Shown here piece by piece: positions 1 through 64,000 of a stretch of 64,000 bases of DNA (the first letter of the stretch is position 1; each line of letters begins with the position of its first letter). Source of the stretch: Sandaracinaceae bacterium (GTDB taxonomy: Bacteria > Myxococcota_A > Polyangia > Polyangiales > Sandaracinaceae). The DNA is taken from assembly GCA_040218145.1 (NCBI GenBank), contig JAVJQK010000074.1, positions 62,001-126,000 of the forward strand, in the 5' to 3' direction. Under the pieces are notes generated by a model. The model had not been told where the DNA came from. It was given only the letters and a program-made list of their open reading frames with translations, and ran no database searches. The translations under genes were made by a program, and so were the position numbers.

Positions 1-1
1 G

Positions 2-223
2 CGCTACCTCGAGGAGAAGGCGCCCGCCGACCTCACCGAAGAAGAGGCGAGCTGGCTCGAGGCCGCGCCCTTGCCCGAGGACGTGAGCCCGGACGCCTAC
101 CATGCGTTGCTCTCGGAGCTGCGTCGCCTCACGCGCGTCCCCCGCTCCGGTACGCGGCGCAAGGTCGACCCGGCGCGCCTCCAGGCCGCCATGGCCGCGC
201 GCGTGGAGGAGGAGGCGGGATGA
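2..223 (+). CDS. C-terminal part of an unrecognised protein (truncated by window edge)
   Basis: Reading frame open from the window edge to a TGA, giving the last 73 residues of a protein whose start lies outside. The piece is acidic and then basic, with a short stretch rich in Glu/Ala, a Pro turn and an Arg-rich stretch; I recognise no domain. Its TGA overlaps the ATG of the response regulator gene (ATGA), so the two are almost certainly cotranscribed and translationally coupled. The context of a receiver protein and a Ser/Thr kinase directly downstream suggests a role in signalling, but that is inference only. Confidence 0.6.
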   Translation, partial: RYLEEKAPADLTEEEASWLEAAPLPEDVSPDAYHALLSELRRLTRVPRSGTRRKVDPARLQAAMAARVEEEAG

Positions 224-693
224 GCGACGGGGACGAAGGACGCCGCGAGGTCTGGGTCGTCGAAGACGACCGCGCGCTCCTCCAGGGGCTGCTCACCCTC
301 ATCCGGGACCGGGGCCACCGCGCGCGCGGCTTCAGCGACCCGCGCCGCGCGCTGAAAGAGGCGCTCGCCCGGCCGCCGAAGGTGCTCATCACCGACTATC
401 AGATGCCCGGCCTGGACGGCGTCGAGCTGGCGAAGACCCTGCGGGAGAAGCTGGGCCCGAAGGTGCCACGCATCTTCCTGGTGAGCGGCTCCCGCATGCG
501 CCGCGTCGAGCTGACCCAGTTCGACCAGGTGCTCCGCAAGCCGTTCCGCTTCGTCGACCTGCTCGCGATGGTGGAGCGCGCGCTCGAGGGCCCGCGCCGC
601 CGACGCTCCGGGCAGCGCCTTCGGGCCGTGGATCGGGCCGATCGCGAGGCGTTCGAGAGCCGCTCCAAGCGGCGCGCCGCGTCCGAGGAATGA
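220..693 (+). CDS. Single-domain response regulator (receiver protein)
   Basis: A 157-residue protein made of one receiver domain (about residues 9-125) and a short Arg-rich tail. The acidic pocket is D16/D17, the phosphoacceptor is D59 in TDYQMPG, S89 fits the switch Ser/Thr and K107 in RKPF is the conserved lysine, so it should accept phosphoryl groups from a histidine kinase. There is no DNA-binding or enzymatic output domain, so it probably works by protein contact. It overlaps the upstream ORF and the downstream kinase gene by ATGA, suggesting a stoichiometric pairing of a two-component receiver with a Hanks-type kinase. No partner histidine kinase is adjacent. Confidence 0.9.
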   Translation: MSDGDEGRREVWVVEDDRALLQGLLTLIRDRGHRARGFSDPRRALKEALARPPKVLITDYQMPGLDGVELAKTLREKLGPKVPRIFLVSGSRMRRVELTQFDQVLRKPFRFVDLLAMVERALEGPRRRRSGQRLRAVDRADREAFESRSKRRAASEE

Positions 694-2102
694 GCGACGA
701 GCGCCCGGATCCGCCGAGCGTGGACCCCTGGCTCGGCCGCGTCGTCGAGGGTCGCTACCGCGTGCTGCGCGCGCTCGGTGGCGGCGGCATGGGCAGCGTC
801 TACGAGGCCGAGCACGTCGAGCTGGAGAAGCGGGTCGCGCTCAAGGTGATCCGCCCCGAGCTGGTCGCGGACGACGAGATCCGCGCGCGCTTCCTCCGCG
901 AGGCGAAGGCGACCGCGAAGATCGAGCACCCGCACGTGATCACGGCGATGGACTTCGGGACGCTGCCGGACGGCGGCGCGTTCCTCGTGACCACGCTCGT
1001 GCGCGGCATCTCCCTCCGCGAGCGCCTCTCGGGGGGCGCGATGAGCTGGCGCGAGGCGTGCGCCATCGGGGCCCAGATCGCCGACGCGCTCGCCGCCATC
1101 CACACCCGCGGCTTCGTGCACCGTGACCTGACGCCCGACAACGTGCTGCTCGGTAAACGAGACGACGGATCGCCCTGGGTGCACGTGCTCGACCTCGGGG
1201 TCGTCGGCGTCCTCCACGAGGCAGGCGACCGGCGCCTCACGGCCGAAGGCCACATCGTCGGCACGACCGGATACATGGCCCCCGAGCAGGCGCTCGGGCA
1301 GGCCACCGACGCGCGCGCCGATCTCTACGCGCTCGGCGTGCTGCTGTGGGAGATGTGCGCCGGTCGGCCGCTCTACCGCGAGCGCGAGCTGACGAAGGTC
1401 GTCGCCGCGCAGCTGACCGATCCGCCCGCGCCGCCGACGCCTCCCACCGGCGAGATCCCGGGCCAGCTCGGCGCGATGATCCGTGGCCTGCTCGAGCCGA
1501 CCGCGGCCAGGCGCCCCGAGAGCGCCGCGCACGTCCGGGACGAGCTGACCTCGCTGCGCGCCCTCCCCCGCTCGTACGTGCGCCCCGCCGGATCCTCGCG
1601 CGGCGCGACGCGCTGGATGATCCCGGCCGCGGTGGGCGCCGCGCTCGCGCTGCTCGCGACGGGCGTCGTGCTGACGCTCGCGCTCGGCGGCGACGAGCCA
1701 CGCGTCGCGACCGCCGTCCCCGCGCCGCCGGCCCCGCCCACGCCGACCGTCTCCGCCGCCCCGCGGGCCGAGCCGCTCGCGGAGCCGGAGCGCTCGCTCT
1801 TCGACGTCGTGGCCACCGGCCCCTATCGAGACGCGCGCCGCCGCGCCGCGATGCAGTTGCTGGAGCGCCCGACCCCGATCCCCGCCGGCGTGCGCGCGGC
1901 CGCGGACCTCGAGCTGGCCCGCAACTGCCGCGATCGCCGCGACGCGCTCCAGCGCATCACCGCCGCGCGAGACCCGCGCGCCGCCCCCGTCGTGGCGCGC
2001 TACCGCGAGGCTCCGCGCGAGGGCTGCGGCCGCGGCGGCCAGAACGACTGCTACCGCTGCATCCGCGAGTCGCTCGACCTCGCGTGGTCGGCCATTCGCT
2101 GA
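690..2102 (+). CDS. Membrane-anchored Hanks-type Ser/Thr protein kinase
   Basis: A 470-residue kinase. Residues 23-290 form the catalytic domain: Gly-rich loop GGGGMG (about 30-35), ATP-binding K52, catalytic HRD at 144-146 with N151, a DLG triplet at 168-170 in place of DFG, and APEQ near 197-200. A single hydrophobic helix at about 309-332 follows a Pro/Arg linker, then a Pro/Ala-rich stretch and a C-terminal domain with several cysteines (NCRDRR, GCGRG, CYRC) that should lie in the periplasm and may be disulfide-bonded. The start codon overlaps the stop of the response regulator. The DLG substitution is tolerated in many kinases, so I expect activity. The substrate is unknown. Confidence 0.93.
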   Translation: MSDERPDPPSVDPWLGRVVEGRYRVLRALGGGGMGSVYEAEHVELEKRVALKVIRPELVADDEIRARFLREAKATAKIEHPHVITAMDFGTLPDGGAFLVTTLVRGISLRERLSGGAMSWREACAIGAQIADALAAIHTRGFVHRDLTPDNVLLGKRDDGSPWVHVLDLGVVGVLHEAGDRRLTAEGHIVGTTGYMAPEQALGQATDARADLYALGVLLWEMCAGRPLYRERELTKVVAAQLTDPPAPPTPPTGEIPGQLGAMIRGLLEPTAARRPESAAHVRDELTSLRALPRSYVRPAGSSRGATRWMIPAAVGAALALLATGVVLTLALGGDEPRVATAVPAPPAPPTPTVSAAPRAEPLAEPERSLFDVVATGPYRDARRRAAMQLLERPTPIPAGVRAAADLELARNCRDRRDALQRITAARDPRAAPVVARYREAPREGCGRGGQNDCYRCIRESLDLAWSAIR

Positions 2103-2108
2103 GCTGAC

Positions 2109-3218
2109 TCAGTCCGGCTCGGGGGCCTCGACCAAGGGGATCAGCTCGAAGGGCTCGGAGTTGGCCTGAGCGGGCACCAGATCGAAGGGGATCTCGCCGT
2201 CCGACTCCCCGTGCGCGAGGTGCTCGAGATCGGAGATGAGCGACTCCGTCTTCACGATCTCGCTCGGCTGGGACGGAGGGCGCCGCGCGCCCTGCGCCAC
2301 CGCGACGCTGCGCGCGATGTCCAGCGGCTCGGCCATGCGCCGGGCGTCGAGCAGCACCTCGACGAGGGCGCGACGCATCGCCCGCGCGGTCGGCCAGCGC
2401 TCCTCGGGCGTCTTGGCGAGCGCCTTGTCGACGACCGCGCAGAGGCCGGCCGGCAGATCGGGGCGCGCCGACGCGAGGAGCGGGATCGGCTCCCGCAGGA
2501 TGCTCATCAACACGGTCAAGTCGTTGGGGCCCTGGAACAGGCGACGGCGCGCGAAGGTCTCCCAGAGGGTGGCGCCGAGCGAGAAGAGGTCGGTCCGCGG
2601 GCTCGGCTGGTCTCCCTTGGCGAGCTCCGGCGCGACGTAGGAGACCTTGCCCTTGATCACGCCCTCGTCGGTCATGCGCGTGCGGTCCATCGCCCGGGCG
2701 AGCCCGAAGTCCGCGAGCTTGGCGTGACCGTGGGCGCCGACGAGGATGTTCCCCGGGCTGATGTCCCGGTGGATCACCGGGGCCGAGCGGCCCTGGTCGT
2801 CGGTGTGGCGATGCGCGAAGTCGAGCGCGTCGAGGACCTGCAGCGCGAGGTGCGAGACGTGGGTCCAGTCCGGGAGCGCGCCCTTCGGGTGGCCGTCGAG
2901 CCAGCGCCCGAGGTCGAGCCCATCCACCCACTCCAGCACGAGGAAGTAGTGGCCGTGCGCGTCGGTGCCGAAGTCGTGGACCTGCACGATGTGAGGATGG
3001 TCGAGGCGGGCCGAGACCCGCGCCTCCTCCACGAAGAGGCGCACGAAGTCGTCCTGCTGGACGAGCTTGGGGAGGAGCTGCTTCAGGGCCACGGGCCGCG
3101 AGAAGCCCGACGCGCCGACGGTCTGCGCGCGGTAGACGACCGCCATGCCGCCCCGCCCCGCGACGCCGAGGAGGCGAAACCTCCCGAACGCAGGCGCCTG
3201 CCAGTCTCCGCTGCTCAT
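2109..3218 (-). CDS. Cytosolic Hanks-type Ser/Thr protein kinase
   Basis: A 369-residue kinase with every canonical motif: Gly loop GRGGMA (21-26), K46 in VALK, HRDISPGN with D152 and N157, DFG at 170-172 and an APEL activation-segment end. The kinase domain covers roughly residues 13-290. The remaining 80 residues are acidic and Ser/Pro-rich with no transmembrane helix, so the protein should be soluble, and the tail may be regulatory or an autophosphorylation target. Its ATG overlaps the TGA of the upstream pseudokinase-like gene (ATGA on the minus strand), implying coordinated production of the two. It converges with the kinase gene ending at 2102, six bases away. Confidence 0.94.
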   Translation of the reverse strand: MSSGDWQAPAFGRFRLLGVAGRGGMAVVYRAQTVGASGFSRPVALKQLLPKLVQQDDFVRLFVEEARVSARLDHPHIVQVHDFGTDAHGHYFLVLEWVDGLDLGRWLDGHPKGALPDWTHVSHLALQVLDALDFAHRHTDDQGRSAPVIHRDISPGNILVGAHGHAKLADFGLARAMDRTRMTDEGVIKGKVSYVAPELAKGDQPSPRTDLFSLGATLWETFARRRLFQGPNDLTVLMSILREPIPLLASARPDLPAGLCAVVDKALAKTPEERWPTARAMRRALVEVLLDARRMAEPLDIARSVAVAQGARRPPSQPSEIVKTESLISDLEHLAHGESDGEIPFDLVPAQANSEPFELIPLVEAPEPD

Positions 3219-4069
3219 CCGTGTCGAGCATAGCCGGAGAACAAGGCGAGGAGGCGAAGCGCCTCGCGCATCTCCGACAGCGTCCCGAACCGATCCGCGG
3301 GATCCCTGGCCAGCGCGCGCTCGAAGAACGCGTCGACGTCCGCGCCCAGCTCCGGGCGATGCGCCGATGGAGCGGCCCGGTGACCTCGGAGCACGGCCGC
3401 GTCGAGGTCCTCGCCCTCGAAGGGCGGCACGCCGGTGATCGCGAAATGGAGCACCGCCGCCACGCGGAAGAGATCCGTCGGCGCCTTGGAGGGCAGCCGC
3501 ATGATCTGCTCGGGCGCGTTGTAGGCGCAGCTCCGAGGTCCCTGCCCGCTCGCCACCAGCTCGCGGAGCGGGTGGTGACGCACGCGCGTCCCCCGTCGAC
3601 CGCTCACGATGTGGCTCGGGGTCAGATCCGAGTGCGTCAGGCCGGCCTCGTGAAAGACGCCCATCACCTCGAGGAGCGAGCGGGCCAGCGCGATGGCGTC
3701 GCTGGGACGCAGGGGGCCCTGCTCGTGGATCTGCTGCTGCAGCGTCTCGCCCTCGAGGTGCTCCTGGACGACGAAGGCGCCCACCTTCGGATCGGAGCCG
3801 AGCTCGTAGATCTTCGCGAGCGCCGGGTGCTCGAGCCGGGCGACCTCGAGGGGCACGAAGCTGCGGACGCCCGACGTGGACGGCGCGCGACGCCCGGTCC
3901 CCGTGGCGAGATCGAGCGCCACCACGCGGTCGATGATGGGCTGGTATCCCGCGGCGAGCTCGGTCTGGGTGCCGACGGCGACGACGTCGTGGAGCTGGTA
4001 CTTGTTCGCGAGGAACGAGCGCCTCCGAGTCACCCGCGAGAGACGGATGCTCGAGATGTCGTGACTCAT
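3215..4069 (-). CDS. Probable Ser/Thr pseudokinase
   Basis: A 284-residue protein with a protein-kinase fold signature but lost catalytic residues. The C-lobe is recognisable: HSDLTPSH (146-153) aligns with HRDLKPxN, APEQ is kept at 185-188, and a DLF at 199-201 matches the F-helix Asp. However the HRD Arg is Ser, the metal-binding Asn is His, no DFG can be found (the equivalent stretch is RVRHHPLREL), the VAIK lysine position reads VALD (50-53), and there is no Gly-rich loop. I start it at the ATG at 4069 because the upstream in-frame extension is of poor character. It is coupled by ATGA overlap to a fully equipped kinase, so a scaffold or allosteric partner role is a natural inference. Confidence 0.8.
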   Translation of the reverse strand: MSHDISSIRLSRVTRRRSFLANKYQLHDVVAVGTQTELAAGYQPIIDRVVALDLATGTGRRAPSTSGVRSFVPLEVARLEHPALAKIYELGSDPKVGAFVVQEHLEGETLQQQIHEQGPLRPSDAIALARSLLEVMGVFHEAGLTHSDLTPSHIVSGRRGTRVRHHPLRELVASGQGPRSCAYNAPEQIMRLPSKAPTDLFRVAAVLHFAITGVPPFEGEDLDAAVLRGHRAAPSAHRPELGADVDAFFERALARDPADRFGTLSEMREALRLLALFSGYARHG

Positions 4070-4202
4070 GGATCGTTCTCCGTCCGCACCGCCATGACCC
4101 GCCGCAAGATGCGGACCGACGCGCGGTGAGGGAGTCAGAGGCGCGCGAGGGGCGAGCTCTGTAGGGAGGACCCGACGGTTGCCGGGTTCGGCCTGCGGCC
4201 TC

Positions 4203-6596
4203 TCATCCCAGCGGCGCAAAGAGCTCCTCGAGGTCGTCCTCGCTCAGCGCCAGCCCGCCGGCCGCGCCGCTCAGGATCCCCTGGGCGAGGCGGCGCTTAC
4301 GCTCCTGGAGCGCGAGCATGCGCTCCTCCACGCTGCCCTGGACGAACAGGTTGTAGGCGTGGACCGGCCGCTTCTGGCCGATGCGGTAGGCGCGGTCGGT
4401 CGCCTGGTCCTGCGCGGCCGGGTTCCACCAGGGATCATAGTGGATGACGGTGTCGGCGCTGGTCAGCGTCAGGCCGACGCCGCCCGCCTTGAGGCTGATG
4501 AGGAACACGTCCGCGTCGCCCGCCTCGAAGCTGTCGACCAGCCCCTGCCGGTCACGGCTCTGCCCGGTCAGGGACAGGTAGCCTACCTTGCGCTCGTCGA
4601 GGCCGCGCGCGATCAGCGCGAGCATGCGCGTGAACTGGCTGAAGATCAGGATGCGATGCCCGCGAGCGAGCTGGCTCTCGACCAGCTCCATCAGCAGCTC
4701 GTACTTCGCGGAGCGCTTGACGTCGCGCGCCGCCCGCATGGGCACGAGGCGCGGGTCGCAGCAGACCTGCCGGAGCTTGGTGAGCGCGTCCAGGATCGGG
4801 ACCGTCGAGGCGGCGAGGCCCTTCTTCTGGATGAGCTTGCGGATGTCGCCGTGCGCCGCGACGCGGATGCTCTCGTAGAGCTCGCGCTGCTTGCCGCCGA
4901 GGGTGACCGGCCGGAGCAGCTCGGTCTTCGGCGGCAGCTCCTTGGCGACCTCCTGCTTGAGGCGGCGCATCATGTAGGGGCTGACCATCTGCCGCAGCGT
5001 GGCGAGCCGCTCCTCGTCCCCGAGCTGCTCGATGGGGATGCGGTACCAGCGCCGGAAGCTCAGCTCGTCGCCGAGCAGGCCCGGGTTCAGGAAGTCGAAG
5101 AGCGCCCAGAGCTCCCCGAGGTGGTTCTCGACCGGCGTGCCCGTGATGCAGAGCCGGTGCGTGGCGTTCTGTCGCTTCGCCGCCTGGTGCGCCTGGCTGC
5201 GGGTGTTCTTGATGGTGTGCGCCTCGTCGAGGATCAGCAGGTGCCACTCCTTCTCGCCGAAGCGCTCCTCGTCGCGCACCAGGATGGGGTAGCTGGTGAT
5301 GACGACGTCGGTGCCCTCGATCTTCTCGTAGAGCGGGTGGCGCTTGGCGCCCTGGAGCACGAGCGTGGACAGGTGCGGCGCGAACTTCGCGATCTCGCGC
5401 TCCCAGTTGCGGCAGAGGCTCGTCGGCGCGACGACCAGCGCGGGCCGCTCGAGCCGCCCGGCCTGCTTCTCGATCGCGAGGTGCGCGATGGTCTGGAGCG
5501 TCTTGCCGAGCCCCATGTCGTCGGCGAGCACGCCGCCCACCTCGCACGTGCGCAGGTGCTGGAGCCACTCGACGCCGGTCTGCTGGTAGCCGCGCAGCGT
5601 CGCGCGGAGCTGGGTCGGCTGCTCGATCTTGGCGACCGGCGTGGAGAGCACCTCGCCGACCTCGCGCATCGTGTGTGACGACGCGCCCTCCCAGCGAAGG
5701 CCCGTCGCCCCCTCGTCGGGGTCGAGGAAGATCTCGTCCAGCCGCGGGAGCGCCGCCGCCTGGAGCTTGCTGAAGCGGAGCACCTCGGGGTCGACGTCGT
5801 CTCCCTCGTAGAGCTCGCTGATCACGCGGAGCAGGGCCTGGATCTGCTCGGGCGGCACGGTCAGGTAGCGCCCGTCGGGGAGCGGCACCGCGATGGCCTT
5901 CTTCCGCGAGGCGAGGCTCGCGAGCGTGGTGCCGTCGGCGCTGGTGCCGAGGAGATCGACCAGCGCGGGGAGCAGGTTGACCCGGCGGCCGCCGAGCTCG
6001 ACGCCCAGCTCGAGGCCGAACCAGTCGGGGCGCTGCTCGTCCGGCTCGACGCGCGCGTACCAGTCGGGCGCGTCCGCGCCGACGACCTGGTACGGGTAGC
6101 CGCTCTCGAGCTCGACCGTCCAGCCGACCTTGCGGAGCTGCGGCACGACCCAGGCCGTGAAGCCGCAGTAGTCGTGCACGTCGCCGTCGCACTTGAGCAG
6201 GTAGTGCGCGCGGCTGCCGGGCGGGACCGCCCACTCCGTCATGCACTCGAGGTCGATGGCGCCGAAGCTCTCGAGGAGGCAACGCGCGCGGGTCTCGGCC
6301 GCGAAGTCGCGCTTGACGATCCTCATGCCGCCCGCGGCGGCCTTGAAGAAGCGGTCGCGAGGGTCGGAGGCGGAGATGCGCTGGCCCGCGTAGTCGAAGA
6401 AGAGCTCGACGACCGGGGCGTCGAACGACTCCATCATCGCGCCGAAGCCGCCGCTGCGATCCACCGTGACCTGCTCGGTGCGCAGGATGGCGCGCGCGGT
6501 CGGCGTGATGGTCTCGAAGCGCTCGACGGAATGCGTCGCGGTGTCGGCGAGCGGATCGTCGTCGCCGAGGAGCGCGTCGATCTCGTCCCACGTCAT
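4203..6596 (-). CDS. SNF2/HepA-type DNA-dependent ATPase (superfamily 2 helicase)
   Basis: A 797-residue protein. The first 330 or so residues are an N-terminal region with no zinc-finger (SWIM) cysteine pattern that I can see. Then come the SF2 motifs in order: DDMGLGKT (motif I, near residue 370), LDEAHTIKN (II, DEAH), TGTPVENH (III), a second lobe with LIFSQFTRM (IV), LKAGGVGLTLT (V) and QATDRAYRIGQ (VI). This is the bacterial Snf2-like group exemplified by RapA/HepA-related proteins, which translocate on DNA and remodel protein-DNA complexes. The start at 6596 gives the natural N-terminus MTWDEIDALL; the frame remains open upstream, but that part is of low quality. It is apparently monocistronic. 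Confidence 0.92.
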   Translation of the reverse strand: MTWDEIDALLGDDDPLADTATHSVERFETITPTARAILRTEQVTVDRSGGFGAMMESFDAPVVELFFDYAGQRISASDPRDRFFKAAAGGMRIVKRDFAAETRARCLLESFGAIDLECMTEWAVPPGSRAHYLLKCDGDVHDYCGFTAWVVPQLRKVGWTVELESGYPYQVVGADAPDWYARVEPDEQRPDWFGLELGVELGGRRVNLLPALVDLLGTSADGTTLASLASRKKAIAVPLPDGRYLTVPPEQIQALLRVISELYEGDDVDPEVLRFSKLQAAALPRLDEIFLDPDEGATGLRWEGASSHTMREVGEVLSTPVAKIEQPTQLRATLRGYQQTGVEWLQHLRTCEVGGVLADDMGLGKTLQTIAHLAIEKQAGRLERPALVVAPTSLCRNWEREIAKFAPHLSTLVLQGAKRHPLYEKIEGTDVVITSYPILVRDEERFGEKEWHLLILDEAHTIKNTRSQAHQAAKRQNATHRLCITGTPVENHLGELWALFDFLNPGLLGDELSFRRWYRIPIEQLGDEERLATLRQMVSPYMMRRLKQEVAKELPPKTELLRPVTLGGKQRELYESIRVAAHGDIRKLIQKKGLAASTVPILDALTKLRQVCCDPRLVPMRAARDVKRSAKYELLMELVESQLARGHRILIFSQFTRMLALIARGLDERKVGYLSLTGQSRDRQGLVDSFEAGDADVFLISLKAGGVGLTLTSADTVIHYDPWWNPAAQDQATDRAYRIGQKRPVHAYNLFVQGSVEERMLALQERKRRLAQGILSGAAGGLALSEDDLEELFAPLG

Positions 6597-6666
6597 GTCC
6601 CGGTCGGTGCTGCTGTCCGAGGGGTGATGCACGACCCGCTTTAGATCACACCGGATCCCCTTCGTC

Positions 6667-6688
6667 GATCCAGAAAACGCACTGGATC
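6667..6688. promoter_or_regulatory. Perfect 7-bp inverted repeat in divergent intergenic region
   Basis: GATCCAG, 8 bases, CTGGATC lies in the 211-bp gap between the SNF2 gene (leftward) and the small lipoprotein gene (rightward). The central octamer is AT-richer than its surroundings. The symmetry and the divergent promoter position fit an operator, but no regulator is known. Confidence 0.3.
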
Positions 6689-6807
6689 TCGCGTGATTCC
6701 AAGCGCGTCGAGGGCACCCCAAGATGTGGTGGCCCACCGCCTGACGACCCACGAGAGCTGGGAGGTCGCGCGCGATCCGTCGCGGAGGGCGTGATAAGAC
6801 GGCGGCC

Positions 6808-7212
6808 ATGAAGCGCTCTCTCGCGATCGCGTCGCTGCTCCTCGGTTTCGCCTGTGACGGAGATCCGCCGCCGGATCCCGACGCGGGGGTGATGTCGGAC
6901 GCGGGCCCCGCCGACACCGGCGTCACCGAAGAGGACGCCGGCCCTCCCCCGGATACCTGGGAGAGCTTCGCCGCGGAGTGGTTCGCGACCTACTGCAACG
7001 AGTGTCACGACGGGGCGTCGCGCGACTACACGACCCTCCCCCATGTGCAGCGCGACATGGAGCGCATCCGCTGCGGCGTCGCGGCCACCACCGCCGACGG
7101 CTGCGGCGGCTCGCCCGCCGCCGGTCAGTTCCCGGTGGGCCCGGGGCCCTACCCCGACGACGCGTCGCGCGCGCGCCTGGTGGCCTGGATCGAAGCCGGC
7201 CTCCCGGAGTAG
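6808..7212 (+). CDS. Small lipoprotein with one CxxCH haem-binding motif
   Basis: A 134-residue protein with a short basic n-region, a hydrophobic stretch and a cysteine at residue 16 (LLGFAC, an imperfect lipobox), followed by a Pro/Asp-rich linker typical of exported myxobacterial lipoproteins. The compact domain contains YCNECHDG, a CxxCH motif for covalent haem c attachment, and later cysteines and a PDD/ARLVAWIEAGLP ending common to secreted planctomycete/myxobacterial cytochrome-like domains. The likely site is the periplasmic face of a membrane and the likely role electron transfer or structural; no axial Met is obvious. The next gene starts 8 bases downstream, so they may be cotranscribed. 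Confidence 0.75.
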   Translation: MKRSLAIASLLLGFACDGDPPPDPDAGVMSDAGPADTGVTEEDAGPPPDTWESFAAEWFATYCNECHDGASRDYTTLPHVQRDMERIRCGVAATTADGCGGSPAAGQFPVGPGPYPDDASRARLVAWIEAGLPE

Positions 7213-7220
7213 AAGGCGTC

Positions 7221-7877
7221 ATGAGCCTCACCCTCGGAGACGCCTTCAACCGGCGCAAGAAGCTCGGCGCGGATCTGCAGACGTGGATCCAGCGCCTGAC
7301 CCAGGCCGGCACCGAGAAGCGCAGCTTTCGCACGCAGTCGATCGCGGGCGACGACGCGTTCGAGCCCGAGCCCGGGACCGACAAGACCACGAAGCGGCAC
7401 TACACGATCGACGAGTGCAAGACGCGCATCGACGAGATCCTCGCCGAGGATCGGGCCCTCGCCCTCCGCATCTCGCTGACGAACCAGCAGGCGCGCGCGA
7501 CGGTCGAGGACCTCGACGGCGAGGCGCTCGAGCTGACCGTGCCGGAGCTGCTCGTCTACAAGAACGACCTGATCCCCAAGCTCGAGCAGGCGGCGCGCGC
7601 CGTCCCGACGCGGCGCGACGGGGTCAACGTGATCGAGCGCGACGACGAGCGCGTGAAGTTTCGCGAGATCAAGAAGCTCGAGCGCAAGAAGGAGTCCTTC
7701 CAGGGCGACCTCAAGATCGAGGAGATGGAGGTGCTCGGCTACGACGTGCTCGAGGTCACCGACTACGGCGTCCCGGTGCGCTCGGCGTGGAACACCATCG
7801 ACCGGATCCAGGACTTCGCCCAGCGCGTGAAGCAGGCGATCAACGAGGCCAACAAGACGGAGCTCGTCGAGCTCTGA
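7221..7877 (+). CDS. Coiled-coil cytosolic protein, function unknown
   Basis: A 218-residue, highly charged protein without signal peptide or transmembrane segment. It starts LTLGDAFNRRKKLGADLQTW and alternates long amphipathic helices with a loop rich in acidic residues and Lys. The N-terminal 130 residues bear a weak resemblance to the DIP1984 family of small helical proteins, which I cannot confirm by eye. Its last codons merge into a 16-bp tandem repeat that continues past the stop. It follows the CxxCH lipoprotein gene by 8 bases, but no functional link is evident. Confidence 0.75.
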   Translation: MSLTLGDAFNRRKKLGADLQTWIQRLTQAGTEKRSFRTQSIAGDDAFEPEPGTDKTTKRHYTIDECKTRIDEILAEDRALALRISLTNQQARATVEDLDGEALELTVPELLVYKNDLIPKLEQAARAVPTRRDGVNVIERDDERVKFREIKKLERKKESFQGDLKIEEMEVLGYDVLEVTDYGVPVRSAWNTIDRIQDFAQRVKQAINEANKTELVEL

Positions 7878-7922
7878 GCTCATCGAGCACTGAGCTCATC
7901 GAGCACTGAGCCCGTGAGACAC
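7859..7922. repeat. 16-bp tandem repeat, four units, running across a stop codon
   Basis: Two identical units TGAGCTCATCGAGCAC (7875-7890 and 7891-7906) are flanked by a degenerate unit inside the end of the preceding gene (7859-7874) and a degenerate unit after (7907-7922). The first perfect unit starts with the stop codon of that gene. Each unit contains GAGCTC. It probably arose by slippage duplication of the gene end; no function is evident. Confidence 0.8.
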
Positions 7923-7979
7923 AGAGCTCGTCCGGAGTGGGCGCGCGACGCGTCAAAGGACGGTTCGTAAAACGCACAT

Positions 7980-8082
7980 CGCACCTCGCACCGAGCAAGC
8001 GGCCTATCTCGAGAAGAGTGATCTCGACGTCGTAATCGGCAGCTCGCACGTGGCAGGACGCACCTCGCAAGGTGCAAGCGGC
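7980..8082. promoter_or_regulatory. Direct repeats and palindrome upstream of metal efflux operon (putative operator region)
   Basis: Two 24-nt copies (7980-8003 and 8059-8082) agree at 21 of 24 positions: both begin CGCACCTCGCA and end GCAAGCGGC. The second copy contains a perfect inverted repeat GCACCT-CGCA-AGGTGC (8060-8075); the first keeps only half of it. The pair lies in the 309-base gene-free gap 7878-8186, which otherwise holds only the 16-bp tandem repeat, directly before the copper efflux genes. An operator for a metal-responsive repressor or activator is plausible; no regulator gene is adjacent. Confidence 0.4.
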
Positions 8083-8186
8083 ACAACACTCGAGGGCTAC
8101 CGTCCGCCCTGAAAGTGCGTCGCGCTCCCACTCCGGCCGATCTCCAGCGCTTGCCGTTTCCCTCCCGGGTCCATACGCTTCCCCCG

Positions 8187-8564
8187 ATGCCTCCGGCCTG
8201 GGCCCGACGACTGATGTTCTTCACGCTCCTCGGCGTGCAGGCGGTCGTGTTCGTGGCCATCGGGCACCCCGAGGCGTGCGCGGACGTCTGGACGCTCGAA
8301 CATCACGAGCGGGCCTGCTGTCACCTCTCGAGCGAGACGCGCTTCACCCAGCCCGGCGGCGACTGCTGCGACTACGGCTGGGTCGACGCGCGCGACCCGC
8401 TCGCGGGCAGCACCGCGCTGTCCGTGGCGCCAGCTCCCTTCGTGCGACTCGCGACGATGGTCAGCGTCCCGCCCGCGCCGGTGCGCGTCGTGGCGACGCC
8501 GATCCACACGATCCCCGAGCGGCCACCTGATCGCGCCCTGCGCGCCACCGTCCTTTTGATCTGA
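8187..8564 (+). CDS. Small membrane/periplasmic protein with Cys and His clusters, head of copper efflux operon
   Basis: A 125-residue protein starting at the ATG at 8187; the frame is open further upstream but without signal-like sequence. Residues 5-22 are hydrophobic (signal anchor), followed by HHERACCHL and a second Cys pair (DCCDYGW), both likely metal ligands, then a Pro/Val/Ala-rich tail. It precedes the TolC-CusB-CusA genes in the same orientation by about 100 bases. Small Cys/His proteins of this kind often accompany copper exporters as chaperones or sensors, but I recognise no named family. The role is inferred from position and residues only. Confidence 0.6.
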   Translation: MPPAWARRLMFFTLLGVQAVVFVAIGHPEACADVWTLEHHERACCHLSSETRFTQPGGDCCDYGWVDARDPLAGSTALSVAPAPFVRLATMVSVPPAPVRVVATPIHTIPERPPDRALRATVLLI

Positions 8565-8612
8565 GACGCAGCGGGTCCCGTGCCGAGCGCACGGCGTCCC
8601 GTCCATGCACCC

Positions 8613-8641
8613 GTGCGCCCGCATGTCGACATGCGCCGCAC
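8613..8641. other. Perfect 14-bp palindrome within an imperfect hairpin between operon genes
   Basis: GCATGTCGACATGC at 8621-8634 is a perfect palindrome, extended outward by GTGCG (8613-8617) and CGCAC (8637-8641). It ends about 30 bases before the TTG start of the outer membrane factor. It could be an operator or an intercistronic mRNA hairpin that sets differential expression; no run of T follows, so it is not a typical terminator. Confidence 0.4.
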
Positions 8642-8672
8642 GACGTGATCTGCCTCGTCTCGGAGAAGAACG

Positions 8673-10736
8673 TTGTCCATTCGATCGATCCCTGCACCGC
8701 GCGGCGCGCGCCTCGCCAGCGGGACGCCGCGCCCCGCTCGCCTCGCGCTCGACGCGCACCCTCGCCGCGCGCTGCTGGCGATCGCGCTGACCCTCGCGGG
8801 CTGCGGCGCGATCCACGAAGACGCGCTGCGGCGTGATCTGCAGGACGCCCGCGCGCGCCTCGCGCTCGACCCGGACGACGCGCCCGCGCCCCTCGACGGC
8901 AGCCTCGAGGGCTACGTGGAGAGGGCCCTGCGCGAGAGCCCCGCGCTGCGCGGCGAGTACCAGCGCTGGCGCGCGGAGGCGCTGCGCATCGACGCGGCGC
9001 GCGCGCTGCCCGACCCGACCATCACCTACGGCTTCTACGCCGCGCCCGTGCAGACCCGGGTGGGTCCGCAGAGACACCGCGTGATGGTGCGCCAGGCGTT
9101 CCCCTGGCCGACGCGCCTGACCGAGGCGGCCGACGCGCAGTCGCTCCGGGCGCGCGCGGCCCAGCGCCGCTTCGAGGCCCGCGCGCTGCGCCTGCGCGCC
9201 CAGGTCGCCGAGGCGTGGTGGCGGCTCTGGGCGGTGCGCGCGGTGCGCGAGGCGCAGCGGGAGCAGGTCGCGGTGCTCGACGGCGCGGCGGAGTCGGTGC
9301 GCGCGCGCCTCGAGGTCGGTCAGGCGACGCTGGCCGACGTCGCGCAGCTCGAGCTTCGACGGGCGCGCCTCGACGACGCGCTCGCAGGCCTGGACGAGGA
9401 CGAGCGAGCCGCGGAGGCGGCGCTGCGCGCGGCGGTGTCGGCGGAGCCCGGCGAGGCGCTCCCCACCGTGTCCACCCAGCCCGAGAGCGCGCCGCCCCCT
9501 GCGATCGACGCCCTCCGCGAGCGCGTGCGCGCGCACCCGGAGCTGGCCGTGTACGCGACCCGCGCCGAGGCCCACGCGGCCGAGGCCCGCGCGCTCGAGG
9601 CGGACCGACTCCCGAGCTTCGTGGTCGGGCTGGACTGGATCGAGACGGGCGAGGCGATGATGCCCGTGCAGGGCAGCGGCGACGACGCGGTGATCCTCAA
9701 CGTCGGCGTCAGCGTGCCGCTCTGGCAGGGCGCCTACGAAGGCCGTCAGCGCGCCGCGGAGGCGGAGAGCCTAGCCGAGCGCGCGGACGGCGAAGCGGCG
9801 CTCGACGCCGCCCTCTCGGCGCTCACCGCGGCGGAGAGCCGCATCCGAGACACGCACCGACGCTTGCGATTGTACGAGACCACCCTGATCCCGCAGGCGC
9901 GGAGCGCGTACGAGTCGGTCATCGGCGCCAACATGGTCGGCCGCGCGAGCGTGGCGTCGGTCTTGCTCGCGCAGCGGGAGCTCCTGGAGCTCGCCGTGGA
10001 GGCGGCGAGGGCGCGCGCCGAGCACGGCGTGGCGTGGGCGCGGCTGGAGGCCGCGGTAGGCGCGCCGCGCGAGGCGCTGGGAGCGCGAGACGAGAGAGGA
10101 CCCGGCTCGAACGCGGCGGCGGACTCGGGAGCGGACTCGGACGCGGACTCGGATTCGGACTCGGGAGCGGACTCGGACGCGGACTCGGGTTCGGGCGCAA
10201 ACGCGGACTCGGACGTGGACTCGGGTTCGGGTTCGGGTTCGGGCTCGGGTTCGGGTTCGGGTTCGGGTTCGGGTTCGGGAGCGGGTTCGGGAGCGGAAGC
10301 GGATGCGGGCGCGGATGCGGGCGCGGATGCGGGCGCGGATGCGGATGCGGATGCGGCAGCGGATGCGGATGCGGCAGCAGGCGCGGATGCGGCAGCGGGC
10401 GCGGATGCGGCAGCGGGCGCGGATGCGGCAGCGGCCGCGGATGCGGCAGCGGGCGCGGATGCGGAAGCGGTTGCGGCAACGGATGCGGCAGCGGGCGCGG
10501 ATGCGGCAGCGGGCGCGGATGCGGATGCGGTAGCGGATGCGGATGCGGCAGCGGGCGCGGATGCGGCAGCGGGCGCGGATGCGGCAGCGGGCGCGGATGC
10601 GGCAGCGGGCGCGGATGCGGCAGCGGCAGCGGCAGCGGATGCGGCAGCGGGCGCGGATGCGGCAGCCGTTGCAGTCACAGTTGCGGATGCCGCAGCGGTC
10701 GCGGACACGGCAGCGGAGCGGGAGGCAGCCCGATGA
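8673..10736 (+). CDS. TolC-family outer membrane factor (CusC-like lipoprotein) with long low-complexity tail
   Basis: A 687-residue protein starting at TTG (8673), which is well placed after GGAG at 8662-8665. After an Arg-rich leader comes a signal peptide ending in the lipobox LAGC. Residues 60-475 form the repeated coiled-coil/beta structure of outer membrane efflux proteins (two OEP repeats, for example LRARAAQRRFEARALRLRAQ and the second half from LRERVRAHPEL). It would be the exit duct of the CusCBA complex. The last 208 or so residues are Ser/Asp/Gly/Ala repeats encoded by hexanucleotide repeats, unlike any family member I know. Its TGA overlaps the cusB ATG (ATGA). Confidence 0.88.
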   Translation: MSIRSIPAPRGARLASGTPRPARLALDAHPRRALLAIALTLAGCGAIHEDALRRDLQDARARLALDPDDAPAPLDGSLEGYVERALRESPALRGEYQRWRAEALRIDAARALPDPTITYGFYAAPVQTRVGPQRHRVMVRQAFPWPTRLTEAADAQSLRARAAQRRFEARALRLRAQVAEAWWRLWAVRAVREAQREQVAVLDGAAESVRARLEVGQATLADVAQLELRRARLDDALAGLDEDERAAEAALRAAVSAEPGEALPTVSTQPESAPPPAIDALRERVRAHPELAVYATRAEAHAAEARALEADRLPSFVVGLDWIETGEAMMPVQGSGDDAVILNVGVSVPLWQGAYEGRQRAAEAESLAERADGEAALDAALSALTAAESRIRDTHRRLRLYETTLIPQARSAYESVIGANMVGRASVASVLLAQRELLELAVEAARARAEHGVAWARLEAAVGAPREALGARDERGPGSNAAADSGADSDADSDSDSGADSDADSGSGANADSDVDSGSGSGSGSGSGSGSGSGSGAGSGAEADAGADAGADAGADADADAAADADAAAGADAAAGADAAAGADAAAAADAAAGADAEAVAATDAAAGADAAAGADADAVADADAAAGADAAAGADAAAGADAAAGADAAAAAAADAAAGADAAAVAVTVADAAAVADTAAEREAAR
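10117..10725 (+). repeat. Hexanucleotide-type coding repeat tract in outer membrane factor gene
   Basis: About 600 bp of nearly pure hexameric periodicity in three successive flavours: GCGGACTCGGAC-type units (Ala/Asp/Ser, 10117-10220), GGTTCG units (Ser-Gly, about 10221-10280) and GCGGATGCGGCAGCGGGC-type units (Ala/Asp/Gly, about 10281-10725). All periods are multiples of three, so whole-unit gain or loss keeps the reading frame. The tract is also open in the downstream cusB frame (open from 9215 to 12511) and in other frames. Confidence 0.95.
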
Positions 10737-12507
10737 AGGACCGAGCCCTGCATGCCCTGCCTTTCTTGGTGGGCCTCTCCCTCGTCGCCTTCGCGGCCTT
10801 CGCCATCGGCCGCTGCTCCGCGCCCGAAGACACGGCGCACGAGCACGCCACCGAGGACACCGTCTGGACCTGCTCCATGCACCCGCAGGTGCGTCAGCCC
10901 GAGGCTGGTCTCTGCCCGATCTGCGGGATGGATCTGATCCCCCTCACCGAGAGCAGCGCGCTCGCCTCCGACGAGGTGGCGCTCAGCCCGCGCGCGGCCG
11001 CGCTGGCCGAGATCCGGACCACCCCCGTGCGCCGCCTGCCGGCGTCGGGCGCGTCGATGCGGCTGCTCGGCCGGGTGGAGCTCGACGAGACCACGCTGGA
11101 CACGGTCACCACGTGGGTCGGCGGGCGCATCGACCGCCTGCACGTGCGCGTCACCGGCCAGCGGATCCGACGAGGCCAGACCATCGCCACCCTCTACAGC
11201 CCGGAGGTCTACGCCGCGCAGCAAGATCTGATCACCGCGAGGCGTCAGCTCGAGCGGCTCGCGGGCGCGAGCGAGCTCGCCCGGGCGGGCGCGCAGGCCA
11301 CGCTGGACTCGGCGCGACAGCGGCTGCGCCTGCTGGGGCTGCCCGACGCGGAGCTGCGCCGGCTCGAAGGGCAGGACGCGCCGTCGCGGCGCATCACGAT
11401 CCGAAGCCCCTTCGGCGGCACGGTGATCGAGCGGCTCGCGACCGAGGGCGCCTACGTCGAGACCGGCTCGGCGCTCTACCGGGTCGCGGACCTCGACCGC
11501 CTCTGGGTGCAGCTGGACGCGTACGAGCCCGATCTGCCGCAGCTCTCGGTGGGGCAGACCGTGCGCCTCGAGGTGCAGGGCCTGCCGGGCGAGCCCCTCA
11601 CGGGCCGCATCGCCTTCATCGATCCGGTGGTGGACGCGCGCACGCGGACCGCGCAGGTGCGGGTGGAGGTCTCGAACCCGGAGGGCGCGCTGCGGCCCGG
11701 CATGTTCGTGGAGGCCGCCCTCGAGGTCGCGGGCGACGCCGACGCGCCGCAGCCGCTGGTGATCCCGGCCAGCGCGCCGCTCTTCACGGGGCAGCGCGCG
11801 ATGGTGTACGTGGCGCAGCCCGGCGCCGATCGGCCGACCTACCGCGCGCGGCCGGTGCGCCTCGGCGCTCGGGTAGGCGACGTCTATCCCGTCGTGGCCG
11901 GCCTCGCCGAGGGCGATCGCGTGGTCACCCACGGGGCGTTCGCCATCGACGCGGATCTGCAGATCCGAGGCGGCGAGAGCCTCATGAACAGCTCCGAGCA
12001 CGACGCGTTCGGCGCCGCCGAGGCGGACGTGCCCGAGACGTTCCGCGCGGGGCTGCGGCCGATCCTCGAGGCCTACCTCGCGCTCCAGCGGGCGCTCGCC
12101 GACGACCAGCTCGAGACCACCATCGAGGCCGCGACCTCGCTCGAGCGCGCCGTGGCCGCCTTCAGCCCGAGCGAGCCCGAGCCGCTCGCGGCCCGCTACG
12201 CGCCCATCGCGGCGCGGCTCCGGATCGAGGCCCAGCGCGTCACCGCCGCAGCCTCCCTGGAGGCGGCGCGTGGCTCGTTCGAGCCCGCGAGCGCCGCGGT
12301 GGCCGACCTCCTCCGCGCCTTCGGCAACCCGCTCGAGACGCCCCTCCACCTCGCGCGCTGCCCCATGGCCTTCGACAACCGCGGCGCCGAGTGGGTGCAG
12401 GACGGCGAGACCATCGACAACGCCTACTTCGGCGCGTCCATGCTGACCTGCGGCTCCCTGCTGGAGACCGTCCCGCCAGGCGGCTTCCTTCCCGCGGAGG
12501 CGACCCG

Positions 12508-12511
<4 letters not shown>
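10733..12511 (+). CDS. cusB: CusB-type periplasmic adaptor of Cu/Ag RND efflux, with heavy-metal-binding domain
   Basis: A 592-residue membrane fusion protein. Residues 5-27 are an N-terminal anchor, H37 and H39 follow, then a short heavy-metal-binding domain WTCSMHPQV...CPICGMDLIP (45-70) with Cys, Met and His ligands. The adaptor body contains the alpha-helical hairpin (LITARRQLERL), barrel-sandwich hybrid (IRSPFGGTVIERL) and beta-barrel. The C-terminal 140 residues match DUF3347, with CPMAFDNRGAEWVQ and FGASMLTCG, adding further Cys/Met ligands. It would take Cu(I)/Ag(I) in the periplasm and hand it to the pump. It overlaps the genes on both sides (ATGA before, GTGA after). Confidence 0.93.
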
Positions 12512-16310
<3,799 letters not shown>

Positions 16311-16314
<4 letters not shown>

Positions 16315-16661
16315 AGCACACACTGATGGCGATCGCGCTCCTCTCCCTCTCGGCCTGCTTCCTCTCCGCCTGCGGCGGCGAAGAGGCTTCATCCGATGAC
16401 GGACGAGTGCACATCGAGGTGAACGCCAGCGGCTACGAGCCCGCGCAGGTGCAGGCCACCGCCGGCCAGCCCCTGACCCTGGTCTTCACCCGCACCACCG
16501 ACGAGGGCTGCGGCCAGGAGCTGGCGATCCCGGCCCACGACATCCGTCGCCGCCTCCCCCTCGACGAGCCGGTCGAGGTGACGATCACGCCCACCGAGGC
16601 GGGCGAGCTCCGCTTCACCTGCGGCATGGACATGTACGACGGCGCGATCGTCGTCCGCTGA
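16311..16661 (+). CDS. Cupredoxin-like lipoprotein of the copper efflux operon
   Basis: A 116-residue protein with signal peptide and lipobox LSAC (Cys21). The mature part is a small beta-sandwich: VHIEVNASGYEPAQVQ, then GCGQEL with C67, H76 in IPAHDI, and a C-terminal FTCGMDMYDGAIVV with C104 and M106, the arrangement of type-1 copper or copper-carrier cupredoxins. It is a likely periplasmic Cu(I) carrier delivering to CusB or protecting the periplasm. The ATG overlaps the cusA TGA, so it is the last gene of the efflux operon; the next gene begins 65 bases later and belongs to unrelated metabolism. Confidence 0.87.
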
Positions 16662-16725
16662 CCCATCGCCGCGAGGGAAAGCCCCCCTTTCCTCCGCCTG
16701 CGACCACGTGAAAGAATCCCCCGAG

Positions 16726-18468
16726 ATGAGCATCACCGAGGAGCTGAAGCGCAGCATCGAGGCCTGGAAGGCGGACGACCCGGACGCGGAGACCGTGTCC
16801 GAGCTCGGCGCCCTGCTCCAGGCCGGCGACGCGGACGGGCTGGAGGATCGCTTCCGGGGGTCGCTCCAGTTCGGCACGGCGGGGCTGCGCGGCCTGCTCG
16901 GCGCGGGCCCCAACCGCATGAACCGCAAGGTCGTGCTCCGGGCGACGGCCGGGCTCTGCGCGCACCTCCTCGAGACGGTGCCGGACGCGAAGGAGCGCGG
17001 GGTCTGCATCGGCTTCGATGGCCGCAAGAACAGCCAGGTCTTCGCGGACGACGCGGCGCGCGTGGTCGCCGGCTTCGGCATCCGGGTCTACGCGTTCGAT
17101 CGCGTGGTGCCGACGCCGGTGCTCGCCTTCAGCTGCCTCGACAAGCGCGCGGCGGCCGGCATCATGGTCACCGCGAGCCACAACCCGCCGGCCTACAACG
17201 GCTACAAGGTCTACTGGGAGAACGGCGCGCAGATCATCCCGCCGATCGACGGCGGCATCGCGAAGGCGATCGCGGCCGTGGGCGGGGTGGCGTCCATCCC
17301 GCAGAAGGATCTGGGCGAGGCCGAAGACGAGGGCCTCTACACGATCCCCTCCGACCAGCTCGAGCGGCGGTACCTCGACGGGGTGCGCGCGCTCCAGGTG
17401 CACCCGGGCCTGCCGCGCGACGTGTCGATCGCCTACACGGCGCTGCACGGGGTGGGCAACGCGCTCGCGCTCGCGGCGCTGGCGGACGCCGGCTTCACGA
17501 ACGTGCACTCGGTCCCCGAGCAGGCCGAGCCAGACGGCGCGTTCCCCACCGTCGAGTTCCCCAACCCGGAGGAAGCCGGCGCGATGGATCTCGTGCTCGC
17601 GCTCGCCGAGCAGCGGGGCACCGATCTCGTGATGGCGAACGATCCCGACGCGGATCGCCTCGCGGTGGCGGTGCGGAGCCGCGACGGCGGCTACGTCCAG
17701 CTCACCGGGAACGAGGTCGGCGCGCTGCTCGGCCACTACCTGCTGGACCAGGGCCCGGCCGGAGACGGGCGCGTGGTCATCAACACCATCGTCAGCTCGC
17801 CGATGCTCGGCGCGATCGCGGAGCAGCACGGCGCGCGATGGGAGCAGACCCTCACCGGCTTCAAGTGGATCGCCAACCGCGCGATGGAGCTGAACAAGAA
17901 GGGCGAGGCCCGCTTCGTCTTCGGCTACGAGGAGGCGCTCGGCTACACGGTGGGCCGCCTCGTCCGGGACAAGGACGGCATCGGCACCGCGGTGGTCTTC
18001 GCGGACATGGCCGCGTGGTGCAAGAGCCGCGAGCGCACCCTGCTCGACGAGCTGGAGCAGGCGTGGCGCCGCTACGGCATGTACCTCAGCCGCCAGGTCT
18101 CCGAGGTGCACCCGGGCGTGGAGGGGGCCGAGAAGATCCGCGCCGCCATGGAGACGGTGCGCAAGGCGCCGCCCGCCGTGATCGGGGGCCACGAGGTGAC
18201 CGCGCGGCTCGACATCCTCACCGCCGAGCGCACGACGAAGGACGGCGCCACGAGCGCCATCGATCTGCCGAAGGGCAACGTGCTCGCGTTCGAGCTCGCC
18301 GGAGGCCACCGCGTGATGCTCCGCCCGAGCGGCACCGAGCCCAAGATCAAGTACTACTTCGACGTCCGCGTGGACATGCAGGACGGCGAGACCGTGGACG
18401 CGGCCAAGGCGCGCGGCGAGGCGCTGCTCGACGCGCTCGCCGACGGCCTCGCCGCGCTCACGGGCTGA
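16726..18468 (+). CDS. Phosphohexomutase (phosphoglucomutase/phosphomannomutase family)
   Basis: A 580-residue alpha-D-phosphohexomutase. The phosphoserine loop is VTASHNPPAYNGYK with catalytic S151, the Mg-binding loop NDPDADRL follows, then the sugar-specificity loop GYEEALGY and the phosphate-binding loop RPSGTEPKIKYY. Length and motifs fit the PGM2-like group, which interconverts hexose- or pentose-1- and -6(5)-phosphates; exact sugar preference cannot be read. It starts at ATG 16726 (an upstream in-frame GTG at 16708 would add six residues). Feeding glycogen and cell-envelope polysaccharide synthesis is the usual role. Confidence 0.92.
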   Translation: MSITEELKRSIEAWKADDPDAETVSELGALLQAGDADGLEDRFRGSLQFGTAGLRGLLGAGPNRMNRKVVLRATAGLCAHLLETVPDAKERGVCIGFDGRKNSQVFADDAARVVAGFGIRVYAFDRVVPTPVLAFSCLDKRAAAGIMVTASHNPPAYNGYKVYWENGAQIIPPIDGGIAKAIAAVGGVASIPQKDLGEAEDEGLYTIPSDQLERRYLDGVRALQVHPGLPRDVSIAYTALHGVGNALALAALADAGFTNVHSVPEQAEPDGAFPTVEFPNPEEAGAMDLVLALAEQRGTDLVMANDPDADRLAVAVRSRDGGYVQLTGNEVGALLGHYLLDQGPAGDGRVVINTIVSSPMLGAIAEQHGARWEQTLTGFKWIANRAMELNKKGEARFVFGYEEALGYTVGRLVRDKDGIGTAVVFADMAAWCKSRERTLLDELEQAWRRYGMYLSRQVSEVHPGVEGAEKIRAAMETVRKAPPAVIGGHEVTARLDILTAERTTKDGATSAIDLPKGNVLAFELAGGHRVMLRPSGTEPKIKYYFDVRVDMQDGETVDAAKARGEALLDALADGLAALTG

Positions 18469-18555
18469 CCTCCACGCGCACAACCGAGCCTGACGCCACC
18501 TCGACGGCCGGTGGCGCGCCTTGGCCGTGCGGTCCGCGCAGAGTAGGCTCGCGGC

Positions 18556-19467
18556 ATGCTTCGATCGGTGCTCGTGCTGGCGTGCCTCGTGATCGCCCTG
18601 CCGCTTCTCCCGGGGGCCGCCTCGGCCCAGGAGGAGGAGCTGTCGGCGATCCGCGAGCTCATCTTCCAGGCGCGCTTCGAGGCCGCGGTGCAGCAGGCCA
18701 ACGCGCTCCTCGAGCGATCGGATCTCGAGGCGGCGGAGCGCAACGCCGCCCTCGAGGTCCTGGCGACGGCGCAGCTGGCCAACCGCCAGGACGGCCCCGC
18801 CAGCGAGACCCTGCGGCTGCTCTACAGCCGTGACCCGGGGCACCGGCTGACGGATCCGGACGCGAGCCCGCCCGTGATCAGCGCGTTCGCGAGGGCGCGC
18901 GAGGCGGCCCCGACGCCGATCACCGTCTCGCTCCAGCACGAGCCGCCAGCCCTGACGCGACGCGAGCCGCCGAGCATCGAGGTGCGGGTGGCGGAGGGCG
19001 CGGACGCGATCGCGGAGCTCCGCCTCGTCTACCGGATCGCCGGCGAGGGCGAGTCGCGTGCGGTGATGAGCCGCCGCGACGATGGCACCTACCAGGCCCG
19101 CATCCCCGTGGTGGGCGACGCCTCGAGCTCGACCGACGTGGCCTATCACGTCGTCGCGCTGGCCCCGTCGCAGGCGGAGCTGGGCGCGATCGGGTCGTCG
19201 GCGCAGCCGCTCCAGGTGCGCATCCCGGCCGAATCGCGCGGGCAGGCAGGCGCGCAGGGGAGCGGACAGGTCGTCGTGCAGCAGGCGCCGACCGCAGCGC
19301 CGGCCGAGCCGGGCGGAGGCAGCGTGGCCGAGGAGTGGTGGTTCTGGACGCTGATCGCCGCGCTCGTCATCGGCGGCGTCACCGTGGGCGTCGTGATCGG
19401 GACCTCCCAGGGCGGTCCCGAGCCGGGCACGCTCGGCAGCGTCCAGCTGATGCAGGTCGAATTCTGA
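18556..19467 (+). CDS. Exported protein with C-terminal membrane helix, unknown
   Basis: A 303-residue protein with a clear signal peptide (LPLLPGAASAQ), a helical N-terminal part with TPR-like character (residues 25-110: EAAVQQANALLERS, LEVLATAQLANR), a middle beta-rich Ig-like domain (about 125-225) and, after a Gln/Ala/Pro linker, one strong transmembrane helix (about 257-280) and a short tail. Such architectures are common in myxobacterial envelope proteins of unknown role. The next TPR lipoprotein gene begins immediately after the stop, so the pair is probably cotranscribed and may act together at the envelope. Confidence 0.8.
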   Translation: MLRSVLVLACLVIALPLLPGAASAQEEELSAIRELIFQARFEAAVQQANALLERSDLEAAERNAALEVLATAQLANRQDGPASETLRLLYSRDPGHRLTDPDASPPVISAFARAREAAPTPITVSLQHEPPALTRREPPSIEVRVAEGADAIAELRLVYRIAGEGESRAVMSRRDDGTYQARIPVVGDASSSTDVAYHVVALAPSQAELGAIGSSAQPLQVRIPAESRGQAGAQGSGQVVVQQAPTAAPAEPGGGSVAEEWWFWTLIAALVIGGVTVGVVIGTSQGGPEPGTLGSVQLMQVEF

Positions 19468-19468
19468 G

Positions 19469-20200
19469 ATGCGGCGGGCGCTGTCGGCCGCCGCGCTGAC
19501 CCTGCTGGTGTTCGGGTGCGAGCGCGACGCGCCGACCCCGGCGCCTCGCGCCGAAGACGACGCCGAAGATCACGCGGAGGGAGACGCCCCTCGCCCCGCG
19601 CGCGGCGGAGGCGCCCGCGACTGCGCCGACGGCTCGGACGACCCCGAGCAGATCGTCCTCTACATGGAGAGCGCCGAGGGTGGCAACCTGGCCGGCGCCA
19701 TCGCGGGCCTCGAGGCGCTCGCCGGCGCGCACCCGGGGTCGGCCACGGCGCGGGTGCGGTTGGGTGAGCTGCTGCTACGCGACCGGGCCCCGGCGCGCGC
19801 GCGGCCGTTCTTCGCGCGGGCCCTCGCGCTGCACGACGAGGGCTGCACCCTCGCGCCCCGGGACGAGTGGGCGGCGGCGGAGGGCGTGGCGCTGACCGAG
19901 ATGATGACCGGCGACTACGCCGACGCGGTGCCGCGGCTGCGCGCCTCGCTCGGGCGCTGGCCCGGCGCGACGCCGACCCGCTACAACCTCGCGTGCGCGC
20001 TGTGTCAGACGGGGGACCTCGACGGCTGCGAGCGCGAGCTGCGCACCGTGCTGCGCCCCGAGGCCGCGCTGCCCGCGTTCCTGGTCGATCAACGACGCCC
20101 CGCCGATCACTACCAGCGCATGCTCGCGTCCGACCCGGACCTCGCCCCGCTGCGGGCCGACGAAGCCCGTCTGGCGCGCGTGCTGGCCGCGCCGCGGTAG
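19469..20200 (+). CDS. TPR-containing lipoprotein
   Basis: A 243-residue protein with signal peptide ending at Cys17 (LLVFGC), an acidic/Arg-rich linker, and a helical repeat domain of about three tetratricopeptide-like units (EGGNLAGAIAGLEAL, RVRLGELLLRDRAPARARPFF, ADAVPRLRASLGRWP). Four further cysteines may form disulfides. It would be a protein-interaction module on a membrane surface. It starts one base after the stop of the previous exported protein. It converges with the minus-strand gene ending at 20209. Confidence 0.82.
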   Translation: MRRALSAAALTLLVFGCERDAPTPAPRAEDDAEDHAEGDAPRPARGGGARDCADGSDDPEQIVLYMESAEGGNLAGAIAGLEALAGAHPGSATARVRLGELLLRDRAPARARPFFARALALHDEGCTLAPRDEWAAAEGVALTEMMTGDYADAVPRLRASLGRWPGATPTRYNLACALCQTGDLDGCERELRTVLRPEAALPAFLVDQRRPADHYQRMLASDPDLAPLRADEARLARVLAAPR

Positions 20201-20208
20201 GCGCGCCG

Positions 20209-20814
20209 CTACTTCTTCTGGTCGAGCAGCGCCTTCGCGAGGGCGCCCCACTTCTCGGCCTCGCGACGCTCCTTGTCGGCGTTCTGCAGCATCATCTGGT
20301 GATGCCGGCGCAGCGCGTTCGGCCCGTCCGGGTCCGGCACGCTGAGCCAGAGCTTGTGCGCGCGGCGTCGGTGGTACTCGCTGATGCCGCGGCCCACGAC
20401 GACGGCCCCCGCGGTGTCGATCGGCTCGTGGAAGTCGCCCGGCAGCTTCATGTGCCGACGGAAGCGGCCCACGTCGACGCGCACCAGGAACGAGAGCCGG
20501 CGCAGATCCGCGAGCGTGAGGTGCGGCAGGATCTCCCCGCGGTCCAGGTCGACCCCCGCCTTGCGCGCGTCGAGGACGACCTCGCGACGCAGGTCGGCGT
20601 CGGGCAGCTCGATGACGAGCTCGCGGATCGGCTCCTCGACCCGCATGCGGTCGAGCCCGCGCAGCTTCCCCGTGACCTTGCTGACCCCCGCGACCGCTGA
20701 CTTCCAGCGAAAGCGCTCGGGTACCCGCGACCGCACCACGCGGACCGCGGTCTTCAGCTCGCCGCGGCGCGCGTGGAAGCTGACCGCGTCCGTGACTCTG
20801 GACCCTTCGAACAT
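20209..20814 (-). CDS. Basic cytosolic protein, unknown
   Basis: A 201-residue Arg-rich protein with no signal peptide or membrane segment and no recognised domain. Start chosen at ATG 20814 because GGAGGT lies 6 bases before it. An in-frame GTG at 20883 overlapping the upstream stop (GTGA) is an alternative that would add 23 residues. It contains an LPHLTLADLRRLSFLVRVDVG segment and a His/Arg-rich C-terminal helix ending in KALLDQKK. It is last in the minus-strand run containing the FHA and PP2C genes, 65 bases below the TPR-AgmX gene. Confidence 0.68.
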   Translation of the reverse strand: MFEGSRVTDAVSFHARRGELKTAVRVVRSRVPERFRWKSAVAGVSKVTGKLRGLDRMRVEEPIRELVIELPDADLRREVVLDARKAGVDLDRGEILPHLTLADLRRLSFLVRVDVGRFRRHMKLPGDFHEPIDTAGAVVVGRGISEYHRRRAHKLWLSVPDPDGPNALRRHHQMMLQNADKERREAEKWGALAKALLDQKK

Positions 20815-20879
20815 GCGTCGACCTCCGACCTCGGTGCATCGCCCGGATGGGCCGGTCGGGTCAAAAAAGGTGCGCTCGG

Positions 20880-22814
20880 TCACTCGGTCGGCGCGACGCT
20901 CGCGGTGACCTCGAAGGGGTACTCGATCTGGATCGATTCGCGGCTGAAGCGCGGAAAGCGGACGCCGCGCACGTGACCCTCCATGCAAGCCGCATAGTCG
21001 GCGCCGGCGTGCTCTCCGAGCAGCTCGGCCTCGCTGACGGCCCCGGTCGCGCCCTCGATCAGCATGCGGAAGCGCAGGGTCGCGCTCAGCTCCGGGTTGC
21101 ACGCCCCGAGGCGGCCGGCGACCGGCGCGAGGGTGCGCACGATGTCCGCGCGCCCCGGCGTCTCGGGCAGGGTCGGTCCGCTCGGCGGCGGCGGAGCGGG
21201 CGCGGCCCGCGTCGGGAGAGCGCTCGCGAGGCCCGGGCTCGGCGCCGGCGCGGGCTCGGGCTCAGTCGCGGGCGCAGGTGCAGGTGCGGGCCGCGGGCCG
21301 AGCCGCGCGAGGCCGTCCCGCGCGACGCGGGTCCCGGGGTCGATCGCGAGCGCGCGACGATACGACGCGGTGGCCGCGCCGACGTCTCCCGCCCGCTCCT
21401 GCGCCGCGCCGAGCGCCGCGAAGAAGCCCGCCTGAGAGGGCGCGAGCTGCGTCGCGCGGACGTACGCCTCCACCGCGCCGCGGGCGTCGCCCTGCGCGAG
21501 CAACGAGGCGCCGAGCCCGGCGTGCGCCGCGGCCTCTCCCGGCTGACGCGCGACGACCTCGCGGTAGGCGGCGGCGGCGAGCGGGAAGCGACGCGCGCGG
21601 AAGTGCTCGCGCGCCTGCGCACGCCACCGCGCCGCCTCCTCGTCCGCGCTCGGGCGCGTCAGCGCCGCCAGCTCGTCGGTCGCGTCGGCGCGCCCCGGCT
21701 GCAGCGTCAGGGCCATGCGATAGGCGGCCTCGGCCCCCGCGCGGTCTCCGCCTCGCGCCAGCGCGCGCGCCAGCCCGACCTGCAGATCGGCGTCTCGCGG
21801 GGCGAGGCGCGCGGCGCGTCGGTAGGCGTCCGCCGCGGCCATCCAATCGCCCTGCTGCATCCGGCTCACCGCGAGGCCCTGCCAGCCGCCGACGTAGCCC
21901 GGCTCCTGCTCGGTGACCCGCGCGTAGGCCTGCGCCGCGTCCGCCCAGCGCCGCGCCTGGTAGTGGTCGCGCGCGCGCCGCATCACGGCGTCACGCGACA
22001 TCGGCTCGACGACGCGCTGGCCGTGGGCCCAGCGCAGCAGGGGCACCGCCGCGCCGCGCACCCCGAAGGTCTCCTGCACGATGGCAGGCGCGTTGCGGCC
22101 CGCCCGCCGCCCGACCTCGCGGACCACGCACTGGACCATCCCGCTGGTGGGACCGAGGTGCCACGCGCGCACCTGGGCCCCCAGATCCGTCAGGCCACCG
22201 GGACACGCGGCGAGGAGCGCGCCGAGCCGCCGGCCACGAGGGGTCTCGTCGATCGACGACGGCACGGACAGGAGCACCGCGTGCATCGCGTCCCGCACCT
22301 CCCGGGCCTGCGCCGCGCTCAGGCCCGCCTGGCTCAGCTCCTGCTCGAGGGCGGCGCCGTCCTCGGGCGGCAGGTGCGGCAGGTCCGCGTCCATGCGGAG
22401 CGACGCGGCGACGAGCGCGTCGCAGTCGCCCATCGGGAGGCGCAGCGTGCGCGCGCAGAAGAGCGCGGGCTCCTGTCCCGACGAGAACAGGTCCTCGAGG
22501 TTCGGCTCCGTGAGCCCCTGTGCGAGCCGCGCGAGCACCTGACGCAGGCGCGCGTCGTACTCCGCGCGCGTGTCCCCGGGGCCGCCGAACAAGCGCACCC
22601 CGAGCCGCTGACGCAGCAGGTCATAGCCGTCCCCGCCGCTCCGCGCGTTCTCGACCAGGCGCTCGTGGGCCAGCCGCGCCAGCGCCCGCGCGGGACCCCG
22701 CTCCATGCGCCCGTGCGTCACGAGACGCCGCACGGCCCCGGCGCTCTGCGCGTGGCCCATGGCCGGCGTGAGACACACCAGCGCGAGCAGACAAGCCTGC
22801 CAGATACTCTTCAT
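20880..22814 (-). CDS. Exported TPR protein with AgmX/PglI-like C-terminal domain
   Basis: A 644-residue protein from ATG 22814 with a signal peptide (LALVCLTPAMGHAQ). Residues 25-290 are helical with scattered Cys; residues 300-510 hold about six TPR units (ARDHYQARRWADAAQAYARV and similar); a Pro/Ala/Glu-rich linker follows; the last 100 residues form a TonB-C-like domain with paired cysteines (LGACNPELSATLRFRMLIEG, YAACMEGHVRGVRFPRF), as seen at the C-terminus of AgmX/PglI gliding-associated proteins. The location is periplasmic. It sits 37 bases below the FHA-trypsin gene in the same direction, hinting at an envelope complex governed by that regulator set. Confidence 0.83.
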   Translation of the reverse strand: MKSIWQACLLALVCLTPAMGHAQSAGAVRRLVTHGRMERGPARALARLAHERLVENARSGGDGYDLLRQRLGVRLFGGPGDTRAEYDARLRQVLARLAQGLTEPNLEDLFSSGQEPALFCARTLRLPMGDCDALVAASLRMDADLPHLPPEDGAALEQELSQAGLSAAQAREVRDAMHAVLLSVPSSIDETPRGRRLGALLAACPGGLTDLGAQVRAWHLGPTSGMVQCVVREVGRRAGRNAPAIVQETFGVRGAAVPLLRWAHGQRVVEPMSRDAVMRRARDHYQARRWADAAQAYARVTEQEPGYVGGWQGLAVSRMQQGDWMAAADAYRRAARLAPRDADLQVGLARALARGGDRAGAEAAYRMALTLQPGRADATDELAALTRPSADEEAARWRAQAREHFRARRFPLAAAAYREVVARQPGEAAAHAGLGASLLAQGDARGAVEAYVRATQLAPSQAGFFAALGAAQERAGDVGAATASYRRALAIDPGTRVARDGLARLGPRPAPAPAPATEPEPAPAPSPGLASALPTRAAPAPPPPSGPTLPETPGRADIVRTLAPVAGRLGACNPELSATLRFRMLIEGATGAVSEAELLGEHAGADYAACMEGHVRGVRFPRFSRESIQIEYPFEVTASVAPTE

Positions 22815-22851
22815 GTCGCCCCCAGGTACGCCGAAGGTGTGCTCGAAGTTC

Positions 22852-24501
22852 CTACGGCGGCAAGCCGGCGAGGAGCTGCAGGAGCAGATCGGCGCGCACG
22901 CCCCAGGCGTAAGGGGTCTCACTCTCGACCGTGCGGGCGACGCGGGTGTTCGTGTCGACGACGCGCCGCCGGGCCCGGTAGTTGCCCGCGTTGATGGCCA
23001 CGACGCGGCCCTGACGGTCGAAGATGGGGGAGCCCGCGGTGCCCTCGTCCGAGAAGGCGCTGTGGGAGACCAGGTGGCGGAGCGCGGCGTTGCCGGGGTC
23101 GCTCCCGTCGAAGGCGGTGAGCCGGCCCACCACCCCGGTCGAGATGCCCGCGGCCGGGGCGCCCTCCTCCGCGATCGCCGCCGGGAAGCCCAGCACGAAC
23201 ACGTCGTCGCCGGTTCGCAGCGCGACCAGCTGCGCCATGTCCGCCAGCTGCGCCTGCTGTGAGGTCGGGGCGCTGACCCGGAGCAGCCCCACGTCGGGGC
23301 TCGCGGGCACGTCGGACGCGTACTGGGGGTGGCGCCACATCCGCTCGATCTGGAGCGCCGCGCCTCCGCCGTTCGGGACGGCGCGGACCTCGCGGCTGCG
23401 CGTCATCTCTCGCTCGAGCGCGCCGACGCAGTGCGCCGCGGTGGCCAGGATGCGCTCGCGCACCGCGAACGCGCTGCAGATCACCTCTCGCTGGCCGCCG
23501 CTGCGCGTGGAGAGCAGCACCCAGACCGCCTGCCCGTTCTGCTCGGCGATGACGGTCCCGGTGGCCGACTGCTCCTCCGAGAGCTGGTCGTTGAGGGACT
23601 GGATGCGCTGCTCGAGCTCCTGTCGCTCGGTCGACTCGTCCACGCCGAGGTCGGCGATCTCACGCTGGAGCCGTACGTTCTCGTCGCGGAGCGACTGCTC
23701 TTGCCAGCGCGCGTAGAAGAACAGGGCGATCACCGCGCCCAGCGTCAGGAACAGCAGGAGGCCGAGCAGGCCCATCGCGATCTTCAGGCCCCGCGAGCTC
23801 GACTGCGCGGCCTCGTGCGCGACGGCGCGGATGAACGCGGTCGAGCGGTTGCCGCCCTGCTGCCGCTGCGCGTCGGCCTGCTGGAGCGCGGCCTGGATCA
23901 TCATGCCGACCGTGCGCTGCCCGTAGCGCGGCCCTCCGGAAGGCGGGGCGGACATCGGCGGCCCATGTGGAGGCGCGTGTCCGGGCGGCGCGTACCCCGG
24001 GGTCGAGATCGGCGCCGGGCTCGGCTGCCCCGCGAAAGGCGAAGGCGGCGGCGTCGGGTGCGCGACCTGTCCGAGCGCGGGCGGCTGGATCGCGTCGTAC
24101 TTCTGCTCCACCGGCGTGGCCGGCCCCGTCGCCCACGCCCCGGGGGCGCTGACCGGTGTCGCCTCGGCCGTCATCTGCCCAGGCCGGCCGGGAGAGCTCC
24201 CCGGGAGCTCCACCCGCACGCGCGGCCCGCCGACCCCGAACTCGATCTCGTCGCCGTCGGTGAGCGTGTGGCGCGTGACCGGCTGACCACGCACGAGCGT
24301 CCCGTTGCGGCTGCCCACGTCGACGAGCACCCAAGCCCCGGACTCGCGCCGGATCTCGGCGTGGCGCCCGGAGGCGTCCAGGTCCGCGTGCGGGTCGAAG
24401 GCGACCTCGTTGTCGGGCAGGCGCCCCAGCCGGATCACGTCACGGTCGAGCTCGAGCACCCGGCCCGTGTGCGCACCGAACGTCTGGTGGAGGCGGATCA
24501 T
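22852..24501 (-). CDS. FHA domain, transmembrane helix and trypsin-like protease fusion
   Basis: A 549-residue protein with three parts: an N-terminal FHA domain (1-100; RLGR, SGRHAE, GSRNGT) that binds phosphothreonine peptides in the cytosol; a Pro-rich linker; one transmembrane helix (241-263); a coiled coil (268-312); and a trypsin-like domain (320-549) with H357 in TAAHC, D403 in SPDVGLL and S491 in GTAGSP, so the triad is complete and outside the cell membrane. This would couple intracellular phosphorylation to periplasmic proteolysis. Only 17 bases separate it from the upstream PP2C gene. Confidence 0.9.
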   Translation of the reverse strand: MIRLHQTFGAHTGRVLELDRDVIRLGRLPDNEVAFDPHADLDASGRHAEIRRESGAWVLVDVGSRNGTLVRGQPVTRHTLTDGDEIEFGVGGPRVRVELPGSSPGRPGQMTAEATPVSAPGAWATGPATPVEQKYDAIQPPALGQVAHPTPPPSPFAGQPSPAPISTPGYAPPGHAPPHGPPMSAPPSGGPRYGQRTVGMMIQAALQQADAQRQQGGNRSTAFIRAVAHEAAQSSSRGLKIAMGLLGLLLFLTLGAVIALFFYARWQEQSLRDENVRLQREIADLGVDESTERQELEQRIQSLNDQLSEEQSATGTVIAEQNGQAVWVLLSTRSGGQREVICSAFAVRERILATAAHCVGALEREMTRSREVRAVPNGGGAALQIERMWRHPQYASDVPASPDVGLLRVSAPTSQQAQLADMAQLVALRTGDDVFVLGFPAAIAEEGAPAAGISTGVVGRLTAFDGSDPGNAALRHLVSHSAFSDEGTAGSPIFDRQGRVVAINAGNYRARRRVVDTNTRVARTVESETPYAWGVRADLLLQLLAGLPP

Positions 24502-24518
24502 CGGGGCCCGCCGCGGTG

Positions 24519-26717
24519 TCAGAAGGGATTGGAGGGCAGAGGCCCGTCGCGCTGACCGCTGCGACCGCCCGAGCGTCCGCTCCCACGCTGCGGCCGCTGG
24601 GTGTTGGGCTCCGGTCGGCGCGTCTCCGGCGGAGGATCGGCCGGACCCTCCACCTCGAGCTGACCGGCCGGCACGCTCAGGTCGACGTCGACGGCCGAGC
24701 CAGCCTCCAGCGTCACGGTCTGGCGGGCGACCTGGGCCTCCCCGTCGCGCGCCTCGAGCTCATACGCTCCCGGCGGCAGCTCCAGCTCCATGCCGTCCTC
24801 GAGCGGCCCGTGCAGCTGCCCGTTCACGTACAGGGTGCCCGCAGACAGATCGGTCGAGATCGCGATGGAGCCCTGATCCGCCGTCTCGGACGGCAGCGCC
24901 TCGGCCGTCGGCTCGTCGAGGGTCTCGTCCTCCAGCGGGACGGGGACCTCTTCCTGTCCGATGGGCTCCTCCACGATGGGCTCGGGCGGCGTCGCGTCGC
25001 CGTCGGCCGCGCCGTCGGTGCCGAGCCCCCTCATGGCCAGCCACGCCCCCGCGATGAGCGCGAGGAGCACGATGACCAGCAAGAGCAGGACCCACGCCTT
25101 GCTCCCACCAGAGGAGGGCGAGGCGACCTCGACGTCGTTCGGATCGCCGTTGCGCTTGACGTCCGCGCCGGGCTTGGTCGCCCCGGCCTTCATCGACGTC
25201 TCGCGCGGAGGCATCGAGGGATCGCGCCCCGACTCGTCGGGCGGGAGCGGATACTGCTGGTAGAGCACCTTCGCCGACTCGGCCTCGGAGAGCCCGTCCC
25301 CGTCGAAGTCGGCGATGATGACCGTGATGTTGTCGTGGCCGCCGCCGGCGTTGGCCATCTGGATGAGCTTCTGCGACGCCTCCTCTTGAGGCCGGGTGCC
25401 TTGCAGCACCTCCTTCATCATGTCGGCGTGCACGAGCCCGCAGAGCCCGTCCGAGCACATCATCAGCCGGTCGCCCTTGCGGACCTCGAGGAAGGTCAGG
25501 TCGACCGTGACCTCTTCGGTGGTGCCGAGCGCCTGGAGGATGATGTTGGAGTGCTCGAAGGCCTCCGCCTCTTCCTCCGTGAGCTGACCGGCCTCGATGA
25601 GCTGGTTCACCAGGGACTGGTCCTTGGTGATCATCTCGAACTGATCGCCGCGCAGGATGTAGGCGCGGCTGTCGCCCACCTGCCCCACGAAGAGCACGTT
25701 GTCCACGAGGCCGGCCACGGTGGCCGTCGTGCCCATGCCCCGCCGGGTGCGGTCCATCTTGGCCGCGCTGAAGATGCGGTAGCCGGCCTCCTCGATCGCG
25801 CGGACGAGGCGACGCGCGAAGTCGTCGCGGTCGCCCGGCGTGGCGCTGCTCATCACCTCGTGCACGGTGTCGACGGCCATCTGGCTCGCGACCTCGCCCG
25901 CGGCGGCGCCGCCCATTCCGTCGCACACGGCGAAGATCAGGCCCCGCTCGCCCACGACGGTCTCGCGCGGCGTCTCGTTGTCGCGCACCTCCGCGTCGAG
26001 GTCGGCGACGGTGAAGTTGTCCTCGTTGTGCTCGCGCACGAGGCCGACGTCCGTGCGGCCGTAGTAGACGACCTCGATCGGTCCGGGCTCGGCGCTCGAC
26101 GAGACCTCGAGGGTCGCGTCTTCGAGCGTCGCGGTGGGATCGTCCGCGGCGGGCGCGTCGGCGCCAGCCGCGTCCGGCTCCTCCGCGGCCGGCTCGGCCG
26201 GCTCACCGTCGCCATCGGCGTCCGACGCGACGACGACGGCCGGCTCCGCGGGCAGCGGCGGCTCGGACACCAGCGGCGGCTCGGCCGCTTGGGAGCCGGC
26301 CGCTTGGGAGCCCGCCGCTTCGGAGCCCGCCGCTTCGTCCGGCGTCGGGGGAGAGGCGTCCGCGCTCGGTCCGCCGTTCGACCCGTGGGCCGGGGTCGCC
26401 GCCGGTAGGCCGGCCCAGCGCCGCGTGAGGTCGGCGAACGAGCCGGGCCCGCTGCGGAACCCGTCGGCGCCGTTGATGGGGGAGGCCGTCGCCGGTTCGG
26501 GCGCGCCCGACGCGAGCGGCGGCTCGCTCACCAACGGCGGCTGCTTGGCCGCGCCCTTGGCCTGCTGGTCGGTCTGCGCGCAGCCGGCCTCGGCCGCGGG
26601 GGCCGGCTCGCCGCCCGCCTCGGTCTGGTCGTCCACCTCGGCGAGGGCCGCCACGACGGCGTCGGTGAGGCTGGACCCCGAGTGCGAGGCCGGACGCTTG
26701 GACTTCTTACCGCTCAT
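24519..26717 (-). CDS. PP2C-family Ser/Thr phosphatase, membrane-anchored, with PEGA-like C-terminal domain
   Basis: A 732-residue protein. A 210-residue acidic, Pro/Ala-rich N-terminal extension contains repeated PPLVSEPPL and GSQAA units. The PP2C domain (about 217-470) has REHNEDN, VCDGMGGAAAGE with metal-binding D266, GMGTTAT, GQVGDSRAY, CSDGL and GGHDNIT, all required for a two-metal phosphatase. A transmembrane helix lies near residue 550 and a PEGA-type beta domain (LYVNGQLHGPLEDG) near the end outside. It should dephosphorylate Ser/Thr kinase targets. Its ATG overlaps the stop of the zinc-ribbon/FHA gene. Confidence 0.93.
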   Translation of the reverse strand: MSGKKSKRPASHSGSSLTDAVVAALAEVDDQTEAGGEPAPAAEAGCAQTDQQAKGAAKQPPLVSEPPLASGAPEPATASPINGADGFRSGPGSFADLTRRWAGLPAATPAHGSNGGPSADASPPTPDEAAGSEAAGSQAAGSQAAEPPLVSEPPLPAEPAVVVASDADGDGEPAEPAAEEPDAAGADAPAADDPTATLEDATLEVSSSAEPGPIEVVYYGRTDVGLVREHNEDNFTVADLDAEVRDNETPRETVVGERGLIFAVCDGMGGAAAGEVASQMAVDTVHEVMSSATPGDRDDFARRLVRAIEEAGYRIFSAAKMDRTRRGMGTTATVAGLVDNVLFVGQVGDSRAYILRGDQFEMITKDQSLVNQLIEAGQLTEEEAEAFEHSNIILQALGTTEEVTVDLTFLEVRKGDRLMMCSDGLCGLVHADMMKEVLQGTRPQEEASQKLIQMANAGGGHDNITVIIADFDGDGLSEAESAKVLYQQYPLPPDESGRDPSMPPRETSMKAGATKPGADVKRNGDPNDVEVASPSSGGSKAWVLLLLVIVLLALIAGAWLAMRGLGTDGAADGDATPPEPIVEEPIGQEEVPVPLEDETLDEPTAEALPSETADQGSIAISTDLSAGTLYVNGQLHGPLEDGMELELPPGAYELEARDGEAQVARQTVTLEAGSAVDVDLSVPAGQLEVEGPADPPPETRRPEPNTQRPQRGSGRSGGRSGQRDGPLPSNPF

Positions 26718-27925
26718 GCGGCGCCTCCGGACTCGAAGCGGAAGAGGTGCCGGCCGACACGGAATTGGTCGCCGGGGCGGAGGGCGCGCTCGCCCCGGAA
26801 TCGCACCGCGGTCCCGTTGGACGAGCCGAGGTCGCGGAGCACGAAGCGGCGGCTCGCTCGATCGACGGTGATCGCGGCGTGTCGTCGAGACATGAAGGGG
26901 TCATCCGTGAAGACCAGGTCACCCTGTTCCCGGCCGACCACGGTCTCGTCACGATACAGGTAATGCACGTCCCGGCCCACCCCTTCCGTCGTGTACTGGA
27001 CCAGGCGCGCGATGCGCTGCACCTCGGGGGTACCGAAGACCATCACTCCATGTTGTGTCGCGGGACCCAGGGGTAGCTCCGTCTCGGCCAGCACCTCGAA
27101 CCGGAGGACCTGCTGACCGAGCAGCATCATATCACCGTCGGACAGGTCCACGGGCTCCCGGATGCGGACATAGACCCCGTTGACGCTGTCGAGGTCGCGG
27201 ATCAGCAGCTGTCCGGCCTTCTGAACGACCCGGGCGTGACGCGGGGAGAGGTAGGGATCGTCGCCGAGGATGATCTGGCCCTCCTCGCGGCCGATGTCCG
27301 TGACCTCGCCATAGATGGGGTAGCGGCGCCCGTCCGAGCCGTCTTTGAGGATCGAGACGAGGGTGAGCGGCGCCGTGCCGTCCGCGGTCGCGACCGGGCG
27401 GGGTCGCTCCGACGGCGCGCGCTGCACGGCCGGGGCGGCGGCCACGGGCGCCGAGGCGATCGGCGCGGCGGCCACGGGCGCCGAGGCGACGGGCGCCGCA
27501 GCGACGGGCGCCGCGGGTGGCGCGTCCGGCTGCGCGGCCGGCGCGTCCGCGTAGCGGGCTCCGCAGAACTTGCAGAACTCCGCGCCCGGATCGCCCACGC
27601 CGTAGCAACGCCAACAGACGGTGCCCTTGCCACCGGCGGCGGCGGCGGGTGGGGCCGCAGCGGCCGACGGGGGCGACGCCGCCGCCTCGGCCTCGAGCTG
27701 GAACCCGCAGTTGTTGCAGAAGCGCATGTGCGTGGCGTTCGTCGCCCCGCACCGCGGACATGGCCGCTGATCACTCTTGCCACGATCGCGCGACAGGCCC
27801 GTGGGAGGTGTGGCCATGCGGCTCGCTCCCTCGGCCGGTTTCCAGTCCCCCATGCGTGAGCCGCAGTCCTGGCAATACAGGCTCGACTCGGGGTTCTGTG
27901 CGCCGCAGTTCTTGCAGACGACCAT
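26714..27925 (-). CDS. Triple zinc-ribbon, double FHA domain protein
   Basis: A 403-residue cytosolic protein from ATG 27925 (a longer frame upstream lacks support). Three CxxC...CxxC zinc ribbons are at C4/C7/C18/C21, C56/C59/C70/C73 and C104/C107/C118/C121. An Ala/Pro repeat linker (130-185) follows, then two FHA domains: 185-275 (IGREEG, SPRHAR, DSVNG) and 320-403 (VGREQG, SRRHAA, GSSNGT). Both keep the Arg, Ser/Arg-His and Asn of the phosphothreonine pocket. It could bridge two phosphoproteins. It is translationally coupled to the PP2C gene. Confidence 0.9.
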   Translation of the reverse strand: MVVCKNCGAQNPESSLYCQDCGSRMGDWKPAEGASRMATPPTGLSRDRGKSDQRPCPRCGATNATHMRFCNNCGFQLEAEAAASPPSAAAAPPAAAAGGKGTVCWRCYGVGDPGAEFCKFCGARYADAPAAQPDAPPAAPVAAAPVASAPVAAAPIASAPVAAAPAVQRAPSERPRPVATADGTAPLTLVSILKDGSDGRRYPIYGEVTDIGREEGQIILGDDPYLSPRHARVVQKAGQLLIRDLDSVNGVYVRIREPVDLSDGDMMLLGQQVLRFEVLAETELPLGPATQHGVMVFGTPEVQRIARLVQYTTEGVGRDVHYLYRDETVVGREQGDLVFTDDPFMSRRHAAITVDRASRRFVLRDLGSSNGTAVRFRGERALRPGDQFRVGRHLFRFESGGAA

Positions 27926-27989
27926 GCCGCGCGCAGTGGAACCCGGGGCGGGGGCGCACGTCAAGCACGACGCCGTCGCGGGCGCTCGG

Positions 27990-28661
27990 TCAGTCTCCGC
28001 TGGAGGCGACGATGACCAGCCCGACGTGGACCTGGAGGGCGAAGTTGAGCCCGAGGCCCTCCGACCGACGGGTCCGATCGCGGCCCGTGATGAAAGGGCT
28101 CGTGGTGAAGAGCCAGCCCGAGAGCCCGGCGTCGAGGGAGACCGACTCGGTCAGCTCGAGCTCGAGCCCCGCCCCCGCCTCGAGCGCGCCCCCGATGGTC
28201 GACACGAGGCCGCTGTCGCCGAAGACGAGGGCGCCCGCGCCGATGTGCACCGACGGATGCCACTGGTGCTCGTACGCGAAGACGTACCTCAGGGCGGCCC
28301 GCACGGCCTGGACCACGCCCAGCTCGAACACGCCGCCGCTGTCGACGAACCAGGCGTCGTAGCCGACCAGCACGCCGAGCCCGAAGGGCCAACGCCGCTC
28401 GATCTCGATGCCCGCCGCCGCGCCCGCGCCCAGCACGCAGAGGGAGTCCCCTGGGCAGATGTCGGTCTTCTCGAGCGGGAACATCCCCGCGAGGCGCACC
28501 CCGACGAGGAGCTCGGGGTCGCGATCGATCGGGGCCGGCGGAGGCTCGACGTGGCGCGCCCTCGCCGCGCCCGCCGACTCCTGCGCGGAAGCGTGCAACG
28601 GACCCATCACGGCCAGCCCGAAGACCCACACGAACAGCGCGTGACGACGCATCCGGAGCAT
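27990..28661 (-). CDS. Small outer membrane beta-barrel-like protein
   Basis: A 223-residue protein with a signal peptide (VMGPLHASAQ). The mature part alternates short beta strands with glycine turns, contains a Cys pair (DICPGDSLC) and has many aromatic/hydrophobic alternations (VLVGYDAWFVDSGG, LRYVFAYEHQ), which fits an 8- to 10-stranded outer membrane barrel. It is first in the minus-strand run that continues with the FHA/PP2C genes (64-base gap) and diverges from the acidic-protein gene at 28774. Function unknown. Confidence 0.78.
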   Translation of the reverse strand: MLRMRRHALFVWVFGLAVMGPLHASAQESAGAARARHVEPPPAPIDRDPELLVGVRLAGMFPLEKTDICPGDSLCVLGAGAAAGIEIERRWPFGLGVLVGYDAWFVDSGGVFELGVVQAVRAALRYVFAYEHQWHPSVHIGAGALVFGDSGLVSTIGGALEAGAGLELELTESVSLDAGLSGWLFTTSPFITGRDRTRRSEGLGLNFALQVHVGLVIVASSGD

Positions 28662-28710
28662 GGTAACGCGGGCCTCGAAGAAGGGCCCGAATCGTGGGAA
28701 CCGGACCGTG

Positions 28711-28738
28711 TTGACAGGGTGGTCCCCCCTCCTATATT
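28711..28738 (+). promoter_or_regulatory. Sigma-70-type promoter of the acidic protein gene
   Basis: A perfect -35 TTGACA (28711-28716), a 16-base spacer and a near-consensus -10 TATATT (28733-28738), 35 bases before the ATG at 28774. This is the best match to the housekeeping consensus noticed in this very GC-rich window. Confidence 0.75.
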
Positions 28739-28773
28739 CGAGCCGCCGTCAGTTTCAGAGAAGGGCCTTTGGG

Positions 28774-29142
28774 ATGGAAATCTACCTGCGAAAGCGCGCC
28801 GTCCGGCAGATTCGGCTCTCGGCCACGGATGCGATCGAGGAGGGTGACACCGACACCCTCCGCGAAGACATCATGGACGCTTTCAACGACGAGCAGATCG
28901 AGGAGATCGAGCGACGCATCGACTCCGGCGACTTCTACGAGTTCGTCTCCGACGTGCTCGACGAGTGGGCGGGCGACGAAGTCGACGACCTCTTCGAGAT
29001 CCTCGAGCAGGCGCTCTCCGACGTCGACGTGGAGGTCAAGTACAACGACCCCGAGTTCGACGACGACGAAGAGGAAGAAGAAGACGAGGAAGAGGACCTC
29101 GACGACTACGACGTCGAGGAGCCGGCCGAAGAGGAGCTCTAG
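28774..29142 (+). CDS. Small acidic protein with poly-Asp/Glu tail
   Basis: A 122-residue protein starting at ATG 28774. The N-terminal 15 residues are basic (YLRKRAVRQIR), residues 16-85 are an acidic helical domain, and from about residue 88 the chain is nearly all Asp and Glu. No signal peptide. The charge pattern resembles nucleic-acid mimics or acidic chaperones, but there is no family match by eye. It has its own near-consensus promoter and an intrinsic terminator, so it is monocistronic and probably strongly expressed. The odd composition in an otherwise Arg-rich proteome is notable. Confidence 0.85.
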   Translation: MEIYLRKRAVRQIRLSATDAIEEGDTDTLREDIMDAFNDEQIEEIERRIDSGDFYEFVSDVLDEWAGDEVDDLFEILEQALSDVDVEVKYNDPEFDDDEEEEEDEEEDLDDYDVEEPAEEEL

Positions 29143-29185
29143 CTCCGGCCGACGTCCTCTCCGAGGTCGGCCTCCGCGCCAAGAG

Positions 29186-29218
29186 GGCGCGCGTTCCCGC
29201 GGGACGCGCGCCTTTTCT
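29186..29218 (+). terminator. Intrinsic terminator after the acidic protein gene
   Basis: A perfect 9-bp stem GGCGCGCGT (29186-29194) with ACGCGCGCC (29204-29212), a 9-base loop, followed by TTTTCTTC. A second weaker hairpin (GGCCGAC / GTCGGCC) lies between the stop and this structure. Confidence 0.8.
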
Positions 29219-29227
29219 TCGTCAGGG

Positions 29228-29278
29228 CTGCGCGAAGGACTGCGCTGCGAAGGACTGCGCTGAGAAGGACTGCGCCGC
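29228..29278. repeat. 15-bp tandem repeat, three units
   Basis: Units GAAGGACTGCGCTGC (29234-29248), GAAGGACTGCGCTGA (29249-29263) and GAAGGACTGCGCCGC (29264-29278), with a partial unit before. It sits between the terminator of the acidic-protein gene and the stop of the threonine aldolase gene, so it is non-coding. Confidence 0.8.
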
Positions 29279-29289
29279 GAGAGACACGG

Positions 29290-30297
29290 TCAGGACAGCG
29301 CCGCGAGGGCCCGGTCGATGTCTTCGCGCGTGATGTGCAGGTGCGTGACCGCGCGCACCATCGTCGACGTCATCGCGTTCAGGAGCACCCCGGCCTGGCG
29401 CGCGCGCTCCACGAAGCCGTGCGCGTCCTCCACGTCGAAGCAGACGATGTTGGTGTGCACGCGGTCGACCTCGATGGACACCTCGTCGAGCTGCGCCAGG
29501 CCCTCCGCGAGCCGGCGCGCGTTGTCGTGGTCCTCGGCGAGGCGCCCGAGGTTGTGCTCGAGCGCGTGCAGCGCGGCGGCGCAGAGGACGCCGACCTGGC
29601 GCATCGCCCCCCCGAGCATCTTGCGCTGCCGACGCGCCTCCTCGATGGCCGCGCGGCTGCCCACGATGGCGGAGCCGACCGGCGCGCCCAGCCCCTTCGA
29701 GAAGCAGACGCTCACCGTGTCGAAGCCGGCCGCGAGGGACGCCGGGCTCACTCCATCGCGCACGGCGGCGTTCCAGATCCGCGCTCCGTCGAGGTGGGTC
29801 GCGAGGCCGAGGGCCTTGGCCCGGGTGATCACGCGCGCCTGCTGCGCCGCCGGCCACACGACGCCCCCGCCCCGGTTGTGGGTGTTCTCGAGCGCCACCA
29901 GCCGCGTGCGCGGCATGTAGAACGCCGCGGGCGGGCGGAGCGCCGTCTCCAGCTCGGGCACATCGAAGAGCCCGCCTCGCCCCGCGATCGAGAACTGCAC
30001 CCCGGCGATCGCCGCCGCCGCCCCCGACTCGTAGAGCATGCAGTGGGCGTCCTCCCCGACGACCACGTCGTCGCCCGGGCGACAGTGCACGAGGAGCGCG
30101 ATCTGGTTGCCCATCGTGCCCGAGGGGACGAAGAGCGCCGCCTCCTTGCCGAGCAGCTCCGCCACCCGCGCCTCGAGCGCACGCGCGGTGGGGTCTTCGC
30201 CGTAGATGTCGTCGCCCACCTCCGCCTGCGCCATCGCTTGGCGCATCGCTGGGTCGGGTCGGGTGACGGTGTCCGATCGGAGGTCGATTGTGCTCAT
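29290..30297 (-). CDS. ltaE: Low-specificity L-threonine aldolase
   Basis: A 335-residue PLP enzyme of the threonine/beta-eliminating lyase family that cleaves L-threonine or L-allo-threonine to glycine and acetaldehyde. It begins [11 protein letters not shown], a hallmark of the family; H85 stacks on the cofactor, D170 in HLDGAR pairs with the pyridine nitrogen, and K201 in [14 protein letters not shown] is the Schiff-base lysine. Full length for the family. It lies alone on the minus strand, with the histidine kinase gene 31 bases upstream in the same direction. Confidence 0.95.
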
Positions 30298-30328
30298 GGG
30301 CCGCGAGCCTATCGCGTCCAGCGGGCGC

Positions 30329-31825
30329 TCAGGAGGACGCGCGCACCGAGCCTTCGCGGGGCCGGCGGAGCGCGGCGCGGATCGTCTGCAGCACGTGGTC
30401 CCGGCGGAAGGGCTTCTCGAGCAGCGGGAAGCGCTGCGAGTCGACCAGCGCCCGCGCGCGGGGCGTGAACGCGCCCCCGGTCATCAGGACCACGCGCTCC
30501 GACAGATCGGGGCGGCGCGCGTCGATGTGCTCCACCAGGTCCATGCCGGTCACGTCCGGCATCATGAGGTCGGTGATCACGAGGTCGGGGCTCGCGCTGG
30601 CGAGCGCCCCGAGCACCTCGGCGGGACCGACGACGCGGACCTCGTAGTCGGCGCGCAACATGCGCTCGAGCGCGCGCGCCACGAGCGGCTCGTCGTCGAC
30701 CACCAGGATGGAAGCCCGCCCGGCGATCTCGGCGTCCGGCAGGGGTGAGACGGCGCGGGCGAAGATGCCGGTCGGCAGGCCCACGGGCATCGAGATCCGG
30801 AGCCGCTTCTCCCCCGCGTGGCGCAGCACGTCGAGCTCGCCCCGGTGGTCCGCGACGACCTGGTGCGCCACCGCGAGCTCGAGCGCGGCCGGCTCGTCGC
30901 CGAGCTCGAACGGGTCCAGGCCCGCGACGCTCGGCGCGTTGGTCGGGTAGGCGATCTCGAGCACGACGCGGTGGCCGTCCACGCGCGCCTCGAGCCCGAT
31001 GGCACACTCCGCGCGCGCCTCGATCGCCGCGCGCGCGAGCAGCCTGGTGAACATGCGCAGGAGCGTCTCGGGCCGCCCCGCGATGCGCGGCAGGGCGTCA
31101 CCGCTGCGGCGCACCGGGACCTCGACCCCCGTCTCCGACACCGCCGCGCGCTGGGCCGCGTCGAGGAGATCTCCGAGCTCGATGGCCGCCTCTTGTTCGT
31201 GCCGTCCGCCGGCGAGCAAGGCCAGGTCGGAGACGATGTCGGCCGCGCGCATCGCGCTGTCGTACGCGCGCTGCGCCGCCTGGAGCAGCTCGTCCAGGTC
31301 CACCGCGCGATCGCGCGGCCCGAGCCCCTCGACGACCTCCCCCAAGCCGTCCAGCACCACCGTCAGCGGGTTGTTGATCTCGTGCGCGACGCCTCCGGCG
31401 AGCGCGCCCACCGCGGCGAGCTTCTCCGCCCGCGCGAGCTGCCGCTCGAGGCGGCGGCGTTCGGATAGATCGCGCCCCAGCACGGCCGTCGCGGGCTCGC
31501 CGTCGAAGGTCACGCGGATGGCGGCGACCTCCGCGATGACCTCGGTCCCGTCGGCGCGAACGAGCGACTCCTGCGTCGGCGCCAGGTGCGTGGCCTGTCC
31601 GCCCTCGAGCGCCTCGATCCGCGCGAGCACCCGGTTGCGATCGCGGGGGTGCACCATGCCGATCGCGCTCGTCCCGATCAGCGCCTCGGCGGACGCGGCG
31701 CCGAGCAGCGCGGCGGCGGCCGGGTTCGCGTAGATGACGCGCCCGCCCCGGTGCACCACGACGGCGTCCGGGAGCCGCTCGATGAGCAGTCGGAAGCTGG
31801 CGTCGGAGGTGGGGGCGAGTGACAC
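30329..31825 (-). CDS. Hybrid histidine kinase with degenerate ATPase domain
   Basis: A 498-residue protein: PAS domain (about 5-125), HisKA helix with phosphoacceptor His in [11 protein letters not shown] (near 148), a region in the place of HATPase_c, then a receiver (about 370-485) with [13 protein letters not shown] and EKPF. The ATP-binding domain lacks the N-box Asn ([12 protein letters not shown]), the G1 DxGxG and the G2 GxGLGL. It may therefore need another kinase or act as a phosphatase. I chose GTG 31825, close before the PAS domain; GTG 31912 is possible but overlaps the tRNA promoter. No partner is adjacent. Confidence 0.82.
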
Positions 31826-31905
31826 GTACAGGACCCGGCCCCCCAGCCGAGAACAGGTATACCCGATCAGGGACGACCGCGCACGAGACCCCAGCTCGTG
31901 CCGTC

Positions 31906-31934
31906 TTGACACCCCCCGGAGCGTGCGGTAGTTC
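31906..31934 (+). promoter_or_regulatory. Promoter of tRNA-Thr
   Basis: TTGACA (31906-31911), a 17-base spacer and TAGTTC (31929-31934), which places initiation close to 31941, eight bases before the tRNA. The -10 is weak, the -35 perfect. Confidence 0.55.
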
Positions 31935-31948
31935 CCCGCCTCCGTTCG

Positions 31949-32021
<73 letters not shown>

Positions 32022-32042
32022 CTCGCTCGCAACAGGCGCTCT

Positions 32043-32080
32043 CGCCCCGTGAACCTGGTTCCCGGGGCGCCTTCAATTTC
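32043..32080 (+). terminator. Probable terminator of tRNA-Thr
   Basis: Stem CGCCCCG (32043-32049) with CGGGGCG (32063-32069), extended inward by GAAC/GTTC with one mismatch, followed by the modestly T-rich CCTTCAATTTC. The T-run is weak, so confidence is moderate. Confidence 0.5.
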
Positions 32081-32197
32081 GCTCCCAGCCCGTCGAGTTG
32101 GCGCGTCGCGATATGCCCCGGTGAGGCGCGACGGTGCGCCGATCGGGTGGGCGCGCCCACGGGGCACCGCGGCACGGTGAGTGCTCGAGTCGCGCGC

Positions 32198-33784
32198 ATG
32201 GGAGACGACGCAGCGGCCCCCCTACTGGCCGATCGCCCCGCGCTCTTCGGGCGGGGTCCATTCTTCGAGCGAACGCTGGAGCGGACGGTGGGCGCAGGCC
32301 GGGTCGATCGGCGATCGGCGCGGCTCTTCGCCCGGAGCCCGCACGCAGGCGCGCACCGCTTCGAGATCCGCTCGCTCGACGACGACGGCGACCGCCACGA
32401 CGCGCAGGTCGAGCCGCCCAACCCGCGAGTGACCGACGGCACGTTCTCGCTGCTCTACCCGCAGGAGGCTCCCGGAGGTCGCGCGCTCGAGCCAGCCACG
32501 CGCTACGCCTTCACCGTCACTTACGTCGCGTCGGGCGACGTCCTCGGAGAGGGCGCCTTCCGCACCGCGCCGGAGCCGGGGTCGAGGGCCGCGCGCCGCT
32601 TCACGTTCGGGGTCGCGAGCTGTCACAACCCGTTCAACGGAGACGGTCGCCTCGACGCGGCCGCGCTGCGCACGCTGGCGGTGGCGCCCGAGGCGCTCGA
32701 GGCGGCCGGCGCCTCGCGGCTCCTGCTGATGGGCGACCAGGTGTACGGCGACCTGCCGGCCTCGCTCTCGCTCTTCGACCCGACGTTCTTCCGGACGGTC
32801 GCGCCGCCCCACCGGGAGACGATCTTCGACTGCACCCGCGACGAGGTCCGCAGCCTCTTTCACGAGCGGCACCGCATCTTCTGGAAGACCGACCGCTTCA
32901 CCGACCTGATGCGCGGCTGGGCGACCCACCCCATCCTCGACGACCACGAGATCGTCGACAACTTCGGCTCCGCGCCGGAGCACGGGACCGCGCGCTGGGC
33001 CGCGATCCGCGAAGGGGCGCTGGACGCGTTCCACGACTACCAGGCGCGGCGCGTGTTCGGAGAGCGGCGCCCTCCCTCGTTCCATCACGGCTTCCGCCAC
33101 GGCGACTTCGCGGCGTTCGTGATGGACCTGCGCAGTCAGCGGCACGTGGACGGCGACAGCCTCTGGCTGTTCGAGCGCTCGCAGCTGGCCGACCTGCGCG
33201 CCTTCATGCGGGCCAACGGAGACGCGCGCGCGTTGGTGATCGTGCTGAGCGTCCCCATCCTCCACGTGCCCGACTGGATGGCCACCCTCGGCGGTGACCT
33301 CACGGGCGAGGGGAGCGACGCCTCCGATCGATGGTCGCACGAGCGCGCCCACGGGAGCCGAGACGCGCTGCTCGCGCTGCTCGAGGAGCACCAGGAGGCC
33401 CACCCCGAGCAGCGCCTGGTGCTGGTCGGGGGAGACATCCACGTGGGCTGCGCGGTGCAGTTCCGATGGAAAGAGAGCAGCGCGCGCGCCGTGCAACTGG
33501 TGTCGAGCGCGCTCTCGAACCACCAGGGGCTCGCGCACCGCATCGCCGCCGAGTCCGCGCCCGCCATGCGCTCGGTGATGGGCAAGGGGCGGCGGCTCTA
33601 CGCGGAGGCCACGCTCATCGAGGGCACGAACGGCGCGACCCGCAACCCCTTCGGGGGGCTCAACTTCGGCGTGGTGGATCTGGAGACCGAAGGCGACGAG
33701 ACCTCGGTGCGGCTCCGGCTGATGAGCGCGGACGAGGCCACGATGCCGAGCCCGATCACCGTCTTCGACAGCGGCGCGCTCTGA
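32198..33784 (+). CDS. PhoD-family metallophosphatase
   Basis: A 528-residue protein starting at ATG 32198 (upstream GTG starts are possible). Residues 1-135 form a fibronectin-like N-terminal domain with FTVTYVASGDVLGEGAFRTA. The catalytic domain has SCHNPF, MGDQVYGD, LDDHEIVDNFG and GGDIHVG, the metal ligands of PhoD/alkaline phosphatase D enzymes that hydrolyse phosphomonoesters or diesters using Ca/Fe. No Tat or Sec signal is visible, unlike classical PhoD, so it may act in the cytosol. It converges with the minus-strand gene ending at 33792. Confidence 0.88.
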   Translation: MGDDAAAPLLADRPALFGRGPFFERTLERTVGAGRVDRRSARLFARSPHAGAHRFEIRSLDDDGDRHDAQVEPPNPRVTDGTFSLLYPQEAPGGRALEPATRYAFTVTYVASGDVLGEGAFRTAPEPGSRAARRFTFGVASCHNPFNGDGRLDAAALRTLAVAPEALEAAGASRLLLMGDQVYGDLPASLSLFDPTFFRTVAPPHRETIFDCTRDEVRSLFHERHRIFWKTDRFTDLMRGWATHPILDDHEIVDNFGSAPEHGTARWAAIREGALDAFHDYQARRVFGERRPPSFHHGFRHGDFAAFVMDLRSQRHVDGDSLWLFERSQLADLRAFMRANGDARALVIVLSVPILHVPDWMATLGGDLTGEGSDASDRWSHERAHGSRDALLALLEEHQEAHPEQRLVLVGGDIHVGCAVQFRWKESSARAVQLVSSALSNHQGLAHRIAAESAPAMRSVMGKGRRLYAEATLIEGTNGATRNPFGGLNFGVVDLETEGDETSVRLRLMSADEATMPSPITVFDSGAL

Positions 33785-33791
33785 CCGACCG

Positions 33792-34349
33792 TCAGCTGGC
33801 GCGCAGCACGTCGAGCCGGAGGGTGAGCCGGAAGCGGATCTCGTGCTCCGTGACCTCGACGTCGCCGTCCTCCACGCGGGTGCCCAGCGCGTCGAGCTGC
33901 TGGAGGTTGGGCCCCATGTCGAAGCGCTTGTCGAGCGCGCCGGTGAAATCCCAGACGAGGCCCGTCGATCGCGCGGTGATCGCATCGTTGACCACCGACA
34001 CCAGCCCCGCGTCGATCTTGTCCGGCACGTGCACGAGGTCGCCGTCCTCGATGTCGAGCTGGAACGCGAGCGCCTTGCCGCCGGGATCGCCCTCGATGAT
34101 CGTCGGTCTCAACCGCACGGTCACCTCGCGGATCTCGCCCTTCACGGGCAGGCTCTTCCACTCGAAGCGGAAGCGGCCCGACGTACGCACGACGGCCCCG
34201 AGCCCGGGCTCGAGGTGGACGTCCGTGGGCTCGTCCAGCTCCAGCCAGCGCTCGGGGTCGTCGGGGCCGTCGATGTGGATGCGGAGCGGGGTCAGGTCGG
34301 TGAGCCAGCCGCGCAGCTCCTCCAGGGTGATGACGGTCTCGTTGATCAT
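33792..34349 (-). CDS. Hypothetical beta-rich protein
   Basis: A 185-residue cytosolic protein without signal peptide. Alternating polar/hydrophobic strands (LRIHIDGPDD, FRFEWKSLPVKGEIREVTVRLRPTI, IRFRLTLRLDV) suggest two lipocalin-like or DUF-type beta sheets, and the central part is acidic. No family recognised. It lies 7 bases below the stop of the MopE-like lipoprotein gene in the same direction, so the two may be cotranscribed. Confidence 0.72.
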   Translation of the reverse strand: MINETVITLEELRGWLTDLTPLRIHIDGPDDPERWLELDEPTDVHLEPGLGAVVRTSGRFRFEWKSLPVKGEIREVTVRLRPTIIEGDPGGKALAFQLDIEDGDLVHVPDKIDAGLVSVVNDAITARSTGLVWDFTGALDKRFDMGPNLQQLDALGTRVEDGDVEVTEHEIRFRLTLRLDVLRAS

Positions 34350-34356
34350 GGCGAGA

Positions 34357-36042
34357 TCAGGGTAGGCACCCGTAGGTGTTCGCCCAGACCTGCGGCTCGA
34401 CGTCGGTCGGCGAGAGGCGCCCGCCGAAGAGCACGAACCCCGTGGCGCCGAAGCGCGCCGCGCTCGCGCCCCAGAGCCCCGGCATGAGCGGACCGGTCGT
34501 GCCCACCGCGCTCGAGGCGAGGTCGGCCAGAGGCTGATGGCGCAGACGCAGGGTCTCGCGTCCGGCGGGCTCCTCCTCGACCGCGCACCAGTCGGCGCCC
34601 GCTTCGGAGAGGCTCGCGCCGATCACCAACCCGTCGAGCGGCGCGCCCACCGCCCGGATGCTGCCCGACGCGCTGGGCGCGTTGGGGATGAAGCGGAAGA
34701 CCTGGGTCACGCGGTCGGGGCGCTCGCCCCAGCCCACGAACGCGAGGGCCGAGCGCTGGGTCGGATCGCCCGCCGGGTCGACCGCGAGGTGCACGCTTCG
34801 TGGCGCCACGTCCATCGGCAGAGCGAACCGCCCCGGGCGCACGCGGAGCTCGACGTTCGGGCGCACGCGGACGCGGTGCACGTAGGCGGAGCGCACGCCG
34901 CTCACGACGTCCTGGTCGAGCACGCCGAAGAGCATGTGGTCCGCGTCGAGGGCGATGGCGGTCGCGCCGCTCTCGGTGATGTCGGTGGCGCGGGTCTCCA
35001 CGAACAGCGCCTCTCCACCGACGGGGGCAAGGTCGGACGGGGAGAGCTGGCGCAGATAGTGTCGCTGCCGCCGCTGCCACGTCGCGTAGGGGACGCCGCC
35101 GAGCAGGACGAGGTCGGTCGGGCGCGCCGCCGGGTCGGCGTCGACGAGCTGCGACGGAGGCGCGGCGCTGCCGTCGAGCGGCACCGCGCGGGCCCGGACG
35201 CCGTCGACGCCGGCCCACATCACGTAGGCGACACGGGCGCCCTCGGTGCGGGTGATCGCGACGCGGGGGATGGCGTCTCCGCTGGCCGGGGCGTCGCCGA
35301 CGCGCGTGGTGCCGCCGAGCAGGCCGCCCGCGGGGTCGAGGAGCTGGAGCGTCAAGGCGCCGCCGGGCTCGACCCACACCGCCGCCGCGCCCGCGCCGTC
35401 CGACGCGATGGCGAGGTTGCGACCGACCTGGTCGTAGGCGCCGAGCATCGTGGGCCGGCTCGAGAGGGTCAGCACGCCCTCGTCGACCGCGCCGTCGCAG
35501 TCCTGGTCGACCACGTCGCACGTCTCCGCGGCGCCGGGGAAGATGTCTGCGACCGCGTCATCGCAGTCGTCGGCCACGTCGGTGAAGCCCTCGGGCGGCG
35601 CGCAGTCCTCGACCGTCACGGACGGATCGCCGAAGCCGTCGCCGTCCGCGTCTGCGAAGAAGGTCGCGTCGACGACGTCCTCGTCGATGTCGCCGTCGCA
35701 GTCGTTGTCGAGCGCGTCGCAGCGCTCGTCCGCGAGCGGGCGGCAGCTCGGTGACGTGTCGTCGCAGTCGTCGCCGTTGTCGGCCACGCCGTCGGGGCGC
35801 GCACCGCACCAGCGGCGCGGCGCGTCGGGGTCCCCGTAGCCGTCGCCGTCCATGTCGGCGAAGCCGGCGCCGGGCACGCAGCCCGCGTCGCCGCTCGGCG
35901 TCTCGTTCACCCCCGCGTCTCCGGCGTCCCCGAAGGGGCGCGCGGCGTCCGGCGCGTGCAGCGCGGCCGTCTCGCACCCGAGCGCGAAGAGCGCCCCGAG
36001 GGCGACCGCGGCGTATCGCGTCCATCTCGTCTCCTGGATCAT
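34357..36042 (-). CDS. Lipoprotein with MopE-type Asp-rich repeats
   Basis: A 561-residue protein from ATG 36042: a signal peptide ending LGALFALGC, a short disordered linker, then residues 65-200 with the Asp/Cys repeats typical of MopE-like proteins (DMDGDGYGDP, DCDDTSPSC, CDALDNDCDGDIDEDV, CDVVDQDCDGAVDEGV), likely Ca-binding and disulfide-bonded. The remaining 360 residues are a beta-propeller-like domain with repeating strands, typical of secreted myxobacterial proteins. It should lie on the outer surface. Function unknown; MopE in methanotrophs binds copper, but the tryptophan-derived site cannot be assigned here. Confidence 0.85.
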   Translation of the reverse strand: MIQETRWTRYAAVALGALFALGCETAALHAPDAARPFGDAGDAGVNETPSGDAGCVPGAGFADMDGDGYGDPDAPRRWCGARPDGVADNGDDCDDTSPSCRPLADERCDALDNDCDGDIDEDVVDATFFADADGDGFGDPSVTVEDCAPPEGFTDVADDCDDAVADIFPGAAETCDVVDQDCDGAVDEGVLTLSSRPTMLGAYDQVGRNLAIASDGAGAAAVWVEPGGALTLQLLDPAGGLLGGTTRVGDAPASGDAIPRVAITRTEGARVAYVMWAGVDGVRARAVPLDGSAAPPSQLVDADPAARPTDLVLLGGVPYATWQRRQRHYLRQLSPSDLAPVGGEALFVETRATDITESGATAIALDADHMLFGVLDQDVVSGVRSAYVHRVRVRPNVELRVRPGRFALPMDVAPRSVHLAVDPAGDPTQRSALAFVGWGERPDRVTQVFRFIPNAPSASGSIRAVGAPLDGLVIGASLSEAGADWCAVEEEPAGRETLRLRHQPLADLASSAVGTTGPLMPGLWGASAARFGATGFVLFGGRLSPTDVEPQVWANTYGCLP

Positions 36043-36141
36043 CGTCTTCCTTCTGGTCGTCGCGGCGCGCCGCGCGTCGCACGCGCCGCCCCCCGCGCGG
36101 GGAGCGGCCGTGCCTGCGCGCTCAGCGTCCACGCGTCGTCA

Positions 36142-36312
36142 TCAAACGTTGCGCGAGCGCAGGCTGCCGCTGACGAGGCTGATCGCCGCCAGGATCAGGA
36201 AACCGACGAAGAGGACCTTCGCGATGGTGGCCGCGCCCGCCGCGATTCCACCGAAGCCGAAGACGGCCGCGATGAGGGCGAGCACGAAGAAGATCAGAGT
36301 CCATTTGAGCAT
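36142..36312 (-). CDS. DUF1328 (YtjA-type) small membrane protein
   Basis: A 56-residue protein, missed by length filters. It reads [20 protein letters not shown] with a second hydrophobic helix [19 protein letters not shown] and a basic end, the DUF1328 signature of two helices around a Gly/Ala-rich loop (GGIAAGAA). It starts at ATG 36312 with GGGAGGA about 9 bases before. Members are widespread short inner-membrane proteins, often stress-induced, of unknown function. Confidence 0.9.
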
Positions 36313-36457
36313 GATGTATTTCCTCCCTTGAAGGGTCTCGAGTCACGGGGAGGTACATCAGGTTGCGTGCCACACGGCTCGGCTCGACGTTTCGGGGCCG
36401 CGAGCGGGACGCCTCGCCACGCTGCGCGTTCATGCGCAGGGCACGAGGCGGCGCGCC

Positions 36458-36718
36458 TCAGGTGCCCCAGAGGCCGAGCGCCACAGCCTGGAGAGCCGCG
36501 TACGCGAGCGCGAAGGCGGCCCACGCGGCGACGAACGCCCGGTGGCCGCGGCGCCACTCGCGCGCGGCGGCCCAGGGCACGAGCGCGGCCCGGATCACCC
36601 GGTTGCTCACCGCGTCCTCCGAGCGCGCGATGTGCACCACGGCGAGCCGGAGCGTCAGCGTGAGGAGCACGGCCGAGGTCGCGGCGAGCCCGAGGAAGAC
36701 CCAGACGGCGGCGCTCAC
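36458..36718 (-). CDS. Two-helix membrane protein
   Basis: An 86-residue protein starting at GTG overlapping the stop of the AsmA-like gene upstream (GTGA). Helix 1 is WVFLGLAATSAVLLTLTLRL and helix 2 FVAAWAAFALAYAALQAVAL, separated by a 30-residue basic loop, so both termini are on the same side. No family recognised. Translational coupling to an envelope protein suggests a partnership in the same complex. Confidence 0.75.
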   Translation of the reverse strand: MSAAVWVFLGLAATSAVLLTLTLRLAVVHIARSEDAVSNRVIRAALVPWAAAREWRRGHRAFVAAWAAFALAYAALQAVALGLWGT

Positions 36719-37641
36719 GCCCCCTCCTCGCAGCGCGGGCGGCGGGGCGCCTCGCTCGGTCGGATGTCGAGGTCGAGGTCGCTGAACAGAGGGACGACGA
36801 GCTCCGCGCCGAGCCCGAGCACGGTGGCGAGCGAGGGGCCGCCCGTCCACACGCAGATGCGCGGCTGGTGGTTGGGGCCACCGATCCCGCCCGCGACCGT
36901 GACGTGCGATCCGGTGAGGCGCGCGCCGGTCGCGAAACGCACGACGGGCGCGGAGGTCGGGTCGATGGTGAGGGCGAGACCATCGACGGGGGTCTCCCCG
37001 ACCATCGGGATGCCCTGCGTCCGGAGGTGCCCGGCCACGCTCCAGAAGCGCAGCTGCACGTCGTTCCGCGGCGGCAACCAGAGGCGCGCACGTCCGCTGG
37101 CGTCAGACAGCTGCAGCGTGGGACCGCCGCGGGGCGCGAGGCGGGTGTTCAAGGAGCGGAAGCGGACGTCTTCGAAGCGAAAGCTGAACCCGCCGCCCCC
37201 CGAGTCGCTCTGCTTCTCGCCGCCGTTCTCGTCGCCGCCGTGGCTGACCGCGTGCTCCAAGTAGGTGCGCCCGTCCGCGGCTTCGGTCACGTCGACGTGC
37301 CCGTCGCCCACGCGCGCGCGCGTCAAGATGAGGCCGCCCTCCGACCACGAGCGGGCGACGTCGAGCGTGGCCTCGATGTCGTGCAGCTCGAGCACGGTCC
37401 GACCGTTGGGCGCGTCCATGCGGAGCGCACCGACGCGGATGTTGCCCGGGTGCGCGTCGCGCACGTCCTCGAGCGTGAAGGCGCCAGGGATCTCGCCGCT
37501 CACGAGCGCGGTGACCGCGTCGGCCACCGCGACGCGGCCGACCGCCTGTCCGAGGTGGAGCCAGAGCGCCGCACAGAGCGCGGCGAGCGTGACGACGATC
37601 CCGAGGAGCACGTCGAGCGCGCGTTTCGACCACTTGGGCAT
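36715..37641 (-). CDS. AsmA/DUF748-like inner-membrane-anchored periplasmic protein
   Basis: A 308-residue protein with one N-terminal helix (LLGIVVTLAALCAALWL) and a long beta-rich domain whose repeating strands (GNIRVGALRMDAPNGRTVLELHDIEATLDV) resemble AsmA/TamB-type lipid-handling proteins. Residues 130-150 are a Gly/Ser/Asp-rich loop. The C-terminal part has a single Cys (ICVWTGG). Anchored in the inner membrane facing the periplasm. A role in outer membrane lipid homeostasis is inferred from the fold only. Confidence 0.7.
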   Translation of the reverse strand: MPKWSKRALDVLLGIVVTLAALCAALWLHLGQAVGRVAVADAVTALVSGEIPGAFTLEDVRDAHPGNIRVGALRMDAPNGRTVLELHDIEATLDVARSWSEGGLILTRARVGDGHVDVTEAADGRTYLEHAVSHGGDENGGEKQSDSGGGGFSFRFEDVRFRSLNTRLAPRGGPTLQLSDASGRARLWLPPRNDVQLRFWSVAGHLRTQGIPMVGETPVDGLALTIDPTSAPVVRFATGARLTGSHVTVAGGIGGPNHQPRICVWTGGPSLATVLGLGAELVVPLFSDLDLDIRPSEAPRRPRCEEGA

Positions 37642-37796
37642 GGAGCTTCCCTAGCCCCGCGCGCGGTTTTCGAAAAAGTTCCAGCCCGGTCCGTCGCGTC
37701 GTGACACGCCAGGTCGCGCACCGAGGCGAGGCGCTACGGCATATGGGCCGTAGAGCCGGCCTTTTGGGCGGCATGCGCCATGCACGACCCTCCGGC

Positions 37797-38423
37797 ATGA
37801 AGGACGCGACGCAAGCAGACGTTCTCGAGTGGCTCGTGACCGAGCTGCTCGCGATCCGTCCAGAGCAGATCGAGGCCGAGCTCGAGCGGCTGCAGGAAGA
37901 GCACGGCGAGCGCGAGCTGCGTGGGCCTCTCTTCGAGCGGCACCGCGTGCGCGCGGCCCTCTCGGGCGTCGTCAGCGGCGCGCGGGGCAGCGGCCTCGTC
38001 CCGTCGCTCCTCGAGCACCGAGCCACGCTCCGCCGCCGGGTCACCCTGCACGCCTGCGCGCTCCGCCTCCACGACGCGGAGCTCTTCGAAGACGCCGACT
38101 GGCCACGCCGGGCGCTCGGCCTGTCGGACCGCTCGCCGCTGCGGCAGCTCGCCCTCCGCGAGCTGACCCGGTTCGGCGTCCGCTTCGCGGTCGTGCGCGG
38201 CGCCCGCGCGCTGCTCGCCAACCTCCCCGGCCCGGTCGCCGTGATCGGCGGCGGGGCGCTCGGAGCGCTCTTCGACGCGGTCGAGCACGAGCTCGCGCGA
38301 CGCGCATCCACGAACACACACCCCATGGACATCGACGCCGCGCACGAGATCCTTCGCGCGGCCGTCCGCGGGCCTTCGCCAGAGAGCCAGGCCCTCGAGA
38401 TCAGCGCGGCGTCGCCGAGCTGA
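37797..38423 (+). CDS. Hypothetical protein, helical
   Basis: A 208-residue protein rich in Arg, Leu and Ala, without signal peptide. It has an N-terminal amphipathic helix set (DVLEWLVTELLAIRPEQIEAELERLQEEHGERELRG) and a glycine-containing hydrophobic stretch (LPGPVAVIGGGALGALFDAV) that could insert in a membrane. Start chosen at ATG 37797; in-frame ATGs at 37743 and 37773 are alternatives. No domain recognised. It precedes the YtxH gene by 43 bases and is probably cotranscribed with it. Confidence 0.68.
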   Translation: MKDATQADVLEWLVTELLAIRPEQIEAELERLQEEHGERELRGPLFERHRVRAALSGVVSGARGSGLVPSLLEHRATLRRRVTLHACALRLHDAELFEDADWPRRALGLSDRSPLRQLALRELTRFGVRFAVVRGARALLANLPGPVAVIGGGALGALFDAVEHELARRASTNTHPMDIDAAHEILRAAVRGPSPESQALEISAASPS

Positions 38424-38466
38424 TCCACCCCCAACGAACTCCACCCCAAACGAACACTGGAGCCCC

Positions 38467-38826
38467 ATGAACACCCTCAGCATCCTCAACGGCGCCTACC
38501 GAGTCCTGCGCGACATCGACACCGACCAGGCTCGCGCGTACGCGCGCGGGACGGCGAACGACGTGCTCGGCCGATACGGCTATGTACCCCAGCCGTCGGT
38601 CCTATCCCGCGCCCTCCCCATCGCGGCCGCGCTCGGTGCGGGCGTCGCGATCGGCGCCGGCGTCGCGCTGCTGCTCGCCCCGAAGAAGGGCGACGAGGTG
38701 CGCGCGCAGATCGGTGAGCAGGCCACCGCGATGAGCGAGAAGATCCGCTCGACGATGGGCTGGAACCACGTCTCGTCGTCCGAGGACGAAGCGTCGAACA
38801 ACGCGAACGGTCGCGCCCACGCCTGA
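38467..38826 (+). CDS. YtxH-like general stress protein
   Basis: A 119-residue protein with a central hydrophobic helix (IAAALGAGVAIGAGVALLLAPKKG) that ends in the APKKGDEVR signature of YtxH/gas-vesicle-like stress proteins. The C-terminal part is polar (IGEQATAMSEKIRSTMGW) and ends in a Ser/Glu/Asn tail. GGAG lies 4 bases before the ATG. These are single-pass membrane proteins often induced by osmotic or oxidative stress. Followed after 4 bases by the AI-2E family permease gene. Confidence 0.85.
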   Translation: MNTLSILNGAYRVLRDIDTDQARAYARGTANDVLGRYGYVPQPSVLSRALPIAAALGAGVAIGAGVALLLAPKKGDEVRAQIGEQATAMSEKIRSTMGWNHVSSSEDEASNNANGRAHA

Positions 38827-38830
38827 GCCC

Positions 38831-39952
38831 ATGGACGGAGATTCCACCCCGCGCGAACGAGACGAGCGCGGGCGGCACGTGCGGAGCGTCCTGCTGGGCG
38901 TCCTGACCGTCATCGTGGTCGGGTTCGCCCTCCGGGAGACGGCGTCCGTCACCCTGCCGCTCGCGTTCGCGTTCTTCCTGGCCGCCCTCGTCTGGCCGGT
39001 CACGAAGTGGCTCGCCCACCACGTCCCGCGCGGCCTGGCCGTCGCGGGCGGCACCCTCGTCTTCCTCACGGTGGCGGGGGGCTTCTTCGCGAGCCTCTAC
39101 GGCACCGCGGCCGCGCTGCGTGATCGCTCGCGCGGCTACGAGCCCGAGATGACGGCGGCGATCGAGGACATGCAGACCTGGGCGCTCGACCACGGAGTGC
39201 CGATGGACGAGGTGAGCGGCAGCTCCGCCCTCGCCGGCCTGTTGCAGACGAGCGGCCGGATCGGCCTCGAGGCGGTGGCGGGCTTCGTGCTCGTGCTCGC
39301 CTTCATGTCCCTCGCCATGTTGGAGGTGAAGGACGCGCAGGAGAAGGTGCGCTCCTCCACCGACGCGCGTCGCGCCGCCCGCATCCTCGACGTGAGCGAG
39401 CGCGTCTCATCGCAGTTCCGGCGCTACTTCCTCGTGCGCACGGTCATCGGGCTGATCACCGGCGTCCTGTGCGCCGGCGGCGCCTGGATGATCGGGCTCG
39501 AGCTGTGGTGGCTCTGGGGCCTCCTGAACTTCCTCCTCAACTACATCCCCACCCTCGGCTCGTTCCTCGGCGTGCTGCCGCCCGCGCTCTTCGCGCTCGT
39601 CCAGTTCAACGGGGACTGGATGATGGTGCTCGCCGCGATCGGCGTGGTCGGCGGCGTGCAGCTCGTGATGGGCAACTGGGTCGACCCCCTCTTGCAGGGC
39701 AAAGCGCTCTCGCTCTCGCCCCTCGTGGTGCTCTTCGCGGTGACCTTCTGGGGCTGGGTCTGGGGGGTGGCCGGCGCGCTCATCGGCGTGCCGCTGACGG
39801 TGCTCGTCGCGCTCGTCTGCGCGGAGAGCCCGCGCACCCGCTGGATCGCCGTCCTGCTGGCCGGGGATCCGAGCGAGGTGAAGGAGACCGCGTCCGAGGC
39901 GAACGTGCTGGGGCAGGACGCCGCGTCGCGGATTCCCCGACACGCAGAGTGA
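38831..39952 (+). CDS. AI-2E family (PerM-like) permease
   Basis: A 373-residue polytopic membrane protein with about seven helices. Hallmarks of the AI-2E/UPF0118 family are present: the paired N-terminal helices, a long amphipathic central region (LEVKDAQEKVRSSTDARRA), and the C-terminal LNFLLNYIPTLGSFLGVLPP with VDPLLQGKALSLSPLVVL. Members export small molecules or sodium; despite the name, quorum signal transport is rare. The C-terminal 35 residues are polar. Located 4 bases after YtxH, the pair probably forms an envelope-stress operon. Confidence 0.9.
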   Translation: MDGDSTPRERDERGRHVRSVLLGVLTVIVVGFALRETASVTLPLAFAFFLAALVWPVTKWLAHHVPRGLAVAGGTLVFLTVAGGFFASLYGTAAALRDRSRGYEPEMTAAIEDMQTWALDHGVPMDEVSGSSALAGLLQTSGRIGLEAVAGFVLVLAFMSLAMLEVKDAQEKVRSSTDARRAARILDVSERVSSQFRRYFLVRTVIGLITGVLCAGGAWMIGLELWWLWGLLNFLLNYIPTLGSFLGVLPPALFALVQFNGDWMMVLAAIGVVGGVQLVMGNWVDPLLQGKALSLSPLVVLFAVTFWGWVWGVAGALIGVPLTVLVALVCAESPRTRWIAVLLAGDPSEVKETASEANVLGQDAASRIPRHAE

Positions 39953-40004
39953 CCCATCCGGGGCGGGCTGCGGCGCTGGCACGATTCTCGGAGTGTGTGA
40001 TGGC

Positions 40005-40628
40005 ATGCGACATTCCCCACGCCCCAGCCTCCTCCGGATCGCGCTCGCCAGCGCCGCCGCTCTCGGTCTCGCCGCCTGCGGCGCCGCGCCACCCAAGACG
40101 ACGCCCGCGGTCGAGGCCGAGCCCGTCGCGGCCGTCGGCGAACCCGGCTGCGGCGTCGACGTCTCGCCCACCCACGATCGTCAGATCGTCGCGGTGCTCG
40201 AGGAGTCGGGAGACCTGACCGCGGCCGCGCGGCGCTACGAGATCGACACCTACGGCGTGCTCGAGACGAGCGGCTTCGCGAGCATCGAGAGCGTGATCCC
40301 GCCCGAGGGCCAGGACGGCACGCAGCTCGCTTCCGACCTGCGGGTCGAGCTCGAGGAGACCGGCCTGTTCGCCCTGCCCGAGGGCTGCTACGCCGACGAC
40401 CTCGACTCCGTGGACGCTCGCGTGGTGAGCCTCGCGGTGCCGCACGAGGGTCGCATCCTCCAGTACGCGACCCGCGAGGGTGAGGGGCCGCTCCCCTTGC
40501 TGCGCGCGGCGCTCGTGATCCGTCGCTACGTCGAGACCATCGCGGCGACCGACGTCGAAGAGGCGCGACAGGCGGCGCACCTGCCCGCGGGCGGGGAGAC
40601 GGTGGTCACCGTCGTCCGCGACCGCTGA
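40005..40628 (+). CDS. Lipoprotein, unknown
   Basis: A 207-residue protein with a signal peptide and lipobox LGLAAC, followed by a Thr/Pro/Glu linker. The domain from residue 45 has two cysteines (GCGVDV, GCYADD) and mixed alpha/beta character with DRQIVAVLEESGDLTAAARRYE. No family recognised. It begins at ATG 40005 (an upstream GTG at 39993 would add four residues) after GGAG. It converges with the nicotinamidase gene. Confidence 0.78.
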   Translation: MRHSPRPSLLRIALASAAALGLAACGAAPPKTTPAVEAEPVAAVGEPGCGVDVSPTHDRQIVAVLEESGDLTAAARRYEIDTYGVLETSGFASIESVIPPEGQDGTQLASDLRVELEETGLFALPEGCYADDLDSVDARVVSLAVPHEGRILQYATREGEGPLPLLRAALVIRRYVETIAATDVEEARQAAHLPAGGETVVTVVRDR

Positions 40629-40643
40629 GACAGCCTGCCAGCC

Positions 40644-41306
40644 TCAGACCTTCTCGGGCGTGAAGCTCGGCGGGTCCGAGGCCGGGAAGGTCTCGTCGCC
40701 CGCCTCGTCGACCTTGTCGAAGGGCGGGCTGCTCCGAGGGCGGCCCTCGATGACCACGCCGGCCTGGCGCATCGCGGCGATGGCCGCCTCCCCTCCCTCG
40801 GGGGTGACCGGACGCGTGGCCCCCGCGATGAGGTGGGTCTCGAAGCCGGCCTTCACCGCGTCGAGGGCGGTCGCGCGCACGCAGACGTCTTCGGCGAGCC
40901 CGCCGATGAAGAGGCGCTCGTGGTCGCGCGCCTTCAGCCAGCCTCCGAGGCCGGTCTCGTCGAACGCCGAGTACTGGTCCTTGTCGAGCCGTGTCCCCTT
41001 GTTGATGACGACGACCTCGGTGGGCAGCTTCAGGTTGGCGTGGAACGCCGCGCCGGGCGTGCCCTGGACGCAGTGCGTGGGCCACGGCCCGCCGTGCACC
41101 TCGAAGCTCGGGTGCTGTGAGGGGTGCCAGTCCCGCGACGCCACGACGGTGACGCCCGCGCGCTTGGCGGCCTCGAGCCACCGGTTGAGCACGGGGATCA
41201 CCGCGTCGCCGTCGGGCACGGGCAGCGCGCCGCCGGGACAGAAGTCGGGCTGCACGTCGACGACGACGAGCGCGTCACCCTCACGGAGGTCAGTCGGTTC
41301 GGCCAT
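40644..41306 (-). CDS. pncA: Nicotinamidase
   Basis: A 220-residue isochorismatase-fold amidohydrolase that converts nicotinamide to nicotinate for NAD salvage. The catalytic triad is D17 (VVDVQPDF), K103 (INKG) and C142 (AEDVCVRAT); metal ligands are D59, H61 and H65 in SRDWHPSQH, and the WPTHCVQGT substrate loop is kept. The C-terminal 30 residues (PFDKVDEAGDETFPASDPPS) are a non-family extension. It is transcribed alone, convergent with the lipoprotein gene. Confidence 0.94.
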   Translation of the reverse strand: MAEPTDLREGDALVVVDVQPDFCPGGALPVPDGDAVIPVLNRWLEAAKRAGVTVVASRDWHPSQHPSFEVHGGPWPTHCVQGTPGAAFHANLKLPTEVVVINKGTRLDKDQYSAFDETGLGGWLKARDHERLFIGGLAEDVCVRATALDAVKAGFETHLIAGATRPVTPEGGEAAIAAMRQAGVVIEGRPRSSPPFDKVDEAGDETFPASDPPSFTPEKV

Positions 41307-41362
41307 GCCTCTGGGCTAGGCCCTGCGCGGGCTCGAAGCAAGAGGTCACGAGAAGCAGGGCG

Positions 41363-42697
41363 TCACGAGAGCAGGCCGGGGAGCGGCTCGTGGCCCGCGT
41401 CGCCGTAGCGGTCCCAGCGCTCCCCCATCGCGTGCCCCATCGCCAGCAGGAGCTCGCCGTGGCGGCGACCGCGGTGCTCGAGCACGCGCCCCGGCGTCAC
41501 GCAGCCGCCGGCGCGACCGGCGACGACGAAGGGCATGTCGGCGTGACTGTGCGTGTTGCCATCCGACACCTCGCTGCAGAGCAGGACGAGCGAGTGGTCG
41601 AGCATCGTGCCCTCGCCTTCGGGGCGGGCCCGCAGCGCGTCGAGCAGATCCCGGAAGCGCGACACCCACCAGCGCCGCTGCGCGACGAAGTCCGTGAAGA
41701 GCCGGTTGCCCCGGTCGTGCCGCGCGCCGTAGTGGCTCGCCTGGTGGCTCCGCATGTCGAAGCCCGGGTCGTGCATCTCGCTGCCGGCGATGCGGCTCAT
41801 GATCAGCTCGCTCGTGTGATGCGAGCCCTGGATGACGCCGACCCGGGTCTGTCCGCACGCCATCGCGGTCACCATGACGTCGATCTGCGCGCGCAGGATG
41901 TCGCCGAAGCGCTCGGGGGTGTGGAGCGCGCCGTCCATGACGCCCGCGAAGTCGACGGCGGGCGCCTCACAGCTGGCGGGCGGCGGCTCGGTGGGCGGAG
42001 CGAGGCGCGACTCGAGCTCGCGGATCGCCTCGAGGTGGAGCGCGAGCTTGCCGCGCTCCCGAGTGCCAAGCCCTCGCGAGAGCGCGTCGAGCTCCTCGCG
42101 CGAGACGTCGAGCAAGCTCTGGCGCGGATCCCAGGCGCCGCCAGGGTCGACGGGCATGACGTCGCGGAAGAGGCGCTCGAAGGCGCGACGCGGATCGTCC
42201 TCGGGGGGCACGGTGTGGCCCGGCCCGAGGTAGCTGATGTGCTTGTCGCCCGACGCGCCCGAGACGGTGGCCATCGCGCCCAGGTAGAGGTGCGGGTGCG
42301 GGGCGGAGGCGCCGGCGCTGCGCGCGAGGGAGCGATCGATCGACTCCCCGTGCCCGCCGTCCACCCCGGTCAGCAGCTTCTTCGCGCCGCCCGGGTGGCT
42401 GCCCTCGTCGGCGCCGCCCATGGACAGGCCGTTGAGGAAGACGCACTCGCCCTCCACCCCGCGCAGCGGCTCGAGGCACTCGCTGAGCCCCACGCGGCCC
42501 CCCTCGTCGCGCGCCTCCCAGAGGCTCGCGTCGCCGTCCTGGCTGCGCCCGGGGACGCCGTCCGGGAAGTAGAAGACGATCACGCGACGCGCCCTGCCGC
42601 TCGCGTCTCCGAAGGCCCGCGACAGGGTGCCCGCGAAGGGCAGGGCCGCGGCTGACGCGCCGAGCCCGAAGAGGAAACCGCGCCTGGAGATGGTCAT
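41363..42697 (-). CDS. DUF1552 secreted protein (Tat substrate)
   Basis: A 444-residue protein with a twin-arginine signal (ISRRGFLFGLGASAAALPF). The body matches DUF1552: YFPDGVPG, LNGLSMGG, HPGGAKKLLTG, ELESRL and an EVSDGNTHSH ending, the usual length and order. DUF1552 proteins are always found next to DUF1592 proteins in planctomycetes and myxobacteria and are exported folded. Its ATG overlaps the stop of the DUF1592 gene upstream (ATGA). The enzymatic role of the pair is not established; a redox or polysaccharide-degrading role has been proposed elsewhere. Confidence 0.92.
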   Translation of the reverse strand: MTISRRGFLFGLGASAAALPFAGTLSRAFGDASGRARRVIVFYFPDGVPGRSQDGDASLWEARDEGGRVGLSECLEPLRGVEGECVFLNGLSMGGADEGSHPGGAKKLLTGVDGGHGESIDRSLARSAGASAPHPHLYLGAMATVSGASGDKHISYLGPGHTVPPEDDPRRAFERLFRDVMPVDPGGAWDPRQSLLDVSREELDALSRGLGTRERGKLALHLEAIRELESRLAPPTEPPPASCEAPAVDFAGVMDGALHTPERFGDILRAQIDVMVTAMACGQTRVGVIQGSHHTSELIMSRIAGSEMHDPGFDMRSHQASHYGARHDRGNRLFTDFVAQRRWWVSRFRDLLDALRARPEGEGTMLDHSLVLLCSEVSDGNTHSHADMPFVVAGRAGGCVTPGRVLEHRGRRHGELLLAMGHAMGERWDRYGDAGHEPLPGLLS

Positions 42698-44841
42698 TCG
42701 CTCGCCTCCCGTCGGATCCGGAAGTCGGGCGACGCGTAGAGCAGCGCGAAGAGCGCGCGCACGTCGTGATCCCGCGCTCCCCACTCGCGCTGCACGTGCG
42801 CGACGGCGCAGCGCTCCCGCACCGTCTCGCGCTGCCCGCGCGTGAACCGGAACGCCTGCCGCGCGAAGCACCCGGGCGCCGCCTCGCTCTCGGCGAGGAT
42901 CGCGGCGAGCTCCGCGAGCGACTCGAAGGGCGCGCTCGTGCCGCGGCCGATCCCCTCGACGTCCACCATGTCGCCGCGCGCGTCGATGGGGTGCCCGCCC
43001 TCGCGCTCCCGCCACTCCCCGATGGGCCCGTAGCGCTCGAAGCCGAAGCCGACCGGATCGATGTAGCGGTGACAGCCCGCGCAGCGCGCCTCGTCGGTGT
43101 GCTGACGGAAGCGCTCGCGGGTGGTGGCGGTCGGATCCACGTCGGGCACTCCGCCAGCGTCCGCGGGCGGCGGCGGCAGGGTCTGGCAGAGGAGCCGCTG
43201 GCGCACGAAGAGGCCGCGCCGGATGGGCGAGCTCTGATCGGAGTGCGAGGTCGCGGTGAGCACGCTCGCGTGCCCCAGCAGGCCCACCCGCGGCTCGAGG
43301 TCCTCCGCGTAGAGCGCGTGGAGCGCCGCGTCGTCCGGCTCGCGCGCCCCGGTCAGCAGCTCCTCGAACCGCCCGCTGCCCTCGAAGACCACGTGCAGGG
43401 CGAAGGCCTCCGTCTCGTCGATCATCGCGGCCGCGAGCGCGTCGTCGAAGCGTCCGTCGACGCGCGTCTGCTCCGGCACGCCTTCGACGCCCAGCCACTG
43501 GCGCACGAACGCGGCGAGCACGGGCCGCGCGCGGGGGTCCTCGAGCATGCGCGCGGCCTGCGCCTCGAGCGCCGCCGGGTCCTCGAGCGCGCCCGCCTCG
43601 GCCGCGTCGAGGAGCGCGTCGTCGGGCGTGGTCCCCCAGAGCCCGTACGACAGCGCGCTGGCCACCTCGAAGCCGGTCAGCCGGAAGGTCCCGTCCCCCT
43701 GGGCGACGCCCAGCTCCGAGCGGTAGAGGAAGTGCGGCGAGACGAGCAGCCCGCGCACGACCACGCCGATGGCGTCGGCGAGCGAGGGCGCGTCCGCCGC
43801 GAGCGCCTCGTAGCGCGCCGCCTCCCTCTCCGTCAGCGGCCGGCGGAAGGCGCGCCGGCCGAGCCGCCCGACGAACGCGCTCAGGCACGCGTCGCGCGGG
43901 GCGCCCGCGCAGTCGGCGAGCGAGAGCAGGCCGGGCTCGCCCAGGTGCGCGACGGCGGCCGCCGCGGCGCGCGACAGCTCGTCGAGGTGGATGGACGTGA
44001 CCTGAAGCGCGTCCGCGGAATTGTCGTAGACGTAGCCCTCGGGGCGCGGCTCGACGGGGAGGGACGCCGTCAGGTCGAGGGGGGCGGCGCCCTCGGCGCA
44101 GCGCACCTGGAGCACCGAGTTGCGACCGCCGAAGGTGTCGTCTTCGCTCTCGGTCGCGCTCGGGTCCTCGATCCACTCGCCTCCGTCCAGGACGAGCTTG
44201 TAGGCGTGGCGACCCGGGTCGAGGCTGCGGGTCAGCGTCCACACGCCGGCCTCGAGGCGCATCGGCCACGCGGTCGCGCTCCAGCCGTTGAACGTGCCCG
44301 CGACGTGCACCGAGGAGACGCTCCGGCCGCCCGGGTCATAGCGGAAGGTCGTTTCCGGGCAGGGATCCCCGCCCTCCTCCGCGCCCTGCGGGAGGCCGAG
44401 CAGGTCGCGCACGCTGGCCGCGTACTCGCGCCGGTTGAGCAGGCGGAGGCGTCGCGGCGCCGGCTCCACCCCGTCGCAGCGGAGCGCCTCGCTCGTGAGC
44501 TGCGTCTTGATGAAGTGGGCGACCCCATCCGCGCAGCTCCCCTTGCACGACTCGGGCGCGTCCTGCGGCATCGTCTCGTCGATCAGCTGGGCGAGCGCGC
44601 GCTCCTCGGTCTCGATGTCCACCAGCGGCGGCCCGAACCCGCCCTCCCCCAGCTCGCCGTGGCAGCTGGCGCAGAGCGCGGCGTAGCGCTCGACAGAGGC
44701 CACGTCGCCGAGCGGCGGCGTGGGCTCACGCTCCGGCGGTCGTAGCGGCTCGAGCCCGGTCCCCTGCGCACAGGCGAGGAGGCCGAGCGCGGCGACGACG
44801 CCGAGGAGCCCCCCCATCGAGTCGCGTCGCCATCCCCCCAT
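42694..44841 (-). CDS. DUF1592/DUF1588 cytochrome-like lipoprotein with inserted CBM48-like domain
   Basis: A 715-residue protein with signal peptide and lipobox LLAC (Cys24). An N-terminal CASCHGE (57-63) is a haem c site. DUF1587 ([20 protein letters not shown]) is followed by DUF1595/DUF1592 ([20 protein letters not shown]), DUF1588 with a second CxxCH ([16 protein letters not shown]) and DUF1585. At residues 177-246 sits a CBM48/AMPK-beta-like module ([44 protein letters not shown]), unusual inside this family. ATG 44841 gives a proper basic n-region; ATG 44817 is an alternative. Confidence 0.9.
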
Positions 44842-44894
44842 CCGTCACCCCCACCTGAGTCACGCTGAACGTAACTCAGCTTCGGGTGACGGAT
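44840..44894. promoter_or_regulatory. 55-bp near-perfect palindrome between divergent genes
   Basis: The two 27-base halves (44840-44866 and 44868-44894) match at 22 positions. An outer perfect 11-bp arm (ATCCGTCACCC / GGGTGACGGAT) encloses a second perfect 6-bp arm (CTGAGT / ACTCAG). It lies between the DUF1592 gene (leftward, start codon within the left arm) and sdaA (rightward). Likely operator or paired binding sites for a dimeric regulator controlling one or both genes. Confidence 0.55.
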
Positions 44895-44953
44895 CAACCT
44901 CACACGGACCTTACGGCTTCCGCGCCCGCCCGGCGCTATGCTCCGCGACCCCC

Positions 44954-46330
<1,377 letters not shown>

Positions 46331-46334
46331 CGCG

Positions 46335-48182
46335 TCACTCTGCGGCCGAGGCCCTGGCCACCCGCTCGACCACCAGCCGGAGCTCGTCGGTGCGGAAGGG
46401 CTTGTAGAGCACCGGGCCGCCGAAGGCGTCGAGGTACGCGCGGTCGGCGTCGGTGAGGACCCCGCCGGTCAGGAAGAGCCAGCGGTGGCGCACCGGGTCG
46501 TCCCCCAGGGCCTCGCGGAGCGCGGCGCCGCCGATCTCGGGCATCGTGAGATCGCAGATCACCGCGTCGAACTCGCGCTCCTGCAAGAGCTCCAGCGCCT
46601 CCATGCCCGCGCGCGGACCGGAGGCCAGGGTGACGTCGTGCTGCCGGAGCGCGCGCTTGACCGCGCGGCAGACCTGGCGCTCGTCGTCCGCCACCAGGAC
46701 GCGGAGCCGCTCGGGGCGCAGCGCGGGCGCGGCGGGGCTCGGACGCTCCGAGCCCGGCGACGTGGTCCGGGGCAGCGTGACGCGCACCGTGGTGCCTCGG
46801 CCGGGCGCGCTCTCGAGCGAGATCCGCCCGTCCATGCTCTGCGCGATCTGCTGACACAGGCTCAGCCCGAGCCCCGTGCCGCGCCCGGGCGGCTTCGTCG
46901 TGAAGAACGGGTCGAGCGCGCGCCGCTTCACCTCCTCCGTCATGCCGAGCCCCGTGTCGGAGACCTCGAACACCGCGTCTCCACCTTCGGCGAACGCGCG
47001 GAGCGTGACCCGGTGCGCCGAGGGGTCGTCGCCGTCCGGGATCGCCTGGCCCGCGTTGATGAGCAGGTTCAGCGCCACCTGTCCGAGCCGGGTCTCATGG
47101 CCGCGCACGAACAGCCCCTCGTCGAGGCGCACGTCGAGCTTGGCGACCCGGCCGAGCTGCCCCGCGGCGAGGCGGGCCGCGGCGGCGAGCGCCCGGTCGA
47201 GGGCCACCGTCCGGACCTCGTCGGCGCGGTCGTGGGCCAGCAGGTTCATGTCCTTCAGGATGGTCCGGACCCGCTCCGCGCCCGACTGCGCCTCGGTCAG
47301 CGGCGCGCGCAACGCCGAGGGCGTGCGCCCCTCCTCGATGAGCTCGAGCGAGTGCTCCAGGTTGGCGAGCACATACGCCAGGGGGTTGTTGATCTCGTGG
47401 GCCAGCCCCGCGGCCAGCGTGCCCAGCGCGGCCAGCCGCTCGGAGCTGCGGAGCTGCTCTTCCATCTTCCTCGAGGACGCGACGTCGCGGCGAACCGCGA
47501 CGACCGCATGCAGCTTTCCGTGCGAATCGAGGATGGGTGAAGCGAGCGTGTCGCACTCGACCAGCGCCCCCTCCTTGGTCTTGGAGACGAGCTGGCCGCG
47601 CCACGGTCGCCCGGCCTCGAGCTCCGCCCAGGCGGCGGCGTAGAACTCCGGCTCGTGCGCGTGGCTGCGCAACAGCGCGGCGGGCGAGCGCCCCATCGCC
47701 TCTTCTCGGGAGTAACCGAAGAGGCGCTCGAACGAGCGATTGACGTAGTTGATGCGGCCCTGCCCATCCAGCACCTCGACCGCCTCGGTCGTGTTCTCGG
47801 TGGCGAAGAGGCTCGCCGGGTCCAGACGCGCGCGTCGCTCGGCGCGCGCGCCGAGCGCGAGGAGGCGAGCGGCCAGGGGCTCGACCGAGGGGGAGAAGAC
47901 CAGCGCGTCGTCGGCGTCGGCTCGCAGCGCCAGGCTCACGTCCTCGAAGCGCGCGACCAGCGCCAGCACGAGCAGCTGGAGCCGCGGCACGGCGGTGTCC
48001 GCCACGAGGCGGCTGATGGGCTCGACGCCCTGTCGACAATCGAGGACGCAGATCGTGCTCGCCGTCGGCGCCTCGGCGCGACGAAACCCCACTCGCTCAC
48101 ACGCCTCACGCAGGGCGGCGTCGACGTCGGAGGGCGCGGAGGGGCAAAAGACGAGCATCGGTGGGTCCGGAGACGGGTGCAT
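46335..48182 (-). CDS. Hybrid sensor histidine kinase (PAS-HisKA-HATPase-receiver)
   Basis: A 615-residue cytosolic protein. Residues 1-120 look like a degenerate receiver; a PAS domain follows (about 130-245, AVEVLDGQGRINYVNRSFER), then HisKA with phosphoacceptor His in [14 protein letters not shown], a complete HATPase_c (N-box LNLLINAGQ, G1 DTGLGM, G2 GRGTGLGLSL) and a receiver (VADDERQ, ICDLTMPE, YKPF). All catalytic motifs are intact, unlike the hybrid kinase at 30329. No transmembrane helix, so it senses a cytosolic signal. The start may be 48182 or the ATG at 48158. No response regulator adjoins it. Confidence 0.92.
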   Translation of the reverse strand: MHPSPDPPMLVFCPSAPSDVDAALREACERVGFRRAEAPTASTICVLDCRQGVEPISRLVADTAVPRLQLLVLALVARFEDVSLALRADADDALVFSPSVEPLAARLLALGARAERRARLDPASLFATENTTEAVEVLDGQGRINYVNRSFERLFGYSREEAMGRSPAALLRSHAHEPEFYAAAWAELEAGRPWRGQLVSKTKEGALVECDTLASPILDSHGKLHAVVAVRRDVASSRKMEEQLRSSERLAALGTLAAGLAHEINNPLAYVLANLEHSLELIEEGRTPSALRAPLTEAQSGAERVRTILKDMNLLAHDRADEVRTVALDRALAAAARLAAGQLGRVAKLDVRLDEGLFVRGHETRLGQVALNLLINAGQAIPDGDDPSAHRVTLRAFAEGGDAVFEVSDTGLGMTEEVKRRALDPFFTTKPPGRGTGLGLSLCQQIAQSMDGRISLESAPGRGTTVRVTLPRTTSPGSERPSPAAPALRPERLRVLVADDERQVCRAVKRALRQHDVTLASGPRAGMEALELLQEREFDAVICDLTMPEIGGAALREALGDDPVRHRWLFLTGGVLTDADRAYLDAFGGPVLYKPFRTDELRLVVERVARASAAE

Positions 48183-48270
48183 CAGCACGAACGGCAGCGC
48201 TGACGTCGTTTGGCGGAGCCCCCGGCCGCCGCTGGCCAGGATGACGCGGCGCGACCGACGCGCAAGAGCG

Positions 48271-48921
48271 TCAGCCCAACGCGCGTGAGACGCGCGCCGC
48301 GACGGCCTCCGGGTCCCCCACGCCGAGGGCCTCGGCGAGCGGAGCGAAGACCTCCTCGTCCTCCTCGGTGTGTGGCGCGGCGGCGGCCGCGGCCAGCTCG
48401 AACGCCGCGCGGCGGTCTGCGTCGCCGTGGAGGGCCTTCGCCAGCTTCCCCAGGAACGACGCCGCGCCCTCCTCGAGCATCGCGTCCCATCGATCCACGG
48501 CCGCGTCCACCTCCGCGCGGGGCAGCTCCGAGACGAGCCCCCACAGCGCGGCGACGCGAGCGTCGTAGGTCTTCGCGTCGAGCTCCGGCGCCTCGAGCGC
48601 GGCCGCGTAGGAGAGCGCGAGGGTCGCACCGAGCCGGTTCGCGTCCCGTCGCTCGGCCTGGCTCAGCGCCTCCGCCCCGGCCGCGGCGCGCTTCGACCAG
48701 GCCGCCTTCCCCGCCTCGAACAGCGCGCGGCCGCCGCCCTCGTCGAGCGCGCGGGCGAGCCGACGCGGCGCTGGCCGGAGCGCCTCGTCGAGCGGCCGGG
48801 AGCGCGCGCTCGGCTCGGCCGGCGCGTCGTAGGCCAGCTCGACACGACAGTACGCGCAGCTCGCGGCGCTGACGCGGAGCGGGGCGCCGCACTCGGGACA
48901 TCGGGAAGCGCGCGCGGTCAT
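48271..48921 (-). CDS. Zinc-ribbon protein with TerB-like helical domain
   Basis: A 216-residue protein. The N-terminus is a zinc ribbon (CPEC at 8-11, CAYC at 22-25), then a charged linker, then a helical domain from about 120 on (LWGLVSELPRAEVDAAVDRWD, FLGKLAKALHGDADRRAAFELAAAAAAPHTEEDEEVFAPLAEALG) with the paired acidic helices of TerB-like/tellurite-resistance proteins. The ATG overlaps the stop of the truncated SDR gene. TerB-type domains bind metal or membranes in stress responses; this assignment is by pattern only. Confidence 0.68.
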   Translation of the reverse strand: MTARASRCPECGAPLRVSAASCAYCRVELAYDAPAEPSARSRPLDEALRPAPRRLARALDEGGGRALFEAGKAAWSKRAAAGAEALSQAERRDANRLGATLALSYAAALEAPELDAKTYDARVAALWGLVSELPRAEVDAAVDRWDAMLEEGAASFLGKLAKALHGDADRRAAFELAAAAAAPHTEEDEEVFAPLAEALGVGDPEAVAARVSRALG

Positions 48922-49427
48922 GGCGCCGGCGTCGAGCTGCGAGTGGGGCCGGGGTCGGCGTGCCCGCGGGCGGTGTCGGCGCGCGCGCGCGGCGGGATCA
49001 CCGAGCCTCGTTCGCGCGGCGGGGGACGCGTGGGGAACTGGCTGCCCTGGATCTGCATCACCCGGCCGAGGGCGCGACGATCGAGCAGGACGCCGAGCGC
49101 GCGCTCGAGCGCGTCGAGCTGGCGCTCCAGCTGCTCGGCGCGCACCGGATCGGACTCGACGTCGCGCACCGAGACGACGCCGTCCAGGACGAGCGCGCGC
49201 TCCTCGAGCCAGCGGGCGACCCGGGACACCGCGTCGTGGTCGGTCAGATCCACGCAGAAGGTCCGGACGTCGACGTCGTGCACGACCCGGAGCTCCGCCG
49301 CGCGCTCCTCGAGGAGGCTGCGCATCTCGCCAAGCAGGACCAGGTCCTTCCCGCGCGCGGCGAGCGACGAGGCGCGCCGATGCCCGGTCGGTGTGATCGC
49401 GTCGGTGACGAGGGTCCAGGTCCGCAT
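48918..49427 (-). CDS. Short-chain dehydrogenase-like protein, truncated
   Basis: A 169-residue protein. Its first 85 residues resemble the Rossmann half of an SDR: TLVTDAITPTGHRRASSLAARG in place of TGxxxGxG, VDLTDHDAVSRVARWLEE and LDGVVSVRDV in place of NNAG. The YxxxK catalytic half is missing and replaced by a Pro/Arg-rich tail, so it cannot be a normal dehydrogenase. The glycine motif is also altered. It may be a nucleotide-sensing remnant or a decayed gene. Coupled by ATGA overlap to the zinc-ribbon gene. Confidence 0.6.
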   Translation of the reverse strand: MRTWTLVTDAITPTGHRRASSLAARGKDLVLLGEMRSLLEERAAELRVVHDVDVRTFCVDLTDHDAVSRVARWLEERALVLDGVVSVRDVESDPVRAEQLERQLDALERALGVLLDRRALGRVMQIQGSQFPTRPPPRERGSVIPPRARADTARGHADPGPTRSSTPAP

Positions 49428-49457
49428 CTCACGGACAAGGTACCCCAAGTCTTCCTC

Positions 49458-51287
49458 TCACAGGAGCCGATCGACGGCCGCGCGGAGGCCGTCCGCCGTG
49501 ACGTCCTCGGGCGCCATCGCGGGCCCCGCCTGGATCTCGATCTTCGACCACACTCGCCGCGGCCACTTGGCGAAGGGCCTGCCCCCCGCGTGGCTGAAGA
49601 AGCTCCCCCACAGCCCCCGGAGCCCGACCGGCACCACGGGCGCGGGGCGACGCTCCAGGATCCGCTCCACGCCTGGCTTGAACACATCGAGCGCGCCGTC
49701 GCGGGTGAGCTTGCCCTCCGGGAAGATGCCGACGACCTCCCCGTCCTCGAGGGCCGCGTCGATCGCGTCGAGCGCCGCCTCGAGCCGGGTCGGGTCCTCG
49801 CCGCGCGGCGCGATGGGGATGGCGCGTACGGCGCGAAAGAAGGGCCGGAGCGGGCCGTCGTGGATCCGGTGGTCCATGACGAAGCGGATCGGGCGGCGGC
49901 AGAGCCCGCCGAGGACCAGCGCGTCGACGTAGCTCACGTGGTTGGCGACCACGACGGCCGGGCCGTGATCGGGCACCGCGTCGAGGCCGCGCGCACGCAC
50001 GCGGTAGAGCGCCCGCACGACGCCCGCGATGAGGAGCCGGAGCACGAAGTCGCGGGTGAGGGCGAGCGCGATCAGCGTGGCGACGCCGGAGAGCGCGGCC
50101 GTGGCCACGAGCAGCTGCGGCAGCGACAGGCCCAGGGCGCGCAGCGCGACCGCGAAGAGCGCCGCGCTCACCATGAACAGGGCGTTGAGGATGTTGTTCG
50201 CGGCCACCACGCGGGCGCGCTCCTCCGGCGCGCTGCGCTCCTGCATCAGCGCGTAGAGCGGCACGATGTAGAGGCCGCCCGCGAGTCCGAGGAGCGTCAG
50301 GTCGGCGCCCACGCGGAAGGGGACGTGCCCCGCCGCGGGCGCGGCCGCGATGGCGAGCGCGAGGTCGACGAGCAGCGCGGTCAGGGCCAGGGACGCGGGC
50401 GCGACGTGCCCGATCTCGATGCGGCCCCCGGTCAGCCGGTCGCTCGCGAGCGATCCCAGCCCGACGCCGACGGTGAAGAGCGCGAGCAAGACGGTGATGG
50501 TGTGGGCGTCCCCGCCGAGGTGGTCCGCGGCGATGAGCGGGAGCTGCGCGAGGAGCAGCGCGCCGAGGAACCAGAACCAGCTCGCCCCGACGATCGCCTT
50601 CCAGGCCGGACGGTTGGCGCGAGCCAGGCGCAGCGTGCACCACGTGCTGCGCGCGAGGTGGAAGTCGAGCGCGAGCCCGGGCGCGCTGGGCGGCGCGTCC
50701 GGGACCTGGCGCGCCGCGACGTAGCCCGCCGCCGCGATGACGAGCACGAGCGCGCTCAGCGCCACGGTCCCGACGCCGGGCAGCGCGATCACGAGGCCAC
50801 CGATCAGCGTGCCGCCGAGGATGGCCACGAAGGTCCCCATCTCGACCAGCCCGTTGCCCCGGACCAGCTCGTGCGCGCCGAGGTGCTGCGGCAGGATGCC
50901 GTACTTCACGGGCCCGAAGAACGCCGACTGCGCGCCCATGAGGAAGAGCGAGCCGAGGAGCAGCGGCAGGCTGCCGAGCTGGAAGCCGAGCACGGCGAGG
51001 CCCATCACGCCGACCTCGGTCAGCTTGAGCGCGCGCATGAGCCGCGCCTTGTCGAGCCGGTCGGCGAGCTGGCCCGCGAGGGCGGAGAAGAGGAAGAACG
51101 GCAGGATGAGCAGCGCGCTGGCCACGTTCACCAGCGCGTCGACGCTCAGCCCCGCGCGCGCCGCGCCGCCCAGGGTGACGGTGACGACCAGCGCGCTCTT
51201 GAAGACGTTGTCGTTGAACGCCCCGAGGAGCTGCGTGACGAAGAGCGGGGCGAAGCGGCGGCTGCGGAGGAGCATGCCCCCGTCCAT
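49458..51287 (-). CDS. MFS transporter (LplT-like) fused to PlsC-type acyltransferase
   Basis: A 609-residue protein. Residues 1-405 are a 12-helix MFS domain with FVTQLLGAFNDNVFKSALV, the LplT lysophospholipid flippase signature. Residues 425-609 are a 1-acyl-glycerophosphate acyltransferase domain with NHVSYVDA (HX4D), FFRAVRAIPI, FPEGKLTRDG and VPVGLRGLWGS. This resembles the first parts of the Aas-LplT fusion but lacks the acyl-ACP synthetase. It would bring lysophospholipid inward and reacylate it, repairing membranes. The start overlaps nothing upstream. Confidence 0.93.
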   Translation of the reverse strand: MDGGMLLRSRRFAPLFVTQLLGAFNDNVFKSALVVTVTLGGAARAGLSVDALVNVASALLILPFFLFSALAGQLADRLDKARLMRALKLTEVGVMGLAVLGFQLGSLPLLLGSLFLMGAQSAFFGPVKYGILPQHLGAHELVRGNGLVEMGTFVAILGGTLIGGLVIALPGVGTVALSALVLVIAAAGYVAARQVPDAPPSAPGLALDFHLARSTWCTLRLARANRPAWKAIVGASWFWFLGALLLAQLPLIAADHLGGDAHTITVLLALFTVGVGLGSLASDRLTGGRIEIGHVAPASLALTALLVDLALAIAAAPAAGHVPFRVGADLTLLGLAGGLYIVPLYALMQERSAPEERARVVAANNILNALFMVSAALFAVALRALGLSLPQLLVATAALSGVATLIALALTRDFVLRLLIAGVVRALYRVRARGLDAVPDHGPAVVVANHVSYVDALVLGGLCRRPIRFVMDHRIHDGPLRPFFRAVRAIPIAPRGEDPTRLEAALDAIDAALEDGEVVGIFPEGKLTRDGALDVFKPGVERILERRPAPVVPVGLRGLWGSFFSHAGGRPFAKWPRRVWSKIEIQAGPAMAPEDVTADGLRAAVDRLL

Positions 51288-51382
51288 CGCCAGCCCCGTG
51301 CCAGCGAGCGCTCAGGCGCCGAGCGTGACGCCCGAGCGCGCGGCGTACATCTCGTGCACGCCGCGTGCGCATCCGGTGTCTG

Positions 51383-52195
51383 TCAGCTGTCGCCGCCGCC
51401 GGAGAGCTCGTTCTCGAGCCCGGAGAGGTCGGGGAGCTCCTCGAGGTTCGGCAGCACGATGATCTCGATGCGGCGGTTCTGCGCGCGGCCCTCGTCGTCG
51501 GCGTTGGAGGCCACGGGCTGGGTGTCGGCGTAGCCGGCGGCCGCCAGGCGCTCGGCGTTCATGCCGTGCTCGGAGAGGAAGCGCACGACCGCGACGCCGC
51601 GCGACGCCGACAGCTCCCAGTTGCTGTCGTAGCGGCTCCGGCGGCCGACCGGGACGTTGTCGGTGTGGCCCGCGACGAGGAAGTTGCGGTTCGGGACCTG
51701 GCCGAGCACGCCCGCGACGCGCTCCAGGGTCTCGTAGGCCGCCTCGCGCAGCTCGGCCCGGCCGCTGTCGAAGAGCACGTTCTCCGGCAGCTCCACGACC
51801 ATGTTGCCGCGCACGATGCGCACCCGGAGCTGCCCCGCGGCCACCATGTCGCGGAACTGACGGGCCATCGCCCGGAGCGACGCGAGCCGCTGCTCGTTCG
51901 CGCGCTCTCGCGCCCGGGCCGCCTCGAGCTCCGCCTGCAGCTGGGTCCGCACGGAGCTGAGGTCGCTCATGTCGCGCCCCTGCGCCTCGAGCAGGCCGCG
52001 CAGCTCACCGTTCTCCGCCTGGAGCGTGTCGATGCGCGCGTTGGCGTCCCGCAGGTCGGCCTGCGTCTGCTCGTGCTCCGACTGGAGCTGGTTGTAGTCG
52101 GTCTCCCAGTCCCGTCCGCAGCCGGCGGCCGAGAGGAGGAGCGTGGCGAGCATCGCCGTGCCGAGCAGGTTCGTCGCGAGCATGTGAGTGCGCAT
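51383..52195 (-). CDS. OmpA/MotB-family peptidoglycan-binding lipoprotein
   Basis: A 270-residue lipoprotein (lipobox SAAGC). After the signal comes a coiled coil (YNQLQSEHEQTQADLRDANARIDTLQAENGELRG, through ARERANEQRLAS) and a C-terminal OmpA domain with VLFDSGRAELREAAY, GHTDNVPVG, LSASRGVAVVRFL, AAGYADTQPVASN and NRRIEI. It would tie the outer membrane or a complex to peptidoglycan. Start at ATG 52195; ATG 52183 is an alternative. It diverges from the PilZ gene by 54 bases. Confidence 0.91.
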   Translation of the reverse strand: MRTHMLATNLLGTAMLATLLLSAAGCGRDWETDYNQLQSEHEQTQADLRDANARIDTLQAENGELRGLLEAQGRDMSDLSSVRTQLQAELEAARARERANEQRLASLRAMARQFRDMVAAGQLRVRIVRGNMVVELPENVLFDSGRAELREAAYETLERVAGVLGQVPNRNFLVAGHTDNVPVGRRSRYDSNWELSASRGVAVVRFLSEHGMNAERLAAAGYADTQPVASNADDEGRAQNRRIEIIVLPNLEELPDLSGLENELSGGGDS

Positions 52196-52249
52196 GGGGC
52201 CGTTCGTAAATCGGTCGGGGTGCGCGATGCAAGGTGTAAGCTCGAACGC

Positions 52250-52591
52250 ATGGGGGACGAGCGGCGGCAAGCCAGGCGGTACGCGTTGTGGATCCCGGTG
52301 CAGGTGCAGGCCGGGGACGACGTGCAGATGCTCGCGGTGAGCAAGAACATCAGCTGGGGCGGCGTCCTGGTGATCGCGGGCGCGTCGCTCGAGGCGGGCG
52401 AGCGCGTGCACATGACCTTGCAAGTGCCCGGGGAAGACGCGCGCGAGCTGGCGGGCGAGATCATCCGGGTCGAGCCGAACGAAGAAGACCCGGACGGGCT
52501 CTGGCGCTACCGGCTCGCGGTCCGCTTCGACGAGACCGTCTCCGACCTCGAGCCGGCGTTCGAGCGGCTCGAGGGCAAGGCGCCGCTCTGA
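52250..52591 (+). CDS. PilZ domain protein (c-di-GMP receptor)
   Basis: A 113-residue single-domain protein. The c-di-GMP signature is present: RRQARRYALW (RxxxR) near the start and NISWGGVLV (N/DxSxxG) near residue 35. The remaining strands form the PilZ barrel (MTLQVPGEDARELAGEIIRVEPN). It should bind cyclic di-GMP and act by protein contact. In myxobacteria such proteins affect motility and exopolysaccharide. It diverges from the OmpA lipoprotein gene, and its stop abuts the UspA stop. Confidence 0.9.
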   Translation: MGDERRQARRYALWIPVQVQAGDDVQMLAVSKNISWGGVLVIAGASLEAGERVHMTLQVPGEDARELAGEIIRVEPNEEDPDGLWRYRLAVRFDETVSDLEPAFERLEGKAPL

Positions 52592-53038
52592 TCAGCGCTG
52601 GCTGACGGGCTCCGCCGGGACCACGAGCAGCGGGCGATCGATCCGGCGGAAGAGGGACTTGGCCACGCTGCCCGCGAACAGCTCCGCCAGGCGGCCGCGG
52701 CGCTGGGCGCCGATGACCACCACGTCGGCCTCGAGCTTCTGCGCCATCGCGACGATCTCCTCCACCGCGGGGCCCTGCACGCAGAGCGCCTCCACGTCGA
52801 GCTCGGGCCGCAGCGCGTCGGCGAGCGCCTGGGTCGCGCGGTGCGCCTCGCGCAGCTCCGCCGCGACGTCGTCCCGCACCGACTGCGGCCCGGGCTCCCA
52901 GCCGACCCACTCCGGGTCGGCCGGCGCGACGTGAAGCAGCGTCAGCCGGCCCCCCGAGAGGCGGGCGAGCGTGGCCGCCTGGGCGAGCACGGCGGCGGTG
53001 ACGTCGGAGTGGTCGACGCAGGCGAGGACGCGTTCCAT
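52592..53038 (-). CDS. Universal stress protein UspA family
   Basis: A 148-residue protein with a Rossmann-like alpha/beta fold. It begins RVLACVDHSDVTAAVLAQA, contains LEADVVVIGAQRRGRLAELFAGSVAKSLFRRIDRPLLVVP, which has the Gx2Gx9G(S/T) ATP-binding pattern of UspA/MJ0577-type proteins (G-RRG-GSV). It is expected to be a cytosolic dimer raised in stress or stationary phase. It ends at the stop of the PilZ gene and diverges from the exchanger gene by 76 bases. Confidence 0.93.
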   Translation of the reverse strand: MERVLACVDHSDVTAAVLAQAATLARLSGGRLTLLHVAPADPEWVGWEPGPQSVRDDVAAELREAHRATQALADALRPELDVEALCVQGPAVEEIVAMAQKLEADVVVIGAQRRGRLAELFAGSVAKSLFRRIDRPLLVVPAEPVSQR

Positions 53039-53114
53039 CGCGCATCACATAAACGCGGCGCGAGCCACGTCACGCGATGTGCTGCTATGGTCGGCGCCCC
53101 GAGAGGAGGCACTG

Positions 53115-54326
53115 GTGGCGGGCGGCGGCGGCGGAGAAGGAAACGGTTGGATCTGGATCCTCGTGGCGGGCGTGGCCCTCTGCGGCGCGGGCTACGGCCT
53201 GGAGCTCGCGGAGCTGGGCCCGCACTGGGCCTCTGTGGCCTGCCTCGCGGTCGGTGGCCTCGCGGTGGTCTTCGGCTCCGTCGAGGCGATGATCAAGAGC
53301 GTCGAGGGCGTGGGCAAGCGGCTGAACTGGAACCAGTTCGTGGCCGGCACCATCGCGGGCCTCGCCAGCAACCTGCCCGAGATCGTCATGCTCGGGTTCG
53401 TGGTCGCGGCCGCTCCGCGGGTGGCGTTCGTCGTCGTCACCCTCACGCTCCACGTCAACGCGCTGACCTTCGGCGTCTACAGCGGGCTGCTGCCGCGGGA
53501 CGAGAGCGGCGGGGCGCGGCTCCCGGCGGCGCTCGTGAAGATCAGCACCGACCTCTACGCCGCGGGCGGAGGCGTCTTCCTGGCCACGGGCTCGCTCATG
53601 CTCGTGATGAAGGTCTTCTCGACCGACGACCATCGCGGGAGCGGGCTCGGCCCGTGGGACCTCGTGGTGATCGGCGTCTGCCTCCTCGCGGTGCAGGTCG
53701 TGGCCACCACCCAGATGGTGAAGCGCTTCAGCAAGGACGAGGACGCGCAGGACGCGCCGCCTCCCGAAGAGCCGCCTCCCGAAGAGAAGCTGGGCGAAGA
53801 CACGCCCCCGGAAGAAGCGCCGCCCTCCTGGGCCTCGATCGCGGGCTGGGGGGTGCTGTCGGCCGTGACGTCGCTCCTGGGCGGGCACGCGGTGGGCGAC
53901 TTCGCGGACGCGCTGGTGAGCGGGCTCGAGGCGGCCGGCTACCCGGAGATGATCGGCGCCATCATCCTGAGCATCTTCGCGGGCGCGGGCGCGTACGTGA
54001 TGATCGCGAGCGCGCACTTCAAGGGCATGTACGACGTGGCGCTCGCGGGCGTGTCGGGCTCCATCACGCAGGTGCCGTTCCTCGTCTTGCCCGCGGTGAT
54101 GCTCCTCATCGGCGTCTTCTCGCTGACGGGCCTCGTCCCCGCGCTGCCGGACGGGGTGGCGCTGCCCATCGACCTCGAGACGACGAGCGTCGTGCTGCTC
54201 GCGTTCCCGCCGATGCTCATCCTGTGGAAGAGCGTGCAGGACGACGGGAAGGTGAACTGGGTCGAGACGGCGGGCATGGTCTCGGTGTTCGGCCTCGTCA
54301 TCTACTTCCTGGCCAAGCACGGGTGA
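53115..54326 (+). CDS. CaCA-superfamily cation exchanger, divergent second repeat
   Basis: A 403-residue membrane protein starting at GTG 53115, which has GGAGG 6 bases before. It has two sets of about five helices separated by an acidic Pro/Glu loop (PPPEEPPPEEKLGED). The first alpha repeat carries ASNLPEIVMLGF, the GxxPE ion-binding motif of Ca/Na exchangers. In the second repeat the motif region reads IFAGAGAYVMIASAHFKGMYDVALAGVSGSITQVPF and lacks the usual acidic residue. Substrate may be Ca, Na or another cation with altered coupling. The stop overlaps a possible GTG start of the next gene. Confidence 0.83.
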   Translation: MAGGGGGEGNGWIWILVAGVALCGAGYGLELAELGPHWASVACLAVGGLAVVFGSVEAMIKSVEGVGKRLNWNQFVAGTIAGLASNLPEIVMLGFVVAAAPRVAFVVVTLTLHVNALTFGVYSGLLPRDESGGARLPAALVKISTDLYAAGGGVFLATGSLMLVMKVFSTDDHRGSGLGPWDLVVIGVCLLAVQVVATTQMVKRFSKDEDAQDAPPPEEPPPEEKLGEDTPPEEAPPSWASIAGWGVLSAVTSLLGGHAVGDFADALVSGLEAAGYPEMIGAIILSIFAGAGAYVMIASAHFKGMYDVALAGVSGSITQVPFLVLPAVMLLIGVFSLTGLVPALPDGVALPIDLETTSVVLLAFPPMLILWKSVQDDGKVNWVETAGMVSVFGLVIYFLAKHG

Positions 54327-54355
54327 GAACGCCGCCGCTCGGGCGTAGTCGAGCC

Positions 54356-54976
54356 GTGCCGCGACCCAGCATCGCTCTGCTCCTGCTCCTCGCCTCCGCG
54401 TCGAGCGTCCGCGCGCAGGAGGTCCCGGAGGCGCCTGCGAGCGTGGAGCTGCGCCCGGCGCGGGTGCGATTTCGGGCGAACCTCGAGGGGCTCGACGTCC
54501 TGTATCTGCCGGACCCCACCCTCGACGACGCGCTGTCGGTGCGGCTCGGGGCGCCGTCGCGCTACCAGCTCCTCTGCCGCGCGCCTTGCGATCGCGATCT
54601 GCCGCAGACCCACCTGGGGCTCGCCGTGCGGCGGGGCGCGCAGCTCGTCCGGTTCGACGACCCGCTCGGCGTGGACGGCCCCACCGGGGTCCGCCTGACC
54701 TGGCGCGACCGCGCGCCCGAGCGCGAAGCCGGCCTGGTGATCCTGCTCGCCGGCGTCCCCTTCGCCGTCGGCGGCGGCCTCGGTCTCTCCCTGATCGGCC
54801 TGACCGAGCCAGACGGCGACGCGTACTACGCCAGCGGCGCCGCGGTCGGCGGCGCGCTCCTCGCAGGCGCCTTGATCGCGGGCCTCGTGCTCCTCCTCGC
54901 CGACGACGACGCCGCCTTCGCCGTCACCCCGCTCCCCGACGCCCCCGCCCACCTCTACAGCCCCGAATGGCGCTAA
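54356..54976 (+). CDS. Exported protein with two C-terminal helices
   Basis: A 206-residue protein. GTG 54356 starts a good signal peptide (IALLLLLASASSVRAQ); GTG 54323, overlapping the exchanger stop, is an alternative. The mature N-terminal 100 residues are beta-rich with a Cys pair (LLCRAPCDRD) resembling PEGA-like surface domains, then two glycine-rich hydrophobic helices (LVILLAGVPFAVGGGLGLSLIGL, GGALLAGALIAGLVLLLA) and an acidic, Pro-rich tail. Likely anchored in the inner membrane with the globular part outside. No family recognised. Confidence 0.75.
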   Translation: MPRPSIALLLLLASASSVRAQEVPEAPASVELRPARVRFRANLEGLDVLYLPDPTLDDALSVRLGAPSRYQLLCRAPCDRDLPQTHLGLAVRRGAQLVRFDDPLGVDGPTGVRLTWRDRAPEREAGLVILLAGVPFAVGGGLGLSLIGLTEPDGDAYYASGAAVGGALLAGALIAGLVLLLADDDAAFAVTPLPDAPAHLYSPEWR

Positions 54977-55066
54977 GGGGACGGTGTTCGGTTGTTAAGT
55001 TCTGCCCCGCAAACATTGCGCACGCAAACTTTGCATAGCACAAGTTAACAACCGAACACCGTCCCC
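54977..55066. mobile_element. 90-bp REP/MITE-like hairpin element
   Basis: Two perfect 22-base inverted arms (54977-54998, beginning GGGGACGGTGTTCGGTTG, and 55045-55066) flank 46 bases whose halves also partly pair, giving 37 of 45 matched positions across the palindrome. The sequence is clearly AT-richer than its surroundings (TTAAG, AAACATTG, ACTTTGC). It sits between convergent genes. Such GGGGACGGTGTT hairpins are typical of REP-associated (RAYT) or MITE-type non-autonomous elements; no transposase is in the window. It may also terminate both transcripts. Confidence 0.7.
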
Positions 55067-55108
55067 TGGTCACCTCCTGGGGGTACGCGAGGGGAGATCT
55101 CGGTCGAG

Positions 55109-56767
55109 TCAGGGGAGGCGGGCTTCGTTGCAGCCGGGGCGGAGGATCGAGCCCTGGCCGACGGGGCGCACCTCGACGCGGCGGTTGGCGCGGCGGCCGA
55201 GGCGCGTCTGGTTGTCGTCGACGGGGTAGGCCTCGCTGCAGCCGGAGCCCGCGAGCCGGCTCGGGTCGATGCCGTGGCGCTCGAGCCAGCGCATGACCCG
55301 CCGCGCGCGATGGCGGCTGAGGATCTCGTTGTCGGGCTCGCTGCCGCGGAAGTCGGCGTGGCCCTCGACCACGACCTGCGCGCCGGGGTTGTCCAGGAGG
55401 TACTGCCGCGCCTCACGCAGCGCCGCCATCTGACTCGGACGCAGCGCGTAGCTGCCCTCCTCGAACAAGATCTGCGTGCCCATCGGCGGCGGCGCCTGGG
55501 GCGGAGAGCCCAGCTCGGGCTCCGGCGCGCGCTCCGGCTCGGTCGGGTCCTCACACACCGGACAGCCGGTGCACTCGGGGCGCGGCGCGAGCGCGACGCC
55601 AGGCTCGCTCGGGCAGCGATCCGTCTCGTCGGGCGCGCCGTCGTCGTCGAAGTCGGCCTCGGGGCAGCCGTCCTCGTCACCGAGCCCGTCCATGTCCTCC
55701 GCCCGGTCCGGGCAAGCGTCGTCGCCGTCGAGGATGCCGTCGCCGTCGTTGTCCGGGTCGGGGCAGCCGTCGTCGTCGGAGAAGCCGTCGGCGTCCTCCG
55801 GCTCGTCAGGGCACGTGTCGACGTCGTCGGTCAGGCCGTCCTCGTCGCGGTCGCCCGGGGGCTGCTCGCCCGGGGTCGCGTAGCCGAGGCTGAAGATCGC
55901 GCGGAAGTCCCCCGCGCCGTAGCCGCGCTGAAGCCCGGTCCCCGCCGCGGCGCCCACGGTGAGCCCCTCGACCGGATGCACCTGCAGGCCGAGCACGCCC
56001 TCGATGGGGGTCAGCTGCGCGGCGCCGAAGTCGAACAGCGAGGTCGCGCCCCAGCTCTCGGCCGTGATGTCGAGCACGCCGGGAACCACGCCCACCGCGG
56101 CGCCGAGTCCCCAGGTCAGCTCGCTGCGCACCTCGAGGCTGCCGCCGAAGTCCTGCCGCTCGCGGATCAGCACGCCCGCGTTGCCGGTGAACCGGAAGAC
56201 GTCGTCCGCCCGGACCTCCACGAGCAGCTCCGGCTGGAAGGTCCAGCTCTCCTCGCCCGCGAAGCGGCTCTGGAAGCGCGCGGCCCGCGCGGTGGGCGCG
56301 GTGGCGGTGGCCTGGAGCGAGATGGCGAGCGCGTCGTCCTCCTCGCCGAAGAGCCGGCCGCGCACGCCGAAGCCGAGGTCGCCGAGGCTGGTGCCGTCCG
56401 CGCGCGGCTGCCCGTCGACGAGCTGCCCCTCCATCACGAGGTTCACCGGCACGTGCGCGTAGAGCACCAGGCGGTCGAAGAGCCCGAAGCTGGCCCCGAC
56501 CTGCGCGGCGAGCAGGTGCTCCACGATCGCGGCCGACTCCGATCCCGGGTCGCTCCCGCGCAGCTGGAAGACCAGCGGGTTGAGCGCGTAGTCCACGTCG
56601 AGGCGAACGCCGAACGAGAGGTGCCCGAGGTCGTTGGGCCGCGACAGCGCGAAGCCGTCACGCGGCGTCTCGGCCATCCGGTATTGATCCAACCGTATGC
56701 TCTGCGCTTCGACCGGCGACGCCACGAGCGCCGCCAGCACCAGACACGACCACGTCCCCGCCCTCAT
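55109..56767 (-). CDS. OmpA-family protein with thrombospondin type 3 repeats
   Basis: A 552-residue secreted protein (signal VLAALVASPVEAQ). Residues 30-320 are a beta-barrel-like domain; residues 325-420 carry about five TSP3-type Ca-binding repeats (DRDEDGLTDDVDTCPD, DPDNDGDGILDGDDACPD, DFDDDGAPDETDRCPS); then comes a Cys-rich linker (CTGCPVC) and a C-terminal OmpA domain (LFEEGSYALRPSQMAAL, VVEGHADFRGSE, LSRHRARRVMRWLERHG, GRRANRRVEV). It should sit in the outer membrane and bind peptidoglycan. It converges with the upstream genes across the hairpin element. Confidence 0.93.
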   Translation of the reverse strand: MRAGTWSCLVLAALVASPVEAQSIRLDQYRMAETPRDGFALSRPNDLGHLSFGVRLDVDYALNPLVFQLRGSDPGSESAAIVEHLLAAQVGASFGLFDRLVLYAHVPVNLVMEGQLVDGQPRADGTSLGDLGFGVRGRLFGEEDDALAISLQATATAPTARAARFQSRFAGEESWTFQPELLVEVRADDVFRFTGNAGVLIRERQDFGGSLEVRSELTWGLGAAVGVVPGVLDITAESWGATSLFDFGAAQLTPIEGVLGLQVHPVEGLTVGAAAGTGLQRGYGAGDFRAIFSLGYATPGEQPPGDRDEDGLTDDVDTCPDEPEDADGFSDDDGCPDPDNDGDGILDGDDACPDRAEDMDGLGDEDGCPEADFDDDGAPDETDRCPSEPGVALAPRPECTGCPVCEDPTEPERAPEPELGSPPQAPPPMGTQILFEEGSYALRPSQMAALREARQYLLDNPGAQVVVEGHADFRGSEPDNEILSRHRARRVMRWLERHGIDPSRLAGSGCSEAYPVDDNQTRLGRRANRRVEVRPVGQGSILRPGCNEARLP

Positions 56768-56820
56768 CGCGCCGGAGTATGGATCAGAACGCTCTGCGGC
56801 GAGACTTTTCCACGGGATCC

Positions 56821-57723
56821 CTACATCAAGACGCCGTTGTCCCCCGGGGTGATCATCGGGGGCAGGTCGGTCTCGCCGATGCGCTGACGCGCGTTGACGT
56901 CGATCATCCGGCTGATCGCGCTCAGCGGCAGGCCGTTGAAGAACATCGTGAACGGGTCCTCGAGCACCCGGCCCGCCTCCGCGATGAGGAAGAAGCCGAT
57001 GCAGACCAGGAGGTTCACCGGCACCGTCCACCAGCCCAGCTCCTCCACGACCGAGAGCGGGAAGAGCACCGCGTAGAACTGCACCAGCCGCGTCGCGAGC
57101 AGGCCGTACAGGGGCGGCATGGGCGTCTTCTTGATGCGCTCGCAGCCGCCCTGGATGTTGATCAGCTCGCGCAGCGTCGTGTCGAGCGACTGCAGCCGGA
57201 AGTCGTTCAGCGCGCCGTCCGCGTTCATCTCCACGAGGTCGTCGAGCTGCCGCGCGAGCAGCGCGTGGGTCAGGTTGCTCTCCTCGCGCAGCGCGGCCTC
57301 GTCGTCCTGGAGCATCGCGGTGACCTCCTCGTCCGCGAACGGATCCTGCTGGCGGAGGAGGCAGCGCAGCGCGTGCACGTAGGCCACGTGTCGGCGCACG
57401 AGCCGCCGCCGCAGCCCGTCGTCCTGCACGTACGACGCGATCTGGGAGGCCCAGTGCCGCGACTCGTTGATCATGCGGCCCCAGAGCTTCCGTCCCTCCC
57501 ACCATCGGTCGTACGCCGAGTTGGTCCGGAAGCTGACGAAGATGCCGAGCGCCGCGCCGACGACGGCGAGCGGCAACGTGGGCAAGTCCAGGTAGGTCTG
57601 GTCGTAGACCTCGTACGCCGCCGCCACCGCGGCGCCCGCTCCCAGGAACAAGAGCGAGCTGCGCCACTGCCAGAGGAAGACGATGCGGGTGAAGACGAAG
57701 CCGCGGTTCGTGGAGACGATCAC
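56821..57723 (-). CDS. Bestrophin-family anion channel (UPF0187)
   Basis: A 300-residue protein with four hydrophobic segments. The family signature FRTNSAYDRWWEGRKLWG is intact, followed by RHVAYVHALRCLLRQ, IQGGCERIKKTPMPPLYG and EDPF. Bacterial bestrophins are pentameric ion channels (anion or, in KpBest, cation selective) in the inner membrane. Starts at GTG 57723. It is divergent from the MOSC gene by 26 bases, and both are single genes. Confidence 0.9.
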   Translation of the reverse strand: MIVSTNRGFVFTRIVFLWQWRSSLLFLGAGAAVAAAYEVYDQTYLDLPTLPLAVVGAALGIFVSFRTNSAYDRWWEGRKLWGRMINESRHWASQIASYVQDDGLRRRLVRRHVAYVHALRCLLRQQDPFADEEVTAMLQDDEAALREESNLTHALLARQLDDLVEMNADGALNDFRLQSLDTTLRELINIQGGCERIKKTPMPPLYGLLATRLVQFYAVLFPLSVVEELGWWTVPVNLLVCIGFFLIAEAGRVLEDPFTMFFNGLPLSAISRMIDVNARQRIGETDLPPMITPGDNGVLM

Positions 57724-57749
57724 GGCGCGATGATACGCTCGCCAGCGCG

Positions 57750-58259
57750 GTGGCCGAAGCTCGGATCGTCGACCTCATCGCCCACGTGCCCCAGGTGGGC
57801 CGCCTCGACTGGATCGGCGTCCGGCCCGAGCGCGCGGCCACGGTCGTGCGCCTCGACTCCGCCACGCTGCTCGAAGGCCGCGGGCTCGAGGGAGACCGCG
57901 CGAGTCGGCGCGCGGGCGGCAAGCGCCAGGTGTCTCTCTTCCAGGCGGAGCACCTCGAGGTCCTCGCCCGGTTGATGCGCCGCGCGGCGATCGATCCCGC
58001 GCTCCTGCGCCGCAACCTCGTCGTGTCCGGCGTCAACCTCCGCGCCCTCGCCCGCGCGCGCTTCCGGGTGGGGGAGGCGCTGCTCGAGGGCACGGGCGAG
58101 TGCCACCCGTGCTCGAAGATGGAGGAGGCCCTCGGCGACGGAGGGTACGCGGCGATGCGCGGTCACGGCGGGATCCTCGCCCGCGTCCTGGAGGGCGCGC
58201 CGATCACCGTGGGCGACGAAGTACGCATCGCGCCTTTCGAGGTGGGGCCAGGCGTCTAA
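57750..58259 (+). CDS. MOSC domain protein
   Basis: A 169-residue protein with the C-terminal half of molybdenum cofactor sulfurase. The catalytic cysteine motif GECHPCSKMEE is present (two Cys), along with RRNLVVSGVNLRAL and GGHGGILA-type loops. MOSC proteins transfer sulfur to molybdenum or handle hydroxylamine-type adducts (YiiM/YcbX). It starts at GTG 57750 and is transcribed alone, divergent from bestrophin. Confidence 0.87.
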   Translation: MAEARIVDLIAHVPQVGRLDWIGVRPERAATVVRLDSATLLEGRGLEGDRASRRAGGKRQVSLFQAEHLEVLARLMRRAAIDPALLRRNLVVSGVNLRALARARFRVGEALLEGTGECHPCSKMEEALGDGGYAAMRGHGGILARVLEGAPITVGDEVRIAPFEVGPGV

Positions 58260-58365
58260 ACGGGGGTGAGACGGGCCGTGGGTCCGTGGTATTCGTAGGC
58301 CGCCGAAGAACGGGGGAGCGTGAAGGGTGCGGCGCTTCTCCCCGTCCGACCGGCGTGGAGGACGC

Positions 58366-59532
58366 ATGATCCGCAACACCAGTCTCATCATCGCTTCGCT
58401 TTCATTGATCGTACTCTCCGCTTCGTGCGGACCCGTCGCGCGCGGCGGAGGTCGAGGGACCGCCAGCGGCGGCGGCAGCGGCAGCGCGCGGGGCGCCTAC
58501 ACCGCGCAGTGCCGCGGCGACTTCGGCGCGAGCGCCGCCGCGAACGAGTTCGAGACCTTCATGAGCGCCACCTGGGAGTTCCACCAGGCGGCCGTCGAGA
58601 CGCAAGAGACGCTCCTCAACGCGTGCCAGGACATGGGGCGCGCGCTCGAGATGCCGGCCGCCGCGCTCTCGGGCTCCGGCCCCGAGGGGACCCGCGAGGT
58701 CTGCACCCGCGTCGCCGAGACCCTGCGCACCGAGTGGCAGGCCGTAGGCGCCGACACCAGCTACACGGTCGAGATCCAGACCACCCCGCCGCGCTGCGAG
58801 GCGCGCTTCGAGGCCTACGCGAGCTGCGCCGGGCGCTGCGACGTGAACGTCCAGCCGGGCGAGCTCGAGATGCGCTGCGAGGGCGGCGAGATCCGCGGCC
58901 AGTGCAGCGGGGGCTGCACCGGTCAGTGCGCGGTCGAGGTCCAGGCCCAGTGCAGCGGCACGTGCGAGGGCATCTGCGAGGGCGAGTGCAGCCAGCGCGG
59001 GCCGAACGGCGAGTGCGCCGGCCGCTGTCAGGGCACCTGCCGCGGCGAGTGCGTGACCGACGCGAGCGCCAGCTGCAGCGGTGAGTGCCGCGGCTCGTGC
59101 TCGGTCGAGTGGCAGGAGCCCTACTGCACCGGTCACTACGACCCGCCCCAGGTGAACGCGGACTGCCGCGCCGCCTGCGAGGCCTCGGTCGAGGCGCAGA
59201 TGGAGTGCCGCCCCGGTCAGGCCGAGGTCATCGTGAGCGGCGGCCCGGGTCCGGAGGCCCAGGCGCGGCTGGAGAAGGTCCGCGCCGCGGTGCGCGCCGG
59301 CCTCGCCAGCGTGCAGCTCGTCCACGAGCGCGTCGAGCGCATGCAGCGCAGCGGTCGCGTCATCATCGACAGCATGCAGAACCTGCCCGACGCCATCCGC
59401 ACCGTCGGCGTGAGCGCGGCGGCCTGCAGCGCGGGCGCCCTCTCGGACCTCCAGCAGTCGCTGGCGAGCGTCTCGGTGAGCGTCGAGGTGAGCGTGTCGG
59501 TCAGCGCGTCGGTCAACGCCAACGCAGGCTGA
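58366..59532 (+). CDS. Cysteine-rich repeat lipoprotein with low-complexity C-terminus
   Basis: A 388-residue lipoprotein from ATG 58366 (GGAGG 4 bases before, lipobox LSASC). After a Gly/Ser linker and a helical part (residues 50-140), a segment of about 110 residues is dominated by CxGxCxGxCxxxC repeats (QCSGGCTGQC, QCSGTCEGICEGEC, ECAGRCQGTCRGEC, SCSGECRGSC) interspersed with Gln/Glu/Gly, suggesting many disulfides. The C-terminal part has a helix set and ends in VSVSVEVSVSVSASVNANAG, a Val/Ser alternation that may form a beta-strand stack. No family recognised by eye. An intrinsic terminator follows. Confidence 0.82.
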   Translation: MIRNTSLIIASLSLIVLSASCGPVARGGGRGTASGGGSGSARGAYTAQCRGDFGASAAANEFETFMSATWEFHQAAVETQETLLNACQDMGRALEMPAAALSGSGPEGTREVCTRVAETLRTEWQAVGADTSYTVEIQTTPPRCEARFEAYASCAGRCDVNVQPGELEMRCEGGEIRGQCSGGCTGQCAVEVQAQCSGTCEGICEGECSQRGPNGECAGRCQGTCRGECVTDASASCSGECRGSCSVEWQEPYCTGHYDPPQVNADCRAACEASVEAQMECRPGQAEVIVSGGPGPEAQARLEKVRAAVRAGLASVQLVHERVERMQRSGRVIIDSMQNLPDAIRTVGVSAAACSAGALSDLQQSLASVSVSVEVSVSVSASVNANAG

Positions 59533-59557
59533 GCCGCATCCGAGAAAGACACGAGGA

Positions 59558-59590
59558 GGGCTCGACCGCGCGGTCGGGCCCTTCTTCGTT
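59558..59590 (+). terminator. Intrinsic terminator after the Cys-rich lipoprotein gene
   Basis: Stem GGGCTCGACCG / CGGTCGGGCCC, with the perfectly self-complementary core CGACCGCGCGGTCG at its centre, followed by TTCTTCGTT. It ends the transcript of the lipoprotein gene before the convergent DUF4190-like gene. Confidence 0.7.
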
Positions 59591-59617
59591 CCGTCCGCGG
59601 GACGTCGACGCCTCGTG

Positions 59618-59908
59618 CTACTGGCCCGCCACGCCGACGGCCGCGATGAACGCGATGAGGCCGCCGTAGAACACGACGAGCCCCGCCGTCACGAGGCAGA
59701 GCATGACGATGTGCGCGTAGCCGAGCACGAGCCCGACCACGGCCAGCTCGTCGCCTCGCTCCCCGGTCTGGCGAATCTGCGTCCGCGCGAGGTGACCGCA
59801 GATCACCGCGGCGATGGAGGCGATGAGCGGCACGCCCACCCACCCGAGGCCGCCCGAGACGACGGCGGCGATGGCGAGGGCGTTTGTCTGGGGAGGCGGC
59901 TGGTTCAC
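59618..59908 (-). CDS. DUF4190-like membrane protein
   Basis: A 96-residue protein with two glycine-rich helical hairpins (ALAIAAVVSGGLGWVGVPLIASIAAVICGHLA and LAVVGLVLGYAHIVMLCLVTAGLVVFYGGLIAFIAAVGV). The GHLARTQIRQTGERG junction between them matches the DUF4190 pattern (GH.A...I..T.....G). Small inner-membrane protein of unknown role. It lies 14 bases below the stop of the next lipoprotein gene in the same direction. Confidence 0.8.
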   Translation of the reverse strand: MNQPPPQTNALAIAAVVSGGLGWVGVPLIASIAAVICGHLARTQIRQTGERGDELAVVGLVLGYAHIVMLCLVTAGLVVFYGGLIAFIAAVGVAGQ

Positions 59909-59922
59909 CTTCCCTGTCTACC

Positions 59923-60327
59923 TCAGTTGAGCCGTCCGCGCACGATCACGTGGCCGCTCGGCTCGCGCGGGCTCTGCTGACGCTCGACGGTGATCAGCAC
60001 CTCGACGTTGCGCAGCGGCGTCGTCGCGGCGAGGCGGCCCGTGCGGCTGCCCTCGTCGTACGCGAGCCGGCCCGCGAAGGTCGTCCCGTGGCTGCCCGTC
60101 CGGAACCACACGCCGTAGTACTGATGGCCCGACTCCAGGCGCGCGGGCGGCGCGAGGTGCTGGAGCTCCACGCGGATCATGCGGTTCTCGCCCTCCGCGT
60201 TCTCGATGTAGACGCGCCCATCGACCCCCGGCATTCGGCTCGTGCCGCGGATGGTGATCGCGCTCGTGCCGCACGCGGGGAGCACGAGGAGGACGAGAGC
60301 GAGCCAGGACCAGGTGTTCAAGCGCAT
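59923..60327 (-). CDS. Small lipoprotein, unknown
   Basis: A 134-residue protein with signal peptide and lipobox LPAC (Cys19). The mature part is a single beta-sandwich domain (GVDGRVYIENAEGENRMIRVELQHLAPPARL, GHQYYGVWFRTG). No family recognised. It follows the exported protein gene upstream by 18 bases and precedes the DUF4190 gene by 14, so the three are probably cotranscribed on the minus strand. Confidence 0.75.
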   Translation of the reverse strand: MRLNTWSWLALVLLVLPACGTSAITIRGTSRMPGVDGRVYIENAEGENRMIRVELQHLAPPARLESGHQYYGVWFRTGSHGTTFAGRLAYDEGSRTGRLAATTPLRNVEVLITVERQQSPREPSGHVIVRGRLN

Positions 60328-60345
60328 GCGATCCAGATACGCGCG

Positions 60346-61248
60346 TCACCCGTTGGTGTCCAGAGCCGCGCGATGGACCTCCAGCCGCTCACGGACGAAG
60401 CGCGCTCCGTAGGCCTCGCTCGGCGCGATGCGCCCGTGGGACCTCGAGGCGGGTGCTTCCTGCCCCCAGCGCCCCCCGGTCACGTCGACCTCGAGCAGCT
60501 CGTCGCCGCTCGCGCCGCCTCGGTAGACGGCCACGACGCGCGTCCCCCGGACGACGAGCTGCGCTTCGTCCAGCTGCCCAGCGCGGGTCGCCCACCACGG
60601 GTGCTCGAGCGAGCGCAGGCTCTGTGCCTCGACGTGCACGCCACAGAACCGCGTCCCATCCGGACGCCCCCCGGCCGCGTAGTAGAGCAAGAAATAATAT
60701 CTGCCCTCCTCGGCGATCCAGGCCACGTCGGCGATGGGCCAGGTCGCGCTCGAGCTCCGCACCTGCCCCGGCCGCCCCTCGTTCGAGATCGCGAGGGCGT
60801 GCGTCGTGTACTGGGCGCCCGGCTGCGTGACCGACGCCTCCTGCCAGAAGAACGCGAACCCATCCGGGCGCGCCGCGATGGCGATCCCCACCGGCGCGCG
60901 ATCCCGCGCCTCGGGTCGGCGCACCGTCACCTGCCGCGGCGCCCCGAGCCGCCCCTCGCGCACCGGGACGAAGACCGCCGAGAGCCCGCGCTCGCCGCCG
61001 AGCAGTCCCACGAGCACCCCCGCGCCGGACGCGTCCGACCAGGCCTGCACGTCCCGCCCCTCGTAGACGACCACCCGCTGCGCGCCCTCTCCCGGAGCGC
61101 CGGCCCGCAATGACACCCGCGCCTGCCCCCTCGGCCGCGTCTCGGTGATCACCTCCACCCGCGTCTCCCCCGCGAACCGGATCTCCCCGAACGCCTGCGC
61201 CTCCGCCCCGAGCGGCAGCAGCCAGAGCCCCAACACGAGCCATCGCAT
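60346..61248 (-). CDS. Exported protein, probable beta-propeller
   Basis: A 300-residue protein with signal peptide (LGLWLLPLGAEAQ). The body has repeating strands with WSDASG, FFWQEASV, YYFLLYYAAGG and AVYRGGASGDELLEVDVTG, consistent with a small beta-propeller of the sialidase/exo-type fold. A single Cys (FCGVHVE). No catalytic motif recognised. It is first of the three minus-strand envelope genes downstream of the PRPP synthetase-like gene. Confidence 0.72.
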   Translation of the reverse strand: MRWLVLGLWLLPLGAEAQAFGEIRFAGETRVEVITETRPRGQARVSLRAGAPGEGAQRVVVYEGRDVQAWSDASGAGVLVGLLGGERGLSAVFVPVREGRLGAPRQVTVRRPEARDRAPVGIAIAARPDGFAFFWQEASVTQPGAQYTTHALAISNEGRPGQVRSSSATWPIADVAWIAEEGRYYFLLYYAAGGRPDGTRFCGVHVEAQSLRSLEHPWWATRAGQLDEAQLVVRGTRVVAVYRGGASGDELLEVDVTGGRWGQEAPASRSHGRIAPSEAYGARFVRERLEVHRAALDTNG

Positions 61249-61306
61249 ACCCTCCGGTGCCCACGACCGAGCGGTTCGTGACCACCTTTTCGATCCAAGC
61301 CCGAGT

Positions 61307-62212
61307 TCAGAAGTGCGGGTCGAAGACCGGCGCGATGCTCTCCACGCGCAGGAACTCGCTCTCGAGCTGGCGGGCGCGGGGGTGGCTGTCGGTGACGACG
61401 ACGTACTCGAAGAGGCCGGAGCGCTCGATCTTCTCCAGCGCCCCCTCGGGCAAGAGCGCGTGGGTCGCGATCGCGATCATGCGCTCGGCGCCCGCGTCCC
61501 GGTACGCCTGGGCGGCCTGCACGAGCGAGCCGCCGGTCCGGATCATGTCGTCGTAGATCACGACCGCCCGCCCCTCGACCCGCGCGCTCGCGGCCATGAC
61601 CTCGGTCGCGCTGCCGCTCATCCGGCGCTTGAAGACGAAGGCGGCGGTGACGCCCAGATCGTTCGCGAGCGACTCGACCCACTTCGCCCGCCCCGCGTCC
61701 GTGCAGGCCATGACGAAGTCCTCGCCTCCGAACTCGCGCGCCGCGCGACGGACGATGTCCTTCGCGTAGAGGTGCGCCGCGGTGATCTCGCCTTCGAAGT
61801 AGTGCGGGATGCCCTCGCTGTGGAGATCGAGGAGCAGGAGGCGGTTGCCGTAGCTCGCGGGCGGGATCGAGGAGAGCAGGCGCGCGCGGATCTTCGCGGT
61901 GACGATCTCCCCGGGCCGCGTGGCGCGCTCCATGGTGGAGTAGCCGAAGTACGGCACGACGAGGGTCAGCTTGCGCGCCCCGCCCGCGACGAGCCCGCTG
62001 GCGACGTCGTAGAGCTCCAGCGTCGCCGCGTCGTCGGTGGTCCCGCCGAAGAGCACGACCTCCCTCTCCTCGACGTCCTCCGCGATGCGGAACATGCGCT
62101 CGCCGTCCGGGAAGTCGGTCCGCGCGAGGGTGCCGCGCACGCGCCCCTCGCCGAGCAGGGCGTCGCGCAGCGGGGCGTAGGCGTCGGTGCTGAAGAGCAG
62201 AAGATCGCTCAT
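61307..62212 (-). CDS. prs: Ribose-phosphate diphosphokinase (PRPP synthetase) family protein
   Basis: A 301-residue protein from ATG 62212. It shows the two-domain PRPP synthetase layout: FPDGERMFRIAEDVEEREVVLFGG, the flexible-loop region PGEIVTAKIRARLL, LLLLDLHSEGIPHYFEG and the PRPP-binding loop VVIYDDMIRTGGSL. Compared with the common DDMIDTGGT loop, the Asp after Ile is Arg and Thr is Ser, so it may be a paralogue with altered activity. Slightly shorter than the usual 310-320 residues. The reaction would be ribose-5-phosphate plus ATP to PRPP plus AMP. Confidence 0.82.
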   Translation of the reverse strand: MSDLLLFSTDAYAPLRDALLGEGRVRGTLARTDFPDGERMFRIAEDVEEREVVLFGGTTDDAATLELYDVASGLVAGGARKLTLVVPYFGYSTMERATRPGEIVTAKIRARLLSSIPPASYGNRLLLLDLHSEGIPHYFEGEITAAHLYAKDIVRRAAREFGGEDFVMACTDAGRAKWVESLANDLGVTAAFVFKRRMSGSATEVMAASARVEGRAVVIYDDMIRTGGSLVQAAQAYRDAGAERMIAIATHALLPEGALEKIERSGLFEYVVVTDSHPRARQLESEFLRVESIAPVFDPHF

Positions 62213-62276
62213 GGGGCGGCACCGTAGCAGCATCGATGCGGACGCGTACCTGGCGGCGCCGCGCTCGACCGACCGC

Positions 62277-63065
62277 TCAGCCGGGGATCCCGAGGCCCGG
62301 CCAGATCACGCGCCCCTCCTCGATCTCTTTCATGAGCCAGGCGTGCTGTCCGGCCGCGAGCATCCACTCGAGGCGATCGCCGCGCCAGAAGATGCGGCGC
62401 CGCTCGACGTCGAGCGCGGCCGGGTCCGCGAGGTAGGCCTGGATGCGCGCGAGGTCCGACGCGAAGGGCTCCATGGCGCGCAGGCGCTTGTAGTACGCGA
62501 GCAGTCGTGGGTGGCGCGCGCCGTCGATCGGGAGCTGGCACATGCGCGACGCGTTGAGGTGTGGGAAGAGCGCGATGTCCGCGATGGAGAGCGCACCGCA
62601 GAGGAAGTCCCGGCCTGCCAGGTCGCGCTCGAGCGCGTCGTAGACCCGGCCGATGTCCTCCCGCGCGCGGTCGAGGAGCCCCTCGGGGATCTCGTCGTCC
62701 CGCTCCGCCCAGAGCCAGTAGCTGACGTCGATCACGATGGGATCCACCACCGCGTCCGAGCAGCGCTCCCACGCCCGCGCGCGCACCCACGCCGCGTGGT
62801 CGGCGGGATGGACGGGCCGCTCCGGGAACACGCGCTCGAGGTAGGCCACGATGTCGGCGCTGTTGACCACGATCAGCGCGCCGTGCTCGAGGGCGGGCAC
62901 CTCCACGCGCCCGTTGACGCGCTCGAGCGCGTCGCGCTGCGAGCGGCTCAACCCGTCCACGACCTCGTGCTCGAGCTGCTTGTACTCCAGGACCATCCGC
63001 ACCTTGCGCGCGAAGGGGCTGAAGGCGTTGTCCCAGAGTCGGAGCACGCGCGTACGATGCCACAT
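62277..63065 (-). CDS. Glutathione S-transferase family protein
   Basis: A 262-residue protein with an N-terminal thioredoxin-like domain (LRLWDNAFSPFARKVRMVLEYK, VEVPALEHGALIVVNSADIVAYLE) and a C-terminal all-helical domain (GRVYDALERDLAGRDFLCGALSIADIALFPHL). The SPFARKV segment is where catalytic Ser/Cys lies in many GSTs (Ser here), and VPALEHG and NSADI bind glutathione. Probable detoxification or redox function in the cytosol. The only GST recognised in the window. Confidence 0.86.
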   Translation of the reverse strand: MWHRTRVLRLWDNAFSPFARKVRMVLEYKQLEHEVVDGLSRSQRDALERVNGRVEVPALEHGALIVVNSADIVAYLERVFPERPVHPADHAAWVRARAWERCSDAVVDPIVIDVSYWLWAERDDEIPEGLLDRAREDIGRVYDALERDLAGRDFLCGALSIADIALFPHLNASRMCQLPIDGARHPRLLAYYKRLRAMEPFASDLARIQAYLADPAALDVERRRIFWRGDRLEWMLAAGQHAWLMKEIEEGRVIWPGLGIPG

Positions 63066-63242
63066 CTTCCGACCGCAGGCGCTCCGCGAGGCGAACGGCC
63101 AGGAATGCGAGACGCGGGTGGAGAGGTTCGAAGGAAGCCGAACGAACGACGATCATCCAGACGGGGCGAGGGACCGGCCCGATGACCCCCGGCCAACCCG
63201 TCGCGCGAGAGCACGCGCGGCGAAGGTGGCAAGGCCGGAACG

Positions 63243-63902
63243 ATGGAGGAGCTCATGGACAGAGACGTGATGGATCTGGCGCGCGCCATCTCGCGCGAGG
63301 CCCGCTTGCTCGAGGTGGGACGCGAGGCGGGGCGGCGCTTCTATCGGTGGACCGAGACGGATCTGCTCGTGGCCATCGGCCGGCGCGACGTGCACCTGTC
63401 GCGCGGTCGGACCCACCTGGGGATCGACCGCGAGCGGCTGCCCGCTCTGACCCTGGCGCTCGACCGCTGGGTCGCGATGCGCGAGCGCTGGGCCGCCTTC
63501 TTCGCGCGCGGCTTGCCGCCGGTGGGGGCGCTGTCGAGGTACTACCTGCCGCCCTACGTCGACGACGCCATCGAGGTGGGCGGACGCGGCGCGGCGGGGG
63601 CGTTCGTGGGACGCGACGAGCTCCGTCCGTGGGCCCCCGTCGCCCTCTGCCGGGGAGTGACGCGGGTGGGCGAGCGCTGGCGGGTCGAGGAGCGGGTCGG
63701 CCCGCCCGAGGGCTCGGCCATCGGGGAGCGCTGGGTGATCGGCGACGGGCTCGTGCTCGACGCCGGGCGCCGGCACGTCGTCCTCTCGGACGATCCCGAC
63801 TTCGAAGGCCTCCGGCTCCGCCCGCCGGACCGGCCAGCCCTCCGCGCGATCCGAGCGCGCACCGGGCCAGGGCGCGGCGCCAAGCGGCGAGACGCGCGCT
63901 GA
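63243..63902 (+). CDS. Hypothetical Arg-rich protein
   Basis: A 219-residue cytosolic protein. An N-terminal helix pair is followed by a beta-rich core (DLLVAIGRRDVHLSRGRTHLGIDRERLPAL, YYLPPYVDDAIEVGG, RWVIGDGLVLDAG) and a basic Gly/Arg tail. No signal peptide, membrane segment or catalytic motif recognised. It diverges from the GST gene across 177 bases in which I see no clear feature. Confidence 0.7.
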   Translation: MEELMDRDVMDLARAISREARLLEVGREAGRRFYRWTETDLLVAIGRRDVHLSRGRTHLGIDRERLPALTLALDRWVAMRERWAAFFARGLPPVGALSRYYLPPYVDDAIEVGGRGAAGAFVGRDELRPWAPVALCRGVTRVGERWRVEERVGPPEGSAIGERWVIGDGLVLDAGRRHVVLSDDPDFEGLRLRPPDRPALRAIRARTGPGRGAKRRDAR

Positions 63903-63959
63903 CGGGTGCCCCCGGCGCGATCCCGCTCGACGCCGGCACGTCCGCAGATACAATCCGGC

Positions 63960-64000
63960 ATGACAGCCCGCACAGCGTCTTCGTTCTTCGCGGTGATGTT
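63960..64000 (+). CDS. Start of a gene cut by the window edge
   Basis: ATG at 63960 opens a frame reading MTARTASSFFAVM up to the last complete codon, in the same direction as the preceding gene. Too short to identify; the start is plausible but unproven. Confidence 0.35.
   Translation, partial: MTARTASSFFAVM

Follow-up and report, generated by a model that had tools for sequence, protein, structure and literature searches.

We show here that a run of minus-strand genes in the window (the whole stretch of 64,000 nucleotides of Sandaracinaceae DNA that was analyzed) is, judging from gene order, a real conserved module; chance clustering is ruled out because this gene order recurs across the order Polyangiales. 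Side by side across the order stand two FHA readers, one with zinc ribbons and no transmembrane segment (ZnFHA2) and one anchored by a transmembrane segment (TM; FHA-TM), and a TM-anchored PP2C eraser. By alignment, the trypsin-like domain carried by the window's FHA-TM protein is a pseudoprotease. We consider it rather probable that the run is a vertically kept membrane phosphothreonine module, in which the trypsin fold of the window is non-catalytic and acts as a binding or sensor domain.

Table 1. Features of the gene run and its upstream flank, in window positions.
Feature	Position	Strand	Basis
Predicted outer-membrane beta-barrel (first in the run), 223 aa	27990..28661	-	pLDDT 85 model, Foldseek, syntenic orthologues
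ZnFHA2, triple zinc-ribbon, double FHA adaptor, 403 aa	26714..27925	-	Pfam, invariant pThr-pocket residues
Stp1/IreP-type PP2C, one TM, weakly PEGA-like external domain, 732 aa	24519..26717	-	curated model, metal motifs
FHA-TM-trypsin-fold pseudoprotease	22852..24501	-	Pfam, alignment, predicted structure
Ala489 codon GCG, catalytic-serine position (GTAGSP)	23035..23037	-	alignment, profile, relatives
His357 (AAHC), kept in the window copy; Gln in G004	23431..23433	-	alignment
Asp403 (PDVGL), kept	23293..23295	-	alignment
TPR protein, possible AgmX/PglI-like tail, 644 aa, ATG 22814; accessory	20880..22814	-	
Conserved protein, 224 aa, sixth gene	20209..20883	-	orthologues in neighbourhood in f1, f2, f4, f9
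Divergent gene, 122-aa acidic-tailed protein, order-wide conservation	28774..29142	+	
Sigma-70-like promoter TTGACA-16-TATATT, before the acidic-protein gene	28711..28738	+	

A previous reading of the same DNA from its sequence only (the sequence-only reading) had described tightly packed minus-strand genes, and the gene coordinates bear this out: from the barrel gene to the last gene, the spacings are 64 nt, a 4-nt overlap of the ZnFHA2 and PP2C genes, 17 nt, 37 nt, and a further 4-nt overlap. The likely start of ZnFHA2 is ATG 27925, a TTG at 27964 being unlikely. The recurrent order is barrel – zinc-ribbon/FHA-FHA – membrane PP2C – FHA-TM(-trypsin). A ZnFHA2 orthologue was found in 84 of the 115 genomes of the order, and in the 53 loci examined its gene was paired with that of the PP2C in 48, the full triplet with FHA-TM as third gene was found in 29, and the barrel gene was present in 35. 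A contig scan with the PP2C as query gave three loci only, and in most genomes of family f12 that were examined no FHA-TM gene follows the PP2C. The sequence-only reading had proposed a check for conserved gene order and would have called the run chance clustering if related genomes showed neither synteny nor co-transcription; lack of synteny is ruled out by these counts.

The individual proteins largely agree with the earlier description. ZnFHA2 has three pairs of cysteine motifs (CKNC/CQDC, CPRC/CNNC, and CWRC/CKFC) and two FHA domains (Pfam FHA, 3.4e-25; DZR, 3.3e-15), as expected of the triple zinc-ribbon/double FHA protein that had been proposed. Residues of the phosphothreonine pocket (GR, S..RH, NG) are invariant in both of its FHA domains in 12 orthologues, and those of the FHA domain of the TM protein (GR, S..(R)H, NG) are likewise invariant. 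The PP2C matches the curated Stp1/IreP model with 233.9 bits (cut-off, 230), and its metal-binding motifs NEDN, CDGMGG, SDGL, and DN are invariant in 17 orthologues. Family membership (FHA, PP2C) thus upholds the claim of readers and an eraser of phosphothreonine. The phosphatase and its single TM were also confirmed, while the PEGA likeness claimed for its external domain (at about residues 612-690) proved weak: PEGA (PF08308) matched in 3 of 17 orthologues, with a best value of 2.5e-4, and not in the window copy. The barrel protein has a hydrophobic N-terminal stretch and no Pfam match; its predicted model of eight strands, with NspA (1.9e-7) and OmpA as best PDB matches in Foldseek, supports the small outer-membrane barrel suggested before.

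In the FHA-TM protein, an FHA domain (residues 1-95) is followed by a proline-rich linker, a TM (about 241-265), a possible coiled coil, and a trypsin fold (311-549). The Pfam matches (FHA, 2.7e-16; Trypsin_2, 1.8e-15) corroborate the combination of FHA, TM, and trypsin-like domain in one protein. The fold is predicted with a pLDDT of 91.7 and is HtrA-like, the best Foldseek match of residues 311-549 being HtrA1 (E, 5.9e-12). The triad H357/D403/S491 had been called intact; H357 and D403 stood, S491 did not. Intact orthologues in all 13 genomes of families f5 and f7 read GTSGSP or GSSGSP where the window reads GTAGSP, and therefore the nucleophile position is Ala489. The family profile aligns the catalytic serine with the GNSGS motif of the solved glutamyl endopeptidase 1p3c. 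A periplasmic protease, which the sequence-only reading had placed in the module, was not borne out, since the catalytic serine is missing from the window copy and the whole domain from several relatives.

Alanine at the nucleophile position was also found in SHBB01000469.1, G217, G002, and G004. G042, G052, G029, and NAT131 carry loop deletions, and the motif is degenerate in G013. Four genomes of genus g162 show an S->N exchange beside an intact FHA-less copy, and in G093, a class-level relative, the FHA-linked trypsin copy is degenerate. FHA-linked copies seem to have become non-catalytic on at least three occasions: by Ala, by Asn in one genus, and by degeneration in a third lineage. The whole trypsin domain is gone, with FHA-TM kept, in G001, G006, G003, G007, G034, G010, and the small genomes of f4. 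As several relatives have dropped it, the domain might in this lineage be disappearing instead of functioning as a sensor. A rule by which the PP2C gains its PEGA-like domain when the protease dies seemed perfect in the first ~30 loci but was rejected: the tree reduces the swap to a single event within one clade, and in both G093 and the g162 genome G253 a dead FHA-linked copy goes with a PP2C lacking the PEGA-like domain.

In the mechanism that we propose, threonines on module proteins and further targets would be phosphorylated by a Hanks-type kinase whose gene is not linked to the run in this genome. The FHA proteins would gather phosphothreonine proteins at the inner membrane, and the PP2C would reset the phosphothreonines. 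Beyond the membrane, the trypsin fold of this lineage would not cut but serve as a binding domain. Jointly with the PP2C's PEGA-like domain, it might inform the cytoplasmic FHA and PP2C domains of conditions in the periplasm or wall, the outer-membrane barrel being a possible envelope partner. A sensor role of the trypsin fold in this lineage is probable, sensing itself being what we infer. Where relatives have kept the triad intact, this protein may instead act as a protease, with phosphothreonine binding controlling its location or activity. It is tempting to speculate, with less confidence than even chances would allow, that the FHA-tethered trypsin fold is a recurrent non-catalytic periplasmic receptor, repeatedly derived from active FHA-proteases and signaling the envelope state to the reader/eraser pair. 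In one case, a live FHA-less paralogue is kept next door.

Absence of the trypsin domain from the close relatives G001, G006, G003, G007, and G034, which keep the rest of the run, raises the question of whether it is an evolutionary relic that is being lost without function, so that only FHA-TM and PP2C matter. In the tree, one supported clade (99/96) comprises 21 rows, every one of them dead or domain-less, which fits such a decay. However, the domain is open and of full length, and the window copy shares 62-65% identity in it with the dead ones of G002 and G004; the fold is confidently predicted, and non-catalytic copies arose and persisted in separate lineages. We regard a relic as a serious but unlikely explanation. 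It is still less probable that the window protein remains an active protease that uses S491 or another residue. H357 and D403 are retained, as are glycines around the active-site loop, yet S491 lies two residues past the nucleophile and occurs in intact and Ser-less homologues alike, and G004, 62% identical in the domain, has lost the histidine as well (SAQC); very little speaks for this activity.

Conserved order might also reflect nothing but genome stability, the genes being co-inherited neighbors with separate jobs. The unrelated genes for threonine aldolase (29290-30297) and phosphoglucomutase (16708-18468) are indeed likewise syntenic. Against this, the ZnFHA2-PP2C pair persists with overlapping genes in other families of the class (f13-f16), where these two neighbors were not found beside it, and in G093 a kinase joins the same run, which makes separate jobs improbable. 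An anti-phage or conflict system, combining kinase/phosphatase signaling with a protease, has the smallest chance of all. PADLOC matched the trypsin domain weakly to RT-protease systems (8e-9) but gave no match for any other module member, and, unlike defense islands, the module keeps the same chromosomal location in most of the order's genomes.

No Hanks kinase was found in the window's run. In G093, the PP2C and FHA genes overlap, and the next gene in line, about 10 nt beyond FHA-TM and on its strand, encodes a PknB-like kinase; this strengthens the kinase link and, by gene order, would complete a writer/reader/eraser set. The best NCBIfam match of this kinase is PknB_PASTA_kin (277 bits; cut-off, 450), and it has a C-terminal TM and no PASTA repeats. 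A search for its orthologue in the window's genome gave many matches, the best at about 43% identity and none outstanding. The kinases near 690 and 2109, which had been offered as partners, lie 17-20 kb off and are no better backed than the others among the at least 150 kinase matches of this genome.

Among known systems, the module is best read as analogous to the actinobacterial hub at the locus pstP / fhaA / fhaB / pknA-pknB (PMC6554272). Both would pair readers with an eraser: a TM-anchored Stp-type PP2C lies beside FHA proteins, and G093 likewise has a PknB-like TM kinase in line. ZnFHA2 also matches the FhaB model, with 87 bits (cut-off, 125). In contrast to that hub, there is no rodA or pbpA among the immediate neighbors of the window's run and no PASTA-repeat kinase in the locus, the kinase of G093 ending in its TM. 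Extras of the module are the zinc ribbons on one FHA protein, the trypsin-like ectodomain on the second, and the outer-membrane barrel. The combination of kinase, PP2C, and FHA also resembles the PpkA/PppA/Fha set of type VI secretion systems (T6SS). As had been noted from the sequence, no T6SS genes were found alongside the run; VipB of this genome lies on another contig (C75), which bears other PP2C and FHA genes as well, and the match to the TagH model is far under its cut-off. The module is thus separate from the T6SS set.

The ectodomain shares its fold and the H and D of the triad with HtrA/DegP-like S1 serine proteases but differs from them by Ala in place of the catalytic serine, by a cytoplasmic FHA tether, and in that no PDZ domain was found with Pfam. 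That such an ectodomain can serve for binding has a precedent in the anti-sigma factor RsgI9 of Clostridium thermocellum, likewise a single-pass signaling protein, whose protease-like S1C ectodomain binds cellulose as its ligand (PMC12203970). The cytoplasmic part of RsgI9 is an anti-sigma domain and not FHA, and the phylum is another one; no common origin of the two arrangements is implied. In the serine/threonine phosphatase model PRK14559 (NF011149), which has a zinc ribbon at its N-terminus, this end matches the ribbon of one window protein, and the C-terminal part matches the window PP2C (137 bits). Both matches are under the cut-off (374), and the parts that the model has on one chain are split over two proteins in the window.

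Myxobacteria possess very large sets of eukaryotic-like kinases; to our knowledge, few conserved kinase/phosphatase circuits have been mapped in them. One survey of seven myxobacteria names the pkn4 region as the only syntenic one among their kinase regions (PMC2887360). In the open-access literature, to which our search was confined (subscription papers lay outside its scope), we found no report of the operon itself, of an FHA-pseudoprotease, or of signaling by an FHA-linked pseudoprotease. Being kept in most of the order, the module is a promising core-circuit candidate with a small, testable set of partners. A single locus spans intact protease, pseudoprotease, and domain loss in a natural series, and the role of the dead protease is thus directly testable by comparison of orthologues.

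Of the downstream genes, that of the TPR protein adjoins FHA-TM in few relatives (G052, G013, G225). The TPR part of the earlier description stood, and the AgmX-type tail was weak, with 20.8 bits in the AgmX/PglI model NF033768 (cut-off, 40). The 224-aa protein had no match in Pfam or NCBIfam; its gene is conserved alongside the module in several families and directly follows that of the PP2C in G022, G033, and G008. A histidine kinase and TPR proteins are, with threonine aldolase and phosphoglucomutase, the immediate neighbors. ORF 16615-19149 (-), a tblastn candidate for a conserved downstream member, was rejected as an antisense shadow of the phosphoglucomutase gene on the plus strand. The sigma-70-like promoter before the acidic-protein gene matches in 11 of 12 positions, where shuffling of the 9.9-kb region would be expected to give 0.1 such matches, and the TTGACA upstream of this gene is retained in several relatives.

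Since the host genome (11.06 Mb; the window lies on its contig C74) yields 76 FHA and 17 PP2C matches, a single neighborhood joining such genes could have arisen by chance; conservation is the deciding test. Loci were mostly retrieved by similarity to the FHA-trypsin protein or the zinc-ribbon/FHA-FHA protein (ZnFHA2), with three found via PP2C, and a PP2C gene next door thus represents largely independent evidence. ZnFHA2 lies directly upstream of PP2C in 48 of 53 loci, a transmembrane (TM)-anchored FHA protein (FHA-TM) is encoded directly downstream of this pair in 29, and the barrel gene is located upstream in 35; the loci were picked by similarity, so these counts do not represent prevalence. 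Among 115 genomes sampled evenly across the order Polyangiales, 84 encode a ZnFHA2 ortholog (E <= 1e-60). The five loci without ZnFHA2 all belong to small genomes of a single genus, g9, and of the six zinc-ribbon/FHA relatives examined outside the class but within the phylum, none has PP2C next to it. The cluster proposed in the sequence-only reading is thus conserved and not a product of chance.

Short or negative intergenic gaps (64, -4, 17, 37, and -4 nt along the run, from coordinates), with start codons revised to 27925 for ZnFHA2 and 22814 for the TPR protein, are consistent with the six genes forming a candidate operon. The barrel protein is predicted to contain eight strands and to be NspA/OmpA-like, based on a structure model and structure matches. 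PP2C scored above the Stp1/IreP model cutoff, with no variation in its metal-binding motifs. Its copies in the window's clade have a TM segment and an external domain only weakly resembling PEGA; in families f5 and f7 and in the f12 genomes read, the protein ends in a C-terminal TM segment or a short tail. A strict exchange of the PP2C external domain against a live protease was rejected, being confined to one clade and failing beyond it. The unknown-family protein accompanies the module in several families, and its ortholog is encoded directly 3' of PP2C in three genomes (G022, G033, and G008). The divergent acidic-protein gene occupies the same place in most of the order; its product matched no family, and its sigma-70-like promoter is unusually good for a genome of 73% GC.

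Coordinates of features in the window and in two fetched loci
Feature	Position	Strand	Description
Six-gene run	28661 to 20209	-	Small barrel, ZnFHA2, one-TM PP2C, FHA-TM-trypsin, TPR protein, unknown-family protein
Unknown-family gene	20209-20883	-	Last gene of the run
Alanine codon GCG	23035-23037	-	Replaces catalytic serine of the FHA-TM-trypsin protein
Promoter	28711-28738		Of the acidic-protein gene
Acidic-protein gene	28774-29142	+	122-aa acidic-tailed protein (MEIYLRKRAVRQIRLSATDAIEEGD...)
Long open frame	10537-16314	+	Low-complexity; starts with a run of MRMRQRARMRQRAR repeats
Hybrid kinase gene	30329-31912	-	PAS-histidine kinase-receiver; upstream of threonine aldolase
Protease pair, L123 (G253)	11700-14240		Adjacent TM-protease (motif intact) and FHA-linked copy; also in L135-L137 and L141
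Cyclase gene, L048 (family f5)	10960-12798		FHA-GAF-nucleotide-cyclase protein

An intact catalytic triad, H357/D403/S491, had been assigned to the FHA-TM-trypsin protein. These residues do occupy those positions, but S491 is not the nucleophile. In an alignment by the family profile, the motif serine falls on GNSGS of the glutamyl endopeptidase 1p3c; 13 genomes of two families have GTSGSP or GSSGSP, together with NAHC and DVG, and the window copy reads GTAGSP. The identical alanine is found in SHBB01000469.1 and G217, a genome listed as the same species (the G217 contig, at 8178 bases, is as long as SHBB01000469.1, so the two may be one assembly). It also occurs in G002 and G004, which belong to separate genera; G004 has lost the histidine too (SAQC). 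This recurrence makes a sequencing error very unlikely. Judged from its sequence, the trypsin domain in the window is a pseudoprotease, and the trypsin fold is retained in the model (pLDDT 91.7, matching HtrA proteases).

Triads are intact in families f5 and f7. In the tree, the window falls into a 21-row clade (support 99/96) in which every row is dead or lacks the trypsin domain. Ser-to-Ala characterizes the window's subclade, loop deletions with loss of the His were found in NAT131, G042, G052, and G029, the motif is degenerate in G013, and the domain is absent from G001, G006, G003, G007, G034, G010, and small genomes of family f4. Four genomes of genus g162 (11 to 13 Mb) carry two adjacent genes, the first encoding an FHA-less TM-trypsin protein whose motif is intact (NAHC, PDVAL, GGNSGSP), the second an FHA-TM-trypsin protein with Ser-to-Asn (GSNGSP). 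In G229, from another genus of this family, the serine is present in both copies. A TM-protease beside an FHA-linked copy with the serine absent (g162) or present (G229) constitutes a natural protease/pseudoprotease pair. G093, from another family of the class Polyangia, has a degenerate copy (AAEC, serine absent). Together, this suggests that catalysis was lost separately at least three times in FHA-linked copies, through different changes, a count that is to be read with the g162 and G229 copies excluded from the tree.

Peptides carrying phosphothreonine are bound by FHA domains and dephosphorylated by PP2C enzymes. Actinobacteria encode a TM PP2C (PstP), FHA proteins, and PknA/PknB in one locus that is linked to division and wall synthesis (PMC6554272). 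By analogy, the run might constitute a membrane-tied phosphothreonine hub, in which the noncatalytic trypsin fold would bind a ligand in the periplasm and the barrel would be a plausible envelope partner. Precedent for such binding is provided by the TM signaling protein RsgI9, whose protease-like ectodomain binds cellulose (PMC12203970). The module resembles the actinobacterial hub, but neither rodA/pbpA nor a PASTA kinase was seen; it also resembles the kinase/phosphatase/FHA sets of T6SS, but T6SS genes were not found alongside. All named parts fall into known families. New are the order-wide conservation of the run and the repeated turn of the FHA-linked trypsin domain into a pseudoprotease, on neither of which a report was found among searchable papers.

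No kinase is encoded among the genes of the window's run. G093 carries, on a single strand, ZnFHA2, PP2C (TM at its end), FHA-TM-degenerate trypsin, and a kinase, with the PP2C and FHA genes overlapping and the kinase gene about 10 nt further downstream. This kinase carries a zinc ribbon of its own as well as a C-terminal TM segment; its top NCBIfam match is PknB_PASTA_kin. A gene for FHA-TM and one for a similar kinase are convergent to ZnFHA2-PP2C in G126. In these relatives, gene context thus connects a Hanks-type kinase with both readers and eraser. The run in family f5 extends into the FHA-GAF-nucleotide-cyclase protein, whose domains other than FHA were assigned by reading the sequence and from weak model matches, and which would couple phosphothreonine reading to a cyclic-nucleotide enzyme.

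Elsewhere in the window, the head of the long open frame may not be a true gene start. The hybrid kinase resembles myxobacterial EspA/EspC, with a score of 170.9 bits, below the cutoff.

Follow-up and report, generated by a model that had tools for sequence, protein, structure and literature searches.

The names TIRtron and TIRYT, the GGGGWSAS motif and the description of TIR repeats as single, dimeric or grouped come from Di Nocera et al. 2013 (PMC3733652), cited here from part of its text. TIRtrons carry a Y1 transposase gene with HUH and tyrosine motifs that is bracketed by long TIRs, and they have dispersed TIR copies, some of them arranged as inverted pairs. The consulted part of Quentin et al. 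2018 (PMC6006769) assigns 20 of 26 TIRYTs to subclass 2.1 of the TnpA-Y1 transposases, finds no REP-like sequences near the genes of that subclass and calls for the TIRYT link to be confirmed. A further point of comparison is the REPIN/REP-RAYT system of E. coli and S. maltophilia (consulted part of PMC8266576), in which intergenic, non-autonomous palindromes accompany a low-copy Y1 gene. TIRYT genes are numerous yet little studied, and the term TIRYT is rare in the literature that we searched.

Here, we describe a hairpin from a Sandaracinaceae genome that is very probably a non-autonomous miniature element of a TIRYT, i.e. of a Y1/HUH tyrosine transposase encoded between terminal inverted repeats (TIRs). 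Judged by its sequence, it fits the TIRtron/TIRYT class and subclass 2.1 rather than the GTAG-type REPs and REPINs. It has the GGGG-type end motif, and its genome holds the TIR-bracketed Y1 gene and the dispersed copies, some as inverted pairs, known from TIRtrons. The end found here, GGGGACGG, differs from the published motif in having G where GGGGWSAS has A and fits it at seven of eight positions. Three features were not met in the consulted part of Di Nocera et al. 2013: three genes with three repeat families in one genome, centres common to mini-elements and a gene-bearing unit, and paired half-sites; the string ‘Myxococ’ is absent from the text of the paper. Subclass 2.1, as portrayed in the consulted part of Quentin et al. 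2018, shares with our proteins the NHVH or NH[YF]H motif, a Y[IV]HLNP-like motif and a C-terminal extension similar to Bac_DnaA_C or HTH_23, the last shown for the class profile. Unlike that paper, the Sandaracinaceae genome shows both the TIRYT link and the repeat families at first hand: genes, ends and mini-elements occur in matched sets that bear on the link left open for subclass 2.1. The element itself is thus of a known kind, a TIRtron mini-element, and the new lead is the paired half-sites in TIRYT ends, of which we found no description in the titles and abstract openings of the papers listed from the open literature. A literature search for REPs and transposases in Myxococcota returned nothing pertinent.

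The window, by which we mean the whole 64,000-nucleotide stretch analysed, contains the palindromic core of the element at 54977..55066 (90 bp from GGGG to CCCC, without assigned strand), assigned to its family with a covariance model and blastn. Its left arm (54976..54998, + strand, 23 bp) reads A followed by GGGGACGGTGTT, and its right arm (55045..55067, - strand) is the reverse complement. The initial annotation had described perfect 22-bp inverted arms, and these are exact, with 54977-54998 pairing with 55045-55066; the pair A54976:T55067 even extends them to 23 bp. Its other observations on the hairpin were also borne out. Partial pairing continues through the centre, 74 of the 90 positions matching the hairpin's own reverse complement, and the GC content is low for this GC-rich genome (0.533 vs 0.730 for the window). 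The hairpin is the sole copy in the window, as GGGGACGGTGTT with at most one mismatch occurs only at its two arm ends. RNA folding of 54960-55085 gives -72.3 kcal/mol (z -9.07), and none of 200 shuffles was as good. Two other window sites, 18411-18457 and 34190-34272, have perfect arms of at least 12 bp (12 bp in both cases) with a loop of up to 80; three shuffles of the window contained 1, 0 and 0 such sites.

The surrounding genes are convergent, as had been proposed. On the left lies a + strand open reading frame for a probable secreted protein (54356..54976, with a start picked by us), which has no match in Pfam or NCBIfam and whose TAA stop (54974-54976) directly abuts the hairpin. On the right is part of a - strand OmpA-family gene (55109..56230; PF00691, E 2.2e-17) with its stop at 55109-55111. 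Elsewhere in the window, at 63150-63249 on the + strand, there is a SAM riboswitch (S box leader) scoring 50.6 bits.

We searched the 11.06-Mb draft genome, which comprises 148 contigs. Used as a blastn query, the hairpin gave 76 matches at E <= 10, both strands counted; the best match to another place had an E value of 1.3e-16, a result independent of the covariance model. That model was built from alignment A1 of 20 copies, the window hairpin among them, and finds the window hairpin at E 3.5e-17 on the + strand and 3.1e-17 on the - strand. At E <= 0.01 it yielded 60 genome matches, both strands counted, which by our own count represent 31 places: 27 two-ended copies, two one-ended places (on C48 and at C101:155910) and two places with a different end, GGGGACGCTA (C101:80713 and C138:69209). 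The two-ended copies are 60-150 bp long; their number combines 21 with six from two listings and leaves out the C48 pairing. Further one-ended remnants lie on C50, C101 (two) and C127. The REP/MITE-like, multi-copy character suspected from the single window copy is therefore confirmed genome-wide.

The aligned copies have near-constant ends and varied centres. By reading, seven of the 20 have CGGTTG arms on both sides, nine have TACTTG on both sides and four are mixed. The arm helix pairs in 92.9% of the cells of A1, compared with 35.8-46.7% when it is slid, and A1 gave no sign of arm covariation beyond shuffles (5 vs 5.5 pairs changed on both sides; 10 vs 12.0 further pair types). Since the pairing signal comes mostly from the two arm types, we do not take it to prove the structure. 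Under stricter filters, the family gave weak matches in four of 55 relatives (best 52 bits) and none in the eight other genomes of the same taxonomic family. No match across the window site was found at E <= 1e-5 in 27 relatives, none of which is of the same genus, and no empty site came to light for the window copy or its family.

The initial annotation had suggested looking for a RAYT gene with matching flanks, and the same genome contains a RAYT-like Y1 gene whose ends match. Pfam Y1_Tnp matches fall on contigs C3 and C113, and the C3 gene sits inside a 1240-bp unit (C3:8355-9594) with 18-bp perfect inverted ends, GGGACGGTGTTTACTTGT; judged by alignment, the gene probably starts at L063:1447. 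Its protein has the motifs NHVH (HUH) and YVHDNP (with the catalytic tyrosine). Against Pfam Y1_Tnp it scores 23.5 bits in one search and 21.9 as a whole protein, for a cut-off of 23, and against NCBIfam REP_Tyr_transpos, searched alone, it scores 36.2, below the cut-off of 80. By itself, it has no HTH match. Over 40-66 bp, the left end of the C3 unit aligns with five mini-elements at 81-90% identity (own count), these five having been picked for looking alike. These mini-elements retain C3 leader sequence well beyond the 18-bp inverted end, as would be expected of internal deletion derivatives. The inner arm is CGGTTG in the window copy vs TTTACTTG in the C3 unit. Because no TIRYT gene with a CGGTTG arm was found, mobilisation of the window copy by C3 is something that we infer, from the common outer end and from the mixed-arm copies (4 of 20).

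C3-like proteins are encoded on three contigs, C3, C122 and C87. The C122 TIRYT has ends CCGGGACGC and its own 85-bp family, family B, with 73 matches, both strands counted. The C87 TIRYT has ends GGGGACGATCCTACCCATC, found at 18 sites within two mismatches compared with one in the reversed control, and its protein motif, YHHRNV, has lost the usual proline of NP. The three genes thus have differing ends, each with repeats of its own. A PHROGs search with all three proteins returned nothing.

Homologues of the C3 protein at E <= 1e-8 occur in 52 of 282 genomes of the phylum, its own included, and TIRYT relatives are numerous, with at least 519 encoded relatives among at least 590 matched stretches. 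Our first set of loci took 81 of the 82 matches listed (G263:C364 was left out; two of the 81 are incomplete). With 797 mismatched flank pairs as the null, whose 99th percentile is 15, an inverted repeat around the gene scored above that mark at 60 of the 81 loci and did not at the other 21. As cut, the left arm fits GGG[GT]NC in 40 of these 60, and the looser anchor G[GT]G?NC[AG] is found in 58. A first scan of contigs with the C3 protein alone gave no relative; the second set comes from a scan with alignment A4, whose 80 loci became 79 once the query's own locus was dropped. At 63 of these 79, the repeat passes the mark of 15, and the top score among block-shuffled controls was 16 for each set (405 trials for the first, 395 for the second). 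Against a mismatched-pair null of its own, with a 99th percentile of 21.4, 37 of the 79 pass; this null is high because related loci have similar TIRs, and the second set was judged by the block-shuffled null and the first set's mark of 15 instead.

Across the 112 ends of 56 relatives, the successive anchor columns hold G in 95, G in 112, G in 91 or T in 21, G in 111, T in 53 or A in 46, and C in 112, counts that are partly fixed by the anchor itself. The position after this C is A in 53 ends and G in 59, and for this reason the published GGGGWSAS motif looks too narrow. When TIR type is mapped on the tree of the 56 TIRYTs, it changes eight times, compared with 22.3 for shuffled labels (none of 200 as low); it is clustered without a clean two-way split. 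In Desulfosarcina alkanivorans, a stretch of ~40 kb holds four TIRYT units that are nearly identical, sit at four unrelated sites and share one orientation, which speaks for mobility in the TIRYT class; a pattern search of that genome found no more complete units. Their common sequence continues ~8 bp outside GGG on each side (GAAAGTTA|GGGACATCC; GGATGTCCC|TAAGGTTC), and at some junctions the ends are tandemly reiterated.

Direct repeats were first noticed in some TIRs of the first set and then tested. The 58 anchored TIRs of that set reduce to 52 non-redundant ones, of which 51 are long enough. In these 51, self-matching is raised at lag 7 (0.347) and lag 8 (0.344) compared with 0.264 (0/1000 shuffles each); there is a further rise at lag 1 (z 2.9) and a drop at lag 11 (z -3.8). 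Sorting by end type separates the two spacings. The 22 GGGGAC ends show lag 8 (0.436 vs 0.288, z 6.1; lag 9 z 2.3), the 23 GGGGTC ends, which come from the first set only, show lag 7 (0.405 vs 0.244, z 7.7), and five GCC ends are weak at both lags (z 2.7 and 2.3). The second set, minus four loci common to the first, provided 55 anchored TIRs and four without the anchor, from which we kept 29 that are non-redundant, unlike the first set and all of GGGGAC type. Lag 8 stands out again (0.509 vs 0.311, z 9.4, 0/1000 for the 29 TIRs; z 7.9 for the 23 that remain under the stricter mark), with minor rises at lag 4 (z 2.6) and lag 9 (z 2.2). The half-site signal is absent when the frame is offset by 30, 60, -30 or -55 bp: z at lags 7 and 8 then rises to no more than 1.9, and lags 6 and 9 reach z 2.4.

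As a control for a shared consensus, first halves were compared with second halves taken from different TIRs. The two halves of one TIR match better than these cross pairs at lag 8 (z 5.2 in 22 TIRs and z 6.4 in 28; 0/2000 each) and, for GGGGTC ends, at lag 7 (z 4.3 in 24 TIRs; 0/2000). The halves change together within one TIR, as expected of sites read by a single domain. TIRs of the class thus look bipartite, with a common outer GGGG[A/T]C followed by gene-specific direct repeats spaced by 8 bp (GGGGAC) or 7 bp (GGGGTC). The right end of the C3 unit carries a perfect repeat, ACTTGTTG/ACTTGTTG. By analogy with the class, the two 8-bp half-sites of the window copy would lie at 54989..55004 on the + strand (CGGTTGTT / AAGTTCTG), where they are weak, matching at four of eight letters by eye.

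A profile of 26 TIRYTs matches the TnpArep structure 4er8 over positions 39-149 (E 5.3e-7), and its positions 213-308 match DnaA structures, the best of several at E 8.3e-5. Taken singly and at E <= 1, 10 of the 26 match Bac_DnaA_C (best 9.1e-6) and nine match HTH_23 (best 5.3e-6); C3 matches neither. We infer that it is the DnaA-like C-terminal domain that reads the half-sites. In the mechanism that we propose, this domain would bind both half-sites, and the HUH/tyrosine core would nick near the GGGG end and transfer one strand. If the gene lying between the ends were deleted, two nearby arms would remain, i.e. a hairpin. The copies settle between genes, the window copy directly behind a stop codon.

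A broader proposal, which we offer tentatively and hold to be possible but not probable, is that TIRYTs form a mechanistically separate Y1 branch. The C-terminal domain would recognize a pair of iteron-like half-sites, with a spacing of 8 bp for the GGGGAC lineage and 7 bp for the GGGGTC one, rather than a single-stranded hairpin, much as rolling-circle initiators read iterons, and the HUH core would nick at the nearly universal GGGG[A/T]C. The C-terminal domain would then set the repeat family of each gene, giving several independent families per genome that spread locally and mostly in one orientation. If the half-sites are real binding sites, the long-open matter of DNA recognition by the TIRYT group becomes testable by gel shift, and three genes with three families in one genome allow a specificity-swap test.

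The simplest competing account is a plain bidirectional terminator, kept for that role between two convergent genes. A strong hairpin directly behind a stop codon is what such a terminator would look like, and the initial annotation had reasoned that a single copy in the genome, together with presence at this site in all relatives, would favour it. The hairpin instead belongs to a multi-copy family (31 places), so that the single-copy condition falls away; the copies are dispersed, their ends hardly vary while their centres do, and a transposase gene is surrounded by the same ends. There is also no T-run: terminator-like sites (a GC-rich hairpin followed by a T-run) number 0 in 54700-55400, compared with a mean of 0.2 in shuffles. 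We consider a dedicated terminator unlikely, though the hairpin may still terminate transcription incidentally.

It is very unlikely, in our view, that the hairpin is a classical REP doublet (REPIN) and that a GTAG-reading RAYT moves it, even though an intergenic palindrome and a low-copy Y1 gene share the genome, as in REPtrons. By eye, neither the hairpin nor its near flanks (54960-55085) contain a GTAG or GTGG foot. The element is one long palindrome with ~22-bp arms and the transposase carries a long C-terminal extension, as in subclass 2.1, both unlike the REPIN/REP-RAYT systems described in the consulted part of PMC8266576, and no REPs accompany subclass 2.1 in the consulted part of Quentin et al. 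2018 (PMC6006769). The resemblance of the arm ends to those moved by REP-associated tyrosine transposases, to which the initial annotation had pointed, accordingly stands as far as a Y1 gene with the same ends is concerned; membership of the classical REPs is not supported, given the missing foot and a transposase of the C-terminally extended, TIR-flanked type, which published work separates from REP-flanked RAYTs. Less likely still, the hairpin could be the MITE of some ordinary DDE-type insertion sequence whose end sequence is alike by chance. Two inverted ends around a short non-coding centre are the usual MITE design, but here the ends enclose a Y1 gene; relatives of this gene lie between similar ends, and the type of end tracks the Y1 tree.

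The TIRYT mini-element probably extends beyond its GGGG and CCCC. The C3 unit and 21 mini-elements (22 units, 44 flanks) have an outward flank motif in common, [T]CCCCGnnCnGGGACnA; position -5 is G in 38 of these flanks, and position -16 is C in 34. At the window site, the probable outer left end resembling this consensus is 54961..54976 (+ strand), which contains the TAA of the upstream reading frame, and the probable outer right end, with CCCCGnnCnGGGACnA in reverse complement, would be 55067..55082 (- strand). Because of this common motif and of the Desulfosarcina boundary outside GGG, we think that the mobile unit spans approximately 54961-55082 and that it supplies the last codons and the stop of the upstream reading frame. 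A preferred target could be an alternative source of the motif and would look similar. In 112 flanks of other TIRtrons, no such motif was found past the GGGG.

Three other accounts of the flanks were tried and rejected. As a separate genome-wide repeat, TCCCCGNNCNGGGACNA with at most one mismatch has 29 sites, the same as in the reversed control. For a palindromic target private to each copy, left/right complementarity was 5.32 for own flanks vs 5.90 for mismatched ones; compared in direct orientation, the values were 6.05 and 5.24. Stem pairing within the flank gave z 1.3 in the proposed register and 3.0 in the best of seven registers tried. Beside several elements, flank units of ~10-15 bp stand in tandem (L214-L216, L226, L229, C101:145911-146029, C94:15298 and C70:123971), much like the reiterated ends in Desulfosarcina, and these may be a trace of the insertion reaction.

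Family B, the 85-bp repeat with C122 ends, forms clusters. Ten copies lie on C80 (L212, C80:20000-39500; seven on the + strand, then three on the - strand) and seven, all on the - strand, on C141 (L213, C141:10000-26000), with gaps of 94 bp to 2.9 kb. Genes next to these copies include AbiEi/AbiEii, HIT, PRiA4_ORF3 and DUF1963. We considered an integron-like cassette array because the 85-bp palindromes recur beside single accessory genes; by reading, their orientation relative to the neighbouring genes is not constant, and by eye the copies are more alike within than between clusters. The clusters may result from local spread that favours one orientation, or may be something cassette-like. Around the C122 TIRYT gene (L129, C122:59900-63500) there is one complete family B element on the left and two on the right with similar flanks, an arrangement unlike that of C3, where a single pair of ends brackets the gene.

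A further palindrome family has ends GGGGACGCTAGGTTGACTTGT (L224, L225 and L064 near 1972 and 2325). No TIRYT gene with these ends was found, and two of the ends, in the same orientation, adjoin an IS200-like gene on C113. Additionally, three family C-like ends, GGGGACGATCCTATTCATC, occur with a spacing of 66 bp at L217 (C14:137000-138800).
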